This document shows positions 1-64,000 of a stretch of DNA of 64,000 bases, piece after piece; within the stretch, counting starts at the first letter, position 1, and every line of letters starts with the position of its first letter. The notes beneath the pieces are model-generated. The model was not told where the DNA came from. It did no database searches and saw nothing but the letters and a program-made list of their open reading frames with translations. The position numbers and the translations under genes are program-made. Source of the DNA: Karstenula rhodostoma CBS 690.94 (taxonomy: Eukaryota; Ascomycota; Dothideomycetes; Pleosporales; Didymosphaeriaceae); contig MU001506.1 in assembly GCA_010093485.1 (NCBI GenBank), positions 1-64,000 of the forward strand, in the 5' to 3' direction.

Positions 1-60
1 CCGGTGGGTCCACGGGCGCTGCGGGTCACCTCCGGCGACCCTCGCGCCCTACATCTCCTT
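1..60. other. GC-rich left edge, not RIPed
   Basis: The first 50-60 bases are strongly GC-rich, with many CpG and CpA dinucleotides. The composition then switches abruptly to AT-rich sequence lacking CpA. I recognise no gene here. It is either the end of a normal segment left of the window or an unmutated scrap inside the repeat block. Confidence 0.6.
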
Positions 61-1502
61 ACTAGTGACTGCTTCGAGTTATATAGGGTATTATAATAAT
101 ATAGAACGTGGTTAATAGGTTTATACTATTTAATACCTATATACAATCTTCTCTACTTCTACTAGGATAATTACCCCCTACTAATTTATAATCTAAATAC
201 TAATACTATATACTAACTATACCTATATATACTCTAAATATTAATACTATCTATATACTAATACTATATATTATATTATTATATTATACTTAGGATTAGA
301 TAGGGGGTTTATAGGAAAATTTACTATAAGCCCCCTAGCTATATCTAGCCTATCTATTACCTATAAAGGTATCTAGGTTCTTTATAATATATACTCTAAA
401 ATACTTATATATATTAAAATTATTATTAGTATTATTATAAGGGTAATTACTAAGTTTATTTATTATAAATAATAGATTACTAGAATACTTAAATAGCCAC
501 TCTCTTTCTCCCTTTTTAAGTATATATTTTTTAAATACCTATATCTACTCCTTATCTAGATTACCTAATTTTAATTATATAAACTAGTTTACTAAATTAG
601 TAAAATATATATCCTTAACTACTTAAACTATATTTATTATAATACCTATAATATACTTATTATACTTTTTCTATAATATTACCTACTTAAGACTATCTTC
701 CTTATAATTATAGAGGTAGATAAACTTATTCTAGTTAGCTTTAATATCTATATTATTAAAGAGTAAAGTAATACTATACTTTTTCTCTATAGGTAGTACT
801 ACTTAGTACTATATCTATATAGGTAGGTCTAGGGGTATTAAAACTATAAATACCCCTAATTAGCTAGACTAGAATTTAGTAGTATAGAAAGCTACTTCTT
901 AATCCTCTATTATATTTCTAAAAATACTAAACTCTATCTAATTATCTAGGAGAAATAGATAGTATATACTATTAAGAAGGGAAGCCTTTTATACTTTATA
1001 AATTATATTAATAATAGTATAGATATTATTTTACTATTAGTAATTATAAATCTCCCTTATAAATTAGTTAGTAAAGTATTTATTAGAATTAAATAATCTA
1101 TAGAAAAGTTAAAATATATTATATACTTATATTATAGAATAGTAGGTAAGAAGGTAGTTTAAAGAAGGTAGTAGAAAGTAAAGAGAGAGAAAAGGAGAAA
1201 AAGAAAAAAAAGAAAAAAAAAAGAAAAAAAAAGTTATAAAATAATTATTAAATTATAAATAGATATCTTAATAGGTCTACCTATATAATAGTATATAAAA
1301 TATTACTAGGTTATACTATCTAAAGTAAAGGTTATAATAAAGGCCACTATAGTAGATTTTTAATACTATAGTAAAAAAATATAAGTATATAGTAGAATAT
1401 ATCTATAGATTAAAACTATCTATACTAACTATTATTATATAGTTCTAGACTATAACTCTATTTTAATCTCTATTACTATTATTTTATAATTCTAGACTAT
1501 AA

Positions 1503-1572
1503 TTTTATTTTAATTTTTATCCTTTATTTTAGTCTCTATTCTCTATTTTAGTTTTTATTCCCTATTTTAATC
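1503..1572. repeat. Degenerate 19 bp minisatellite, copy 1
   Basis: Eroded counterpart of the cleaner array at 18523-18617: repeated pyrimidine-rich units of the type YCYTAYTTTAATYTYTAT near the left end of the large element. Confidence 0.5.
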
Positions 1573-4500
1573 TCTATTATATTATAACTATATAATACTA
1601 TTTACTACTTCCTTTTCTTACTATCTCTACTAAACTTTTTTAGTATTATAGTTAAATAGTCTATATCCTTTAGACCCTTATAGGCCTTAATCTATTTTAT
1701 AACCTAACTATATTTTTATATATTTAGAGGTATAAGATTACTAGAAGGTAGATAATATATTAGATATTATTTTATATAATTAAGTATATTCTATATACTA
1801 TACTTATCTAGATACTCCTTAATATTTAATACTTATTTATTAGAACTCTACTCTATATTAGCTTTTTAGATAACCTTAAGTACTTTTATATAGATATTAT
1901 TAAATATCTAGAAACTATTATATTATATAGAAATAATAGTTAGGTAAGAATTTTATAAATCTATTTTAGTATCTTTAGTATACTTATTAAACTCTACCTA
2001 TATTCTAAATAGTATATTACTTACCTTTAGAGTATAGTTTATAAAATAAGTTATATTAGATTTCTTCTTCTTCTTAGATATAGACTTAGTATAAAAGATA
2101 TTATTTAAATTAAAACTATATTTCTCTATTTAGACTACTTTATATATATCTAATTCTAACTACTCTAATTTAATAATATTCTTAATAAAGTTATCTAGAA
2201 AATTAGATATTCTAGTAATAGTTCTAGTAAAAGTAGAGGCTATAAGAGTATATATTATAATAAAAAATAAAACTAGAGTAGACTATTATTTAAAAGGGTA
2301 CTTATAGTTTTTATACTTCTTTTTAATAAACTTTATAGTATATTTACTAAATATAAAGAAATATTTATAATTAGTATTATTAAGGGCTATATTATACTTA
2401 GGCTTTTTAATAAAGGTATCTAGTATATTCTTATATATCTAAGTAATAATATTTTCTAGAATATTAAAGGTTTTAGTAAACTCTTTAATACCGTTTTCCT
2501 TAATAGTATAGTTAAAGAAAATAGATACTAATACTAGTAAAGTAAGTAGGTTTTTACTAGAAAAGTTAGTAAGGATAGTTATTATATAGGGGGTATATAG
2601 AAAAGTTTCTAGAATACCTCTAAATAAATTAATTTATCTATATTACTAGATACTATATATTCCTTAGATAGTAATATAAAAGAAGTATATACTTAAATAT
2701 TAACTATTTTAGTACTAATATTTAAGAGTCTAGTCCTCTATATTTTAGTTTAAGGGGAAATTTATAAAAGTACTAATATAACTATTATTCTAGAGGTTAT
2801 AGCTAGTACTAAATATCTAAAAGGATATAAAGAGAATATAAATCTTAGTTTTAATACTATTTTAAAGAGATTAAACTTAGTTATACTAGACTATACTATT
2901 AGAAAAGTAAACTAAAAATAATATATATTTTAATAGTTTAAAAATCTTTTAAATAAGTTCCTAAATTAGAAGTATAAAAAATTATAAAATAATCTTCTTA
3001 TTATAAACTAGAGTCTAGTCTATAATAAGGGCTATAATTACTTATATTTTTAGTAAGTACTTAAAAAACTTATAGGTAAGCTAAATATTATTAAGCTTAT
3101 TCTAGTTAATATTAGTAGGGATAGTATTATAACCTATATCTAGTACCTTTTTAAATAACTATTAAATATAATTACTATATTCTTTTAGACTACCCTTAGG
3201 GAGTATATTATACTCTTTAAAAAGGGGGAACTAATTATAGAACTAGAATTTATAGTTTAGATTATATTTTAGATTAAACTAATTATTATTATATCTATAT
3301 ATAGAGTCCTTAGGTTACTTCTCTATATTAACCTTAATATATAGGTACCTAAGAAAAGGGTAAAACTTAATAATCTAAATAGTTTTCTAAGTATAGGTAT
3401 TAACTATAAAAATATTTTAACTACTAGAGCTTTTATATATTATAAATATATACTTAGACTAGTATATAAACTAGTTATTATAGATATACTTATTTAATAG
3501 TATAAATACTTACTTAATAGTATAATAGTATTTTAGTAGAATAGACTAGCTAATAGTATTTCTAGATCTAGAAATAATAGTACTATTAAAGTTATATCTA
3601 AATATAAAATATACTATAATTAGTTATATAAGCTTTCCTTAAGTAATCTATTTATTATAAGTAGGGCTTAGAGTATTTATTATAAACTCTATCTAGTTAC
3701 TATATAAAAATCTAAAGTATATACTATATATTATTAGTATATATTAGAGGGGGATATAGGAAAGTTTCCTAACCTCCCTATAGGGGAACTTACTTAGAAT
3801 TCTTTTTATTAAGTAGGTAGGGGTTATTATAACCTAAATAGAACTCTATAATATAGCTAGTTTTAGCTAACTCTTTATAGTATTTATTCTTCTACTTAGT
3901 AAACTTATTAAAAAGGTTTAGATCCTCTAGTAGTTTTAAGTAGTTTCTAATATCTTCTATACCCCTAAATATAAGATAGTCTAATAATAGAAATAATCTA
4001 TATAAATATAACTATAAAATAGTTCTCTATATAGAGTTTTAATTTTATAAAAAATTTTATACCTTATTATAAAATACTAGTCTAAATTTATAATTAAAAG
4101 TATAAATATACTTACTTAGGAGTTTAATTAATAGGAAATTAGACTATATCTTATAGTTCTAGAAGTTAAACTTATCTAGCTTAAAGTTATTTTTCTTAAT
4201 AAATAATTTAATATTCTCTTTAATATAGGACTAGAAAATATAGGGGCTAGTAAACTTAGCTATATAATTATAGAAGGCTATAAAGATAGTATACTAGTTA
4301 TAAAAATCCTTATAGTTCTAAATACTTAAATTTATATTAAGGAAACTAGTAACTACTTTAAAACTAGATATAGCTAATAACTTATTAGGGGAGATTATAA
4401 AGATAATAAAGTAAATTAATATCTATATAAGCTTAGTTACTATTTAATAGTAAAGTCTAATTAAGATAAAATAAAGAAAAGGCCTAGATTTATCTCTAGA

Positions 4501-6560
4501 CTACTTATAATTCGAGTTTATAATAGGCCGGGTAGATTACTTTTTATAGATATTAATAAGCTTTAGATTAAGGTAATATTTATAATCTAGTATAATTTAT
4601 AATAAGTTAGTAGGATAGAATAGAATATAACTAGGGGGTTTATAGGAAAGTTTTCTATAAACCTACTAGAAATATATCTTAAATATAATTACCTCTACTT
4701 AGATAGTTTTACCTAATCTAATTATATTAGTAATAATCCCGTCTTTAATTAGTACTATTTTATTAATACTAGCTAGTATATTAGCTACCTATTTTATAAT
4801 AACTACCTATTACTATTTAAAAGAGAGTATTATATATAGTATTAACTTATACCTTATATTAGTAATATATATAGAGGTATAGGCCTCTTTAAAATATATT
4901 AAGGTAAATATACTATTATTACTACCTATTTTAAAAATTTCTATACTATAGTTATTAGCTTACTTAATAGGAAGAGATATTATATTAACTATTTTATCCT
5001 ATTTACTTCTTTATAGTATATTATAGTTATCCTCTACTATAGTATTTTTAGTATTCTTATAAATTATTTCTATTTCCTCTTTAGTAATTACTTCTAATAT
5101 ATAGAATACTAATATACCGTCCTCTACTATAGACTAAAAAGCCAGTAGAGTAATCTTTAAGTACTTCTAATAAAAATTATTAGCTATATAGATAATTAGA
5201 TTCTTAGTATAATTAAAATTTATAATAGTCTTAATATTATATAGATAATATTTTATATACTTCTAAAGTATATTAATAGAGGCTCTATATAACTAGTACT
5301 TTATAGTATCTATATTTATTATATAAACTATTATTAGGTACGAATATATAGACTTCTCTAGCCAGGTCTTAGTAATTAGGTTCTATAAAATATAAGTATC
5401 CTATTTTTTAATATTAACTAAGAAAGATATAAAGACTTCCTTATTTAATATTTCTTAAATATATTATAGTTTTACTATACTAGGGGTAGTATTATTATAG
5501 ATAAGTAAATCCTTCTCTAGCTTAGAAATTAGGTTAAGATTATTAACCTTTAACTATTTTATAACTAGGTAAAAAAGTATACTTTAAAAACTAATATTAT
5601 TAGCTATCTTTTATATAGCTTATATATTTATCTTCCTATTTTATACTCTAATTATATTAGATTATATTTATATAGTAAGGGCTTTTATATAACCCTTTTA
5701 GGTTAATACTATTAAATTCTTAAGGGCGTGTACCTTATTAAGGGGTTAGTTTAGCTATAGGATAATCTTATAACTAATCTATAGGTATATAAGGGTTATA
5801 TCTTCTCCCTTAATCTTTACTTAGTTAAAGAATAATTATATAGGTTAGGTAAAAATATACTCTACCTTCTTTATAAAGCGGGCCTAATAGAATACTAGAC
5901 TTTAGGACTACTATACTTTAGGTAGAGTAGTAAGTAATAAAACCTTATTTATTTTTAAGATACCCTCTTTAACTACTCTATCTAAGTTTAGTAACTACTT
6001 ACTAAGTTTAATATACTATATAATTTCTTTATAGATTAAAGTAATAAGTAGGTTTATAATATATATTTAGATAAAGATATTAGGAGATATAGTAAGTATC
6101 TTATTAGTAAAATCCCTAAAACTAGTAATCTATTTTAAAAAAGGTATTAAGTCTAATATATATAGGGTTCTATTTATATAGACTAAAGTTACTTTTATTT
6201 TATTAACTATTATATTCTCTATATTTCTATTATTATTATTATTAAATATTTTATCTTTAAAAAAAGTAATAGGTATATTATCTAGTAGTTAGTTACTAGG
6301 GGGGTAGTTAGAAAAGTTTTAAAAAATATTTATATATCTAACTTATACTATAAAAATAGAAATATATAGGCTTAGTAACCTAGTATACTTTTACTTTATA
6401 GCTAGGTTAGATATAGTAAGGCCGACTTTATTTAAATTTAGTTAAGGTAAGGGAGGCTAGTTAGGGTCTAGATTATACTAGTTTAGGAAACTAAATTTAT
6501 TAATATATTTCTCTAAATCTAGGATACTAGGAGAGGAGATATTTATATTAGATAATATAT

Positions 6561-6771
6561 TATAGGTATATAGGGGGTACTTAGGAAACTTTTTAATATC
6601 CCCCCTTAAACTAGTATAAAAGTATAGTAGTTATAGGTATATAAGGGTATATAGAAAACTTTTTAATATTTCCCCTTAAACTAGTATAAAAGTATAGTAG
6701 TTATAGATATATAGGGGTATATAGAAAATTTTTTAATATCTCTCCCTATACTAGTATAGGAGTATAGTAGT
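6561..6771. repeat. About 70 bp tandem repeat, 3 units, copy 1
   Basis: Three consecutive units start near 6561, 6632 and 6702. Each contains a TATAGGTATATAGGGG-like head, an AACTTTTTAATAT core and a CTAGTATARRAGTATAGTAG tail. The same array is present at the equivalent place in copy 2, so it predates the duplication. Confidence 0.8.
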
Positions 6772-9700
6772 AGTAAATATAGTAAATATATTAAACTAGT
6801 ATAGTTCTATAGGTAGAAAAGGAGAGATAATAAAAAGGAAGGAAAACTATATACTAAATAATATTAATAAACTAATTCCTATTATAATAGGTCCTAATTT
6901 ATACTAAGTTAGTAGTTATTATAGAGATTTATAAGAAAGTTTCTAGCTTATTACTTATTTAATTAAAGGTGGCCTATTAGCTAGAGCTATATTATTTAGA
7001 GGTTTTTAAAAAAGTTTAGCGCGTTTAGTATTTCTCTTAGCTAAATCTAGCTAGTTACTATACTTATAATACTAGAGGTATTATAGTAGCTAAGGGTAAT
7101 AGGAATAGAAGCTATAGTAAAGGTAGTAAGAGGGTATTAAAAGATAGAGTAGGTAAAAGTAGGGAGTAGAAAGGATAAAGAGTTTAAGTAGTATATATTT
7201 TATTTAAGTACTCTATTTACTTACCTATACTAAGCCTATATTATATAACTAGTGCGTTATCTAGGTAAGAGACCTAAGTAAGAGATAATTATATTTTATC
7301 TAGAATTAAGTAGGGTATTAACTTATCTATATCCCTCTATAGAAGTGTCCCTTATATATTACCTAGTTATTAGCTTAGTAAGGTATAGATATATAATATT
7401 ACTATCCTTTCTACTATATACTTAGTTCTCCTATATTCTAGTCTCTATTTTAGGTATATAGTAGAAATAGTTAATTATACTATTCTAATATAAGGTATAT
7501 TTTTATAATCTAGTTTAGTTTTAAAATAATCCTCCCTACTTTATAGTTATCTCTAAAATTAACTACTTTTATAAAATATATTTTAAAATTATATAGTAAG
7601 TTTATATCCTATCTATCTCTCTTTATTTCCTTAATTTTATTAATCTATTTAGAGCGCGTAGCTTTATATTTATTCTAAAGGATAGTTTAAGTATTATAAA
7701 TTATATATTTATTAATATAGAAACCTTATTAGGCTAGGGTAGTTCTTACTTTACTTATTCCTAGAAATATCTACTCTAGGTAGTAGTTAGTAGATATTAG
7801 ATAGAACTAGTAGTTACCCTTTACTTATTTATTATCTATAGTATACTAATAGGTTATAATAGTATTCCTAATATACTTAGCTTAGCTACTATTAGTATTA
7901 GTATACTAATTCTATTTATATTTAAATAGATCTTTTTTAATAAAGTAGATAATATAGTATAGCCTCTAGTAGGCTATATAAGTAGGTAATTTATTATAGA
8001 ATAACTTAGTATATAGCTTACTAGTATTATTAGTATTCTATATAAAAAAATTAAGTTTTCTCCTTTATTTAGTAGAGGTAAAAGGTATATATAATAGGGA
8101 GCTCGCTATTTATAAATTAGAGTAGTATACTAGGGCTATATAGGTATAAACTTACTTTAAAAAGAGGGTTATTTTATAGGTATTATTATATCCCTATAAG
8201 TATAGCTATAGGGTATTAGAGTATATAAGAGTAATAGGCCCTAGTATATTAGTATTAGTATTAATACTACTAATAGCTATCTCTTTGGCTAGGGAGTTTA
8301 TAGTACCTAAATAGAGCTAATTTATATAGAAGGGTAGAATTTTAGTATATAAATATTATAAGGTTACTTAAAAGGGGTATATATTATCCTTAAAGTATTA
8401 TTATCTAGAAAGCTATTAATAATAATATAATAGTAGACTTTATTTAGGGACTAGAGTTATATATAAGTAAGAATAGGTATCTTTACTATATTACTAACCT
8501 TATTAAAATATATATTAGGGATAGCGTCTACTAGTATTAGTCTAGTAAAACTAAATTTACTATTCTAACTAATCTATTTACCTATCTAGATAAGACTATA
8601 GAAGTTTACTAGTAGTATAAAATATAGTATTATATATATATCTAGTATATCTAGGCCTTTTATAAGAGTACTTATAGCTACTATAGTACCTATCTCTAAG
8701 GTCTAGAATTATACTAGACTTATAAATTATTCTTCCTTCTTTATCTTTTTATAGTACTTAGAATAGTTAAACTATAAAGCTAGTATATTTATAGTTATAG
8801 TAAGGTTAATATAAATAAGAACCTTTTTATATAATTAGAGAACTTTTTTAATATATTTTATTATAGCTATTATAGAGTCTATATTTATTATATATAAGGT
8901 ATAGACCTTATACTAGATTTTAGGCTAAATAGTAGACTCCCTAAAGGTTATAATATTAGTAGGAAGTTTAAGAAGTTAAAAGGCTTAACTTTATTTAGTA
9001 GGTAGTAGGGTTATAGAGAGGAGTATAAAAGGAATATAGTATTTAGTAAATATATAGAGATTATAAAAGTAAGAGTAATAGGCTATATCTAGAAGAATAA
9101 TATAGTAAAACTTATCTACTATAATCTTCTTTAATACTTTTAATACTTTCTATTTAGTAATATAGGTCTAGAAGGAATTATTTAAAATACTTTTAGAGGT
9201 TACTAGGATAATAGATATTTACTTATTATATACTTCTTACTACTATATAATAGCTCTAATTTATAATTTAGAATAATAATAAAGAAGGTTAGAGTAGAGT
9301 ACTATTAATAGAATAATAATAATAGTCTAACTATAGTCTAGAAAGTAGGTAGGAAGAAGAAAAAAAAGACTTTTACTAAACCTAGTACCTATAATATAAA
9401 TAACTATACTCTCCTCTATTAAAATTATATAAAGAGCTTACTCTTATTATTCTTTAAACTAGATTAACTTTTTAAAATTTTCTTATAATAGTTATATTAT
9501 ATTAATATCTAGATAATTAGAATAGATAGCTTTTTTAACTTTCTAAAGGGTCTCTTCCTTTTAGATTAGGAGAAACCCTAGGGCCTTATACTACTTAGTA
9601 GATATTTTAAAATATACCTCTAAATTATTAAACTTATAAGTAAAAATCCTTAAGATATTTAGAGTATAAACTATATAGGCTATTTTTAATAAATAGCTAG

Positions 9701-12700
9701 TTTATATTTTATAGGCTTTTACTTCTACTTTATCTATTATCTTATTAACCTTCTCCTTTAATAGTTTCTATAGTAGGTAATTAGTAGTAGAAAGCTTTTT
9801 ACTAAAGGTAATAAGGAGATAGTATATTATACTAATATTAATCTCTTTTCCTATTTAATAAAGTATTACCTACCTTATAATATAACTAAAAGCCTAAGAA
9901 GTAGTCTATTACTTACTAAGTAGGTCTAGCTAAAGTAAGTAGTTCTAGGCTTAATTATAGTAATAGTTATATATCTCCTTATTAATTTATCCCTATATAG
10001 TAAGGTAGAAAGGACGAATAAGCTAGATATATTAGACTAAAAGGCTACCTACTTTATAAAAAAAAAAGTAGTAAATAGTCTTTATAAACTTATCTCTATT
10101 ATAGCCCTTATAGTATTAAAGAATAATAATAATAAAACTATTATAGAGAAATATATTCTAGATACTAGTTATATAACTATTTTTAAGTTATAAGTTTAAT
10201 ACCTTAGTATTATAGCTAGACTAGCTACTTATAAAGTATATAAGACCTAAAAGTATACTAAGGAATTCTTAAATAAGGTTATAATACTACTATACCTAGA
10301 TATAGTTTTTAATACTAGTAAGTAAATAACCTTTAGAGCCCTTTATATTAAATAACTATAAAAGCTATTAGATAATAAAACTAATATTATACTTAAGTTA
10401 TAGATTATCTATATTAAAGATACTAAAGTTAGGGGTTATATTTTTTAGATTTTCTTTTAGTATATCCTATAGGATAGAGGGTAACCCTACCTATATTTAT
10501 ATAAATATTAGCTAGTAGAGGAGGATAAATACCTTCTTAAATAGGTTACTTATTATAGAAGAGAATAAAGTAAGATTTATTCTAATTCTATAAATAGTTA
10601 TACTATTCCTATTCTAGTAGATAAAGGTATCTAAATTCTCCCTATACTAAAAGGTACTAAGAAAGTATACTATATTAATAAACTAATTTATAAAGGTAGG
10701 GTACTCTATAGTAAGGTAGTTATATACCTATATTTTAAATATATTATATAACTTTCTATTCTAATTCTTTACCTTATAGTTATTTAGCTTAGTAATAAGA
10801 AAGCTAGCCTCCTTTTAAAAAACTAGTAAATTAGAATTAGAATAATCTAGAGCCTCTATAGGTACTATATAGAAAAGTATATCTTAGAGATACTATAGAC
10901 TAATAAACCTATATATCTTTTTAAGGGCTAATATATTAATAGTAAAGTTATAAGCCTCTTAAAATCTATTACTTTAGGGAGAGAGACTAAGGAAGGCTAC
11001 TAGAGTAATAAAAATAAGTTTAAACTAAGTAAACTAGCTAGTTTATTCTAGTAAGGAGAGCTAGAAAATATAATAATATCCTTTAAATAGGTTTAAATAT
11101 ATATAGTTATAGTACTTTTTAATAGTAGGGGGAACTTCTATTATATCTAAATAGGTTATAACCTACTTCTAAGCTAGTTACTAATATTTTTATAAATAAA
11201 GGGTCTTAGGTCGTGTAGCCCTAGGAGATAAAGTATAAAAGAAGAAGAGGAAGATTTTCTAGAAAGAATTAGTATAATAAAGAGTAGAGTCTTAGTAAAA
11301 TTTAATAGGGATTATAGAAATATTATATTTATACTCCTATATTACTTAGATTTATATAAAGTAGGAGGTTTTTATTACTATATTTTACTATATATAAGCT
11401 ATACTCTTTATAGTAGTATATAGGTAGAAGAGCTTAGGTTTAAGTTTAGCTTTAAATATAGTAATAAACGCTAGGCACGCTTACTATATAGTAATACTAG
11501 TAAAGACCTCTAAGAATCTAGTATATACTATCTATAGGTTTATAGATATAAAAGGTATACTAAGTATAGATTATAGCTATTATTTTTATATATACTATAC
11601 CTATACTAAAGTATATTATAGCTAGGACTTTAGAAAAGAGGCTATACTATAATTTAGTTATATAATAGAAGTAATAGGCTTAGCTAGGGATAATATAGAT
11701 TAAGAGTAATAAAAATTAGAATATAAATTAATTAGAGATATAGGGGTACTATATAGCTTAGGTAGAATTCCTATAATACTAGTAAAAGGTATCTTAAATT
11801 AGTAGGTTATACTAAGGTAGGTAAATAGGGGCGGGATAGAAGAAAAAAACTATTAGCTTATAATTATACTAATATAGTTAGAGTACTAGAGATAGTACTT
11901 AATTATACTATTATAGGAATAGCTATAAATTATATAACTATTATATAGATAGGTAAATATATTATACTTTATAGTAGCTCTAATAATAATTAAGCTATAT
12001 ATATTATAGTAATAGCTATTATTATATACTAGTAGACTAGAATAGAATACCTTAGCCTTAGTAGGGATAACGAAGTCCTTATAGTTCTATAGAAGAGGAT
12101 AGTTATTAGATAGATTATTAACTAACTCTTAGATTTTATATTTTTATTTAGGTATAGTAGTATTATAGTACTCTCTACTAAAATAAAAGAATACCTTACT
12201 AGAAAGGAGAGTATAGTAATATAATATATAGGATATAAAGTTATAAGCTTTATTAAAATAGATAAATATTACTTAGGCTATAGTAGATAGAGGAGGTAGC
12301 CTCAATTTTAGCCCTAATCTAGGTTAAAATTAGTAGGCTACTAAGGTAGAGGGAATATATAATACTATTTAATTTTAGCTATAGTCTAGACTAAAATTAG
12401 ATAGCTACTAAGCTAGACTAGAAAAACGTTATATATTAGTATATAATAAGGGTAATATAGCTACTAGTATTAGATAATAAATATACTAGTAATAATAGCG
12501 TATATACTATTAGGTATTCGCGAAGAAAAGGAACTAATTAAGAGTAATTTACTAGATATACTATAGTATATATATAAAGCTATATATTCTAGGGGCCCTA
12601 TATATAGGAAAGTATATAATAAGGATAGCTCTACTAGTAATATCTTTATAGTACCTATACTAGAGGATATAGTATAATAGGTATATTAATATACTTTAAA

Positions 12701-14086
12701 AAAGAATATTACCTAATTTATTATATAAAAGTATAAGAGTTAGATAGTAGAGGATAAAAAGGCTAATATTAGAGAAGTATATAAAAGTACTAGTAGGGTT
12801 AGTATTAAAAAGAGGTATACTAAGAGATAAAATAATAAAAAGGAGAACTAAAATATAAAAAAGAGAAAGAAGAAGTAGTTAAAAAAAGCTAGTATAAAAG
12901 AGATAAATAAGAGACTAAAGTAGAAATTAAAAGAGGTAATAGTATAAAAGGTAGTAAGTATATAAGACTTATCTACTATAATAGCTAAAAATATTATAAT
13001 AAGTAAAGAGGAGTAAAGATATAGAAAGTTTATCTAGAATTTACTAGAAATAGATATAGATATAATAGGTAGTATAATTAGTAAGGCTATAGTAATTAGA
13101 GTAGTAAATTATTTATAGGATTAGAAAATAGTATTATAGGTATAGAGAGTATAGTATAAGGAGAGAAAGAGATTCTTTACTAATATAGAAAATAGAGTAA
13201 GTAAACTTATAGTAGAGAAAGGTATATTATTTAGAGGAAATAAAGGAAGTAATATAAATTAAAGATAAAACTAGCTAGTATTATTATAGTATTTAAGAGG
13301 TATATATATAGAGTCTAGCCTTATAGGGGGGGATATAGTAAGGTTTATATTACTATATATAATAATAAAATAGGGCTAGACTATTAGAATTATTAGGGAG
13401 ATAAGGTAGTAATAGATATAGGTAGTAATTTAGATAGAATTTAAAGTAGTAGAAACGATAGTATAGGAGTAAAAAGTACTATCTAGTAGATAAAAAAGAG
13501 ACTATATAACTATAGTAAAGAAATACTTATTTAGAGTTTTATATTATATAATAGAAGGGGAAAAAGTTATAAAGTATATAGACCTATTTATATAAAAAGA
13601 GTTTAGAAAATAGCTAGAAGTAGGAAAGAGATAGTATATACTAAGGGTAAAGTTTAGGATTAGAATATTTATAATTTTACCTTAGAATACTATCTTAAAT
13701 ATATATATTAAAAGAGATATAACTATAGTATAGTTTAGCTTTTAGATAAATATAGTTATAAAGTATAATAAGAAGGTATTTAAGAGTTCTATAGTAATTA
13801 AGGATATATATATTACCTATATAATAAATAAACTATCTTCTAAAAAATTATTACTAGAGGAATTATTAGATAGCGACTTAGTAAGATATAATTTAATAAG
13901 AGGTCTATAGCTAGTATATTATACTATTAAAGAGGAAAGTTTTAGTAATATTAGTATATAGGAGGATATACCTTATAATAGGGGTTAATAGGAAAATTTA
14001 GATATATATAAAGGATTATACTAAGGGGGGCTATAGAAAAGTTATAAACTTTTATAACTACCCCTATTATAGTTTCTAGATACCGG

Positions 14087-14255
14087 GTATTAGTTAATAG
14101 GATATTAGGTATTAGTTAATAGGATAATTAGTATTAGTTAATAGGATATCGAGTATTAGTTAATAGGATAATTAATATTAGTTAATAGGTAGGATAATTA
14201 GTATTAGTTAATAGGATACTAGGTATTAGTTAATAGAATATTAGGTATTACTACT
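14087..14255. repeat. 22 bp terminal minisatellite, copy 1
   Basis: About eight units of GTATTAGTTAATAGGATA plus four variable bases, starting at 14087, 14109, 14131, 14153 and onward, with one longer unit near 14185. It lies just inside the right end of the large element and directly precedes the palindrome at 14276. Confidence 0.85.
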
Positions 14256-14275
14256 TCGTGTATATACTACTTTTT

Positions 14276-14300
14276 ATAGGATATATAGTATATATCCTAT
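14276..14300. repeat. 25 bp near-perfect palindrome near element end (copy 1)
   Basis: ATAGGATATATA, a central G, then TATATATCCTAT. The two 12-base arms are exact reverse complements, so the site can fold into a hairpin or cruciform. It is conserved at 31336-31360 in copy 2 and sits 15 bases before the shared CTTA. Confidence 0.8.
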
Positions 14301-15889
14301 AACCTAATATACTTAGATATAATCTATAGATATAAATTTCTACTATATACCTATAAAATAATATAGTTTACTAGTAAAATTAAAAATAAATTATAGCCCT
14401 TAATCTAATATAATAGATTTAGGGATACTAAAAATCCTTTAGATATATTAGTAGTAAAGAGAGATAGTCTATTCTATAATAATTATCTTATAGTATAATA
14501 ATAAAAAGGTATATTTACTTAGGTAGTATATATAAACTATAATATTATTAAAGCCCTTTTAGTTTAGTAAAAAGCTTTTAAAATCTATAAAAATATTTTA
14601 CTATATAGCCTCTAGAATAGGTAGTAGCTAGAGTAGGCCTGGCTTCTTATTATAAGGAGGCTTAGTTTAATAGTAAATCTTATAATTTTATATAAACTAT
14701 TTAATATCTATATATATATAGCTTTAATAGTATAATTTCTAGATAAGTTTATAGGTCTTTTTAGTACTAAGATATATAGTTATCTAGTAGAAGTAAACTA
14801 TATTAATAAAAATTATTTAAAACTAACTAGTTTTAGAGATAACTAGGTAGTCTTAGTATAAAAAAAGTCTAGAAGGTATTCTATTATATTTACTATTTAG
14901 TTTAAAAATAGTTTTTTAAAATAGTTCTAAGGTTAGGTTAGTATAATTTACTTTAAATAGGTAGTTTACTAGTATAATAAAAGAGTTTTATAATTTAGCC
15001 TTCCTACTCTACTAGTTTAGCTTAGTAGTAATAACTAATACTATTATTTTATAGTCCTTATTATTAGTATTATTATTAGTAATATCCTATTATTAGGGGA
15101 AAAAATATATTATATAGGCTAACTTAGCTTTTATTTTTTATATAATTAGTTCTTTTTATTTTTATAATAGTATATTAGCTATAATATTTATAGATTTAGG
15201 ATAAAATATAATTATATAGTTATACTAAAATAATACTTCTAACTAATAAATTTAGTAAAGTATAAATTCTCGTTTTATAGAAAAATATTTAAGTATATAA
15301 TAGTCTATAATAATAGTAAATAGCTCTTCTAACTATAGACTAATAAGCTAGATATACTATATATATAACCTATTTATAATAGTAAGTATTTTCTTATTAT
15401 AAGAAGTATAAAAGGTATTTCCCTAAATAAGTTAAAGATTTAAATATCTTTAAAGTTAGTATAATATTTCTTAGGGTGGAATATTGGCTTTTATAAGTTA
15501 ATTAGTTCTATACCTACTACTTCTATTAGAGGTACTAGCCTAGAGTTAACTAGTATTTCTAGTTTTCTAATTTAAAGTTTAACTTAAAGTTTTTATTAGA
15601 GGTATATTTATTACTAAATTTTAGAAAGAAATAAGTTTTATTTTCTTTTTAAATCTTTATAATAGTAGTAATAGTATACCTATTATAGGGTTTAATAGGG
15701 TAATTATAATAAATATAGTCCTTAGAGAGGTAATTATAATATACCTAATTCTTATAATACTACTCCCTAGAGTACCTATATTTAGAATTAGTAGATTAGT
15801 ACTTTAGAGCTAATTTTACTATAGTATTTTTAGGTAGTCCTGTAGTATAATAAGGGGTTAAAGTAACTATTTATAATAAAAACTCTTTA

Positions 15890-16465
15890 TAATAGTATAG
15901 GATAGAGAAAATAAGTTAATTATAATTAGTCTAATAATTATATTTATAGGCTTTATATAACTTATAGATAATAGTATAAAATTTATTATAGTCTATAGTA
16001 GAATTAATAATATTCTAGATAAGCTAGTTAATAAGCTTTATATAGAGCTTTTTATAGAATATTTTTTTAAAATTATTAGAATAAAATCTAGTCTAGTTTA
16101 TAAATATATTATACTATATAATAAATAAATTTATATCTCCTCTAGATAAAAGTATTATTTTCTAAAGGTTAGTATAGGTATTAATATTCTAGTTTAATAG
16201 TATAAATATAGCTTAGAGGTAGTTATATAAATCTATAAAAGATATAGTTAATTACTACTATTTCTAAATATTAAAAATTTTAAAGGTATAACCTTCTAGC
16301 TATATATTAATATAATTAGTAATAACTATAGTATATTTTTTAGAAATATTTTATTAAAAGTAATTTATATTAGATTTAATCTTAACCTCTAGTAAATAGA
16401 ACTATAGCTTAAACTAAATCTTATTACTATTAAATTTATTAGGGTCTAGAACCTTAGGGGATAGA
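15890..16465 (-). mobile_element. Retroelement gag-like remnant (RIPed)
   Basis: This lies in the 4.1 kb spacer between the two large copies. Translating the minus strand through RIP-type stops gives a stretch resembling fungal Ty3/gypsy gag: a DPNKFNSNK-like opening, then a segment compatible with an LEGYTFKI-type core, and further down a YLLYSI / RLDFI / LKKYSIKSS region. These are pattern-level resemblances from reading only. I saw no zinc knuckle, protease or reverse transcriptase nearby that I would defend, and no LTR pair. The rest of 14318-18420 shows no gene I can support. Confidence 0.35.
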
Positions 16466-17894
16466 TATTTACTCTAGCGAGCTTAGTACTTTATATAATA
16501 AAGATTTAGTACTTTATAGAAAAGTTTATTAGGGGTATTTACTCTTAGAATATATTAACCTATAGTAGAATAGCCTATATCTTACTAATTATCTATTTTT
16601 AAAATAACTAGTTTAGTATTATATTTAATAGTAGATACTAGCTTAGTAGAGGAAGTATTAAACTAGTAGAATAACTTAAAGCTATTATTATTATCTAAGT
16701 TACTAATTATTACCTATATTAGTTAATTTTTAGCCTTAGTAGTTTTTTTTAGTTCTATAATTTTAGTTTATAGATAACTATTTTCCTTTTAAGTCTATAT
16801 CTAGAAATCTATTATAATATTAATTTTATTATTTAAATTAGTATTTTACTAGACTAGCTTTTATCGCTAGTCCTATACTTTATATATATAACAGAATAAG
16901 ACTATAAACTATAACTTTATAGTAAATAGGGCTATATTAGCCTTAATATAGCCTATATATATATTAGAAATAGTAGTAAACTCTAGGCCTTAGTAGTTTA
17001 AGGTCTCTAGGTACTTTCTATCTAAAGTAATTAGATTTAGAATAATTATATTAATATTAGTAAAGGCTATATATAGTTTAGATATTTTCTCTAGTTTTTA
17101 TAGTCTAGTTATCTATAAACTAGCCTTAAAGTTATCTTTTTTCTTTTTATAGTTTCTAGTTCTAGAATTCTAATAGAGGCCTAATTCCTTCTTAATCTTA
17201 CTAATATTAGCTAGGTATTCTTTAGTATCTTTAAATAGCTAGATACCTAATTCTAGTAGGAAAAGTTTAATTTAGGAGGATAGGTCTTTTAGCTTATAGA
17301 GAGGTTATATACTAAAGGCTTTAGTTACTAGTACTTATTCTTATATTAGAATAGGTAAATAACTTTAGGGTAATATATATAGTATTTTACCTATAGTTAT
17401 ACTATAATAGGGGTTATTTACCTTTAAAATATTATTAAGGTCTTTTTTACTAAAATTAAAAACTATTATTACTTTAGTAGTATAGCTTATAGAGTAAGTC
17501 CTAATATAACTTTAAGAGAAAGATATTAAATTTTTATTAATAGACTATTTAGATACTAGAGGTTTTATCTTTATATACTTAGTTATAGATAGTAGTATAA
17601 TAGGTATAAAGCTATTTAGAGGTAAAGTAAATAGAAAGAAAAGGCTATCTAAGATAGAGATATTATATAAATTAATATTTACTATAAGAATAAAAAATAG
17701 ATTTAGATAAATAAGATATAAGTAATAAGTAAATAGTTAGTTATATTTTAAATCTATTTACTAAGGATATATATATTATTTTTAATATATTTATAATAGG
17801 TATATATTTCTACCTAAAAAGAATTTAACCTTTATAGTAATTAATTTTACTAAAGATACCTAATATTAGTAGGTCTTTAAAAAAGTTTAAAAAA

Positions 17895-18066
17895 TTTAGG
17901 AGGATATTCTAGTACCTTAATAGCTAGTCTTTAATAAGGATTTTAGAGGATATTCTAATACCTTAATAGCTAGTTTTTAATAAGGATTTTAGAGGATATT
18001 CTAGTATTTTAATAGCTAGTCTTTAATAAGGACTTTAGAAGACGTTCTAATACCTTAATAGCTAAT
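17895..18066. repeat. 46 bp tandem repeat, about 3.7 units
   Basis: Units start at 17895, 17941, 17987 and 18033, each carrying AGAGGATATTCTARTA then CCTTAATAGCTAGT and TTTAATAAGGA. Unit-to-unit changes are mostly transitions. The array lies in the spacer just before copy 2. Confidence 0.85.
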
Positions 18067-18522
18067 TTAAAAAAATTTTTTAGAATTTTAGTAGATTTTT
18101 TTATATTTAAAGAGCTAAAGGTAGATATTATAATTACTAATCTCTAACTAAAAGAAAGGGTCTTAAATTTAATATAAGACTAAAATATAGCTAAATAGAA
18201 TAAATACTCTTAGAATTAGATAGATAAAAAAAACTATATAAATTAAAACTAAACTTAAAATACTAAAATAGAGAGGATTCTAGAAAGAGACTTTCTATAT
18301 ACTAGATATTTAAAATCTACTAACTAATCTATATATAGGCTACTAGATAAGATCTAAGCTTAAAAATAAGTAAATATTCTATAAGGAGATTTAATTTTAG
18401 ATTAAATTAACCCTTATAATATCTATAGATTAGGACTATTTATATTAACTATTATTATATAGTTCTAGACTATAACCCTACTTTAATTTCTATTACTATT
18501 ATTTTATAGTTCTAGATTATAA

Positions 18523-18617
18523 CCCTACTTTAATCTCTATCCCCTACTTTAATTTCTATTCCCTACTTTAATTTCTATCCCCTACTTTAATCTCTATTCC
18601 CTACTTTAATTTCTATT
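18523..18617. repeat. 19 bp minisatellite, copy 2 left end
   Basis: Five near-identical 19 bp units, CCCTACTTTAATTTCTATT with T/C variation, begin at 18523, 18542, 18561, 18580 and 18599. The homologous array in copy 1 (about 1503-1572) is more degraded. Confidence 0.85.
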
Positions 18618-21600
18618 ATATTATAACTATATAATACTATTTATTACTTTTTCTTTTTACTATCTCTACTAGACTTTTTTAGTACTATAGTTAAATAGTC
18701 TATATCCTTTAAACCCTTATAGGCCTTAATCTACTTTATAACCCGACTATATTCTTATATATTTAGAGGTATAAAATTACTAGAAAGTAAATAATATATT
18801 AAATATTACTTTATATAATTAAATATATTCTATATACTATACTTATCTAGGTACTCCTTAATATCTAATACTTACTTATTAGAATTCTACTCTATATTAG
18901 CTTTTTAGGTAGCCTTAAATACTTCTATATAGATATTATTAAATATCTAAAGACTATTATATTATATAGGAATAATAATTAGATAAGTATCTTATAAATC
19001 TATTCTAGTATCTTTAGTATACTTATTAAGCTCTACCTATATTCTAAATAGTATATTACTTACTTTTAGAGTATAGTTTATAAAATAAACTATACTAGAT
19101 TTCTTTTTTTTCTTAAATATAGACTTAGTATAGAAGATATTATCTAGATTAAAACTATATTTCTCTATTTAAACTACTTTATATATATCTAACTCTAGCT
19201 ACCCTAATTTAATAATATTCTTAGTAAAGTTATCTAGAAAACTAGATATTCTAATAATAGTTCTAGTAAAAGTAGAGGCTATAAAAGTATATATTATAAT
19301 AGAAAATAAAACTAGAATAGACTATTACTTAAGAGGGTATTTATAGTTCTTATACTTCTCTTTAATAAACTTTATAGTATATTTACTAAAAATAAAGAGA
19401 TATTTATAATTAGTATTATTAAGGGCTATATTATATTTAGGCCTTTTAATAAAAGTATCTAGTATATTCTTATATATTTAAATAATAATATTCTCTAGAA
19501 TATTAAAGGTTTTAGTAAACTCCTTAATACCGTTTTCCTTAATAGCGTAGTTAAAGAAAGTAGATATTAATACTAGTAAAGTAAGTAGATTTTTACTAAA
19601 AAAGTTAGTAAGGATAGTTATTATATAGGGGGTATATAGAAAAGTTTCTAGAATACCTCTAAGTAAATTAACTTATCTATATTACTAGATACTATATATT
19701 CCTTAGATAGTAATATAAAAGAAGTATATACTTAGATATTAGCTACCTTAATACTAATATTTAAGAGCCTAGTCCTCTATATTTTAGTTTAAAAAAAAAT
19801 CTATAAGAATACTAATATAACTATTATTCTAGAGGTTATAGCTAATACTAAATATCTAGAAAAATATAAGAAGGATATAAATTTTAGTCTTAATATTATT
19901 CTAGAGAGATTAAATCTAATTATACTAGACTATACTATTAGAGAAGTAAACTAAAAATAGTATATATTCTAATAATTTAAGAATCTCTTAGATAAGCTTC
20001 TAAATTAGGGGTATAAAAAACTATAAAATAATCTTTTTATTATAAACTAGAGTCTAGTCTATAATAAGGGCTATAATTACTTATATTTTTAGTAAGTACT
20101 TAAGAAACTTATAGGTAAGCTAGATATTATTAAGCTTATTCTAGTTAATACTATTAGGGATAGTATTATAACCTATATCTAGTACCTTTTTAAATAATTA
20201 TTAAATATAATTATTATATTCTTTTAGACTACCCTTAGAAAGTATATTATACTTTTTAAAAAGGGGGAACTAGTTATAGAACTAGAATTTATAGTCTAGA
20301 TTATACTTTAGATTAAGGTAATTATTACTATATTTATATATAGAGTTCTTAGATTACTTCTCTATATTAACCTTAATATATAGATACCTAAGGAAAGGGT
20401 AAAACTTAATAATCTAGATAGTCTTCTAAGTATAGATATTAACTATAGAAATATTTTAATTACTAGAGCTCTTATATATTATAAATATATATTTAAACTA
20501 GTATATAAACTAGTTATTATAGGTATACTTATCTAATAGTATAAATACTTATTTAATAATATAATAGTATTTTAATAGAATAAACTAGCTAATAGTATTT
20601 TTAGATTTAGAGATAATAGTACTATTAAAGTTATATTTAAATATAAAATATACTATAGTTAATTATATAAGCTTTCCTTAAGTAATCTATTTATTATAAA
20701 TAGAACTTAAAGTATTTATTATAAACTCTACCTAGTTACTATATAGAAATCTAAAGTATATACTATATATTATTAGTATATATTAGGGAGGGATATAGGA
20801 AAGTTTTCTAACCTCTCTATAGGGGAACTTACTTAGAATTCTCCTTATTAAGTAGGTAGGGGTTATTATAATCTAGATAAAACCTTATAATATAGCTAGT
20901 TTTAGCTAACTTTTTATAATATTTATCCTCTTACTTAGTAAACTTATTAAGGAGGTTTAGATCCTCTAGTAGTTTTAAGTAGTTTCTAATATCTTCTATA
21001 TTCCTAGATATAGGATAGCCTAATAATAGAAATAATCTATATAGATATAACTATAAAATAGTCCTTTATATAGAGCTCTAATTCTATAGAAAGTCTTATA
21101 TCTTATTATAAAATACTAGCCCGAACTTATAATTAAAAATATAAATATATTTACTTAGGGGTTTAATTAATAGGGAATTAGGCTATATCTTATAGTTCTA
21201 GAAGTTAAACTTATCTAGCTTAAAACTATTTTCCTTAGTAAATAATTTAATATTCTCCTTAATATAGGACTAGAAAGTATAGGGGCTAGTAAACTTAACT
21301 ATATAATTATAAAAGGCTATAAAGATAGTATACTAGTTATAAGGATTTTTATAGTTCTAAATACTTAAATTAGTATTAAAGAAACTAGTAACTATTTTAA
21401 AACTAGATATAGCTAATAACTTATTAGGGGAGATTATAAAAATAGTAAAGTAAATTAATATCTATATAAGCTTAATTACTATCTAATAGTAAAGTCTAGC
21501 TAAGGTAAAATAAAAAAAGGGCCTAGATTTATCTCTAGACTACTTATAATTCGAGTTTATAATAGGCTAGGCGGATTACTTTTTATAGATATTAGTAAGC

Positions 21601-23599
21601 TTTAGATTAAGGTAGTATTTATAATTTAGTATAACCTATAATAAGTTAGTAGGATAGAATAGAGTATAACTAGAGGGTTTATAAAAAAGTTTTCTATAAA
21701 CCTACTAGAGATATACCTTAAGTATAATTACCCCTATTTAGATAGTTTTATTTAATCTAATTATATTAGTAATAATCCCGCCTTTAATAGGTAATATTTT
21801 ATTAATACTAGCTAGTATATTAGCTATTTATTTTATAGTAACTATCTACTACTATTTAAAAAAGAGTATTATATATAGTATTAACTTATATCTTATATTA
21901 GTAATATATATAGAGGTATAGGCCTCCTTAAAGTATATTAAAATAAATATACTATTATTACTACTTATCTTAAAAATTTCTATACTATAGTTATTAGCTT
22001 ATTTAGTAGAAAGAGATACTATATTAGCTACCTTACCCTATTTACTCCTTTATAGTATATTATAATTATTCTCTACTATAGTATTTTTAGTATCCCTATA
22101 AACTATTTTTACTTCCTCTTTAGTAACTACTTCTAACGTGTAGGATATTAATATACTATTTTCTACTATAGACTAGAAAGCTAGTAGAGTAATTTTTAAG
22201 TACTTTTAATAAAGATTATTAGCTATATAGATAATTAGATTCTTAGTATAATTAGAGTCTATAATAATTTTAATATTATATAGATAATATTTTATATACT
22301 TCTAGAATATATTAATAAAGGCTCTATATAACTAGTATTTTATAGTATTTATATTTATTATATAAACTATTATTAGGTACGAATATATAGACTTCTCTAG
22401 CTAGGCCTTAGTAATTAGATTCTATAAAGTATAAGTATCCTATTTTTTAATATTAGCTAGAAAAAATATAAAGACTTCCTTATTTAATATTTCTTAGATA
22501 TATTATAGCTCTACTATACTAAAGACAGTATTATTATAGATAAGTAGATCCTCCTCTAGCTTAGGAATTAAATTAGGGTTACTAACCTTTAACTATTTTA
22601 TAGTTAGATAAGAAGGTATATTTTAAAAACTAATATTATTAGTTACCTTTTATATAGCTTATATATTTATTTTTCTATTCTATATTCTAATAGTATTAGA
22701 CTATATTTATATAGTAAGGGCCTTTATATAACCCTTTTAGATTAATATTACTAAATTCTTAAGAGTATATATCTTATTAAGGGGTTAATTTAGCTATAGA
22801 ATAATTTTATAACTAATTTATAGATATATAAGGATTATATCTTCTCCCTTAATTTTTACTTAGTTAAAGAATAATTATATAGGTTAAATAAGGATATACT
22901 CTACTTTTTTTATAAAGTAGGTCTAATAGAATACTAGATTCTAAGACTACTATATTTTAGATAAAGTAGTAAATAATAGAACCTTATCTATTTTTAAGAT
23001 ACCCTTTTTAACTACTCTATCTAGGCTTAGTAACTACTTATTAAGTTTAATATACTATATAATTTCTTTATAGACTAAAGTAATAAGTAGGTTTATAATA
23101 TATATTTAGATAAAGGTATTAAAAAATATAGTAAGTATCTTATTAGTAAAATCCCTAGGACTAGTAATCTATTTTAAAAAAGGTACTAAGTCTAATATAT
23201 ATAGGATTCTATTTATATAAACTAAAATTATTTTTATTTTATTAATTACTATATTCTTTATATCTCTACTATTATTATAATTAGATACTTTATTTTTAAA
23301 GAAAGTAATAGGTATATTATCTAGTAGTTAGTTACTAAAGGGGTAATTAGAAAAGTTTTAGAAAATATTTATATATCTAACTTATACTATAGAAGTAGAA
23401 GTATATAGACTTAGTAATCTAGTATACTTCTATTTTATAGTTAGGTTAGATATAGTAAGGCTAGCTTTATTTAAGTCTAGTTAAGGTAAGGGAGGCTAAT
23501 TAGGGTCTAGGTTATACTAGTTTAGGAAACTAAATTTATTAATATACTTCTCTAAATCTAGAATACTAGGAAAGAAAATCTCTATATTAGATAATATAT

Positions 23600-23811
23600 T
23601 ATAGGTATATAGGGGGTACTTAGAAAACTTTTTAATATCCCCCCTTAGACTAGTATAAGAGTATAGTAGTTATAGGTATATAGAAATATATAGAAAACTT
23701 TTTAATATTCCCCTTTAAACTAGTATAAGAGTATAGTAGTTATAGATATATAGGGGTATATAGAAAACTTTTTAATATTCCCCCCTATACTAGTATAGAA
23801 GTATAATAGTA
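23600..23811. repeat. About 70 bp tandem repeat, 3 units, copy 2
   Basis: Counterpart of the 6561-6771 array with the same three-unit structure, differing mostly by transitions. Confidence 0.8.
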
Positions 23812-26800
23812 ATAAATATAATAAATATATTAAACTAGTATAGTTCTATAGATAAAAAAGGAGAGATAATAAAGAAAAAAAAAAACTATATACTAAATAA
23901 TATTAGTAAACTAATTTCTATTATAATAGGTTCTAATCTATACTAAGTTAGTAATTATTATAGGGGTTTATAGAAAAGTTTCTAGCTTATTATTTATTTA
24001 GTTAAAAATAGCCTATTAGCTAGGGCTATATTATTTAGGGGTCCTTAGAAAAGTTTAGTATATCTAGTATTTCTTTTAGTTAAATCTAACTAGTTATTAT
24101 ACTTATAATACTAGAGATATTATAATAGCTAAGGGTAATAAAAATAAAAGCTATAGTAGAGGTAGTAAAAGGGTATTAAAAAATAGAGTAAGTAAAAGTA
24201 GAAAGTAAAAAGGATAAAGAGTTTAAGTAGTATATATTTTATTTAAGTACTCTATTTACTTACCTATACTAAGCCTATATTATATAACTAGTACGTTACC
24301 TAAATAAAAGATCTAAGTAAAAAATAATTATACTTTATCTAGAATTAGATAGGGTATTAACTTATCTATATCCCCCTATAAAAGTATCCCTTATATATTA
24401 CCTAGTTATTAGTTTAGTAAGATATAGATATATAATATTACTATTTTTTTTACTATATATCTAGTCCTTCTATATTCTAGTCTCTATTTTAGATATATAG
24501 TAAGAGTAGTTAGTTATATTATTTTAATATAAGGTATATTTTTATAATCTAGTTTAGTTCTAAAATAATCCTCTCTACTTTATAGTTATCTCTAAAATCG
24601 ACTATTTTTATAAAGTATATTTTAAAGTTATATAGTAAGTTTATATTCTATCTATCTCTCTTTATTTTCTTAATTTTATTAATTTATTTAAAATATATAG
24701 CTTTATATTTATTCTAAAGAATAGTCTAAGTATTATAAATTATATATTTATTAATATAGAGACCTTATTAGGCTAGAATAGTTCTTATTTTACTTATTTC
24801 TAGAAATATCTATTCTAGATAGTAGTTAATAGGTATTAAATAGAACTAGTAGTTATCCTTTACCTATTTATTATTTATAGTATATTAATAGATTATAATA
24901 ATATCTCTAATATATTTAATTTAGCCACTATTAGTACTAGTATACTAATTCTATCTATATTTAAATAGGTCTCCTTTAATAAAGTAGGTAATATAGTATA
25001 GTCTCTAGTAGGCTATATAAGTAAATAATTTATTATAGAATAATTTAATATATAGCTTACTAGTATTATTAGTATTCTATATAAAAAAGTTAAGTTCTCT
25101 CCTTTATTTAGTAAAGGTAAAAGGTATATATAATAGGGAGCTCGCTATTTATAAATTAGGGTAGTATACTAGGACTATATAGATATAAACTTACCTTAAA
25201 AAGAGGGTTATTTTATAAATATTATTATATCCCTATAAGTATAGTTATAGAATATTAAAATATATAAGGGTAATAGACTCTAATATATTAGTATTAGTAT
25301 TAGTACTACTAATAACTATCTCTTTAGCTAGGGAGTTTATAGTACCTAAATAGAGCTGGTTTATATAAAAGAGTAGAATCTTAGTATATAAATATTATAA
25401 AATTACTTAAAAGGGGTATATATTATCTTTAAGGTATTACTATCTAGAAAGCTATTAATAATAATATAATAGTAGACTTTATTTAGAAACTAAAGTTATA
25501 TATAGATAAGAATAAGTATCTTTACTATATTACTAGCCTTATTAAAATATATATTAGGGATAGTATCTATTAGTACTAGTTTAGTAAGGCTAGATTTACT
25601 ATTCTAACTAATCTATCTACCTATCTAGATAAGGCTATAGAAGTTTACTAGTAATATAAAATATAGTATTATATATATATCTAGTATATCTAGGCCTTTT
25701 ATAAGAGTACTTATAGCTACTATAGTACCTATTTCTAAGGTCTAGAATTATACTAGATTTATAAATTATTCTTTTTTCTTTATCTTTCTATAGTACTTAG
25801 AATAGTTAAGCTATAGAGCTAGTATATCTATAGTTATAATAAGGTTAATATAAATAAGAACCTTTTTATATAATTAGAAAACCTTTTTAATATATTCTAC
25901 TATAGCTATTATAGGGTCTATACTTATTATATATAAGGTATAAACCTTATACTAGATTTTAGACTAAATAGTAGACTCTCTAAAGGTTATAATATTAGTA
26001 GAAAGTTTAAGAAGTTAAAAGGCTTAATTCTATTTAGTAGGTAGTAGGGTTATAGAGAAGAGTATAAAAGGGATATAATATTTAGTAAATATATAGAGAT
26101 TATAAAGGTAAGGATAATAGACTATATTTAAAAGGATAATATAGTAGAACTTATCTACTATAATCCTCTCTAATACTTTTAATACTTTCTACCTAGTAAT
26201 ATAGGTCTAGAAGAAATTATTTAAAATACTTTTAGGGGTTACTAGGATAATAGATACTTACTTATTATATACTCCTTACTACTATATAGTAGCTCTAATC
26301 TATAATTTAGAATAATAATAAAAAAGGTTAAAGTAAAGTACTACTAATAGAATAATAATAATAGTCTAACTATAGTCTAGAAAATAGGTAGAAAGGAGGA
26401 AAAGGAGACTTTTACTAAATTTAGTATCTATAATATAGATAATTATACTCTCCCCTATTAAAATTATATAAAGAGCTTACTCTTATTATCCTCTAAATTA
26501 GGTTAACTTTTTAAGATTCTCTTATAATAGTTATACTATATTAATACCTAGATAATTAGAATAGATAGCTTTTTTAATTTTTTAGAGGGCCTTTTTTTTT
26601 TAGATTAGAAGGAACCTTAAAGCCTTATACTACTTAGTAGATATCTTAAAATATACCTCTAAATTATTAAACTTATAAGTAAAAATCCTTAAGATATCTA
26701 GAGTATAAACTATATAGGCTATTTCTAGTAAATAACTAGCTTATATTTTATAGGCTTTTATCTCTATTTTATTTATTATCTTATTAACCTCCTCCTTTAA

Positions 26801-29800
26801 TAGTTCCTATAGTAGGCGATTAGTAGTAGAAAGCTTTCTACTAAAAGTAATAAGGAGATAATATATTATATTAATATTAATCTTTTTTTTTATTTAATAA
26901 AGTATTACCTACCTTATAATATAATTAAGAGCCTAAGAGGTAGTCTATTATTTACTAAATAGGTCTAGCTAAAATAAATAACTCTAGACTTAATTATAGT
27001 AATAGTTATATATCTCCTTATTAATTTATCCCTATATAATAAGGTAGAAAGGATAAATAAGCTAGATATACTAGACTAAAAGGTTACCTACTTTATAAGA
27101 AAGAAAATAGTAAATAGTCTTTATAGACTTATCTCTATTATAGCCCTTATAGTATTAAGGAATAATAGTAATAAAACTATTATAAAGAAATATATTCTAG
27201 ATACTAGTTATATAATTATTTTTAAATTATAAGTTTAATATTTTAGTACTATAGCTAGACTAGCCACTTATAAAGTATATAAGATCTAAGAGTATACTAA
27301 GGAATTTTTAAATAAGGTTATAGTATTACTATATCTAAGTATAGTCTTTAATACTAGTAAGTAAATAACCTTTAGAGCCCTTTATATTAAATAACTATAA
27401 AAGTTATTAAATAATAAAACTAGTATTATATTTAAGTTATAGGTTATCTATATTAAAGATACTAAAGCTAGAGATTATATTTTTTAAATTTTCTTTTAGT
27501 ATATCCTATAGAATAGAGGGTAGCCCTACCTATATTTATATAAACGCTAGCTAGTAGAGAAGGATAAATACCTCCTTAAATAGATTACTTATTATAGAAG
27601 AGAATAAAGTAAGGTCTATTCTAATTTTATAAATAGTTATACTATCCCTATTCTAGTAGATAAAAGTATTTAAGTTCTCTCTATACTAAAAGGTACTAAA
27701 AAAGTATACTATATTAATAAACTAATTTATAGAGGTAGGATACTCTATAATAAAGTAGTTATATATCTATATCTTAAATATATTATATAGCTCTCTATTC
27801 TAATTCTCTACCTTATAGTTATTTAGTTTAGTAATAAGAAAGCTAGCCTCCTCTTAGAAAACTAGTAAATTAGAATTAAAATAATCTAGAGCCTCTATAA
27901 ATACTATATAGAAAAGTATATTTTAGAGATACTATAAACTAGTAAATCTATATATCTTTTTAAGGGCTAATATATTAGTAGTAAAGTTATAAACCTCTTA
28001 AAATTTATTACCTTAGGGGGAGAGACTAAGGAAGGCTACTAGAGTAATAAGAATAAGTTTAAACTAAATAGACTAGCTAGTTTATTCTAGTAAAGAGAGT
28101 TAGAAAGTATAATAATATCCTTTAAATAGGTTTAAATATATATAGTTATAGTATTCTTTAATAGTAGGGGGAACTTCTATTATATCTAAATAGGTTATAA
28201 CCTATTTCTAAACTAGTTATTAATATTTTTATAAATAAAGAGTCTTAGGTTATATAGCCCCTAGAGATAAAGTATAAAAGAAAAAAAGGAAAATCTTCTA
28301 GAGAGGATTAGTATAGTAAAGAATAGAGTCTTAATAAAATTTAATAAAGACTATAAGAATATTATATTTATACTCCTATATTATTTAGATTTATATAAAG
28401 TAGAAGATTTTTATTACTATATTTTATTATATATAAGCTATACTCTTTATAGTAATATATAAATAAAAGAGCTTAGATTTAAGTTTAGCTTTAGGTATAG
28501 TAATAAACGCTAGGTACACTTACTATATAATAATACTAGTAAAGATCTTTAAGAATCTAGTATATACTATCTATAGGTTTATAAATATAGAAGGTATACT
28601 AGATATAAATTATAGCTATTATTCCTATATATACTATACCTATACTAAAGTATATTATAGCTAGAATTTTAGAGAAGAGGCTATATTATAATTTAGTTAT
28701 ATAGTAGAAGTAATAGGCTTAGCTAGAGATAATATAGATTAAAAGTAATAAAAATTAAAATAAAAATTAATTAGAAATATAGGGGTACTATATAGTTTAG
28801 GTAGAATTTCTATAATACTAGTAGAAGATATCTTAAATTAGTAGGTTATACTAAGGTAGGTAAATAGGGGTAGGATAAAAGAAAAGAATTATTAGCTTAT
28901 AACTATTCTAATATAGTTAGAGTACTAGAAATAATACTTAATTATACTATTATAGAAATAGCTATAGATTATATAACTATTATATAGATAGGTAAATATA
29001 TTATACTTTATAGTAGCTCTAGTAATAATTAAGCTATATATATTATAGTAATAGCTATTACTATATACTAATAAACTAGAATAGAATACCTTAGCCTTAG
29101 TAGGGATAATAAAATTTTTATAGTTCTATAAAAGAGGATAATTATTAAATAGATTATTAACTAACTTTTAGATTTTATATCTTTATTTAGGTATAGTAGT
29201 ATTATAGTACTCTCTACTAAAATAAAAGAATACCTTACTAGAAAGAAGAGTATAGTAATATAATATATAGAATATAAAATTATAAGTTTTATTAAAATAA
29301 ATAAATATTACTTAGGCTATAGTAAATAGGGGAGGTAGCCTTAATTTTAGCCCTAATCTAAGTTAAAATTAGTAGATTATTAAGGTAGAGAAAATATATA
29401 ATACTATTTAATTTTAGTTATAGTCTAGACTAAAATTAGATAGCTACTAAGCTAGACTAGAAAAATATTATATATTAGTATATAACGAGAATAATATAGC
29501 TACTAGTATTAGATAATAAATATACTAGTAATAATAGTATATATACTATTAGGTATTTATAAAGAAAAGAAATTAATTAAGAGTAATTTATTAGATATAC
29601 TATAGTATATATATAAAGCTATATATTCTAGGGGCCCTATATATAGGGAAGTATATAATAAAAATAGCTCTACTAGTAATATCTTTATAGTACCTATACT
29701 AGAGGATATAGTATAATAGGTATATTAATATACTTTAAAAAAGAATATTATCTAGTTTATTATATAAAAGTATAAGAGTTAGATAGTAGAGAATAGAAAG

Positions 29801-31122
29801 GCTAATATTAGAAAAGTATATAAAAGTACTAGTAGGGTTAGTATTAAGAAAAGGTATACTAAGAGATAAAATAATAAAAAGGAGGACTAAGGTATAAAAA
29901 AGAGAAGAAAGAAGTAGCTAAAAAAAGCTAGTATAAGAGAGGTAAATAAAAGACTAAAATAGAAGTTAAAAAAGGTAATAATATAAGAGGTAGTAAGTAT
30001 ATAAAACTTATCTACTATAATAGCTAAAAATATTATAATAAATAAAGAGGAGTAAAAATATAAAAAGTTTATTTAAGATTTACTAGAAGTAGGTATAGAT
30101 ATAATAGGTAATATAATTAGTAAGGCTATAGTAGTTAGAGTAGTAGACTATTTATAGAATTAAAAAATAGTACTATAGGTATAAAAAATATAGTATAAAG
30201 AGGGAAAGAGGTTTTTTACTAATATAGAAAATAGAGTAAGTAAACTTATAGTAGGGGAAGGCATATTATTTAGAAAAAATAGAGGAAATAATATAAATTA
30301 AAGATAAGACTAGCTAGTACTATTATAGTATTTAAGAGGTATATATATAAAGTCTAGCCTTATAGGGGGGGATATAGTAAGATTTATATTACTATATATA
30401 ATAATAAAGTAGGGCTAGGTTATTAGAATTATTAGAGAGATAAGGTAGTAATAAATATAGGTAGTAATTTAGATAGAATTTAAAGTAGTAGAAATAATAG
30501 TATAGGAGTAAAAAGTACTATCTAATAGGTAAGGAAGAGGCTATATAACTATAGTAAAGGAATACTTATTTAGAGTTTTATATTATATAATAAAAGGGGA
30601 AAAAGCTATAAAGTATATAGACTTATCTATATAAAAAGAGTTTAGAAAATAGCTAAAAGTAGGAAAGAGATAGTATATACTAAGGGTAAAGTTTAGAATT
30701 AGAATATTTATAATTTTACTTTAGAATACTATCTTAAATATATATATTAAAAGAGGTATAATTATAATATAATTTAGCTTCTAGATAGATATAGTTATAA
30801 AGTATAATAAGGAGGTATTTAAGAATTCTATAGTAATTAAGGATATATATATTATCTATATAATAAATAAACTACTTTCTAAAAAATTATTACTAGAGGA
30901 ACTATTAAATAGTAACTTAGTAAAATATAACTTAGTAAGAGGTCTATAACTAGTATATTATATTATTAAAGAGGAAAATTTTAGTAATATTAGTATATAG
31001 GAGGATATACCTTATAATAGGGGTTAATAGAAAAGTTTAGATATATATAAAGAATTATACTAAAGGGGACTATAGGAAAGTTAAACTTTTCTAACTACCC
31101 CTATTATAATTTCTAGATACTA

Positions 31123-31310
31123 GGTATTAGTTAATAGAATAATTAGTATTAGTTAATAGGATAATTAATATTAGTTAATAGGATATTAAGTATTAGTTAA
31201 TAGNNNNNNNNNNTATTAGTTAATAGGATAATTAGTATTAGTTAATAGGTAGGATAATTAGTATTAGTTAATAGGATACTAGATATTAGTTAATAGGATA
31301 TTAGGTATTA
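31123..31310. repeat. 22 bp terminal minisatellite, copy 2
   Basis: Same GTATTAGTTAATAGGATA-type units as 14087-14255, interrupted by ten Ns at 31204-31213. The true unit number in this copy is therefore unknown. Confidence 0.85.
31204..31213. other. Assembly gap (10 N)
   Basis: Ten consecutive Ns inside the 22 bp minisatellite of copy 2. The round number suggests a placeholder, so the array length, and possibly the join itself, is uncertain. Confidence 0.95.
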
Positions 31311-31335
31311 CTACTTTATATATATACTACTTTTT

Positions 31336-31360
31336 ATAGGATATATAGTATATATCCTAT
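31336..31360. repeat. 25 bp near-perfect palindrome near element end (copy 2)
   Basis: Identical in structure and placement to the palindrome at 14276-14300. Its conservation in both heavily mutated copies supports it as a structural part of the element end. Confidence 0.8.
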
Positions 31361-31377
31361 AATCTAATATACTTAGA

Positions 31378-33339
31378 CTACCTTATTTCTTCTATAATCG
31401 TTATATCTAGTAGACTATTTATAGTAAATAGTAGAAGTAAGCTAGTATATCCTACTAGTATAGTAGAGATATTAAAAGTACTTTTATTAATATATTTAGA
31501 CTATCTAACCTAGTTAAAGATCTAGTATATAAATTCGAGGTTTTCTTTTAATAAAGTACCTTCTTAAGAGGTAAAGAGAGTTATAGATTCCCGAATCTTT
31601 ATAGCTATATTTAGTATTACTTAAATAACTTAAAGCTTTTCTACGCTACTTAAAGCTTCTAAGTCCCTGGTTACCAGGCGTAATAAAATAGTAGTTAAGA
31701 TACTAGCTATAATACTAATAACTAGCTTACTATAGAGAGTCTTAGATATACTAGAAATACTAAATACTTACTCCCTCTTAATAGGCTTTAATACTAAAAT
31801 AACTATATCTATATCCTTTATAACTTATAGATTATTCTACTTAGTAAAAATAATAACTCTTACTAATTATATTAATAGTATATCTTAGACTCGCTACTTC
31901 GATACCTTTATCCTAATAGTAGTAATTAGGTACTTAATTCTAAAGTTACTCTTATTTTTAGGTTTAATAAGTCCTATAGTAATCGAGGTACCTAGGGTAT
32001 CTAAGAAACTTAATATTAACTTAGTTTAGAACCTTTCCTACTAAAAGTAGTTATTATAGACTTACTATATTTAATTACTACTATAGTTAGTAATTTAAAA
32101 GCTATTATAATATTAATATCTCTAAAATTTCGTATATTTAATATTTTTAAGTATCTGGGTTCGCGAAGACTGCGCTTTTAATAATAAGTTTTATTATAAA
32201 GTATTATATATACTTTCGTGGTATATATAACGTTCTTTATAATTTACTCTAGCCGGTAATAGGGCGGGATTTAGAGAGAACCCCTAAGGGATTACTCTCT
32301 ATAAAATACTACCGCACTATTAAACTATTTATATCCGTGTTAAATACTAGACTTATTAGATAGTACTTCGAGATTATAATAATTAATAATATTACTAAGA
32401 TTAGCCCTATATAGATATTATAAAAATACTTAATTTTTATATATATTAATATATCTATACCTTTATTTATCGAGGCGTCTACTATATCCTAGTAAAGTCT
32501 ATAGTAAGTAAAACTACTAGATTCTAGTTATATAAGCTTAGGCTAATATTAGTATCTATTATAAAATAATTCCCTATATACTTAAATTCTTAATACCCTT
32601 TATTACTACTACTAAAGGCTCCTGCTAGTAGGTAAACTATCTCTATAATTTTATTATCTTAGTAAGTTTATAATAAGACTTTATTATAGTATATCTCTTT
32701 TATAGGGTTTTATACCTTACTTTTACTTAACTAGAGGCGAGTAATTAGTAGTTACTTTTATTATAGGTACTACTATAAAGGGTAAGTTATAGGTAACTTA
32801 ATTTATTTATAAAATAATATCTAGTTCTTTATTTTAGTACCCCTATAATTCTATATTCGAGGTATTTCTAACTCTATAAAGACGTAATTATCTTAATTAG
32901 TTCTAATAAGACTATAATTTAAAACTTTTCTATAGAGCGTGCTATATAATTATAGAGGAATATAGAGAAGATAAAATTATAGGTATTTTAGTTATTCTCT
33001 TAGTCTAAAACTAGTTATTAGATATAGTACTAGCTATATATTTAAAAAACGGTCCTTATTACTAGAGGCTATACGAGTATATTACCGCTTCCTTCTAGAT
33101 TTTAGCCCTCGTCTAAACTCTTTTCTTAAATACTTAGAACCCACTATTATTCTATATAACTATTAAGAATAAATATCTACTCTATTATATAAAGTACCTA
33201 GGTAGTAGTAACTATTACTATTTATAGTATAAAAGTAAATTACTATAAATCCTAAGTTCTATATTTAATCTCTAGACTATATATAATACTAAAACTAAGT
33301 AATAAACTTAAATTAATTTATATAGCCTTAAAACCTTTA
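31378..33339. other. Moderately RIPed stretch, no gene recognised
   Basis: AT-rich, but with clearly more CpG, TpG and CpA than the preceding 31 kb, which suggests unique host DNA mutated by leakage rather than repeated DNA. I tried minus-strand read-through translation in places and could not name a product. Confidence 0.6.
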
Positions 33340-34870
33340 TCTATTATTTCTAACCTATTCTAGTCCGGCTATACTATCTCCCTATTTTAGAAATAACTAC
33401 TCCTATAAGTATGGCTATTATAGCTTCTATAGTATACTATCTCCTACTCTAGAGAGCTTAGAATATACTTTCTTTATATACGTTAAAGTAAGTGGTATAA
33501 GACTGCCTTTATTTATTATTTCTAGTTCCTTCGTGTTATATTATAGGAAAACTACTCTACTCCTTTTTTTCTCTATTTAGTTTAAGATTTTATAAGCCAA
33601 TTAAGCCGATATATTAACTCTAAGTATCTAGCTAGCGTTAAGATAGCTAAATAAAAAGAATAAGTTAGGGACCTACTTAAATATAAGTTCTCTCTAGACG
33701 AACTAATTATTTATCTATAATAGAGTACTACTATTAATAGTAATATCGATATTACCTCTAAGATATAGTTTAAAACTAGTTACTATTACTATAATATTAG
33801 GATAAAGCTCGTTACTAGACTTAAGTTTAATACTATTAGTAGTAACTTCCTAAATAATATCTATCTTAATACTTATATTATTACTATATAGATAGTTATA
33901 AAAGTTACTATTAGAGTATATATATATCCTTTATTCGAATAAATTATATCTTAGATTAAAGTGTAGATCTATTATATTAGCCTATTTAAACTAAGGCTCT
34001 ATAATATTTTATATTATTTATTAAGCGCGAGCTGGGAATATAGTATAGTAAGCCTAGAAGATTATAGGTATAATAATCTACTTAAGTTATACTAGCCTTA
34101 TTACTAATTATATAGGTATAACTATATAGATTATCCTCTTAATCTAGTCCCCTTCTAATAGAATAGAAATAATATAGCTAGGTAACTACTATAGTATTAT
34201 AATATACTTTACTTTACCTATTATAGTAGGAAGAAGTAAAATAGCTATAGTACCTAATTTAATAATAATAACGTCTTTATCTATATAATTAAAAGATTCT
34301 AGCCAGAACTAAGAATAGATTATATCGCCCTTAAAGTTTTTAATCCCTAGAATAATTACCTCTAGTCCTTAATTATAGGCGAAGTACCTAGTTATAAGGA
34401 AAATATATTTTAACTATATAGTCTTAATATTCTTACTACTATTAATTCCTATAGACTAAGTTTATATCTTTAAAGACTATACTATATCTTTAACTTTTAG
34501 GTTAAATAAAATATACTTATCTATACTATCCTATTAGTAAGTTTCTTTTATATATTAAAGTATATTTAAGCCTTAGGCTAGTGCTTACTTCTATATCCAC
34601 GGGTTCTATAGAAAACTATAAGTATAGAGATCTAAGTTATATTAAATACCTATATTAATCTTAGCTATATAAACGATATATACCGCGATATACCTATCTA
34701 GATACTTAAAAAGGCTCTATATACCTCTAAGCTCGCTACGTTATTCTAGAATATAGTAGCTAAGGTTAGGATTTCTTTCCTATAATCTATAAGCGAAGTA
34801 GATACCTACTATACCTACTCCGATAATAATAATATCTCGATTAAAAGTAACTTCTAGGTAGGCTATAGTA
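33340..34870 (-). pseudogene. RIP ghost of EthA-like FAD monooxygenase
   Basis: Reading the minus strand through TAG and TAA gives an almost full-length Baeyer-Villiger / EthA-type flavin monooxygenase. At the start is a Rossmann FAD motif degraded to IIIIGVGIVGI, followed by AYRL-stop-ERNPNLSYYILE. Then come a DLYTYSFL-stop-NPW segment, NFKGDIIYS-stop-FW, a second nucleotide fold KDVIIIKLGTIAILLLP (normally GSGATA), a PARA segment, VPNLFFLFSYLNAS, and a C-terminal GDSIAGLE region. Tryptophan and glutamine positions typical of the family are stop codons, as TGG to TAG and CAA/CAG to TAA/TAG changes would give. An intron is likely near 34660-34705. Such enzymes add oxygen to ketones or thioamides using NADPH. 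This copy is dead. Confidence 0.85.
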
Positions 34871-36129
34871 CTAGATTTTAATATACTTAATAACTTATTA
34901 TAGATATAATAGTATCTTTTAGAATAAAGTTTTAATATATAATTTAGAGAAGTATTTTATCCCTAACTAATATTTACGAGACTATTATTTAGTAATTAAT
35001 TAGACTATCCCTATAGCTTTTCTCTATAATAGGTATATTTAGCCAGCCTATAGTAGTTTATACTATATAAATTCTATAATATACCTTCGGTACCCTTAAG
35101 TAATTAGGTAAGACTATTTTATTATCTTATTAGTAGATTATAGGGCTATCTACTTTATAATAAGTAGTAAACTCTTTCTATAGTATCTTAACTAGGTTTT
35201 ATCTTATTTCGTTAGCTATATTAGCTACTAAGACCGAGTTAAAATATACCCTACTACTCTATAATACTATATAGCCTTATATAGGCCTAGGTATATTATA
35301 GAGTTATCTATAGAGAATGGAGTACTAACTAGTATATTCTATCTCTAAGATAGCCGGACCACTACTAGTATAAGGTAACTATATTAATCTATAAATCTAT
35401 TCCTTTTCCTCTCCTATAGTTTTACTATAATAGTCCTATCCTATTCCCTACTATTATAATAAATCCCTTACCTAAATAAAAATAAAATAAGGTAGATATT
35501 ATAATAAAAATATCTAATAATTTAATATATATATAGTTAAATAGCGTGGGTATTATTATAGAAAGTAATAATAAGTTTCTTTAAAAGCTTAGAAATTATT
35601 AAATTTAACTTATTACTATTAGTATATTTCTTATAATCGAAGAATCTAGAAAGGGTTATAGGACTAATATATAAGTTAGGCGGTTTAATTAGTATAGGTT
35701 TTTTTATTAGTATTAGTAATAGTCTCTACTAAGCTAGTCTAGCCAGTCTACTCTTAGTATTTATCTAGTATTATATAATAATTACTCTTATAAATAATAG
35801 TATAGCCGAGATAATTATTTAATATCCTATTATAGGAGGTTTTATTCGCCTGGCTAGTTAATTTATTAATAAAACCTAGGGATTTATAGCTGGATAGAAT
35901 TATAAGTACTTAACTCTTATATTTAAGAACTAATATAAAACTAATATAGAAGCAGTTTTTCTATATAAAGTATTTATAATTCCCTTTAAGATTAGTGTAT
36001 TCTCGATTATTATATAATACTAGAGTAGTAATATTTCTATCTAGTTAATAGTGCTACTTTATATTATACTATATATATAAGAGTATTAAATTCTAACTAT
36101 TTTAAGAGCTAAAAATTATATAGTCTACT
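34871..36129. other. Moderately RIPed stretch, no gene recognised
   Basis: AT-rich with scattered CpG. It includes the region upstream of the monooxygenase ghost. A few short open stretches on the minus strand near 35000-35350 could be coding in origin, but I cannot assign them. Confidence 0.5.
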
Positions 36130-36830
36130 TAATCTCTTAGTTATAGATATATATAGAGAAGCCGAATTTTAGTTATTTAAAGGTAAAGTTATTTTAGTCT
36201 TGGCTTTATTTATATTTACCTTTATAACTATAGTTAGTGGTAATCCGAAAAAAGATATATATAGATAAGGGCTTAGTCTAATATACTTCCTTTATATATA
36301 ATTACTAACTTTTCTATTAGATTCTACTATTAGAATACTCCAGGTCTATTTACTAGTAATACCCTACTTACTTACTAAGAGGGTTACCTTATTACTATCT
36401 AGAATATCTCCTTTACTATTATTAGTCTAGAGTATATCTCTCTTATCGCTATTAAGACTAAATATCCACGTATATATATAAAAGTAACTTATAAAACTAT
36501 CTACTACCGGTTTAGTCTTTTCTTTATTAGTAGTGGGATTATAGTCGGTATTATCCTTCCCTATAATAACACGATCCTCGTTAGTATTCTATATAGAAGT
36601 GGTAGCGGGATAGGTATAGTAGCTATATTACTATATATTATTATTATAAAGAACCTTAGTATAACTATATTCCTATATATTATTAACTTTCTATTATATA
36701 CCTTAATCTTCTCTATAGGTAATATATATATATATTATATAACCCGAAGTCTTTATAGTCTCGCGATTAAAGAGCGAGCCCCTAAGTTTCTTAGAAAGTA
36801 TACTAAAAAGGGTATCCCTATTTACTATTT
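36130..36830 (-). pseudogene. RIP ghost of an unidentified protein
   Basis: One minus-strand frame stays open for long stretches despite the AT richness, for example NTNEDRVIIGKDNTDYN and KPVVDSFISYFYIYTWIF, then GLPLTIVIKVNIN further down. It is broken by stops of the kind RIP makes from CAA, CAG and TGG. This residual openness is unlike the flanking sequence and suggests a former host gene. I do not recognise the family. Confidence 0.45.
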
Positions 36831-37992
36831 TTTAGTTATTATATACTTTACTATACTAGGCTTTTTATAGGCTAGTAAGAGTAGTGCTCGTGTACTCGGG
36901 ATTTTAGTTAATCTGGTAATAAAAAAACACGTGCGCCAGAACTAGATCTAATTACTAATAATATTATAGATTATAGCTAGGACTTTTATTAATTATATTA
37001 TAATAGTAACTATATATATCTTCTTCTACCACGCCTATAAAGTATAAAACTTAGATAGGAGAACTCTATCTTATTATAGATACTTTTAGCTATACTATAA
37101 GTTTTTTACTTTACTATTATCTAGGTTAATCTAATCTTCTCTAGGTAGTTATATTTTATCTATATTTTTTATTCTAGTTATTAGCGTATATAGATATATA
37201 ATATTTAATCTATTTAATACCGAAGTATTCTTTAGCTATTATAGTATAACTATTATCGCGATTATCCTATTTATTAGTTAGAAGGTTATTAAGCGCACGA
37301 GTATTAAAGACCCTTACGAGATTAATTTAGTCTAGAAGTGACCAATTATTAATACGTATAAGGCTTCGACTATTAATCTAATTAATTTATTTTAGGGTAA
37401 GGTAGGTAAGCTATTCCTCCTCCTATATAGGTATAAAGTAGGTTATATAGAGAATCCTACCCAGGAACTTAACTAGTTAATATAGTTATAAGGGTATATA
37501 GTAAAGTAATCTAATATATAGTAGAGTGGGCTATACACTATAAAGCGAACTATATATAGGTAGTAAAGTTAATTTATATATAATAATACAGTTCCTAAAA
37601 TTAATTATAGTAATTTAATCTTATGGAAATTCTTCTATCCTATAAATATTCGTACGTACTTTTTATAAAGGTATTTAATAGTAGGTAGTAGATATTCTTA
37701 AATATATTTCTATATTAAGGAGTGAATACTATTATAACGAATAGTAGTCCTATAGTGGCTACTTTTAACTCTTGGATTATTTATTAATATCTTTTTAAAA
37801 GACTCCTACTACACTTAGTTATATAGTATAAACGCGGGGTAAAGATAGAGAGGATAAGTTAAAGGTAACTTAATTTAGTAATTATAATAGAGAGCTACCT
37901 ATTAATAATATTAATATCTAGAATTTAGGAATTTTTATTTAATAGTATATCTATTAATTCCTAGTATATATTATTTATTATCTAACTTATAT
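36831..37992. other. Moderately RIPed stretch, no gene recognised
   Basis: AT-rich DNA between the unidentified ghost and the SDR ghost. The nearest downstream neighbour on the minus strand ends at 37993. I see no further gene that I can support here. Confidence 0.5.
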
Positions 37993-38808
37993 TTAGACGC
38001 AGTAAGCGCCGTCGATAAGAACTTTAATACCACTAATAATTAAGCTAGCCGGCTCTACAAGGAAGAGAGCCATATTGGCCATATCTAATGGCTCGACGAG
38101 ACGGCCAATGGGAATGGCTGCGCACTTTACTTTAATAATTTCGGCTAGAATAGGGCCATCTATAATACTAGTAAACTTATTTAGTAAGGGTGTATTGCTA
38201 GAGGTTAGGTAGATAGTATTAAACCTCAGCTAATCTTTAGTAAACTTAAGAGCCATTAACTTTATTATAGATAAGACACCGGCCTTAGTTGTGTTATACT
38301 ATATTTGGGTAGCACCTGGTCTGATGGCGTTCTTACTAGAGATAATAACCGTGAAGCCAGGACTATTCTTCTTTATCTCTGGAATTAGAACTTTAGAAGT
38401 AAGGTATATACTCTTTATATTAACGTTAAATAGGTATTCGAATTCCTCGATGGTCACTTTAATGCCCGACTTGTTGGGATACGACCAGCCGGTATTGTGT
38501 ACGACGATAGATAGAGCGCTACTAAATTTAGTAATTAATATTTTAAGCTTACGTTATAATTAGTACGATTCGGCGTAATATTACTAGAATTAATATACCG
38601 CCTTCTTCCAACTCGCCTCCTCTGTAACGTTGGCCTTAATTTGATACGCTTGTTGCTCTGTATAGCCATCGACTGGGCCATCGGTTGCCTGCAAGTCTAA
38701 GCCGAGAACGACAGCTCCTTCCCGGACGAAAGTTTCGAGGATTCCTCGTCTAAAGCCCTGAGTGGACCCTGAAACGAGTGTAACTTTTCCTTCGAGACGA
38801 CCAGGTAT
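37993..38808 (-). pseudogene. RIP-inactivated short-chain dehydrogenase/reductase
   Basis: Read through its stops, this is a 271-residue SDR of the FabG-like classical family in a single frame. It opens with a GKVTLVSGSTQGF cofactor loop, followed by LGLDLQ, an NTGW motif (normally NAG), a YNTTK match to the YxxxK catalytic motif, and a C-terminal LIISGIKVLIDGAY. Several in-frame stops fit CAA/CAG to TAA/TAG or TGG to TAG, clustered after residue 70. The apparent start codon is ATA at 38808-38806, exactly what RIP makes from ATG. The 5' half is better preserved than the 3' half, in line with mutation fading away from the repeat block. The substrate is unknown. Confidence 0.87.
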
Positions 38809-39742
38809 GATAACAGAACTTGGCGGCTGCCGCTTAATCGAAGTTGTGCAAAGTGCAAAGATGGTGAGAAATTGATGGTAGAATAAGTCGACTAATGTGG
38901 GAGGCTATGTGCTATTAATTTTCACGAGCTCCTTAAATATCTCTAAATATCCTGATCGGAGGCGCTTTCTTAACAGCAATTCCAATGATGTTGTGCTCCT
39001 ATGTAACGACATCGGCTTCAGTAGCTCGGGTCGGAGACTTACCCCACTTTATCAGTCTTCGATGCCGATGGTATACATATTAGACGTGTATCTCGGTTTG
39101 CGACGGCTTTTCATCCGCTGTATCTGTACGCATCCGCCCACGATTTCCATTATAATTCCGATCGGACGGAAACAGCGCTGATTGGAGCGGGTGCCTAAAT
39201 CTCCGTCTGAGCTTAGGGAGGTTAAGTCACCACGTTGCGTTCTGGTTAATGGGCCGAGGTGACCTATATTCGCATTGCCCTGATATCTCTTAAAGCCTGT
39301 CCTAAGCTGTCTCTGCGCTTCTTTCACAGGGCGCCTTTTACCATCAGTAATGTTATCCAGGGTCCTTGGACTGAACGGCCTGGCTGCTCACCGCCGCTCA
39401 GTTGCCATCATTCAGCGCCGATTTTAATCGAGCTCGACCAACTCCAACCAGCTCTCTCCGTTCGCTTAACGGATTGCAGCCACAAGAAACGGTATTTCAA
39501 GCAGCAGAAGGACCGTGTATGTCGTAGCGGGCTCGACCATTACCATCGGGCTCTAGGGTTTGAGTCGACGCCGGAGCGATTATACCGATGATCCACGAGA
39601 TGTGAAAGCACTTTCCACTGTGCCTTTTGGCAAGCTTTGCTTAGGCTGGATGTAAGCGTAACGCGGGCGCTCCAATCGACAAAAAGAGGCTGATAGACTA
39701 TATAGTGCTTTCGCTTTCTGCTTATTGTCCACGTGGGTCGAT
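38809..39742. promoter_or_regulatory. Intergenic region, SDR ghost / PRODH-2 divergent promoter
   Basis: Normal-GC sequence between two genes that diverge. Toward PRODH-2 there is a CCAAT box at 39672-39676 and a TATATAG element at 39699-39705, 38 bases before the ATG at 39743. A palindromic CCGATCGG at 39158-39165 has the everted CGG half-sites often bound by Zn2Cys6 proteins. I see no convincing gene in this 930 bp. Confidence 0.45.
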
Positions 39743-41188
39743 ATGAGCGAATCTTTCTACAACACCATCTCTGAGATCCCCATAATACGTTCACTGTCGA
39801 ACGCCTTTATCTTGCGAACGTTCTTTAACCAATTTCTTGGCGGCGAAACCGTTGAAGACTGTATCCCGAAGATCGAAAACTTGCGCGCAAGGCAGATAGC
39901 CACCCTACTAGGGTATAATATTGAGGCTGAGCTTGACGGCTTAAGCAAAGATCCTCAACTGATCTTGAGATAAACCGAACATGTGCTCTCCTCAATCGAC
40001 GCTTAAGCTAGGCTAGCAAAGCAGTATTGGCCGGATACTAGCACTACAAGCGGCGACAATCGCTTTTGGGTCCGTATTAAAGTTACTGGTCTTCTTCCCC
40101 ATCCAGTCGCTTTATACCATGGTTCAAATGCGATTTTAAGGTACAGGGAGATCAAAGGACTGGATTAAGATGTGCCACTACCGGGCCTGCCACAGGACGG
40201 CGACTGGGAGGCAGCTTTGAGTGGGCAAGGTGTTACAGACTCAGACCGCGAGCAATTATCAAGTCTCAGGGCAACGTTGGAAACAATTGCCAGCAAAGCT
40301 CGAGACAATAACGTTCGTATTGTCATTGATGCCGAATAATCATGGTACCAGCCAGTTATCGATGCTCTTACAGACGAGCTTATGCAGAAGTATAATACCC
40401 TAGACGGGCCAGCTACTTGCATCGCCTCCTTCCAAGCCTATCTTCGCCGACACCCAGCTCTTATTGACCAACAGATTCGTCGCGCAGAGGTAAAAGGCTA
40501 CAAATTGCTTTTTAAGCAGGTGCGAGGCGCGTACATGGTCACAGAGGCCAGCCGCCATCGCAGCGAAGGGGGGCAAGGGGAAAGCCCCGTGTGGCCGACA
40601 AAAGAAGCCACGGATGCAAGCTTCAACTATGGAATCGAGAAGACCTTTGAAACTGTGGCTGCTCAGGTGCGCGAAACCGGTAAGTCGAGAATCGGTGCTG
40701 TTTTTGCGACCCACAACTCCATCAGCATTGATCTGGGAATATCGTTATTCGAGAAGTATGGATTGGCAGAGCGTATAGCCGATAGCAATAAACTCCTTAT
40801 TCGCAAGGAAGCTGCAGGTAGCATTGCCTTTGCTCAGTTATATGGTGAGTCGTATCATTTTTCAGTGTAGATACAGAAGGATGTGGCTGACGCTGAGAGC
40901 ACTAGGTATGAAGGACGATCTGACCAACAGAATCACTGGCACTGTCGACGCCGAAGGTGGATATCCACTTGTTTTCAAGGCAAGTGGAATTGCGACCATG
41001 GATTCTTGCTTCTGCTGACTGATTTGACTAAGTCTATGAGTTACGGTGAGCTGAAAGAATGCCTGCCTTTCTTGGCGAGGCGAGCCACTGAGAACAAAGC
41101 TATACTAGAGGGGAGGGGAGGAGCAGCAGCCGAAAGGGTGAGACTCGGACGTGAGATTCGCAGGCGTCTTTTGCCTTGGAAGTTTTGA
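39743..41188 (+). pseudogene. Second proline/hydroxyproline dehydrogenase, nonsense-mutated
   Basis: FAD-dependent proline dehydrogenase paralogue (PRODH-2), 443 codons read through, which would oxidise (hydroxy)proline to a pyrroline carboxylate. Exons are 39743-40844, 40906-40979 and 41033-41188. Intron 1 is GT-AG; intron 2 appears to be GC-AG (GCAAGT donor). One frame is kept throughout, but TAA interrupts it at 39971, 40004, 40166 and 40337. All four fit CAA to TAA; the last replaces Gln in the family motif IDAEQ. Other motifs survive: VRGAYM, AQLYGM and RRATEN. The residue after VFK (codon 393) is Ser, where proline-preferring enzymes have Tyr. There is no obvious mitochondrial presequence. 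It lies 0.9 kb from the RIPed block, so RIP leakage is the likely cause. Readthrough or sequence error is less likely given four identical-type changes. Confidence 0.88.
40980..41032 (+). other. Probable GC-AG intron in PRODH-2
   Basis: A 53 bp gap is needed to join VFK to SMSYGELKE in frame. The 5' boundary is AAG|GCAAGT, which matches the usual GC-AG intron consensus, and the 3' end is GACTAAG. A RIP mutation (C to T) could not turn a GT donor into GC, so the GC is probably original. Confidence 0.6.
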
Positions 41189-41797
41189 AACCATTCTCTA
41201 GATTTGTAGTATCCTATTGTAGACGGAAGGCAATGTTCAAGATCCTCTAGTGTACTTAAACCGTACTGTTACCGTCTTGTCCATCGGAAATATAAACCAA
41301 TCTCAACCACCGATAGCACAGATGATTGTTGCATTATTCGTGCTTCAATACGGCTATCTCTCCCCAGTCGAGTGCGACCAAAATGGTCACTCGTCTCCAC
41401 AGATTGGCACTACTGTGTAGGTCCGCGATAATCTCCGCTGCAAGTGGCAGGGTCGGTCCGGCTAGGGTTAGCGTCATCGGTCATCGGTCATCGGGCCCGG
41501 AGGCCGGATTGAGGCCCACTGAAGAACGACATGTGGGCGAAGCCAAACCGGACGCGAAGCGCGTACGGTAGGCTTTCCGGGGAAATTAACCCTGTGGGGT
41601 TGCAAACATTTGCCCTTGATCACATACTCACCGATATCGCCCTCCGGCTGTACGCGGTATTGCAGGCAACCGTTTCGTCATGGCCGCAGATTTCCGAAGT
41701 AAGCTCAGCGACTGATCGGTGAACTTAAGTAAAATGCTAGACAGTCGCTGTCAACTATCTTGCTGTACCTTTGATTGGAACCAAACTCCTGCTTGAT
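41189..41797 (+). promoter_or_regulatory. Promoter region of P5CDH-2 with CGG half-site cluster
   Basis: Intergenic 609 bp. At 41474-41494 the heptamer TCATCGG is repeated three times in tandem, followed directly by CCGGAGGCCGG at 41497-41507. CGG/CCGG half-sites with short spacing are the usual targets of Zn2Cys6 activators such as the proline regulators PrnA and Put3, so the cluster regulator at 50837 is a candidate binder. This is inference from motif only. Confidence 0.45.
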
Positions 41798-43537
41798 ATG
41801 ACTCTTGCAACTATCGCACAATACCCGGAGCCTGAGAATGCCGCAGGCGTAAGCGCTACGTGTACATGCTTGGGTCGCATCGAAGAAAGCTGACTTGATC
41901 TCTAGCTCTCGTACGCTCCCGGCACCGCGGAACGAAAAGAATTGTTGCGGGCTCTGAGCGAGCTGGAGAAAACCACGACGGAGATTCCCAGTATCATCAA
42001 TGGCGAAAGAATTTACTCGAATCACAAGAGTGCGCAAACCAACCCTTGGAACTGTCACGCACAACCGTTGGCGGAATACCACGAAGTAACCTGCAAAATG
42101 GTTGAGGAACAGGCGATTCCTGGTGCGCTCGAGGCAAGAAAGAAATGGGCCAACATGGCATTCAGCCAGCGCGCAGCCATCTACAAGCGAGCGGCCCTAC
42201 TGGTGCAGACCAAATACAGGTATCAACTCATGGCTGCGACCATGATAGGACAGGGCAAGACTTGCGGACAAGCCGACGGTGACTGTATCACTGAGGTGGT
42301 CGACACACTGAACTTTCACGTCTACTTTTGCCATCAATTATACCAACAGCAGCCGCTCAAACAGTCTGACTCGGCATATAACAGCCTCGATTATCGTCCT
42401 CTGGAAGGTTTCGTCCTGGCCATCTCACCCTTCAACTTCACCGCTTTGGGTTGCCATATCGCGTTCACACCCGCTATTTTGGGCAACGTCGTGCTTTGGA
42501 AACCATCCCCAATGGCCGTGCTTTCGAATTACATTCTCTATCAGATCATGGAAGAGGCCGGTTTGCCCCCTGGTGTCATCCAGTTCCTACCCGTTGCAGA
42601 CCCTACACTAGTAGTTGAGCCTGCCCTAGCCAACTCTCACTTTTGCGGTCTCCACTATACCGGTTCATCGGCAGTTTTGAGAAGTCTCTGCACTCAGATC
42701 GGTGTCAACACGTCTACATACAAGACGTTCCCGCGCGTTGTTGGTGAGAGTGGAGGAAAGAATTTCCACTTGATTCATAACTCCTGCAAAGATGACGTCG
42801 ACTGGATGGCTTCGGCGGCCGTCCGTTCCGCATTCGAATTCCAAGGGCAGAAGTGCAGCGCATTATCTCGACTGTTTGTCCCTAAGTCAATGTGGGAGCA
42901 AGGAGACTTACGAAAGGCTCTGATCCGGGAAGCTGAGAAGATGACACATGGTGATGACGTAAAGCAGATTCACCATCCACTGGGTCCGATGGTGTCTCAA
43001 TCCGCGTTTGAGCGATTCAATGACTATGTATCTCGGGCCAAGGCCGATGGTCATGAACTCCTATTTGGAGGCAATACAGACAGCAGCAAAGGTTTCTTCG
43101 TACAGCCTGCGATATTCGAGGTGCATGAAAGCGGCCGTAGTGGGGAGATCGACTTGATGACCCAAGAAATTTTTGGGCCCTTGATTGCCGTACAGCCGTA
43201 CGATGATGCCTCCCCAACCGGATTCAAAGATGGGTGCGATCTCATCAACACGACTACCGAATATGGCTTAGCCGGATCTGTCTTCGCACGCGATAGGGCA
43301 GCCGTGCAAGTTGCAAACGAGATACTAAGAGATGCCGTTGGTATGTTCTGCATCAACGACAAGTGTACGGGTGCGGTGATTGGGGCACAGCCATTTGGAG
43401 GAGCCAGGTCGAGCGGGACGAACGATAAGGCGAACTCGGTCAACGTGCTCCTTCGCTTTTCTAGCCTTCGGTGTGTGAAGGACTCTTTTGCAAGCGGAAG
43501 TAGCACATTAAGTGCATGTCATAAACCTGAACCGTGA
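41798..43537 (+). CDS. Delta-1-pyrroline-5-carboxylate dehydrogenase paralogue (P5CDH-2)
   Basis: NAD-dependent aldehyde dehydrogenase (ALDH4 type) that oxidises glutamate semialdehyde, or its 4-hydroxy form, to (4-hydroxy)glutamate. It has two exons, 41798-41848 and 41906-43537, for 560 residues. The splice joins AAG to LSYAPGTAER in frame and the intron has a GCTGAC branch site. The frame is complete: SPFNFTA, catalytic Glu298 in VVGESGGKN, catalytic Cys334 in QGQKCSA, and a PFGGARSSGTNDKA signature. Glu-to-Cys spacing is 36, against 34 in P5CDH-1, because of a two-residue insertion. Unlike P5CDH-1 it has no basic N-terminal presequence (starts MTLATIAQYPEPEN), so a cytosolic location is possible. 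It lies head-to-tail behind the dead PRODH-2, 610 bp away. Substrate specificity cannot be told from sequence. Confidence 0.92.
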
Positions 43538-43739
43538 TAGGCCTAGCATAAAAGATACATTCAATCTACCCACTATGACTCGTGCGAATTAGTGTACCAC
43601 GGCTGCGGGATGCTTCGCCAATTAAAATCTGTCTGCCTCGGACTCGAAATCCGAAGTCAATAGGGCCATGTTTCCTGCGTGTTGCATGTCTTAAATATAT
43701 AACGTCCCGGTTTGATACCTCAATCACACTCACGCAACC
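43538..43739 (+). promoter_or_regulatory. Aldolase promoter with TATA element
   Basis: A 202 bp gap after P5CDH-2. TATATAA at 43696-43702 lies about 40 bases before the aldolase ATG at 43740. The ATG context ACCATGG is a strong initiation context. Confidence 0.55.
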
Positions 43740-44655
43740 ATGGCTGCCGCAAATATTCGCCTCAAAACTCTGCTTCAACAAGGGAAGCCTGCCTTTTCTA
43801 CCTTCATCGCACTGAAAGGCATGCGGACAGCTCAAATTGTCGGCCACACAGGATTGGATGTGAGTCGTTCTGCGGTGCTACGAGTTTTAGCTTACGAGCA
43901 AAGGCGGTCATCATAGATCGAGAGCACGGGAACATTGACGACTCCGACATGCACGACATGGTCAGTGCGGTCCGCAACGCCGGGGCATCTCCAATCGTAC
44001 GCGTTCGTGGCCCCGACGGTCCTTTGATTAAAAGGGCTCTGGACACAGGTGCACAGTAAATTGCTCAAAGGTCTTGTATCCCTAGCGCTGACCCGATACC
44101 AGTGGTCTTCTGGTGCCCATGGTGAACACAGCAGATGAAGCTCGTTCCGTCGTGGCGTCTGCCAAATTTCCGCCGATCGGCTTTCGAGGGCAAGGCTCAG
44201 CTTTTCCGTGTTTCGAGCTGGGCCTGGAAACGCCAGCCGAGTACGTCGCAAAAGCCAACGATAGCGTCCTTACCATGATCCAAATCGAGTCTGTCGCCGG
44301 CCTTAACAATATCGAAGAGATTTGCCAGGTCAACGGCATTGGTCCGTAAACATGTGCAAGCTTTTGCAGGCAGCATAATACTGAACCGTCGATAGATTTG
44401 ATATTCATTGGACCTAACGATCTGTCGTTGGCACTTCTGGGTTATGTCCCGCCAAAACGTTCCGAAAAGATTTTCATTGACGCAATCGAAACGATACGGG
44501 CTACGGCAACAAAACACGGGAAGAAGGTCGGGATTCTTGTTACTAATGGCGTCGAAGCACGAGAGGCAAAGGGGTTTGACCTGATCGCGATAGGTACAGA
44601 TATCCGGGCTTTGCAGGCTTGGTTCGCTGCACAGCTGCAAGATGCACGAAGCTAG
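43740..44655 (+). CDS. HpcH/HpaI-family class II 4-hydroxy-2-oxoacid aldolase
   Basis: Metal-dependent aldolase of the HpcH/HpaI (citrate lyase beta-like) family, 256 residues. These enzymes cleave 4-hydroxy-2-oxo acids to pyruvate plus an aldehyde. Exons are 43740-43859, 43904-44055, 44103-44341 and 44396-44655; introns are 44-54 bp, the last with a weak GTCCGT donor. The known active-site set lines up: His48 in REHGN (HpcH His45), Arg73 in PIVRV (Arg70), Glu153 in IQIES and Asp179 in GPNDLSL (metal ligands, Glu149 and Asp175), plus AHGLLVPMVNTA. Next to proline/P5C dehydrogenases and an aminotransferase, the natural substrate could be 4-hydroxy-2-oxoglutarate from hydroxyproline, giving pyruvate and glyoxylate. 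That assignment is inferred from context; the family also acts on aromatic-pathway intermediates. Confidence 0.9.
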
Positions 44656-45718
44656 ATGTTACCGGGTCTATATCAAATGCAGAAATCGCAACTCAATACC
44701 CAGATCTAGACTGCAGCAACCGCACCCGCTCTCATGATGCGTTGATAATTTTAATTGTGGCGGCAAAGATCATGAAATATGGTCGTAACGTCTTCGGCGT
44801 GCACTTGCTCTCTGCCAACTACCTCGATTATTGCTTGCTCCATCGACTGCGCTGCGGCCATGACATGCGGAGCATCATCGAGAATCACATGCTGAATTGG
44901 TGCCAGCGTGCACGCAAAAATGCAGGCTATCGGTTTTCTTAAAGTCTTCTTGGTTTAAGGTAAAAAAAAAAAACTGATCGACCTTTGTTAGTGCTCCGCT
45001 CGTAGATTTGGGGGCTATGGTGAAATTCTTCACAATGTTTCTCTTAGGGCCTGGCGCAAAGTACCATTTGAAAATGGGCAGGCTGACATCATCCATTTGG
45101 GTGTCAGCATGGTATCAGCATATAGAATACTGCTCACTTTTCTTCAAGTTGTATCCTTCATTCGTTTTGTGTCGGCAGGTACAGTGAGACATTTGATGTC
45201 TAATCCGTAGTTGAGTACAGCTTGCATCGCCCCTTGCGTTGAGTCATCTTCAGTTGCGTTGGGGTTCGGCAGATGACGATGCCGGAGAAAGGTGATACGA
45301 ATCGATTCTTTGTTTCTTTCCAGATGATCCGTTTCATGTGGTCGCCGTTCAGTTCCATCACTAGCATTTGAGCATATGCTTTATCTTCCCCCAATACTGC
45401 AATTCGATATTGGGGAGTGACACAATTCGTGGCCTTCCTCATTACTCACTTTGACAACCCTGTGTTGCTCCAATTAATATGCAGAGCGCCGTCGGCGTCC
45501 CCGGACCCAGCCAGCTACGGTCACGGTGACTGAACAGTTCGCGTGACAACTCCTTGTCTCAGCCGCTCACCTATCATCAGTCGCTGCTTTGTTCGAAACC
45601 AAATTTATGAGCCCTTAATAGCGAGGTATGCACTCGTTGGTCATCACCATCATGCGATTATATGCGAATTATACGTGTGAGCAGATTGTGTCTATGTACG
45701 TAATGATTACTGATCTAC
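44656..45718. other. 1.06 kb between convergent genes, no firm gene
   Basis: This separates the convergent aldolase and P5CDH-1 genes. Short open stretches on the minus strand at 44875-45096 and 45200-45442 have some protein-like composition (for example FKWYFAPGPKR), but they have no recognisable domain and no convincing splice link. A 12-base poly-A run lies at about 44962. I do not call a gene. Confidence 0.5.
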
Positions 45719-47532
45719 TTAAACCTCATTGGAAATGTACTGAACTTCTTCGAGAGGAACAAAGTCCTCCTTGATGGTTTGCACACTAACGTAACGACCG
45801 ATCAAGCCCACGGTGCCAGTCTTGTCGTTCGTGCCACTGTCACGACTGCCACCGAATGGTTGTTGCCCTACAATAGATCCAGTGCACTTGGTGTTCAGAT
45901 ACAAGTTGCCAGCAGCATGCTTCAACACTTTCTGTGCCTGACGGGACGCAACTGGATCTTTTGCGAAGATACTACCAGTCAAGGCATAGCGCGAGGTCTT
46001 GTTGATCAGGTCCAAAGTCGTCTCGTAGTCAGCGTCCTTGTAGACGTACACTCCGAAGATAGGGCCGAATAACTCGCGCTCCATGATGTCGTGGTTAGGG
46101 TTCGTTGACTTGTAAATTGTGGGGTGGACGAAGAATCCCTGCTCCTTGCTGGCCTTGCCGCCGACGATGAGCTCTAACTCTGGGTCCGACTTGGCTGACT
46201 CGATCACGCCGTTCAGCTTGTCGAAGGCCCTCTCGTGGATGACCGAGTTGACGAAGTTGCCATGGTCTTCTGGTGCGCCAACCTTCATCTTGTCGGTTTC
46301 TTCGACAATGTACTTCTTGAATTCTGGCCATGCTGACTCGGCAACATAGACACGAGAGCATGCGGAACATTTCTGTCCTTGATACTCGAAAGCAGCACGC
46401 AAAGTATTGTAGGCTGCACTCCTGATGTTGGCTGATCGGTGGATCAGATGCCAGTTCTTACCACCGGTCTCACCGACCACACGCGGGTACGAGTTCAGTC
46501 TTCCTTCTGATGTAGCCTTGCCAACTTTTCCTTGTAGTTCCTTGAAAGTAGCCGTCGATCCAATGAAGGTAAGACAGGCGAACTCCGGCCGTGCCAACAC
46601 TGTGTCAGTGACTACTCGAGGGTCACCTGGGACGAACTGGACGACATCAGGCGGTAGACCAGCTTCGAGCAGGATCTGATAGAGTATCCAGCTGGCATGT
46701 AGAGCGGAATCCGAGGGCTTCCAAATTACAACGTTGCCAAGCATAGATGCAGGTCCGACCAGGGTTGCACCAAGAGCAGTGAAATTGAATGGCGTAATGG
46801 AGTACACGAAGCCTTCTAAAGGTCGGTACTCCATCCTGTTCCATACACCCTTATCCGTCACCTTAGGCTGCTGTGAGAACAATTCCTCACAAGCCTTGAC
46901 GTACTGTCGGAAGAAGTCTACCGTCTCCACGGATGCATCAATCTCGGCCTGCCAGATATTCTTACCCTGGCCGAGCATCGTAGCTGCTAGCAGGTTATAT
47001 CTGTACTTTCCGGTTATAAGCTCGCAAGCTCTTAGAAATATCGATGCTCTGTCTTCGAAAGGCATTGCTTCCCATGCTGGCTTGGCTGCAAGAGCAGCAT
47101 CAATGGCAGCATCCACTTGTTCAGGTGAAGCTTGAGCATATTTGGCAACAACATCAGCATGCTTGGATGGGTTGATTTGACTCGCTGTCAAGGAGTCGTT
47201 GATCTTGGAACGATTAGCACATGTTGGCCTACAGGCCGTGGAATTTTACCTTTTTGCCTCCAACAGTAATGGGTATCTGCGCCGGTAGATCCTTCTTCAT
47301 GCGTTGGAAGGCCTGATCAAAATCGGTCCTCTCAGACGATCCTTTAGCGAATGTTTTCTGTCAATTTGTAAGCGTCGAGATCAAGACGGTTGAGGGGGCT
47401 GTCGCCACACACCACTGGTTCATTGGCAAAACGAGGAGCAATCCAGCGTGACATGCATCTTTGCTGCTTCGCAAGGGCAATGAAGTCTCGCTGTGGGGCC
47501 TTGATGGTACGAATATTTCGAACGGTCTGCAT
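45719..47532 (-). CDS. Mitochondrial delta-1-pyrroline-5-carboxylate dehydrogenase (P5CDH-1)
   Basis: NAD-dependent ALDH4-type enzyme converting P5C / glutamate semialdehyde to glutamate in the mitochondrial matrix, 570 residues. Minus-strand exons are 47413-47532, 47250-47357 and 45719-47203, with introns of 55 and 46 bp that splice in phase 0 (EPV|KTFAKGS and VGGKK|INDSL). The first 40 residues are basic and free of acidic residues until NEPV (MQTVRNIRTIKAPQR), as in a mitochondrial presequence. Further motifs are TPFNFTA, catalytic Glu321 in VVGETGGKN, Cys355 in YQGQKCSA, and PFGGSRDSGTNDKTG. It is divergent from P5CR, with a shared 310 bp promoter. It is the likely housekeeping copy, while P5CDH-2 is its shorter-leader paralogue. 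Confidence 0.95.
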
Positions 47533-47842
47533 GATTGATACAAACTTCAGACTGTTCCAATGAGAAACGAATGAGCAATTTTACCTACTCTCTGTCAGAA
47601 CTCCGATCATTTTGGGGGCTTTTTCAACTGCTCAATGTCGAACTTCACGCCCGACGGTCGATCGGTTCGGGTGGGGTCTTCGGTCTCCAACCCCGACATC
47701 GCGCCAACAACGCGCTCGGAGTCCGCGTATGCTCAAGAGCGCGCACTCTCGGCATCGCAGAACGCAATAAGGGTTATTGTGCCTCGTCATTGGTATCCTC
47801 GGAAACAACGATCAGAGAGAGTCTGTTGTTAGCAAGCGCAAA
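47533..47842. promoter_or_regulatory. Divergent promoter between P5CDH-1 and P5C reductase
   Basis: 310 bp shared by two diverging pathway genes. It holds clustered CGG/CCG triplets around 47650-47720, including CGG-N9-CCG beginning at about 47680, close to the CGG-N10-CCG site of the yeast proline activator Put3. Co-regulation by the Zn2Cys6 protein encoded at 50837 is plausible but not shown. Confidence 0.4.
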
Positions 47843-48742
47843 ATGAGCAACATGAAACTAGGCATCCTAGGATGTGGTAAGTCGACCTCTACGTCATCGA
47901 AATGAAATGTTCCTGACTTATCAGGCACCATGGCAACGTGGATTGTCAAAAATATGCTGCGAAACACGTCTGAAGCATCGCGCGTCTCGAAAATTCTGGC
48001 GAGCGTGCGTACCGAGCGCTCGGCAGACCGATTACGTCATGAGCTTCGGGATCACAGCAAACGCATCGACATCCGCGTTCAAGACAATGTTGGAGTAGCT
48101 TCCGCATCAGACATGATCATGCTGGCATGCAAACCTTATCAAGTCCAAAAACTTTTGGCCGCCCAAGGCCTTGCCGAAGCTTTGCATACAAAGGGTATCA
48201 TCAGCATATTAGCTGGTATCACCCCTAGGCAGATACGCGAAACCCTCACGAAGGATAGAGCAGATGGGAACTACGATATCATCAGGGCTGGTCCAAACGT
48301 TGGGGCTCGTGTAGGCGAGTGTATGACGGTGATTTCGGAGCCTCACGATGTATCAACCAAATTGGTCGAAGACACCACATGGCTCTTTGAACAGATCGGG
48401 CGTGTGACTGAGGTGGTTGAGACAGCGTACGATTCTGCCTTTGTCATGGTGGGCTCTGCGTACTCGCTTCCTACGGTGGCCATCGAAGGGCTCATTGATG
48501 GAGCAGTACAGCAAGGCCTTTCGCGTGCTGCCGCGACTGACATCACAGTCCAGTGTCTTAAGGGTTTGACGAAGATGCTCGAAAATGGTGATCAGGCAGC
48601 AGATATACGCAACTCAATTTGTACTCCCAACAGCGTCACAATCGCTGGTTACCTTGAGCTTGAGCGGCGAGCCGTGCGAGCTGCTTTCGCAGATTCTTTG
48701 CGAGTTGCTATCGAGCGCACAAAAAGTTATGGGAAGAAATAG
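47843..48742 (+). CDS. Pyrroline-5-carboxylate reductase-like protein
   Basis: NAD(P)H-dependent reductase of the P5CR family (P5C to proline), 283 residues. Exons are 47843-47876 and 47925-48742; the 48 bp intron splits the Gly codon of the dinucleotide motif LGILGCG|TMATW, as in many Rossmann N-termini. The C-terminal dimer/active-site region is recognisable: GSAYSLPTVAIEGLIDGAV, GLSRAAA, and a tail ending ERTKSYGKK. Two hallmark motifs are changed: the usual MPN is GPN (RAGPNVGA), and SPGGTT is TPNSVT (ICTPNSVTIAG). The fold is therefore clear, but substrate or activity may differ; reduction of a hydroxylated pyrroline carboxylate is one possibility. Its 3' end faces PRODH-1 at 53 bp. No signal or membrane segment is seen. 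Confidence 0.87.
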
Positions 48743-48795
48743 TCATGTAATCTAAATGAACATCGAGCTTCTCATACATATTCATCTTATTGCAT

Positions 48796-50163
48796 CTATC
48801 CTGTGCCCATTATCCGTGCCTTGAGCTCCCTCTTTGCCTGCGCATACCCGTCCTGCAAGCGCTCTGCCGCGCCTGCGTTTTCGTTCGCTCTTCGCATCAG
48901 GAAATTTATACACTCACGTACCGTGCCCCAGTTCACGCACTTAAATACATGTTGAACTGCCTCATGCTTCTCTTTGCTGTCTTTTTCATGATCCTCGATC
49001 ATAGACAATAGGTCACCACTAATGTGGTCTGCCATGCCGTATAGCTGGCCGAATTCCAGTGTTCCTGGATTTGTGCCTTGCCCAGACAACTTGCGATGTA
49101 GGGCTGATGCTTTTCGGATGGAGTCGGCGTTGTGTCCGGCGAGAAACAGTTTTAGACCGGGGAAGTTAGGTTTAGTGATATCGTCAAATGAACGCTGCAG
49201 GAGATCACGAGCTATGCCGTTGTATGACTTATCCGTGTCAGGCTTTGTGTCATGGATACGGTCACGTTCCTCTTGAAAGATGTAGGCCCCTCTGACCAAT
49301 TTCACACCAAGGATCCATCCCTCCTTCTGAGCTAGTTCCAGATGGCTTCGGATCACACCACGTGTGGCCTTGAGATACGCTTGATAGGTGTTGAGGATGA
49401 GGGCATCGCCGTCGCGGTTGTGCTCGCGCATAAGATCAACAGTCCAACGATCGATCGTTGCTTGATACACTTGCTGCTCTGCATCGACCAGAAGGTAGCT
49501 TCCTTGAGCTTTTGCCTGTCGACAAAGCTGGTTGAGTGCGTCCCAGAATTGCTTGGGTGGCTCCTTCCCTGCAGTCAAAGCACTTGCAACGCTCCCACCT
49601 GCTCCAGTGTACTTGATGCCAATGTAGTCTCCCGCACCAATCGCCGAGAGTGTCTTGAGGTTTCCATCCAGCCACTGCTGAATGTGTTCAGCAGAGACAT
49701 CAGCGAGACCATCCGCATCAGCAAGATCGTGGGCGATGATCTCACGGGCATAATTGAGGATAACGCCTTTGAAGCCAACCGACTTGATGTCGGCTATGGT
49801 TCGTTTGATATCACTGGATTCATGACCAGCGCAGAAGTGATTGTATATCCCAGCACGCAGTGCCCTGTTCAACAGCAGGTTCTTGTCAGGATCCAAGAAC
49901 GGTTGACGGGAGTTGGCGATCTTTTCAAGCACTGCAATGCCGAACCGAGACAAAGCAGGACTGGAAAATAGGCGACTCAACAAGAGTGTACGAAGAACTG
50001 CAGGTGTCGACAGTCGTGCCAATGGTCGAGAGGATGGTTGAGCAGGAGTCGGGGCTGTGTTGCCAGCTGCGGGGCTTGAAGCGATACGTCGACGAGGGTG
50101 CAGTCGAGAGACTGACGGAGCCAAACGACGAAGCGTCTGGGTCTGGATAACAGTGTAGGCCAT
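48796..50163 (-). CDS. Mitochondrial proline dehydrogenase (PRODH-1)
   Basis: FAD-linked proline oxidase of the inner mitochondrial membrane, 455 residues, intronless. The long N-terminus is rich in Arg, Ser, Ala and Pro with no acidic residue for about 70 residues, as expected for a mitochondrial presequence. Motifs run in order: FLDPDKNLLLNRAL, FCAGH, GFKGVILNYAREI, LLVDAEQQVYQ, KLVRGAYIFQEE, LEFGQLYGMADHI and FLMRRANENAG (RRxxEN). In the segment corresponding to KYVPYG of proline-preferring enzymes it reads FKCVNWG, so Cys409 replaces the active-site Tyr (PutA Tyr540) that disfavours hydroxyproline. It is therefore a candidate hydroxyproline-tolerant enzyme and presumably the working partner for P5CDH-1 and P5CDH-2 now that PRODH-2 is broken. 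It is convergent with P5CR and divergent from the regulator gene. Confidence 0.94.
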   Translation of the reverse strand: MAYTVIQTQTLRRLAPSVSRLHPRRRIASSPAAGNTAPTPAQPSSRPLARLSTPAVLRTLLLSRLFSSPALSRFGIAVLEKIANSRQPFLDPDKNLLLNRALRAGIYNHFCAGHESSDIKRTIADIKSVGFKGVILNYAREIIAHDLADADGLADVSAEHIQQWLDGNLKTLSAIGAGDYIGIKYTGAGGSVASALTAGKEPPKQFWDALNQLCRQAKAQGSYLLVDAEQQVYQATIDRWTVDLMREHNRDGDALILNTYQAYLKATRGVIRSHLELAQKEGWILGVKLVRGAYIFQEERDRIHDTKPDTDKSYNGIARDLLQRSFDDITKPNFPGLKLFLAGHNADSIRKASALHRKLSGQGTNPGTLEFGQLYGMADHISGDLLSMIEDHEKDSKEKHEAVQHVFKCVNWGTVRECINFLMRRANENAGAAERLQDGYAQAKRELKARIMGTG

Positions 50164-50836
50164 GTTTTCGGTATTTTGTAAATAGTATAGTTAGTATTGA
50201 AAGTAAAGTGCGATGGTATGAGGTCGATTCACACGCTGCCAGCGGGGTTTTATCCAAGGCAGGCATTACTCACGCAGTTCTCGCCCGAAGGCGCTATCTG
50301 CTAGGCCATCATGTAGTCAGCTGGCATTATCACCGATACTTGAAAAGTTAAGTGTAGGATTTTGCTGCATTTGTGCGCATACCAACCAGCGACTAATTGG
50401 GTTAATATTCATATAACACTTAGCAGATACTAAAAGACAGGCTTTCGGAAATGCTTAGGCCGTTCAACTGCTAAGCGGTGTATTGCAGGTGTCAAGCACG
50501 AGACTACAGGAGAAGAGAAACAGCTCAATGCCCCTAGCACGCTGTCCTCGAACATCGACAACGTTCCTACACATTCAAAGACCTCAGTGCTGTCAAGAAT
50601 ACCAAGCTCGGACTGTGTACGACTCGCGGGTGTAGGTGATGATGAAAGCACGTGAGTGAGATAAGCGGACCCCTCATTTGGAGCATACTACCCCACAGAT
50701 AACGTATCTCCGCACCTTGACATTGCCATCGGATCCGAGCAGTGGTTATTTAGGTCAATTGCCGTGCTCTGTTCGGTCTCTAACAGCGAACAGCTCACCT
50801 CACCACAACCTTACCGCTCTTAACCACCTGCCGAGG
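50164..50836. promoter_or_regulatory. Divergent promoter between PRODH-1 and Zn2Cys6 regulator
   Basis: 673 bp shared by the regulator and PRODH-1. There are scattered CGG/CCG triplets, including CGG-N11-CCG beginning near 50446 and the tight palindrome CGGATCCG near 50730. I see no gene. An open frame running upstream of the regulator ATG lacks any domain and is treated as 5' leader. Confidence 0.4.
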
Positions 50837-53323
50837 ATGGATGACAACGTGTCAGAGCCACTAGAGATCCCTAAGACACCGCCTCTACGCATCCCAAGAC
50901 GGACGCCTCGAGCGTAAGTGCCGATAGCTTAGTTAGATGCAAAGCTCAATACGTCGCAGCTGTAAGCAATGCAGGGCCTCGAAGATCAAGTGTTCCGGCA
51001 ATCGGCCTTGCGAACGGTGCGCTCGCCGTCGCGATTCATGTATCTTCCCCAGCGATGAGCCCCACGTTTCGATACCTGAGCGATATTTGCGTGACCTTCA
51101 GCGTCGCGTTTCGCAGCTGCAATCGACGGAGGGGCAGCAAGGCCAACAGCCGCCGCAAAAGGACAACGGAGAGGAAACCGAGCTTAGCATGTCATTAGGC
51201 GACACGCCCGAGGCACCGGTAATGCCTCAAGCCATGGCCGATCAGTCGCTCTCCAACGCCGACCAGCCACAGCCAATCACTGATCAATCGTTCGCCAATA
51301 CCGAGCAGTTGCAGCCAATCACCGATCAACCGTTCGCCAATACCGAGCAGTCGCAGCCAATCACCGAACCGTTCGCAGCCGTTGTCCAAGACTCCGCCAC
51401 AGCGGCAGCGGCGCCACCCACACCAATCTCGCTGAGACGGGCATCTCAAGGTCAGCCACAGCCACAGTCACAGCCACAGCAACGAAGGGTGGATTCTTCA
51501 GCCACAGATACGTTACCTCAGTATAATCCATTGGTGTCGCCGACTCTTTCATACGTGAGGGAGATAGGCGGTCGACCGCGCTATCTGGGACCAACATCAA
51601 CATGGTCCTTCTGTCGGCGTGCGTTGTCGTTGTTGGAAGGCCATATTCCTTCACCCAGTGGCTTGACTGCGCCATTGAACACGGATGGTACTGCATTTCG
51701 CTTGGTCTGGGAGCCCAAGGCTGCGGTAGACGTGTCTGATCTCAAAGTTCTCCCCCCAAAGGATTATGCTCTGCATCTGTACAACACCTGCCGATTTCAC
51801 TTCGGCGAGCTGTTTGGCATAGTCGACGAAGCAAGCTTCTTCGTGCATTTCGAGGCCTTTCACAAAGATGGCTTGCGCGTAGCACAACGGGAGCGTTTAT
51901 GGTTCTGCTCGTATCTACTCCTCATGGCTTTCGGAAAAGCTTTTTTGGCCTCCAGTCACATTTCATTTGCCACTCGGGCGATGGCTCTGCTTCCAGATCC
52001 TACGCACATGCACGATGCAGGTATCCCAGGTATCGAACTTCTTGCACTGGTGGCACTGTACTTCCAGTCGATCGATATGCGGTCAACGTGCTATCAGTAT
52101 ATTGGACAAGCTTTACGACTCGCCTTCCTTGAAGGTATCCACACTCACGTACCCGACGATGTCGTAAGTCCTGCATTTGCGAGCCGCTGCAACATGTTGT
52201 GGTGGACAGTTTATGTCCTTGACCAGGAGATGTCGGCGAATAATGGCTGTCCAAATGCTATACCTGAAGGAGCAGCTACTTTGGATCTACCTTCTGACAG
52301 ATGGCCTACTCTTTCAGCCAAGGCTTTAACTCTTCGCATTCGTCTTTCTAAACTTACTGCAAGCTTATGTGGTAGTAAGTGCATACTCTGCGTATTCATT
52401 GTGATACCAATAAGCTAACACCTGCTTAGCGGTATACAGCAACGACGTCAGCCTACAAAGCTTCTTTATCCCTAACACAGCCTCGTTCCTGCTGCAGCTA
52501 GCTGAAGTCTCGCGCGAGCTGGATCAGCTGATGTCTGGATTCAGTAACAGCTTACAAGGGGATCTTCCGCAAAGCCTTAGACACATTGCCATGTCCTATC
52601 AACACGTAAGTATCCATGTGACTGATCGTAGAAAAAAAACTAACGTCACCGCAGTGCATTATTCTTGCAACGCGCCCTTTGGTAATGTGGCTCTTGATAC
52701 AGAATCTGCAACCAGTATCTTCGCAACAGCCAACAGGTCCAGTTGCTGCTCTATTGCAAACATCCACAGAATCTGCAATGTCCATTATACTCATGTTGAG
52801 GGCCCTTGCGGAGCAGGACATGCTCGAATGTTTCCTGCCCTTTCAGCTCGAGTACGCATTCTCAGCTGCGATGCTACTATCGCTTACGAAGGCAATTCTT
52901 CCTGACTATGTACCTGACATGCATTGGTCTCGCTCAGTCCATATTATATTCGATCAGATGATTACCAAGAACAATGTCGTGGCAAGACTACGAAAAATCG
53001 AGATGCAAGAACTCGATGCTAAGCTGGCAGCTGTGCACAAGCTCCACTTTCCAGCTCCAGAGTCACTTCCAACACAAAGCATTGCTCATACCCAGAACGA
53101 TACGCGTAGCCATATAGCAACGGGGCTTTATACAGATAAAGATGTATTAAATCCGCAGGCTTTTGACCAGGACCTGGCATCGGACGACCTCCAACAGACT
53201 TGGGACATCGACTTTGCAGGCATGGACGATGCACTCTTCAACAATCATGATCAGATGCTCGATTTGGCGGAGCAGTTCCAGACAGGGGACATGGATCCTT
53301 CCATTATCTTCGGATTGGGATGA
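50837..53323 (+). CDS. Zn2Cys6 transcription factor, candidate cluster regulator
   Basis: Fungal binuclear-cluster activator, 778 residues. Exons are 50837-50913, 50960-52374, 52430-52605 and 52655-53323, with introns of 46, 55 and 49 bp and clear CTAAC-type branch sites in the last two. The first splice completes the zinc cluster RACKQCRASKIKC with C-x2-C-x6-C-x5-C-x2-C-x6-C spacing, near residues 26-52. A Gln/Pro-rich linker with an imperfect 14-15-residue repeat (51250-51372) follows. Then comes a fungal-specific TF homology domain (FGIVDEASFFVHF, LWFCSYLLLMAFGKAF, CNMLWWTVYVLDQE), and an acidic tail. Its position between PRODH-1 and the aminotransferase suggests it controls this cluster, as PrnA does in Aspergillus, but orthology to PrnA or Put3 is not established. 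It converges on the aminotransferase with only 3 bp between stop codons. Confidence 0.92.
51250..51372 (+). repeat. In-frame tandem repeat in regulator linker
   Basis: Three imperfect units of about 42-45 bp encode variants of TDQPFANTEQSQPI. They keep frame and encode a Gln/Asn/Pro-rich spacer between the zinc cluster and the regulatory domain; unit number is likely to vary between strains. Confidence 0.7.
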
Positions 53324-53326
53324 TGA

Positions 53327-54762
53327 CTACATGCTGCTCTTGATAACGTCATTGAATGCCTCAGCTACACGTGTTATATTCGTCGCGTTAAGCCCGCTGA
53401 CGTTGATCCGTCCGTTGCCTGGCAAGTACACATGGTGCTTGTCAATTAGTGATCGCGTCTGAGCCGCCGTGAGCCCAGTCCACGAGAATAAACCGTTCTC
53501 CTTCAAAATGTGATCCCAGCCATCGACTGTACCAGTACGCGGCGAGGGTGTCTTGAAATATTCTGTCATCTGACGGTGGAATTCTTTCCTCAGGCTCGCG
53601 ATCCCCTGCCGTATTGTACCGAGCTCTGTCTGCCACCTTGCCTGCAGGGCAGGATTAGACATCAGGATATTGGCCAGCTCTGCTCCATAAGCCGGCGCCG
53701 ACGATACCTCCCACCGCATCAACGAGCGCAGTTGGTCAAGAACATTATTTGCAATAGAAGGGGTGGCACACAAAACATGTAGCGCACCGACTCGCTCCGA
53801 GTATAAGCCTGCATTTTTGGAAAACGACTGGCAGACAAGTATGTCGATATTTCTTTCAGTGAAGTGGCGGACCGCCCATGCGTCTTCCGGTGCACTATGT
53901 CCAAGTCCCTGGTATGCGGTATCGAAGAAGGCGAAGTGACCTTTGGCTTGCATCGCTTCTGCGATCTGCGTCCACTGACTCATAGAATAGTCACGACCTG
54001 TGGGGTTGTGGCAGCAACCTTGAAACACAAAGATACTTCGGTCCGGCGCGCTGTTTAGCGCGGTCAACACGCTATCCAAATCGATGTCTTGAGAAGTGTC
54101 CAGATATGGGTACGTTTCTATACTGGTCTCGAATCCTGCGTGCTTGAACAGCGGATGGTAGTTTCCCCAGGTCGGTGTACCAATATGGACAGACGGTGGG
54201 GTTGAAGATGATGTTGAAGACCAGTACTTCTTCAGAAACACGGCACCAATTCGACATGCGCCCGTGCCTGCCACGGTCTGGATGGAAGCAATTCTACCGG
54301 CTTTGATGGTTTCGCACTGATCTCCGAACATTAATCGCGCGGCGTTCTTTCTGAACGCTTCATTTCCGGTTGTCGGACGATACTATAACATCGTCAGTCC
54401 AAGCTTTGCTTTGACCATCCTGATCAGCGTACATCATGGCTCAAATGTAACTCTTCAAGTTGCCTCTTTGCTTCCTTGACAACCGCGAGCTCGTAACAGG
54501 CGCCCTGCTGGTCGCGAAGCACGCCAGCACCGAGGTCAACTTTCAAGGGATATGCATCCTGATCGTACTCCTTTTTGAGAACAAACATTGGGTCCACAGG
54601 TGCAGCCGGTACATCTGAGAAGCTGTTTGGCTTTGTTCGCGTATTCGACATATTGTGTAATCTTCGATGGCGTACGCTCTTCCCGAGATTTTTGGGGATT
54701 AGGTTTAATCGAGTGGATAATCTTATAAATACAGACGCAGCGTGGTAGCCAGTGGATAACAT
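53327..54762 (-). CDS. Aspartate aminotransferase (class I, PLP), two possible starts
   Basis: Pyridoxal-phosphate enzyme exchanging amino groups between aspartate or (4-hydroxy)glutamate and 2-oxo acids. Exon 2 is 53327-54382, the intron is 54383-54432 (50 bp), and exon 1 is 54433-54651 from the inner ATG or 54433-54762 from the outer ATG. The inner start gives 424 residues with a normal FSDVPAAPVDPMF opening. The outer in-frame start adds 37 residues rich in Arg, Lys, Ser and Leu with no acidic residue (MLSTGYHAASVFIRLSTR), a good mitochondrial presequence. Core motifs are CCHNPTGRDY, FFDTAYQGLGH and the PLP lysine in SFSKNAG (Lys262 or Lys299), with GRINVSG near the end. In this cluster it would convert 4-hydroxyglutamate to 4-hydroxy-2-oxoglutarate, or glutamate to 2-oxoglutarate. 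Confidence 0.92.
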
Positions 54763-55401
54763 TATAAAAGACGTGCAATCCTTAACAGTGGCTGGAGTAT
54801 AGCAAACATTAATCTCGGTATTAAATATAGATATTATGTCGCATTCGGAGCGGAAGCCGAGGAACGGCTTCCATAAGCGAGGGGCAGATGTGACGGTAGT
54901 ACCGAACAGTAATAGTTATAAGTGGTCAGAAAGAGACTTAGACACCAGGAATAAGAACCTATTAGAATATAAGTATATAGATAGGATTTATAGGAATAAA
55001 ATTAATAATAAGCTAGATATATTTTTATAGTACTACACCCTTTTTAGTTAGCCTATATATAGACGCTAGGCGCGCCTTAGCCACTTTCTTAGTTCCTATA
55101 TATTAGTAAAGTATAATATCTTATTATTCTCCTTACTTTATAGATTTACCCCACCTTATAGTAATTATCTATAATATATATATATATATATTATATATAT
55201 TATATAATTGAATTTATAAATTTATAAACCTAATAAATAATAAATCTACTAAAAACCTTATAGTAAAAGAAAAATATTATATAGTAGTAGAATCTTAAAG
55301 TAATCCCTCTTACTTAGAAAGTGTTACTATTCTTAATATATAGAAGAATATATATTATATAATAAAAATAATTTTTAAATATACTAGATATTAAAATATA
55401 A
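54763..55401. other. AT-rich RIP-like island
   Basis: A compositional island between the aminotransferase and the CorA-like gene. The first 150 bases are near normal; the remainder is TpA-rich with few CpA. It includes a TA-rich simple repeat at about 55166-55207 and one surviving CGCTAGGCGCGCC stretch at about 55062. It is probably the RIPed remnant of a small insertion. No gene is recognised. Confidence 0.6.
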
Positions 55402-57387
55402 CTACTGGTGCCTATTTATATCTCTTATCCTACGCGACTTCGCCTTATCCCTTCGCCGCCCAAAACGTTTTAAGCTACGCCATACTCTTTGCCGCCTACG
55501 CATTATTAGTATGGTCGATACTTCCCAGAACAATTATCACTCACATTAAAATCAAGATCATGCCCGTGGTGACCGGTATACAAAGCCACCAGAAGTACGC
55601 TTCGCTGTTCTTCAACGTTGGAAATTCCTCAAAGTTCATGCCGAAGTATCCTGCCAAGAACGTCATAGGCAAGAACAATATCGTGACAAAGGTAAGTTGC
55701 TTCATGCTCTCATTCTGATATGCTCCCATTGTATTGAAGATTAACGAGATCATACGGTCCGCCGATCGCCGCATTCGGTCCAAGGACTCCAGCACCATAA
55801 TGCAGTGGTCTTCGACGTCGCTGAAGTAGGTATGTGCCAGCGTGGTTATTGTGATGGATCCCGTGGATGGATCCTTAGGAGCAAAAGGAGGCGGAGAGTT
55901 GGCGATAGGCGAGGATGAAGAATCTTGAGAAGACTCGGCCGTCTGTATGAGCGCTTTGGAGTTGTGTTGTCGCAGGGCGTTTACTAGACCTGAAATTGGA
56001 GCGATCTGAGACCGGAGGAGAGAGAGTTCGGAGGTGAGTATGTAGCTGCGGGGCGCGTCAGTGACTGGACGATAGCGTGACTGCGTTTTGGGGGAACAAA
56101 CAGAGCTTTTGAATGGGAAATATGTGGTTCCATCAAAACCTCCAGCTCCAGCTCTGCGATGCTTTCTTCGTATGCGGTCGCAATAGGCATAGTAAGGTCA
56201 ACGATACCATCGATGATTGCATGCATGACCATGCTGGCATCACCACTCCTTCGCAGAACAGTCTCGGAAGACTGCAGGCGTTTCAGGATTGGCCCCTCAA
56301 TCACATCGGCAGAATGTTCAAAGAATGAGACAACGGTATTGTCGCTCTGGAGGAAGATCGATACTTGCTCAACAGAGACCATAAGACCTTTCGGCGTGAG
56401 AGTAGAATGCGCTTCCATGTACTTGGTTCTCTCATCATCCATATCATGTCGAAAGCCTTGAAGTGTTTTCACAGATTTCTGGTATTCAGCGGGAACCTGT
56501 TTCTCCCGAGAGGCCGGACTGCGTATGCTAGCATCTTCCCGGTGGATCGGTGGTGATCTGCTGGCATCCTCCGATTTCCGGATCAGTCGCTGTAAAGTCA
56601 ACAGAACTATTCTTGGTCAGTTTGCCCTCATACGTTGACAGGTGAATCTCTACCAAATACATGCTCTGGGAACCAGTCTGCTTTTGTGCGGTTTTTTGTA
56701 TGTAAGAGATCTTCAATAGCAAGGCTGTGCAGCTTTTGTTTTTCCCCAATCATGCGTACTACGTCCCAGCTCAAACCGTTCACAGAATACCTATTTTCAG
56801 GAGCACGTAGTCAGCGTGTGTCACAAGAACGACACCTTAGAAAAAGATCTCACCAGCGGCAGGTGACCCAGTCTTCGCGAGGCTTCGCGAGGAAGTCAGC
56901 CAGGGTCGAGTTTGTGAGCTCGTACTTCTCTATACGATCGACGGAAAAGTCCACAACTGTTATCTGTGACTGAACTATTGTTTCAGCAAGATCCCATAAA
57001 ACGACAGATGGTCGAGGTCAATGTCGTCCATTGGGTGGCAAGTATGCCAACAGCGAGTTTACATACCTCGACTTTCTTCTGCCTCCATTCCGGCCATGCA
57101 TCCTCATTTTGGATGTTGATGCCAGGTTCGCCGCCTGCCACAGGCCCACATGAAGCTTGGAGGCTGATAGATCTTGAGGGTTGTTCATGTGTCTTTAAAC
57201 CGGCATGTCTCCTCTCCCCAACATGTTGCTGTACTGTAGATGCCCTACCGGGAGCTAAAAATCGGCGTACCGAAGATGGATAGCTCTGGATGACAGGAAA
57301 CGCGAGCGCATTGCCTGGAGCTTTGCAGGGATTCCAAGTCGCGGCCACAGAACGCGCCACGCGCCATGAACATGGTGCCAAAAGCAT
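55402..57387 (-). CDS. CorA-like divalent-cation (magnesium) transporter
   Basis: Membrane channel of the CorA / fungal Mg2+ transporter superfamily, about 555 residues by my model. Minus-strand exons are 57067-57387, 56854-56963, 56654-56790, 56102-56606, 55545-56045 and 55402-55495. All junctions keep frame; for example, KKVE|ITVVDFS and CRW|YSVNGLSWD join correctly. The cytosolic domain ends in DRMRRSADRMISLIFN, then TM1 (TFVTILFLPMTFLAGYF) with the family GMN signature at residues 493-495, the short loop, and TM2 (WWLCIPVTTGMILIL). The last exon, supported by a TACTAAT branch site, adds a very basic tail of about 30 residues and borders the AT-rich island, so the C-terminus may have been altered by it. 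The first 107 residues are the least certain part. It is not part of the proline pathway. Confidence 0.8.
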
Positions 57388-58575
57388 CACCAGTTATCGC
57401 GACGAGGCCAGCATTGTCGATACATAAAATGTTAGAGCCAGATACAAAACGGGCGATGGGGGGTTGATGTCAGGCGGCGTGCTTTTTGTTGGGGGTGGCT
57501 GGCGATGACGCAATCGATTCTGCACGTGCGCACGTGTGGAGAAAGGCGCCCAAGCTCATTCCAATCTTAGCCTGCTTGGTGCACGTCCACACTCCACCGC
57601 CTGGCCTTTAGCTGCTCCAAAGTCATCAAAGTCTCGGTCGGACAAGGTGCGCAATGGCATTGCTCATATGAGAACAAGGGTATGTATCGTGCAGGTCTGT
57701 CATACTAGACAATGGATGCGCAGCTCTTTGCGCCACGAAAATTCCCAGGCCTCTGCGCGCAATCTACAATTCTAGTACATTAACAATGATCCGTACTATT
57801 CAAATGCTTTGTTTTCTACATTGCTGACTGATTTGCTGCCCCGGTCACATAAGAACAAGCCGGCAATCCCATACAGTTTACTTCCCAAATAGATTCCCTC
57901 CAAACGCGGGCAAAAATTGCACATACATTACTTACAGGACTCGTGAACCACCTTCTTTAAAAACGGAAATCCTGTTCAACCTTACAGGCGGAGGTCCGAC
58001 CATTTTCATCAGCATCTGACTGCCCGTACCTCAACGCAGTGATGGAAGAATCAGTGAGGTTGTGTAACCAAAAGTAGGTGGGCCTGGGACTCTTTTGCGA
58101 TACCTTACCCCATCCAACTAATGTACCCGAGCCTTATCTGACATATGCGCATCACACCTCCGAAGGGTGGCAGGCTCGTTCTGTTGTATCCGGTAATGTG
58201 AGTTCTCTCGCTGTCCTGCCGGAACGAGCTCTGACAACACCCAGATAATGGTTGGTATTCAAAATTTGGCCCTGTCATGTTCTCCAAGTAATTCCACGAA
58301 CCAGAAGACTAGTGCCCAGATGGATGGCTTCTTCAAGCTGGAAAAGATTTCGAGTCCCCATACGATCACGACAAAAGTGAACGTAGGCGAGCTTTCGGCT
58401 GTTGTCCTTACAATTGCGTCGGTCAGCCTCTCGGATGGGCCTGGATGGGTTCAATCGCGCCAACCTGATCTGGGCATTTTATTTCAAGTTCGTCAGCTAC
58501 TGGATTCCTCAGCCGGAATCCAATAAGATATGTTGCCCCTAAATGTACCCTGGATGTGGAAGGTAATATATTGTT
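57388..58575. other. Intergenic region with paired CACGTG boxes
   Basis: 1.2 kb upstream of the CorA-like gene. Two CACGTG boxes lie 8 bp apart (57523-57528 and 57531-57536), the core site of basic helix-loop-helix factors, about 140 bp above the CorA start. A short minus-strand frame at about 58270-58450 reads like a membrane segment (FTFVVIVWGLEIFSS, WALVFWFVELLG) but is flanked by stops on both sides; it may be a gene scrap. No complete gene is seen. Confidence 0.45.
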
Positions 58576-60150
58576 CTAATTTGAAGGCGTGTACAGTTCC
58601 TGTGGTGGGACTTCCGTTTCTCTGAGTGATGGAAAGGGTCTAAGACTTCTCGTTTTACAATCCCCGTCCGGGACCTTAGGAGAGCCAGGCACTAGAGTAT
58701 CGAGTTCCGAGATGCGATAGCGCTTCGCCTCATTCCCTGTAGCTGAGTTATCGACCTCTATAGCTTCCTCATAGTGTAACGGGATCTGTTGGCGGTGATT
58801 TCGTATCCGCCAGAGACACAATCCTAGAGCAGCGCCAACAATGAATGCGATGAGACCAGTAGTTATTCCAGCGATCGCTCCATCAAAAACTCTTTCGTCT
58901 CCACGACTTGCCCTGCGTGCGAGAATAGAGATTGGCGGAGTGTATTTCGTGTTGTAGATAGGAACGAGATCTTCATCAGGCATGGGATCAGTGTATATGG
59001 CGGGTGCGACGGTGAAGTTGGATCGCTCGTAATCGACGATAACAGCTTCCTGCAGGAAGGTGCCGCCAAGTTTGAAACTACCATCTGACGACCTTTTTAG
59101 TGGAAAGTAACGCGTTAAATTCTCTGAATCTGGTAAGCATATATTCGGGTGGAACGCATCGTAAGGCAGCACAATTTTTGTGTAATAGTTGCTATCAGGT
59201 TCTCCGTATCCAATCCTAAAAGACACGATGGCCTTGTGTTGCTGGTTTTTCTGATGCGCCGATTCGTTCAATGTGTATAAGTTTGAAGTATGGTCATATC
59301 TCAACTCGAAATGCTCCTCAAACATTTCACAGATGGTGTCAGGCAGCAACAAATATGGCAGCGAAGAATCCGTTCGGATAGCCTGTAAGGGTATGTACGG
59401 TGGGTGTGTCATTCTGGTCGGTTGCGTACAAAATCGATTGTACGTTTACAACGAGGCCGTTTCTCTTGTCGTTAGACAGATTAATGCTGAAACCCCTTGA
59501 GGAATCCGCTCGAGACTGGTCATAGCCACTTAAAACGATGTTTCCAACGGCACCTTTCCCGTTATTGCCTGGAATATTGTTAGCAAGTGCACATCAGGCA
59601 GTTGCGGTAAAATCAGTGCAACCCATCAGTAATACTACGTTCTCAATACACTTACGGTAATAAGCCCCTGCAGTGTGTAACCATACGAGTTACTTGAAAC
59701 TACATGAGCGAGACTCTGAAATTCTGCAAGCAATGGCAGAGAGACGCTAGGAAGACTGGTCGAATGCGAGGTGAGGTTCCGCCCGTAGGAGCATGCAGGC
59801 CCAGGAATGGCGGGGTTGTGTCGGTGGCCAACTGATGGGGGCTTAGTCGTTCCTAGAAAGGACTTTTTCCATCCGCACAATCCAAAACTGTGACGCCATA
59901 GTGAGTTGATTGCAGGATTTCGATGTTTACACAGCGACTAGAAGCTGCGTCTTCAACGCTGATCGAGAATGTCGACCACTTGCCATCGTTGCATTCAAAG
60001 TTTCCACTCGGTGGCAAAACGAATGGTTTTAATCCATTGGATGACCGGAAAACCACGTCGGCGCGCCCTGTAAACCATTCGAAGGACATCGTCAAGACTG
60101 GATTTTCGTGAAAGAGGAACCCGATCGGTAAAAGGCGCCCTGTGATCCGT
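58576..60150 (-). pseudogene. Aspartic-protease-like membrane protein, frameshifted
   Basis: This resembles the fungal pepsin-fold (A1) cell-surface proteins. The 5' part reads LPPSGNFECNDGKWSTFSIS, where the family has a WSTF-V-VGTP strand. After a GT-AG intron (59569-59655, with a GCTAACA branch site) comes GKGAVGNIVLSGYDQSR, then RTDSSLPYLLLP, FKLGGTFLQEAVIVDYE, one transmembrane helix (GAIAGITTGLIAFIVGAALGL) and a cytosolic tail. The frame breaks at least three times: near 59865 at an A5 run, near 59677 at a repeated AC dinucleotide (SYGYT should continue AGAYYRNN), and near 59400. The first catalytic DTG is not visible. It is probably a pseudogene; sequence errors or an unrecognised splice pattern are the alternatives. 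Protease activity is doubtful. Confidence 0.6.
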
Positions 60151-61402
60151 TGTAAAAACATCGTCAAGGCCGAAGCATCATGAAAGACGGGACTTGACAG
60201 TGAAAGGCATTTGCAGAATATAAGAGGCGGTACGGGTGGGCAGGATCTGCACCACTTCACCGGTCTGCTGCATATACGAAGCTAGGTGGGGTTGAACAGA
60301 TCAACCTTGGGTTTGCCCTCCTCATCACGCACCATACACGACAAGGTCTAAGGCCAGAGTGATACCGAATTTCGTACCTATATGTGGTGCTATATCTGTC
60401 TGAATGGAACGAGTTCCTGAATACTATCAATGGAATGAAGCAGCTCTCACTCCAAATGTGAGTGCCTCACACCCCACAGCTTCCTGGCCCTAAGACTCCC
60501 GCTCCCACGTGCGCCCATCATCATCCACATTCTTGCAGGTAAAGCTAAGACATACTTGGGGTTTCGCATTGAAGATATAAAAGCGCACTGCAGTTACCTT
60601 GCCGCAAAAGTCGCGAGGGACAAGTTTTACATGAGTACGAAGACTATTCAGGCGCAAGGAAAGTATTCCAGTTTATATGCGCTGCTTCTTATCTTCTTTT
60701 GTCGATGCTAAAATCGTCGCTCTCAGCTGTACACACTTCGCTCACACCTTTACCGCTTTTTATTCCGTGATGACGTATATGGAGATACATTGCATTTGCC
60801 TTCTCTCTTCTTCGTGTCTGTTACCATCCACTCGACCATAGCCTTACTCATCGACCGAGGAAATCTCGCATATGTTCTTCCCTGTTTAGCCCTCTTGCGC
60901 ACATGTCAAAGTTCAGCATTCCCAAATATCTATTATTTCTCGAACACTGAAGCCTAAGGCCGACATGTCGCACATGCGCCATGACTTCCTTAACTAGCCC
61001 TTGCTCGTGCACGCTAAGAAAAGCAGTGCAAGTTTCAGGTGAACTTGCCAGCTCAAAACCAGGGTCTGCACAAGCGAGACTTAGGGAAGCGGCGAGGATG
61101 TAGAAATTGCAACAAATATTGTTCCACTGCACAAATACGTATGGCAGAGATCCATGCTGGCGAACAACTAACAATTTCTAACCCGAAACCGCGCCTCAGC
61201 TCTGCATCTTCAGAGTCGTCCTTTCTCGGCGCCATTTGCCTTCGCATGCGAAAGCAAAGCGGGCTCAAGTAGGTTACAGTGTGACGAACGCGTCGGACAC
61301 AAATTCGATTCCTTGCACGGCCTACTGGAGCAAAATGGACAACCATTCGTTGTATTCGTCATCGTTGTTTGTAACCCTCCTGGCATGGAGCAACGAAGAC
61401 AT
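60151..61402. other. Intergenic, no gene recognised
   Basis: About 1.25 kb of normal composition. Short open frames on both strands overlap one another and have no recognisable domain, presequence or splice pattern. I see nothing I can support here. Confidence 0.5.
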
Positions 61403-61843
61403 TCATGCATCATCTGGTATTGGATTTCCGTCCTCATCCACATCCTCATACTCGTCCTCATCCTCGTCGTCCAGTGCGCAGCCTAGCAAATTATTGCACA
61501 AATTGATAGCTCTTGTCTTCGCATCGTACTCGGAAATTTTGTCCCCACTCCCAAGCTCCTCTTCTGCCCACGATATCTTGACGATTGTGGCCCAGTCCTT
61601 AGTGTCGGTCTTGTTTGGGTCTCCAGCGGCGATATCGAGCGAGATCCGCTTGCGAGGATTTTAGCCAAAGTAGATGTGGAGGACGGTGTTAACTTGCACG
61701 TCTTTAGGTGCGTTAGCCTTGATTTTCTAATTGTCCTCTATAGTCTGCCCTGTGTAGCCTTGCAGTATCTTGTTGTAGTCTTTATGCGTGATGGTGCGAT
61801 CCCATTGGGCCGTTGCCGGCGTAGTTTCGAAGGGGATTGGCAT
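61403..61843 (-). pseudogene. Small acidic-tailed protein with two in-frame stops
   Basis: A single minus-strand frame of 147 codons from ATG at 61843 to TGA at 61403. It reads as protein throughout: ETTPATAQWDRTITHKDYN, then NTVLHIYFG, then RKRISLDIAAGDPNKTDTKD, WATIVKISW, and an Asp/Glu-rich end (DDEDEDEYEDVDEDG). Two stops interrupt it: TAG at codon 39 (61729-61727) and TAA at codon 61 (61663-61661). Both fit C-to-T changes at CAG/CAA, or G-to-A at TGG for the first. I have no function for it. The continuous frame and sensible composition on both sides of the stops argue that it was recently a working gene. Confidence 0.6.
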
Positions 61844-63291
61844 TGTTATTCTTCAGTGCAGTCCGGATCCAAAGCTAAGCGCAATCGGATGAAAGGAGCG
61901 GGAGATGGGTTTAGAATCGCACGCAAATGTGCCAAATTTGTTGGTGGACGCCCGATAAAACAGTCGGGAGAGGGGATCTTGTGCGAATAGCCTCGAAATT
62001 ATGAAGATATGTTATGTTCAGGTGTAATGCGGACCGTGATCGTGGGTCGGATAATATCTTTGAACAGCAGTCCCATAAGTCAGCCGCCCCCACTTATGTA
62101 ATTGTGGCTGAGATCGGAACGATAGCCCGGAAGTCTCATGTGTTTTTTGTCTACACTGCCACATCCGACGCCAACCTCGACATACATATAAAATGATGAC
62201 TGTTATGTTATCATCCTTATCTGCGTTTCCCCAACTTGCCAACGCATTGCCAGCATCCGCAGCCTCGGATATTATGAACCAAGGTTCAAGGACAATCTTC
62301 CACTCTGAGTGTTCCATCTCAAGGACAGAAGGCAGGTTCTATCAATTGTGCATGCTTTTGAAGTGTATTGAGCCCAGCGGAAACTTGTCTACCCCCATGT
62401 CATAGTCCATAAGGCTGCTGCAGCATTACCAGTAAATCAATACGTACTCCGTAAGAGAGCACTGCGTGATCATTCGCCCATCGAAAGCCCTCAGGACCAG
62501 AACCATGTATCAATTCATACAGAGAGAAAGCGTTACCTGCCATTAGACTAACCTTCTAGTGGTTCTGCTTAGCAGTCTGAGTGCACACTGGTCCGCGTAC
62601 GTCAGATTCCTCGAGGAGGAAATGGAAGCTGCCAATCGCTGCTTTCTCACATATGAGATACTATGTAACTGCATTTGCGTGATTACCTGAGCGGTATAGA
62701 TCCATTGACCTCACAAACCCCTTCTCGGGAACACTGAAGGAAGCCAACTTCAGATCCCTTCCAAAGACAAGGTAACACCATGATCTTCTCGTGCGGGGAA
62801 TGCATGCCCTGAAATCTAATTCTAACGTTTTTCGACTATTGCTTGGAGAAATAATTAAACAGTCCTGGTTTGAAAGCAAAACTTTCTATAAGCAAGTCGG
62901 GGAAGACTACGCCACACTCGACGCCATTGTGAATAATATGATTGGAGGCGACGTGCGGCCTTGTTGAATACTTCGACCCACTCAAATCGCGACTCGATCG
63001 CATGACAGCCACTCCACCTCACAACACAACATAACACTGCAACGCACTCAATCACAAACTCGAAATGCGAATATGATTCTCAGACAGCCAAAGATAAAAC
63101 ATGGGGGATTCAATACTTCATAAACGCCCACAAACACCATGCTCAAGTTCCCACCAGACACCCTATCCCGACCCATTCTCATACCAAATAGAAAACGTCA
63201 AAGTCGAGTATCTTATCATGCCCTATCAAATCCGTCATTCAAACTCGGAGCAACTCTCCATCCGTTTACATCCCACCTCAACATGCCCACT
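61844..63291. other. Intergenic, no gene recognised
   Basis: 1.45 kb of normal composition between the small pseudogene and the right-edge gene. Short overlapping frames exist on both strands, none with recognisable domains or convincing splicing. Confidence 0.5.
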
Positions 63292-64000
63292 CTAATCGTC
63301 AGCCGGCTCAACCCTCACGAGCACCTCCTCAAGAAACCCCTCCAAAAAACTTGCCACCTCCCCACCCATCCCAACACCGCCCCTCTCATCCCACTCATCC
63401 AGCTCCCTGAATCCCTTCTTCAACTCGCTCACTAGCCGCTTGACATTATCATGGCACTCCTGCCGTCGTTTTTTCTGCTCCACGAAGGCATGCAGATCGC
63501 GCGGTGTGGAGGCGGCTTCTTGTTTGTTCTTGAGGGAGACGTGGTACGAGCGGCGGGAGAGGGCGGCTTCTAACGCAGGGATGACGACGCCGGAGAGAGC
63601 GGTGATCTCGGTGGGCGCCGAGTTGGGCGAGCCGGGTGTGATGGGTTGTTTGGGCCGGCCGAAGGAGCCACGAGACATGGGTGATGGCTTGGTGGCTTGT
63701 GGTGTGGGAGGGAGAGGGTGGGAAGGCGTCTGTGCACCGGTTATATTGTTCCAATTGTCAATCATAGGTCCACCAAATGGGTCGTAAGAAGATGATGAGC
63801 CAGGTCGAGGGGGGGAAGCCGAGTTCGGCGATGTTCGGGATGGTACAAGTGGCGTCTGGTTAGTTAGTTGAGGCAGTGGTTGCTGGCCGGAGAGAGGCGG
63901 GAGTGGTTTTTGAACTTGCGACGGTCGCGGATTCTGGTTCTGGTTCTGGTTCTGCACAGGGCTTTGCGGTTGGGGTGAAATGGTGGACGCGGGATGAATA
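63292..64000 (-). CDS. 3' end of a gene cut by the window edge
   Basis: C-terminal 235 or so residues of a larger protein, open from the right edge to a TAG at 63292. The visible part starts with a disordered Pro/Gln/Ser-rich region including repeated Asn-Gln (QNQNQNQNPRPS). It ends in a helical domain: GVVIPALEAALSRRSYHVS, QKKRRQECHDNVKRLVSELK, then FRELDEWDE and FLEGFLEEVLVRVEP. This ending resembles, from memory only, the C-termini of some fungal Ste20/GCK-type kinases, but no kinase motif is inside the window, so the product stays unassigned. Confidence 0.75.
   Translation of the reverse strand, partial: IHPASTISPQPQSPVQNQNQNQNPRPSQVQKPLPPLSGQQPLPQLTNQTPLVPSRTSPNSASPPRPGSSSSYDPFGGPMIDNWNNITGAQTPSHPLPPTPQATKPSPMSRGSFGRPKQPITPGSPNSAPTEITALSGVVIPALEAALSRRSYHVSLKNKQEAASTPRDLHAFVEQKKRRQECHDNVKRLVSELKKGFRELDEWDERGGVGMGGEVASFLEGFLEEVLVRVEPADD

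Follow-up and report, generated by a model that had tools for sequence, protein, structure and literature searches.

A cluster of genes at positions 39743 to 54651 of a 64,000-nucleotide stretch of contig MU001506.1 (the window) is, as far as we can infer its substrate, reactions, compartments, and regulation, a 4-hydroxyproline catabolic cluster of Karstenula rhodostoma, a reading to which we assign a probability of roughly three in four. The open genes of the cluster encode one proline/hydroxyproline dehydrogenase (PRODH2), two P5C dehydrogenases (P5CDH1 and P5CDH2), an aldolase of the HpcH/HpaI family, an aminotransferase of the aspartate type (AAT), a divergent P5C reductase (P5CR), and a Zn2Cys6 regulator. 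We hold this reading to be the best one because there is an open gene for each step, because a similar gene set is repeated in a second cluster (C7) of the same genome, which is the main support, and because the genes appear to be partially linked in other fungi. The pathway had been proposed in a first-pass annotation of this DNA and stands as the best reading, albeit with one of its proline dehydrogenases dead and its own permease destroyed.

Pfam profile matches place each of the gene families named in that annotation where it had been reported. On the forward strand lie PRODH1 (39743..41188), P5CDH1 (41798..43537; exons 41798-41848 and 41906-43537), the 256-aa HpcH/HpaI aldolase (43740..44655; exons 43740-43859, 43904-44055, 44103-44341, and 44396-44655), P5CR (47843..48742; exons 47843-47876 and 47925-48742; PF14748), and the 778-aa regulator, which has four exons and both a Zn_clus and a Fungal_trans domain (50837..53323). 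The reverse strand carries P5CDH2 (45719..47532; exons 47532-47413, 47357-47250, and 47203-45719), the 455-aa PRODH2 (48796..50163), and the 424-aa AAT (53327..54651; exons 54651-54433 and 54382-53327). The Aldedh domain is found twice in the window (E values of 7e-87 and 8e-102), and the remaining matches are to Pro_dh (2e-49 for the intact PRODH), Aminotran_1_2 (3e-58), and P5CR_dimer (8e-21). Our spliced models of the aldolase and AAT are identical over their full lengths to public proteins of K. rhodostoma CBS 690.94.

The animal mitochondrial route of hydroxyproline breakdown, as described in PMC3188589, consists of HPOX, P5CDH, AspAT, and HOGA, and the window matches it step by step, with an open gene for each of the four enzyme classes (HPOX, P5CDH, AspAT, and aldolase); the claim that every chemical step is covered thus holds. 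The two systems differ in that HOGA is a Schiff-base enzyme of the DHDPS fold, whereas the last enzyme of the window belongs to the HpcH/HpaI aldolases and the window genes are clustered. In the proposed pathway, a permease (dead in its window copy) would have imported hydroxyproline, and PRODH2, the proposed hydroxyproline oxidase, would convert it in the mitochondrion to 3-hydroxy-pyrroline-5-carboxylate. A P5CDH would turn the opened semialdehyde into 4-hydroxyglutamate, AAT would produce 4-hydroxy-2-oxoglutarate, and the aldolase, acting via a metal-held pyruvate enolate, would cleave this compound to pyruvate and glyoxylate. An inducer-responsive activator role would fall to the Zn2Cys6 protein, and the divergent P5CR may reduce surplus hydroxylated P5C back to hydroxyproline or deal with this reactive compound in some other way.

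Two proline/hydroxyproline dehydrogenases had been counted initially, but PRODH1 (PF01619, 113 bits) is interrupted by four in-frame TAA codons, one directly after the conserved DAE motif, which rules it out as an active enzyme. P5CDH2 itself terminates in TAA, so TAA is a functional stop here and its decoding as an amino acid can be dismissed. Because PRODH1 is a pseudogene, the PRODH step of the window route falls to PRODH2 alone. We also detected an amino-acid permease remnant, overlooked previously, at about 35.7 to 37.4 kb (35679..37362, forward strand), which is heavily degraded by RIP-like mutation: it retains a PF00324 match (3.7e-14 at 36403-36867), aligns with the C7 permease in three tblastn pieces (searched with no composition correction, so that the E value is inflated), and has a TpA/ApT ratio of 1.58 in 36001-37000. 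A tblastn match of the C7 P5CR to an AT-rich block at ~31.6 to 32.0 kb (6e-5, likewise with no composition correction) was treated as chance. The TpA/ApT ratio of the remnant and the stops in PRODH1 are what would be expected if the whole cluster were a decaying, non-functional relict, in which RIP at the contig end took the permease and PRODH1, the other genes are following, and C7 does the work. We consider this unlikely, given that the seven remaining genes are open, with plausible splice sites and normal dinucleotide indices (CRI of -0.55 to -0.86), and that a permease could be supplied from C7; a relict would, in any case, be compatible with the best explanation of the original purpose of the cluster.

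P5CDH2 reaches 679 bits (from its large-exon frame only), above the TIGR01236 cut-off of 613.6, and scores as an ordinary P5C dehydrogenase; its N terminus resembles, by eye, a mitochondrial presequence. Spliced P5CDH1 falls just under the same cut-off (602.9 bits), has the mitochondrial P5C dehydrogenase 4oe4 as its best PDB match (8e-138), and shows no presequence evident by eye. For the P5C reductases, spliced models score above exon-only frames: the window P5CR reaches 168.8 bits when spliced, under the proC cut-off of 196.75, and the C4 copy exceeds that cut-off with 243.7 bits. The spliced C7 P5CR (195.7 bits) is one bit short and, therefore, need not be special. AAT is closest to cytoplasmic enzymes.

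Tyr540 of PutA favors proline over hydroxyproline (Ostrander 2009, as relayed in a citing passage), and the corresponding column holds Cys in PRODH2 and the C7 PRODH, Ser in PRODH1, and Tyr in the lone PRODH of C1. Cys is present in 109 of the 120 PRODH matches listed (query included), and its commonness among these relatives rules out this column as proof of hydroxyproline specificity. Some of the Cys-bearing matches listed carry the names Put1 or PrnD, several of these coming from Aspergillus, and Cys at this position thus fails to identify hydroxyproline oxidases. A tree of 123 PRODH rows gives no clean split by residue: the Cys group (110 rows) requires 10 changes versus 12.6 after label shuffling (with a value as low in 3 of the 500 shuffles) and the Tyr group (5 rows) requires 4 versus 5.0, with the rows from C1, C7, and PRODH1 of this genome on long branches.

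We propose that the window aldolase is a 4-hydroxy-2-oxoglutarate aldolase. It belongs to the HpcH/HpaI family by virtue of its PF03328 match (62.6 bits, cut-off of 25) and its His, Arg, Glu, and Asp motifs, which have catalytic roles in this family, and this assignment places it outside the DHDPS family that includes HOGA. When the four motif patterns were compared with 120 listed aldolases, two occurred in all 120 and the stricter Arg and Glu patterns in 47 and 82, respectively, counts to which we attach no conclusion. Among solved structures, the window aldolase comes closest to HpcH/HpaI aldolases, one of them being the hydroxyketoacid aldolase 6r62 (2e-39); it shares family and motifs with the bacterial enzymes HpaI, GarL, YfaU, and 6r62 but differs from them in genomic context and in lying under the cut-offs of the four models that it matches. 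That these NCBIfam matches are limited to HpaI, two GarL models, and rhamnonate aldolase, and that HpcH/HpaI matches number 7 across the whole genome, could be taken to mean that a sugar-acid or 4-hydroxy-2-oxoheptanedioate aldolase is present in the cluster by chance. This seems quite improbable: all four models are far under cut-off (the best, HpaI, at 164.8 versus 368.8 bits), no further gene of those pathways was noticed adjoining, and the closest named relative of the enzyme is on a contig equal in size to that of the cluster-type AAT of the same species.

The main support for the hydroxyproline pathway comes from C7 (~1518.9 to 1536.9 kb), which, like the window, contains PRODH, P5CR, a regulator, AAT, a permease, and P5CDH. 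Identities to the window counterparts are 37% for PRODH2, 27% for P5CR, 44% for AAT, 39 to 46% for P5CDH, 27 to 43% in pieces for the regulator (tblastn 1e-39; Fungal_trans at 1e-10 in one of four pieces), and 35 to 51% for the permease remnant. C7 differs in having a single P5CDH, an extra DAO-type FAD oxidoreductase, a permease that is readable in open pieces whereas that of the window is dead, and, in place of the HpcH/HpaI aldolase, a DHDPS-fold aldolase (PF00701). The latter matches 3qfe at 5e-139, and the column of the substrate-binding residue Asn78 of HOGA (PMC3188589) appears to agree. Similarity does not single out HOGA, however, because dihydrodipicolinate synthase (7e-30) and YagE (5e-29) match slightly better than HOGA does and the best NCBIfam model is dapA, under its cut-off. 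That the two clusters fill this position with pyruvate-type aldolases of unrelated families argues for one shared reaction.

Six-frame searches of the 44.3-Mb genome, in which side-by-side matches were taken as exons of one gene and all counts are lower bounds, recovered at least 4 PRODH genes (pseudogene included), at least 4 P5CDH genes (P5CDH2, which served as the query, plus three others with ≥43% identity to it), at least 3 P5CR genes, and at least 4 AAT-like genes. Since 3, 3, 2, and 2 of these, respectively, sit in the window and C7, chance colocation is not a reasonable explanation.

A permease, a proline oxidase, P5CDH, and a pathway regulator are also found side by side in the prn cluster of Aspergillus nidulans, given in one review as prnB, prnD, prnC, prnA, and prnX; the window holds this core with the permease as a dead remnant only. 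The cluster could, accordingly, be a prn-type proline-utilization cluster that acquired an aldolase and an aminotransferase for another substrate, hydroxyproline not being used, in keeping with a P5CDH2 that scores as a standard enzyme and with a Cys that is common at the specificity column of listed fungal PRODHs. We regard this as quite unlikely, as both loci combine AAT with a pyruvate-type aldolase, the two aldolases being unrelated, AAT seems, from equal contig sizes, to share a contig with PRODH or the aldolase in other fungi, and PRODH and P5CDH genes exist outside both clusters, on C1 and C5. The prn review describes prnX, and none of the terms aldolase, aminotransferase, and hydroxy- appears in its main text, whereas the window encodes a four-step route to pyruvate and glyoxylate plus a P5CR; the contrast with prn drawn in the first-pass annotation is right as far as this one review goes.

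Partial linkage of the proposed hydroxyproline cluster appears to recur in other fungi, judging by shared contig sizes and one joined gene model. In Annulohypoxylon moriforme, the aldolase (71%) and AAT (65%) are each on a contig of 111,945 bases, so that linkage of these two genes, offered earlier as a check, is upheld in part, in one relative and by equal contig size. By the same reasoning, PRODH (67%) and AAT (66%) of Biscogniauxia marginata would be linked, each being on a contig of 515,666 bases, as would a PRODH and an AAT on a contig of 16,664 bases (a coincidence expected 0.12 times by chance among the 1520 short-contig pairs compared). A 648-aa gene model from Chaetothyriales fuses AAT and P5CR. 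The aldolase, AAT, and PRODH were found all together in none of the relatives compared.

More tentatively, and at somewhat less than even odds, we suggest that this fungus possesses two paralogous hydroxyproline clusters for which 4-hydroxy-2-oxoglutarate cleavage was recruited twice (a Schiff-base, DHDPS-fold enzyme in C7 and a metal-dependent HpcH/HpaI enzyme in the window), that the window reductase is adapted to hydroxylated P5C, and that the window version is patchily shared with Xylariales.

Collagen and plant cell-wall proteins are rich in hydroxyproline, which fungi are able to use. K. rhodostoma is a twig saprobe, and the suggestion of a host-associated fungus is not borne out. Among the openly licensed papers listed by our literature searches, none describes a fungal hydroxyproline gene cluster in its title or abstract opening. 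Aspergillus fumigatus grows slowly with hydroxyproline as its sole nitrogen source (PMC2526178), Candida Put3 is not induced by hydroxyproline compounds (PMC10621835), and hydroxyproline serves as a readout of collagen (PMC12333218). The window supplies a concrete candidate gene set for the use of hydroxyproline by fungi, predicts a reaction for a fungal clade of HpcH/HpaI aldolases, and suggests a function for 3qfe, a solved structure whose only deposited designation is that of a putative dihydrodipicolinate synthase family protein.

The candidate 4-hydroxyproline catabolic genes of the window, each assigned to its family by profile search, comprise a permease remnant (35,679-37,362, + strand), a pseudogene of proline/hydroxyproline dehydrogenase (PRODH1; 39,743-41,188, +), a P5C dehydrogenase (P5CDH1; 41,798-43,537, +), an HpcH/HpaI aldolase (43,740-44,655, +), a second P5C dehydrogenase (P5CDH2; 47,532-45,719, -), a P5C reductase (P5CR; 47,843-48,742, +), a second proline/hydroxyproline dehydrogenase (PRODH2; 50,163-48,796, -), a Zn2Cys6 regulator (50,837-53,323, +), and an aspartate-type aminotransferase (AAT; 54,651-53,327, -). 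Of the gene models, those of the aldolase, AAT, and PRODH2 were confirmed against database proteins: the aldolase and AAT models are identical to proteins of Karstenula rhodostoma CBS 690.94, and the PRODH2 match is the window's own entry. The right-hand neighbor, a CorA-type transporter gene, is left out of the cluster.

A second version lies on contig C7 of the same genome (at about 1,518,900-1,536,900). Its genes encode P5CR, PRODH, AAT, a regulator, a permease, and an enzyme of the DHDPS family, as well as a P5CDH whose N-terminus resembles a presequence; a DAO-type FAD oxidoreductase is also encoded there, an extra gene to which we assign no role within the route. The regulator was recognized by a Fungal_trans match (1e-10) in one of four pieces scanned and by a Zn2Cys6 motif seen by eye. 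Identity between the two loci is 37% for PRODH (against PRODH2), 27% for P5CR, and 44% for AAT; the partial C7 P5CDH is 46% identical to P5CDH2 and 39% to P5CDH1, and the two regulators can be aligned over three separate stretches, with identities of 27-43%. The two gene sets are ancient paralogs rather than the outcome of a recent duplication. Genome-wide searches returned five PRODH matches representing at least four genes (two on the window's contig, C15, the others on C7 and C1), three P5CR matches (C4, C7, and C15), and seven AAT-like matches representing at least four genes (C15, C7, C23, and C6). The P5CDH genes among 27 matches are the two on C15 and those on C7 and C5, the other matches being aldehyde dehydrogenases (25-34% identical).

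The two loci differ at the aldolase, which is drawn from unrelated families. The window enzyme belongs to PF03328; among solved structures it lies nearest to HpcH/HpaI aldolases, one of them the hydroxyketoacid aldolase 6r62 (2e-39). It retains the four aldolase motifs (His, Arg, Glu, and Asp), whose residues we take to have their usual functional roles, and scores far under the cutoffs of the HpaI, GarL, and rhamnonate aldolase models. The C7 enzyme is a close homolog of PDB entry 3qfe (5e-139), a protein presumably of fungal source that was deposited under the name "putative dihydrodipicolinate synthase family protein." Nine matches to this family occur genome-wide, several of them genes other than that of C7, so family membership alone is nonspecific. 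In an alignment with dihydrodipicolinate synthase, the C7 protein has Asn at a column where the synthase has Thr; in HOGA (the animal 4-hydroxy-2-oxoglutarate aldolase of the DHDPS fold), Asn78 and Ser198 are described as binding substrate, with Lys196 as the nucleophile (PMC3188589). Because unrelated pyruvate-type aldolases fill the same position in two parallel clusters, the simplest reading of this context is that both would cleave 4-hydroxy-2-oxoglutarate, and 3qfe itself may be such an aldolase.

To assess substrate preference, we located the PutA Tyr540 column in PRODH2 and PRODH1 as the position 15 residues ahead of the first of two arginines, whose PutA numbering we assume. This column holds Cys in PRODH2 and the C7 enzyme, Ser in PRODH1 (as in human PRODH2), and Tyr in the C1 enzyme. 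In PutA, Tyr540 is tied to a preference for proline over hydroxyproline, according to a source citing Ostrander 2009. The contrast between Cys or Ser and Tyr within this genome fits the hydroxyproline model; among the 120 PRODH hits listed, query included, the column reads Cys in 109 (Tyr in 4, Val and Ala in one each, and unreadable in 5), and Cys is therefore unusable as a marker. Against the proC equivalog cutoff of 196.75, the window P5CR falls clearly under (168.8), that of C7 one bit under (195.7), and that of C4, its first exon missing, over (243.7). A loop that we take to contact the substrate carboxylate reads TPGGCT in C4, TPNSVT in the window copy, and SPEGCT in C7.

The window opens C15, one of 29 contigs in the 44.3-Mb genome (C15 measures 1,667,826 bases in the genome used and 1,710,800 in protein-database records; C7 measures 2,013,694 in both). 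Positions 1-38,000 form an AT-rich block at the contig end (18-26% GC per kb, about 21% overall), and RIP indices are extreme up to 38,400 (TpA/ApT, 1.53-1.64; (CpA+TpG)/(ApC+GpT), 0.01-0.32). Inside the block, GC skew is strong near 11-14 kb and 28-31 kb; exact telomere repeats in runs of three or more are absent from the 64-kb window. After an intermediate zone (38,401-39,700; 47% GC; TpA/ApT, 1.01), the genes beyond 39,700 have normal RIP and dinucleotide indices until a second RIP-like patch of about 0.5 kb (54,951-55,430; 20% GC) bounds the cluster on the right, leaving the readable genes as an island between the two AT-rich regions.

PRODH1 is a single 393-codon frame with four internal TAA stops and no frameshift over that stretch. 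These stops may reflect slight RIP leakage out of the adjoining block, which we infer rather than measure because the CRI of the whole gene (-0.47) is not elevated. Its identity to PRODH2, the C7 PRODH, and four further cluster-type dehydrogenases is only 27-31%, and this, together with the Ser at the specificity column, suggests that it once belonged to a separate PRODH lineage. Damage to the permease is far heavier: one open piece retains a Pfam match (3.7e-14), and the C7 permease aligns with the remnant in three pieces across 1.7 kb. The window copy is thus left without a transporter of its own and with one predicted working dehydrogenase gene.

Linkage in other fungi was read by eye from hits sited on contigs of equal size, using the best 120 of 856 (aldolase), 569 (PRODH), and 1132 (AAT) matches in three protein searches; K. 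rhodostoma itself shows such coincidences across the three lists. Among the matches listed, Annulohypoxylon moriforme has aldolase (71%) and AAT (65%) hits on a 111,945-base contig, and Biscogniauxia marginata has PRODH (67%) and AAT (66%) hits on a 515,666-base contig; both are Xylariales, another class than the pleosporalean K. rhodostoma. A third pair, PRODH (54%) and AAT (60%), shares a contig size of 16,664 bases, a coincidence with a chance expectation of 0.12 over 40 x 38 short-contig pairs, or 0.006 counting only contigs above 10 kb. Other fungi of the aldolase list, among them Hypocenomyce, Exophiala viscosa, and Meristemomyces, have no partner among the best 120 PRODH or AAT hits, and the aldolase and PRODH hits of Zasmidium cellare listed there lie on contigs of different sizes. 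A 648-aa Chaetothyriales protein unites AAT and P5CR, so either the genes adjoin in that fungus or the fusion is real. Two of the 120 listed PRODH hits carry odd names ("4-hydroxy-2-oxoglutarate aldolase" in Physcia stellaris and "aspartate aminotransferase cytoplasmic" in Fusarium albosuccineum) that may echo such neighborhoods, although we give them little weight. The best PRODH match in that list after the window's own is from Nothophoma quercina (83% over 79%). Overall, the distribution of the linkage looks patchy.

Judged by eye from their N-termini, PRODH2 and P5CDH2 would be mitochondrial and AAT and the aldolase cytosolic, the best matches of AAT also being cytoplasmic enzymes. In A. 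fumigatus, hydroxyproline is reported to support growth as sole nitrogen source, with 180 of 634 preferentially expressed genes subtelomeric (PMC2526178). The A. nidulans proline-utilization cluster is described as prnB, prnD, prnC, prnA, and prnX, and as the sole case known to that review's authors of a permease clustered with its own catabolic genes (PMC5983819); the route from hydroxyproline to glyoxylate and pyruvate is known in animals (PMC3188589). Seen against these systems, K. rhodostoma would have a prn-like cluster that extends to the complete hydroxyproline route and exists in two forms, whose final enzymes come from unrelated families.
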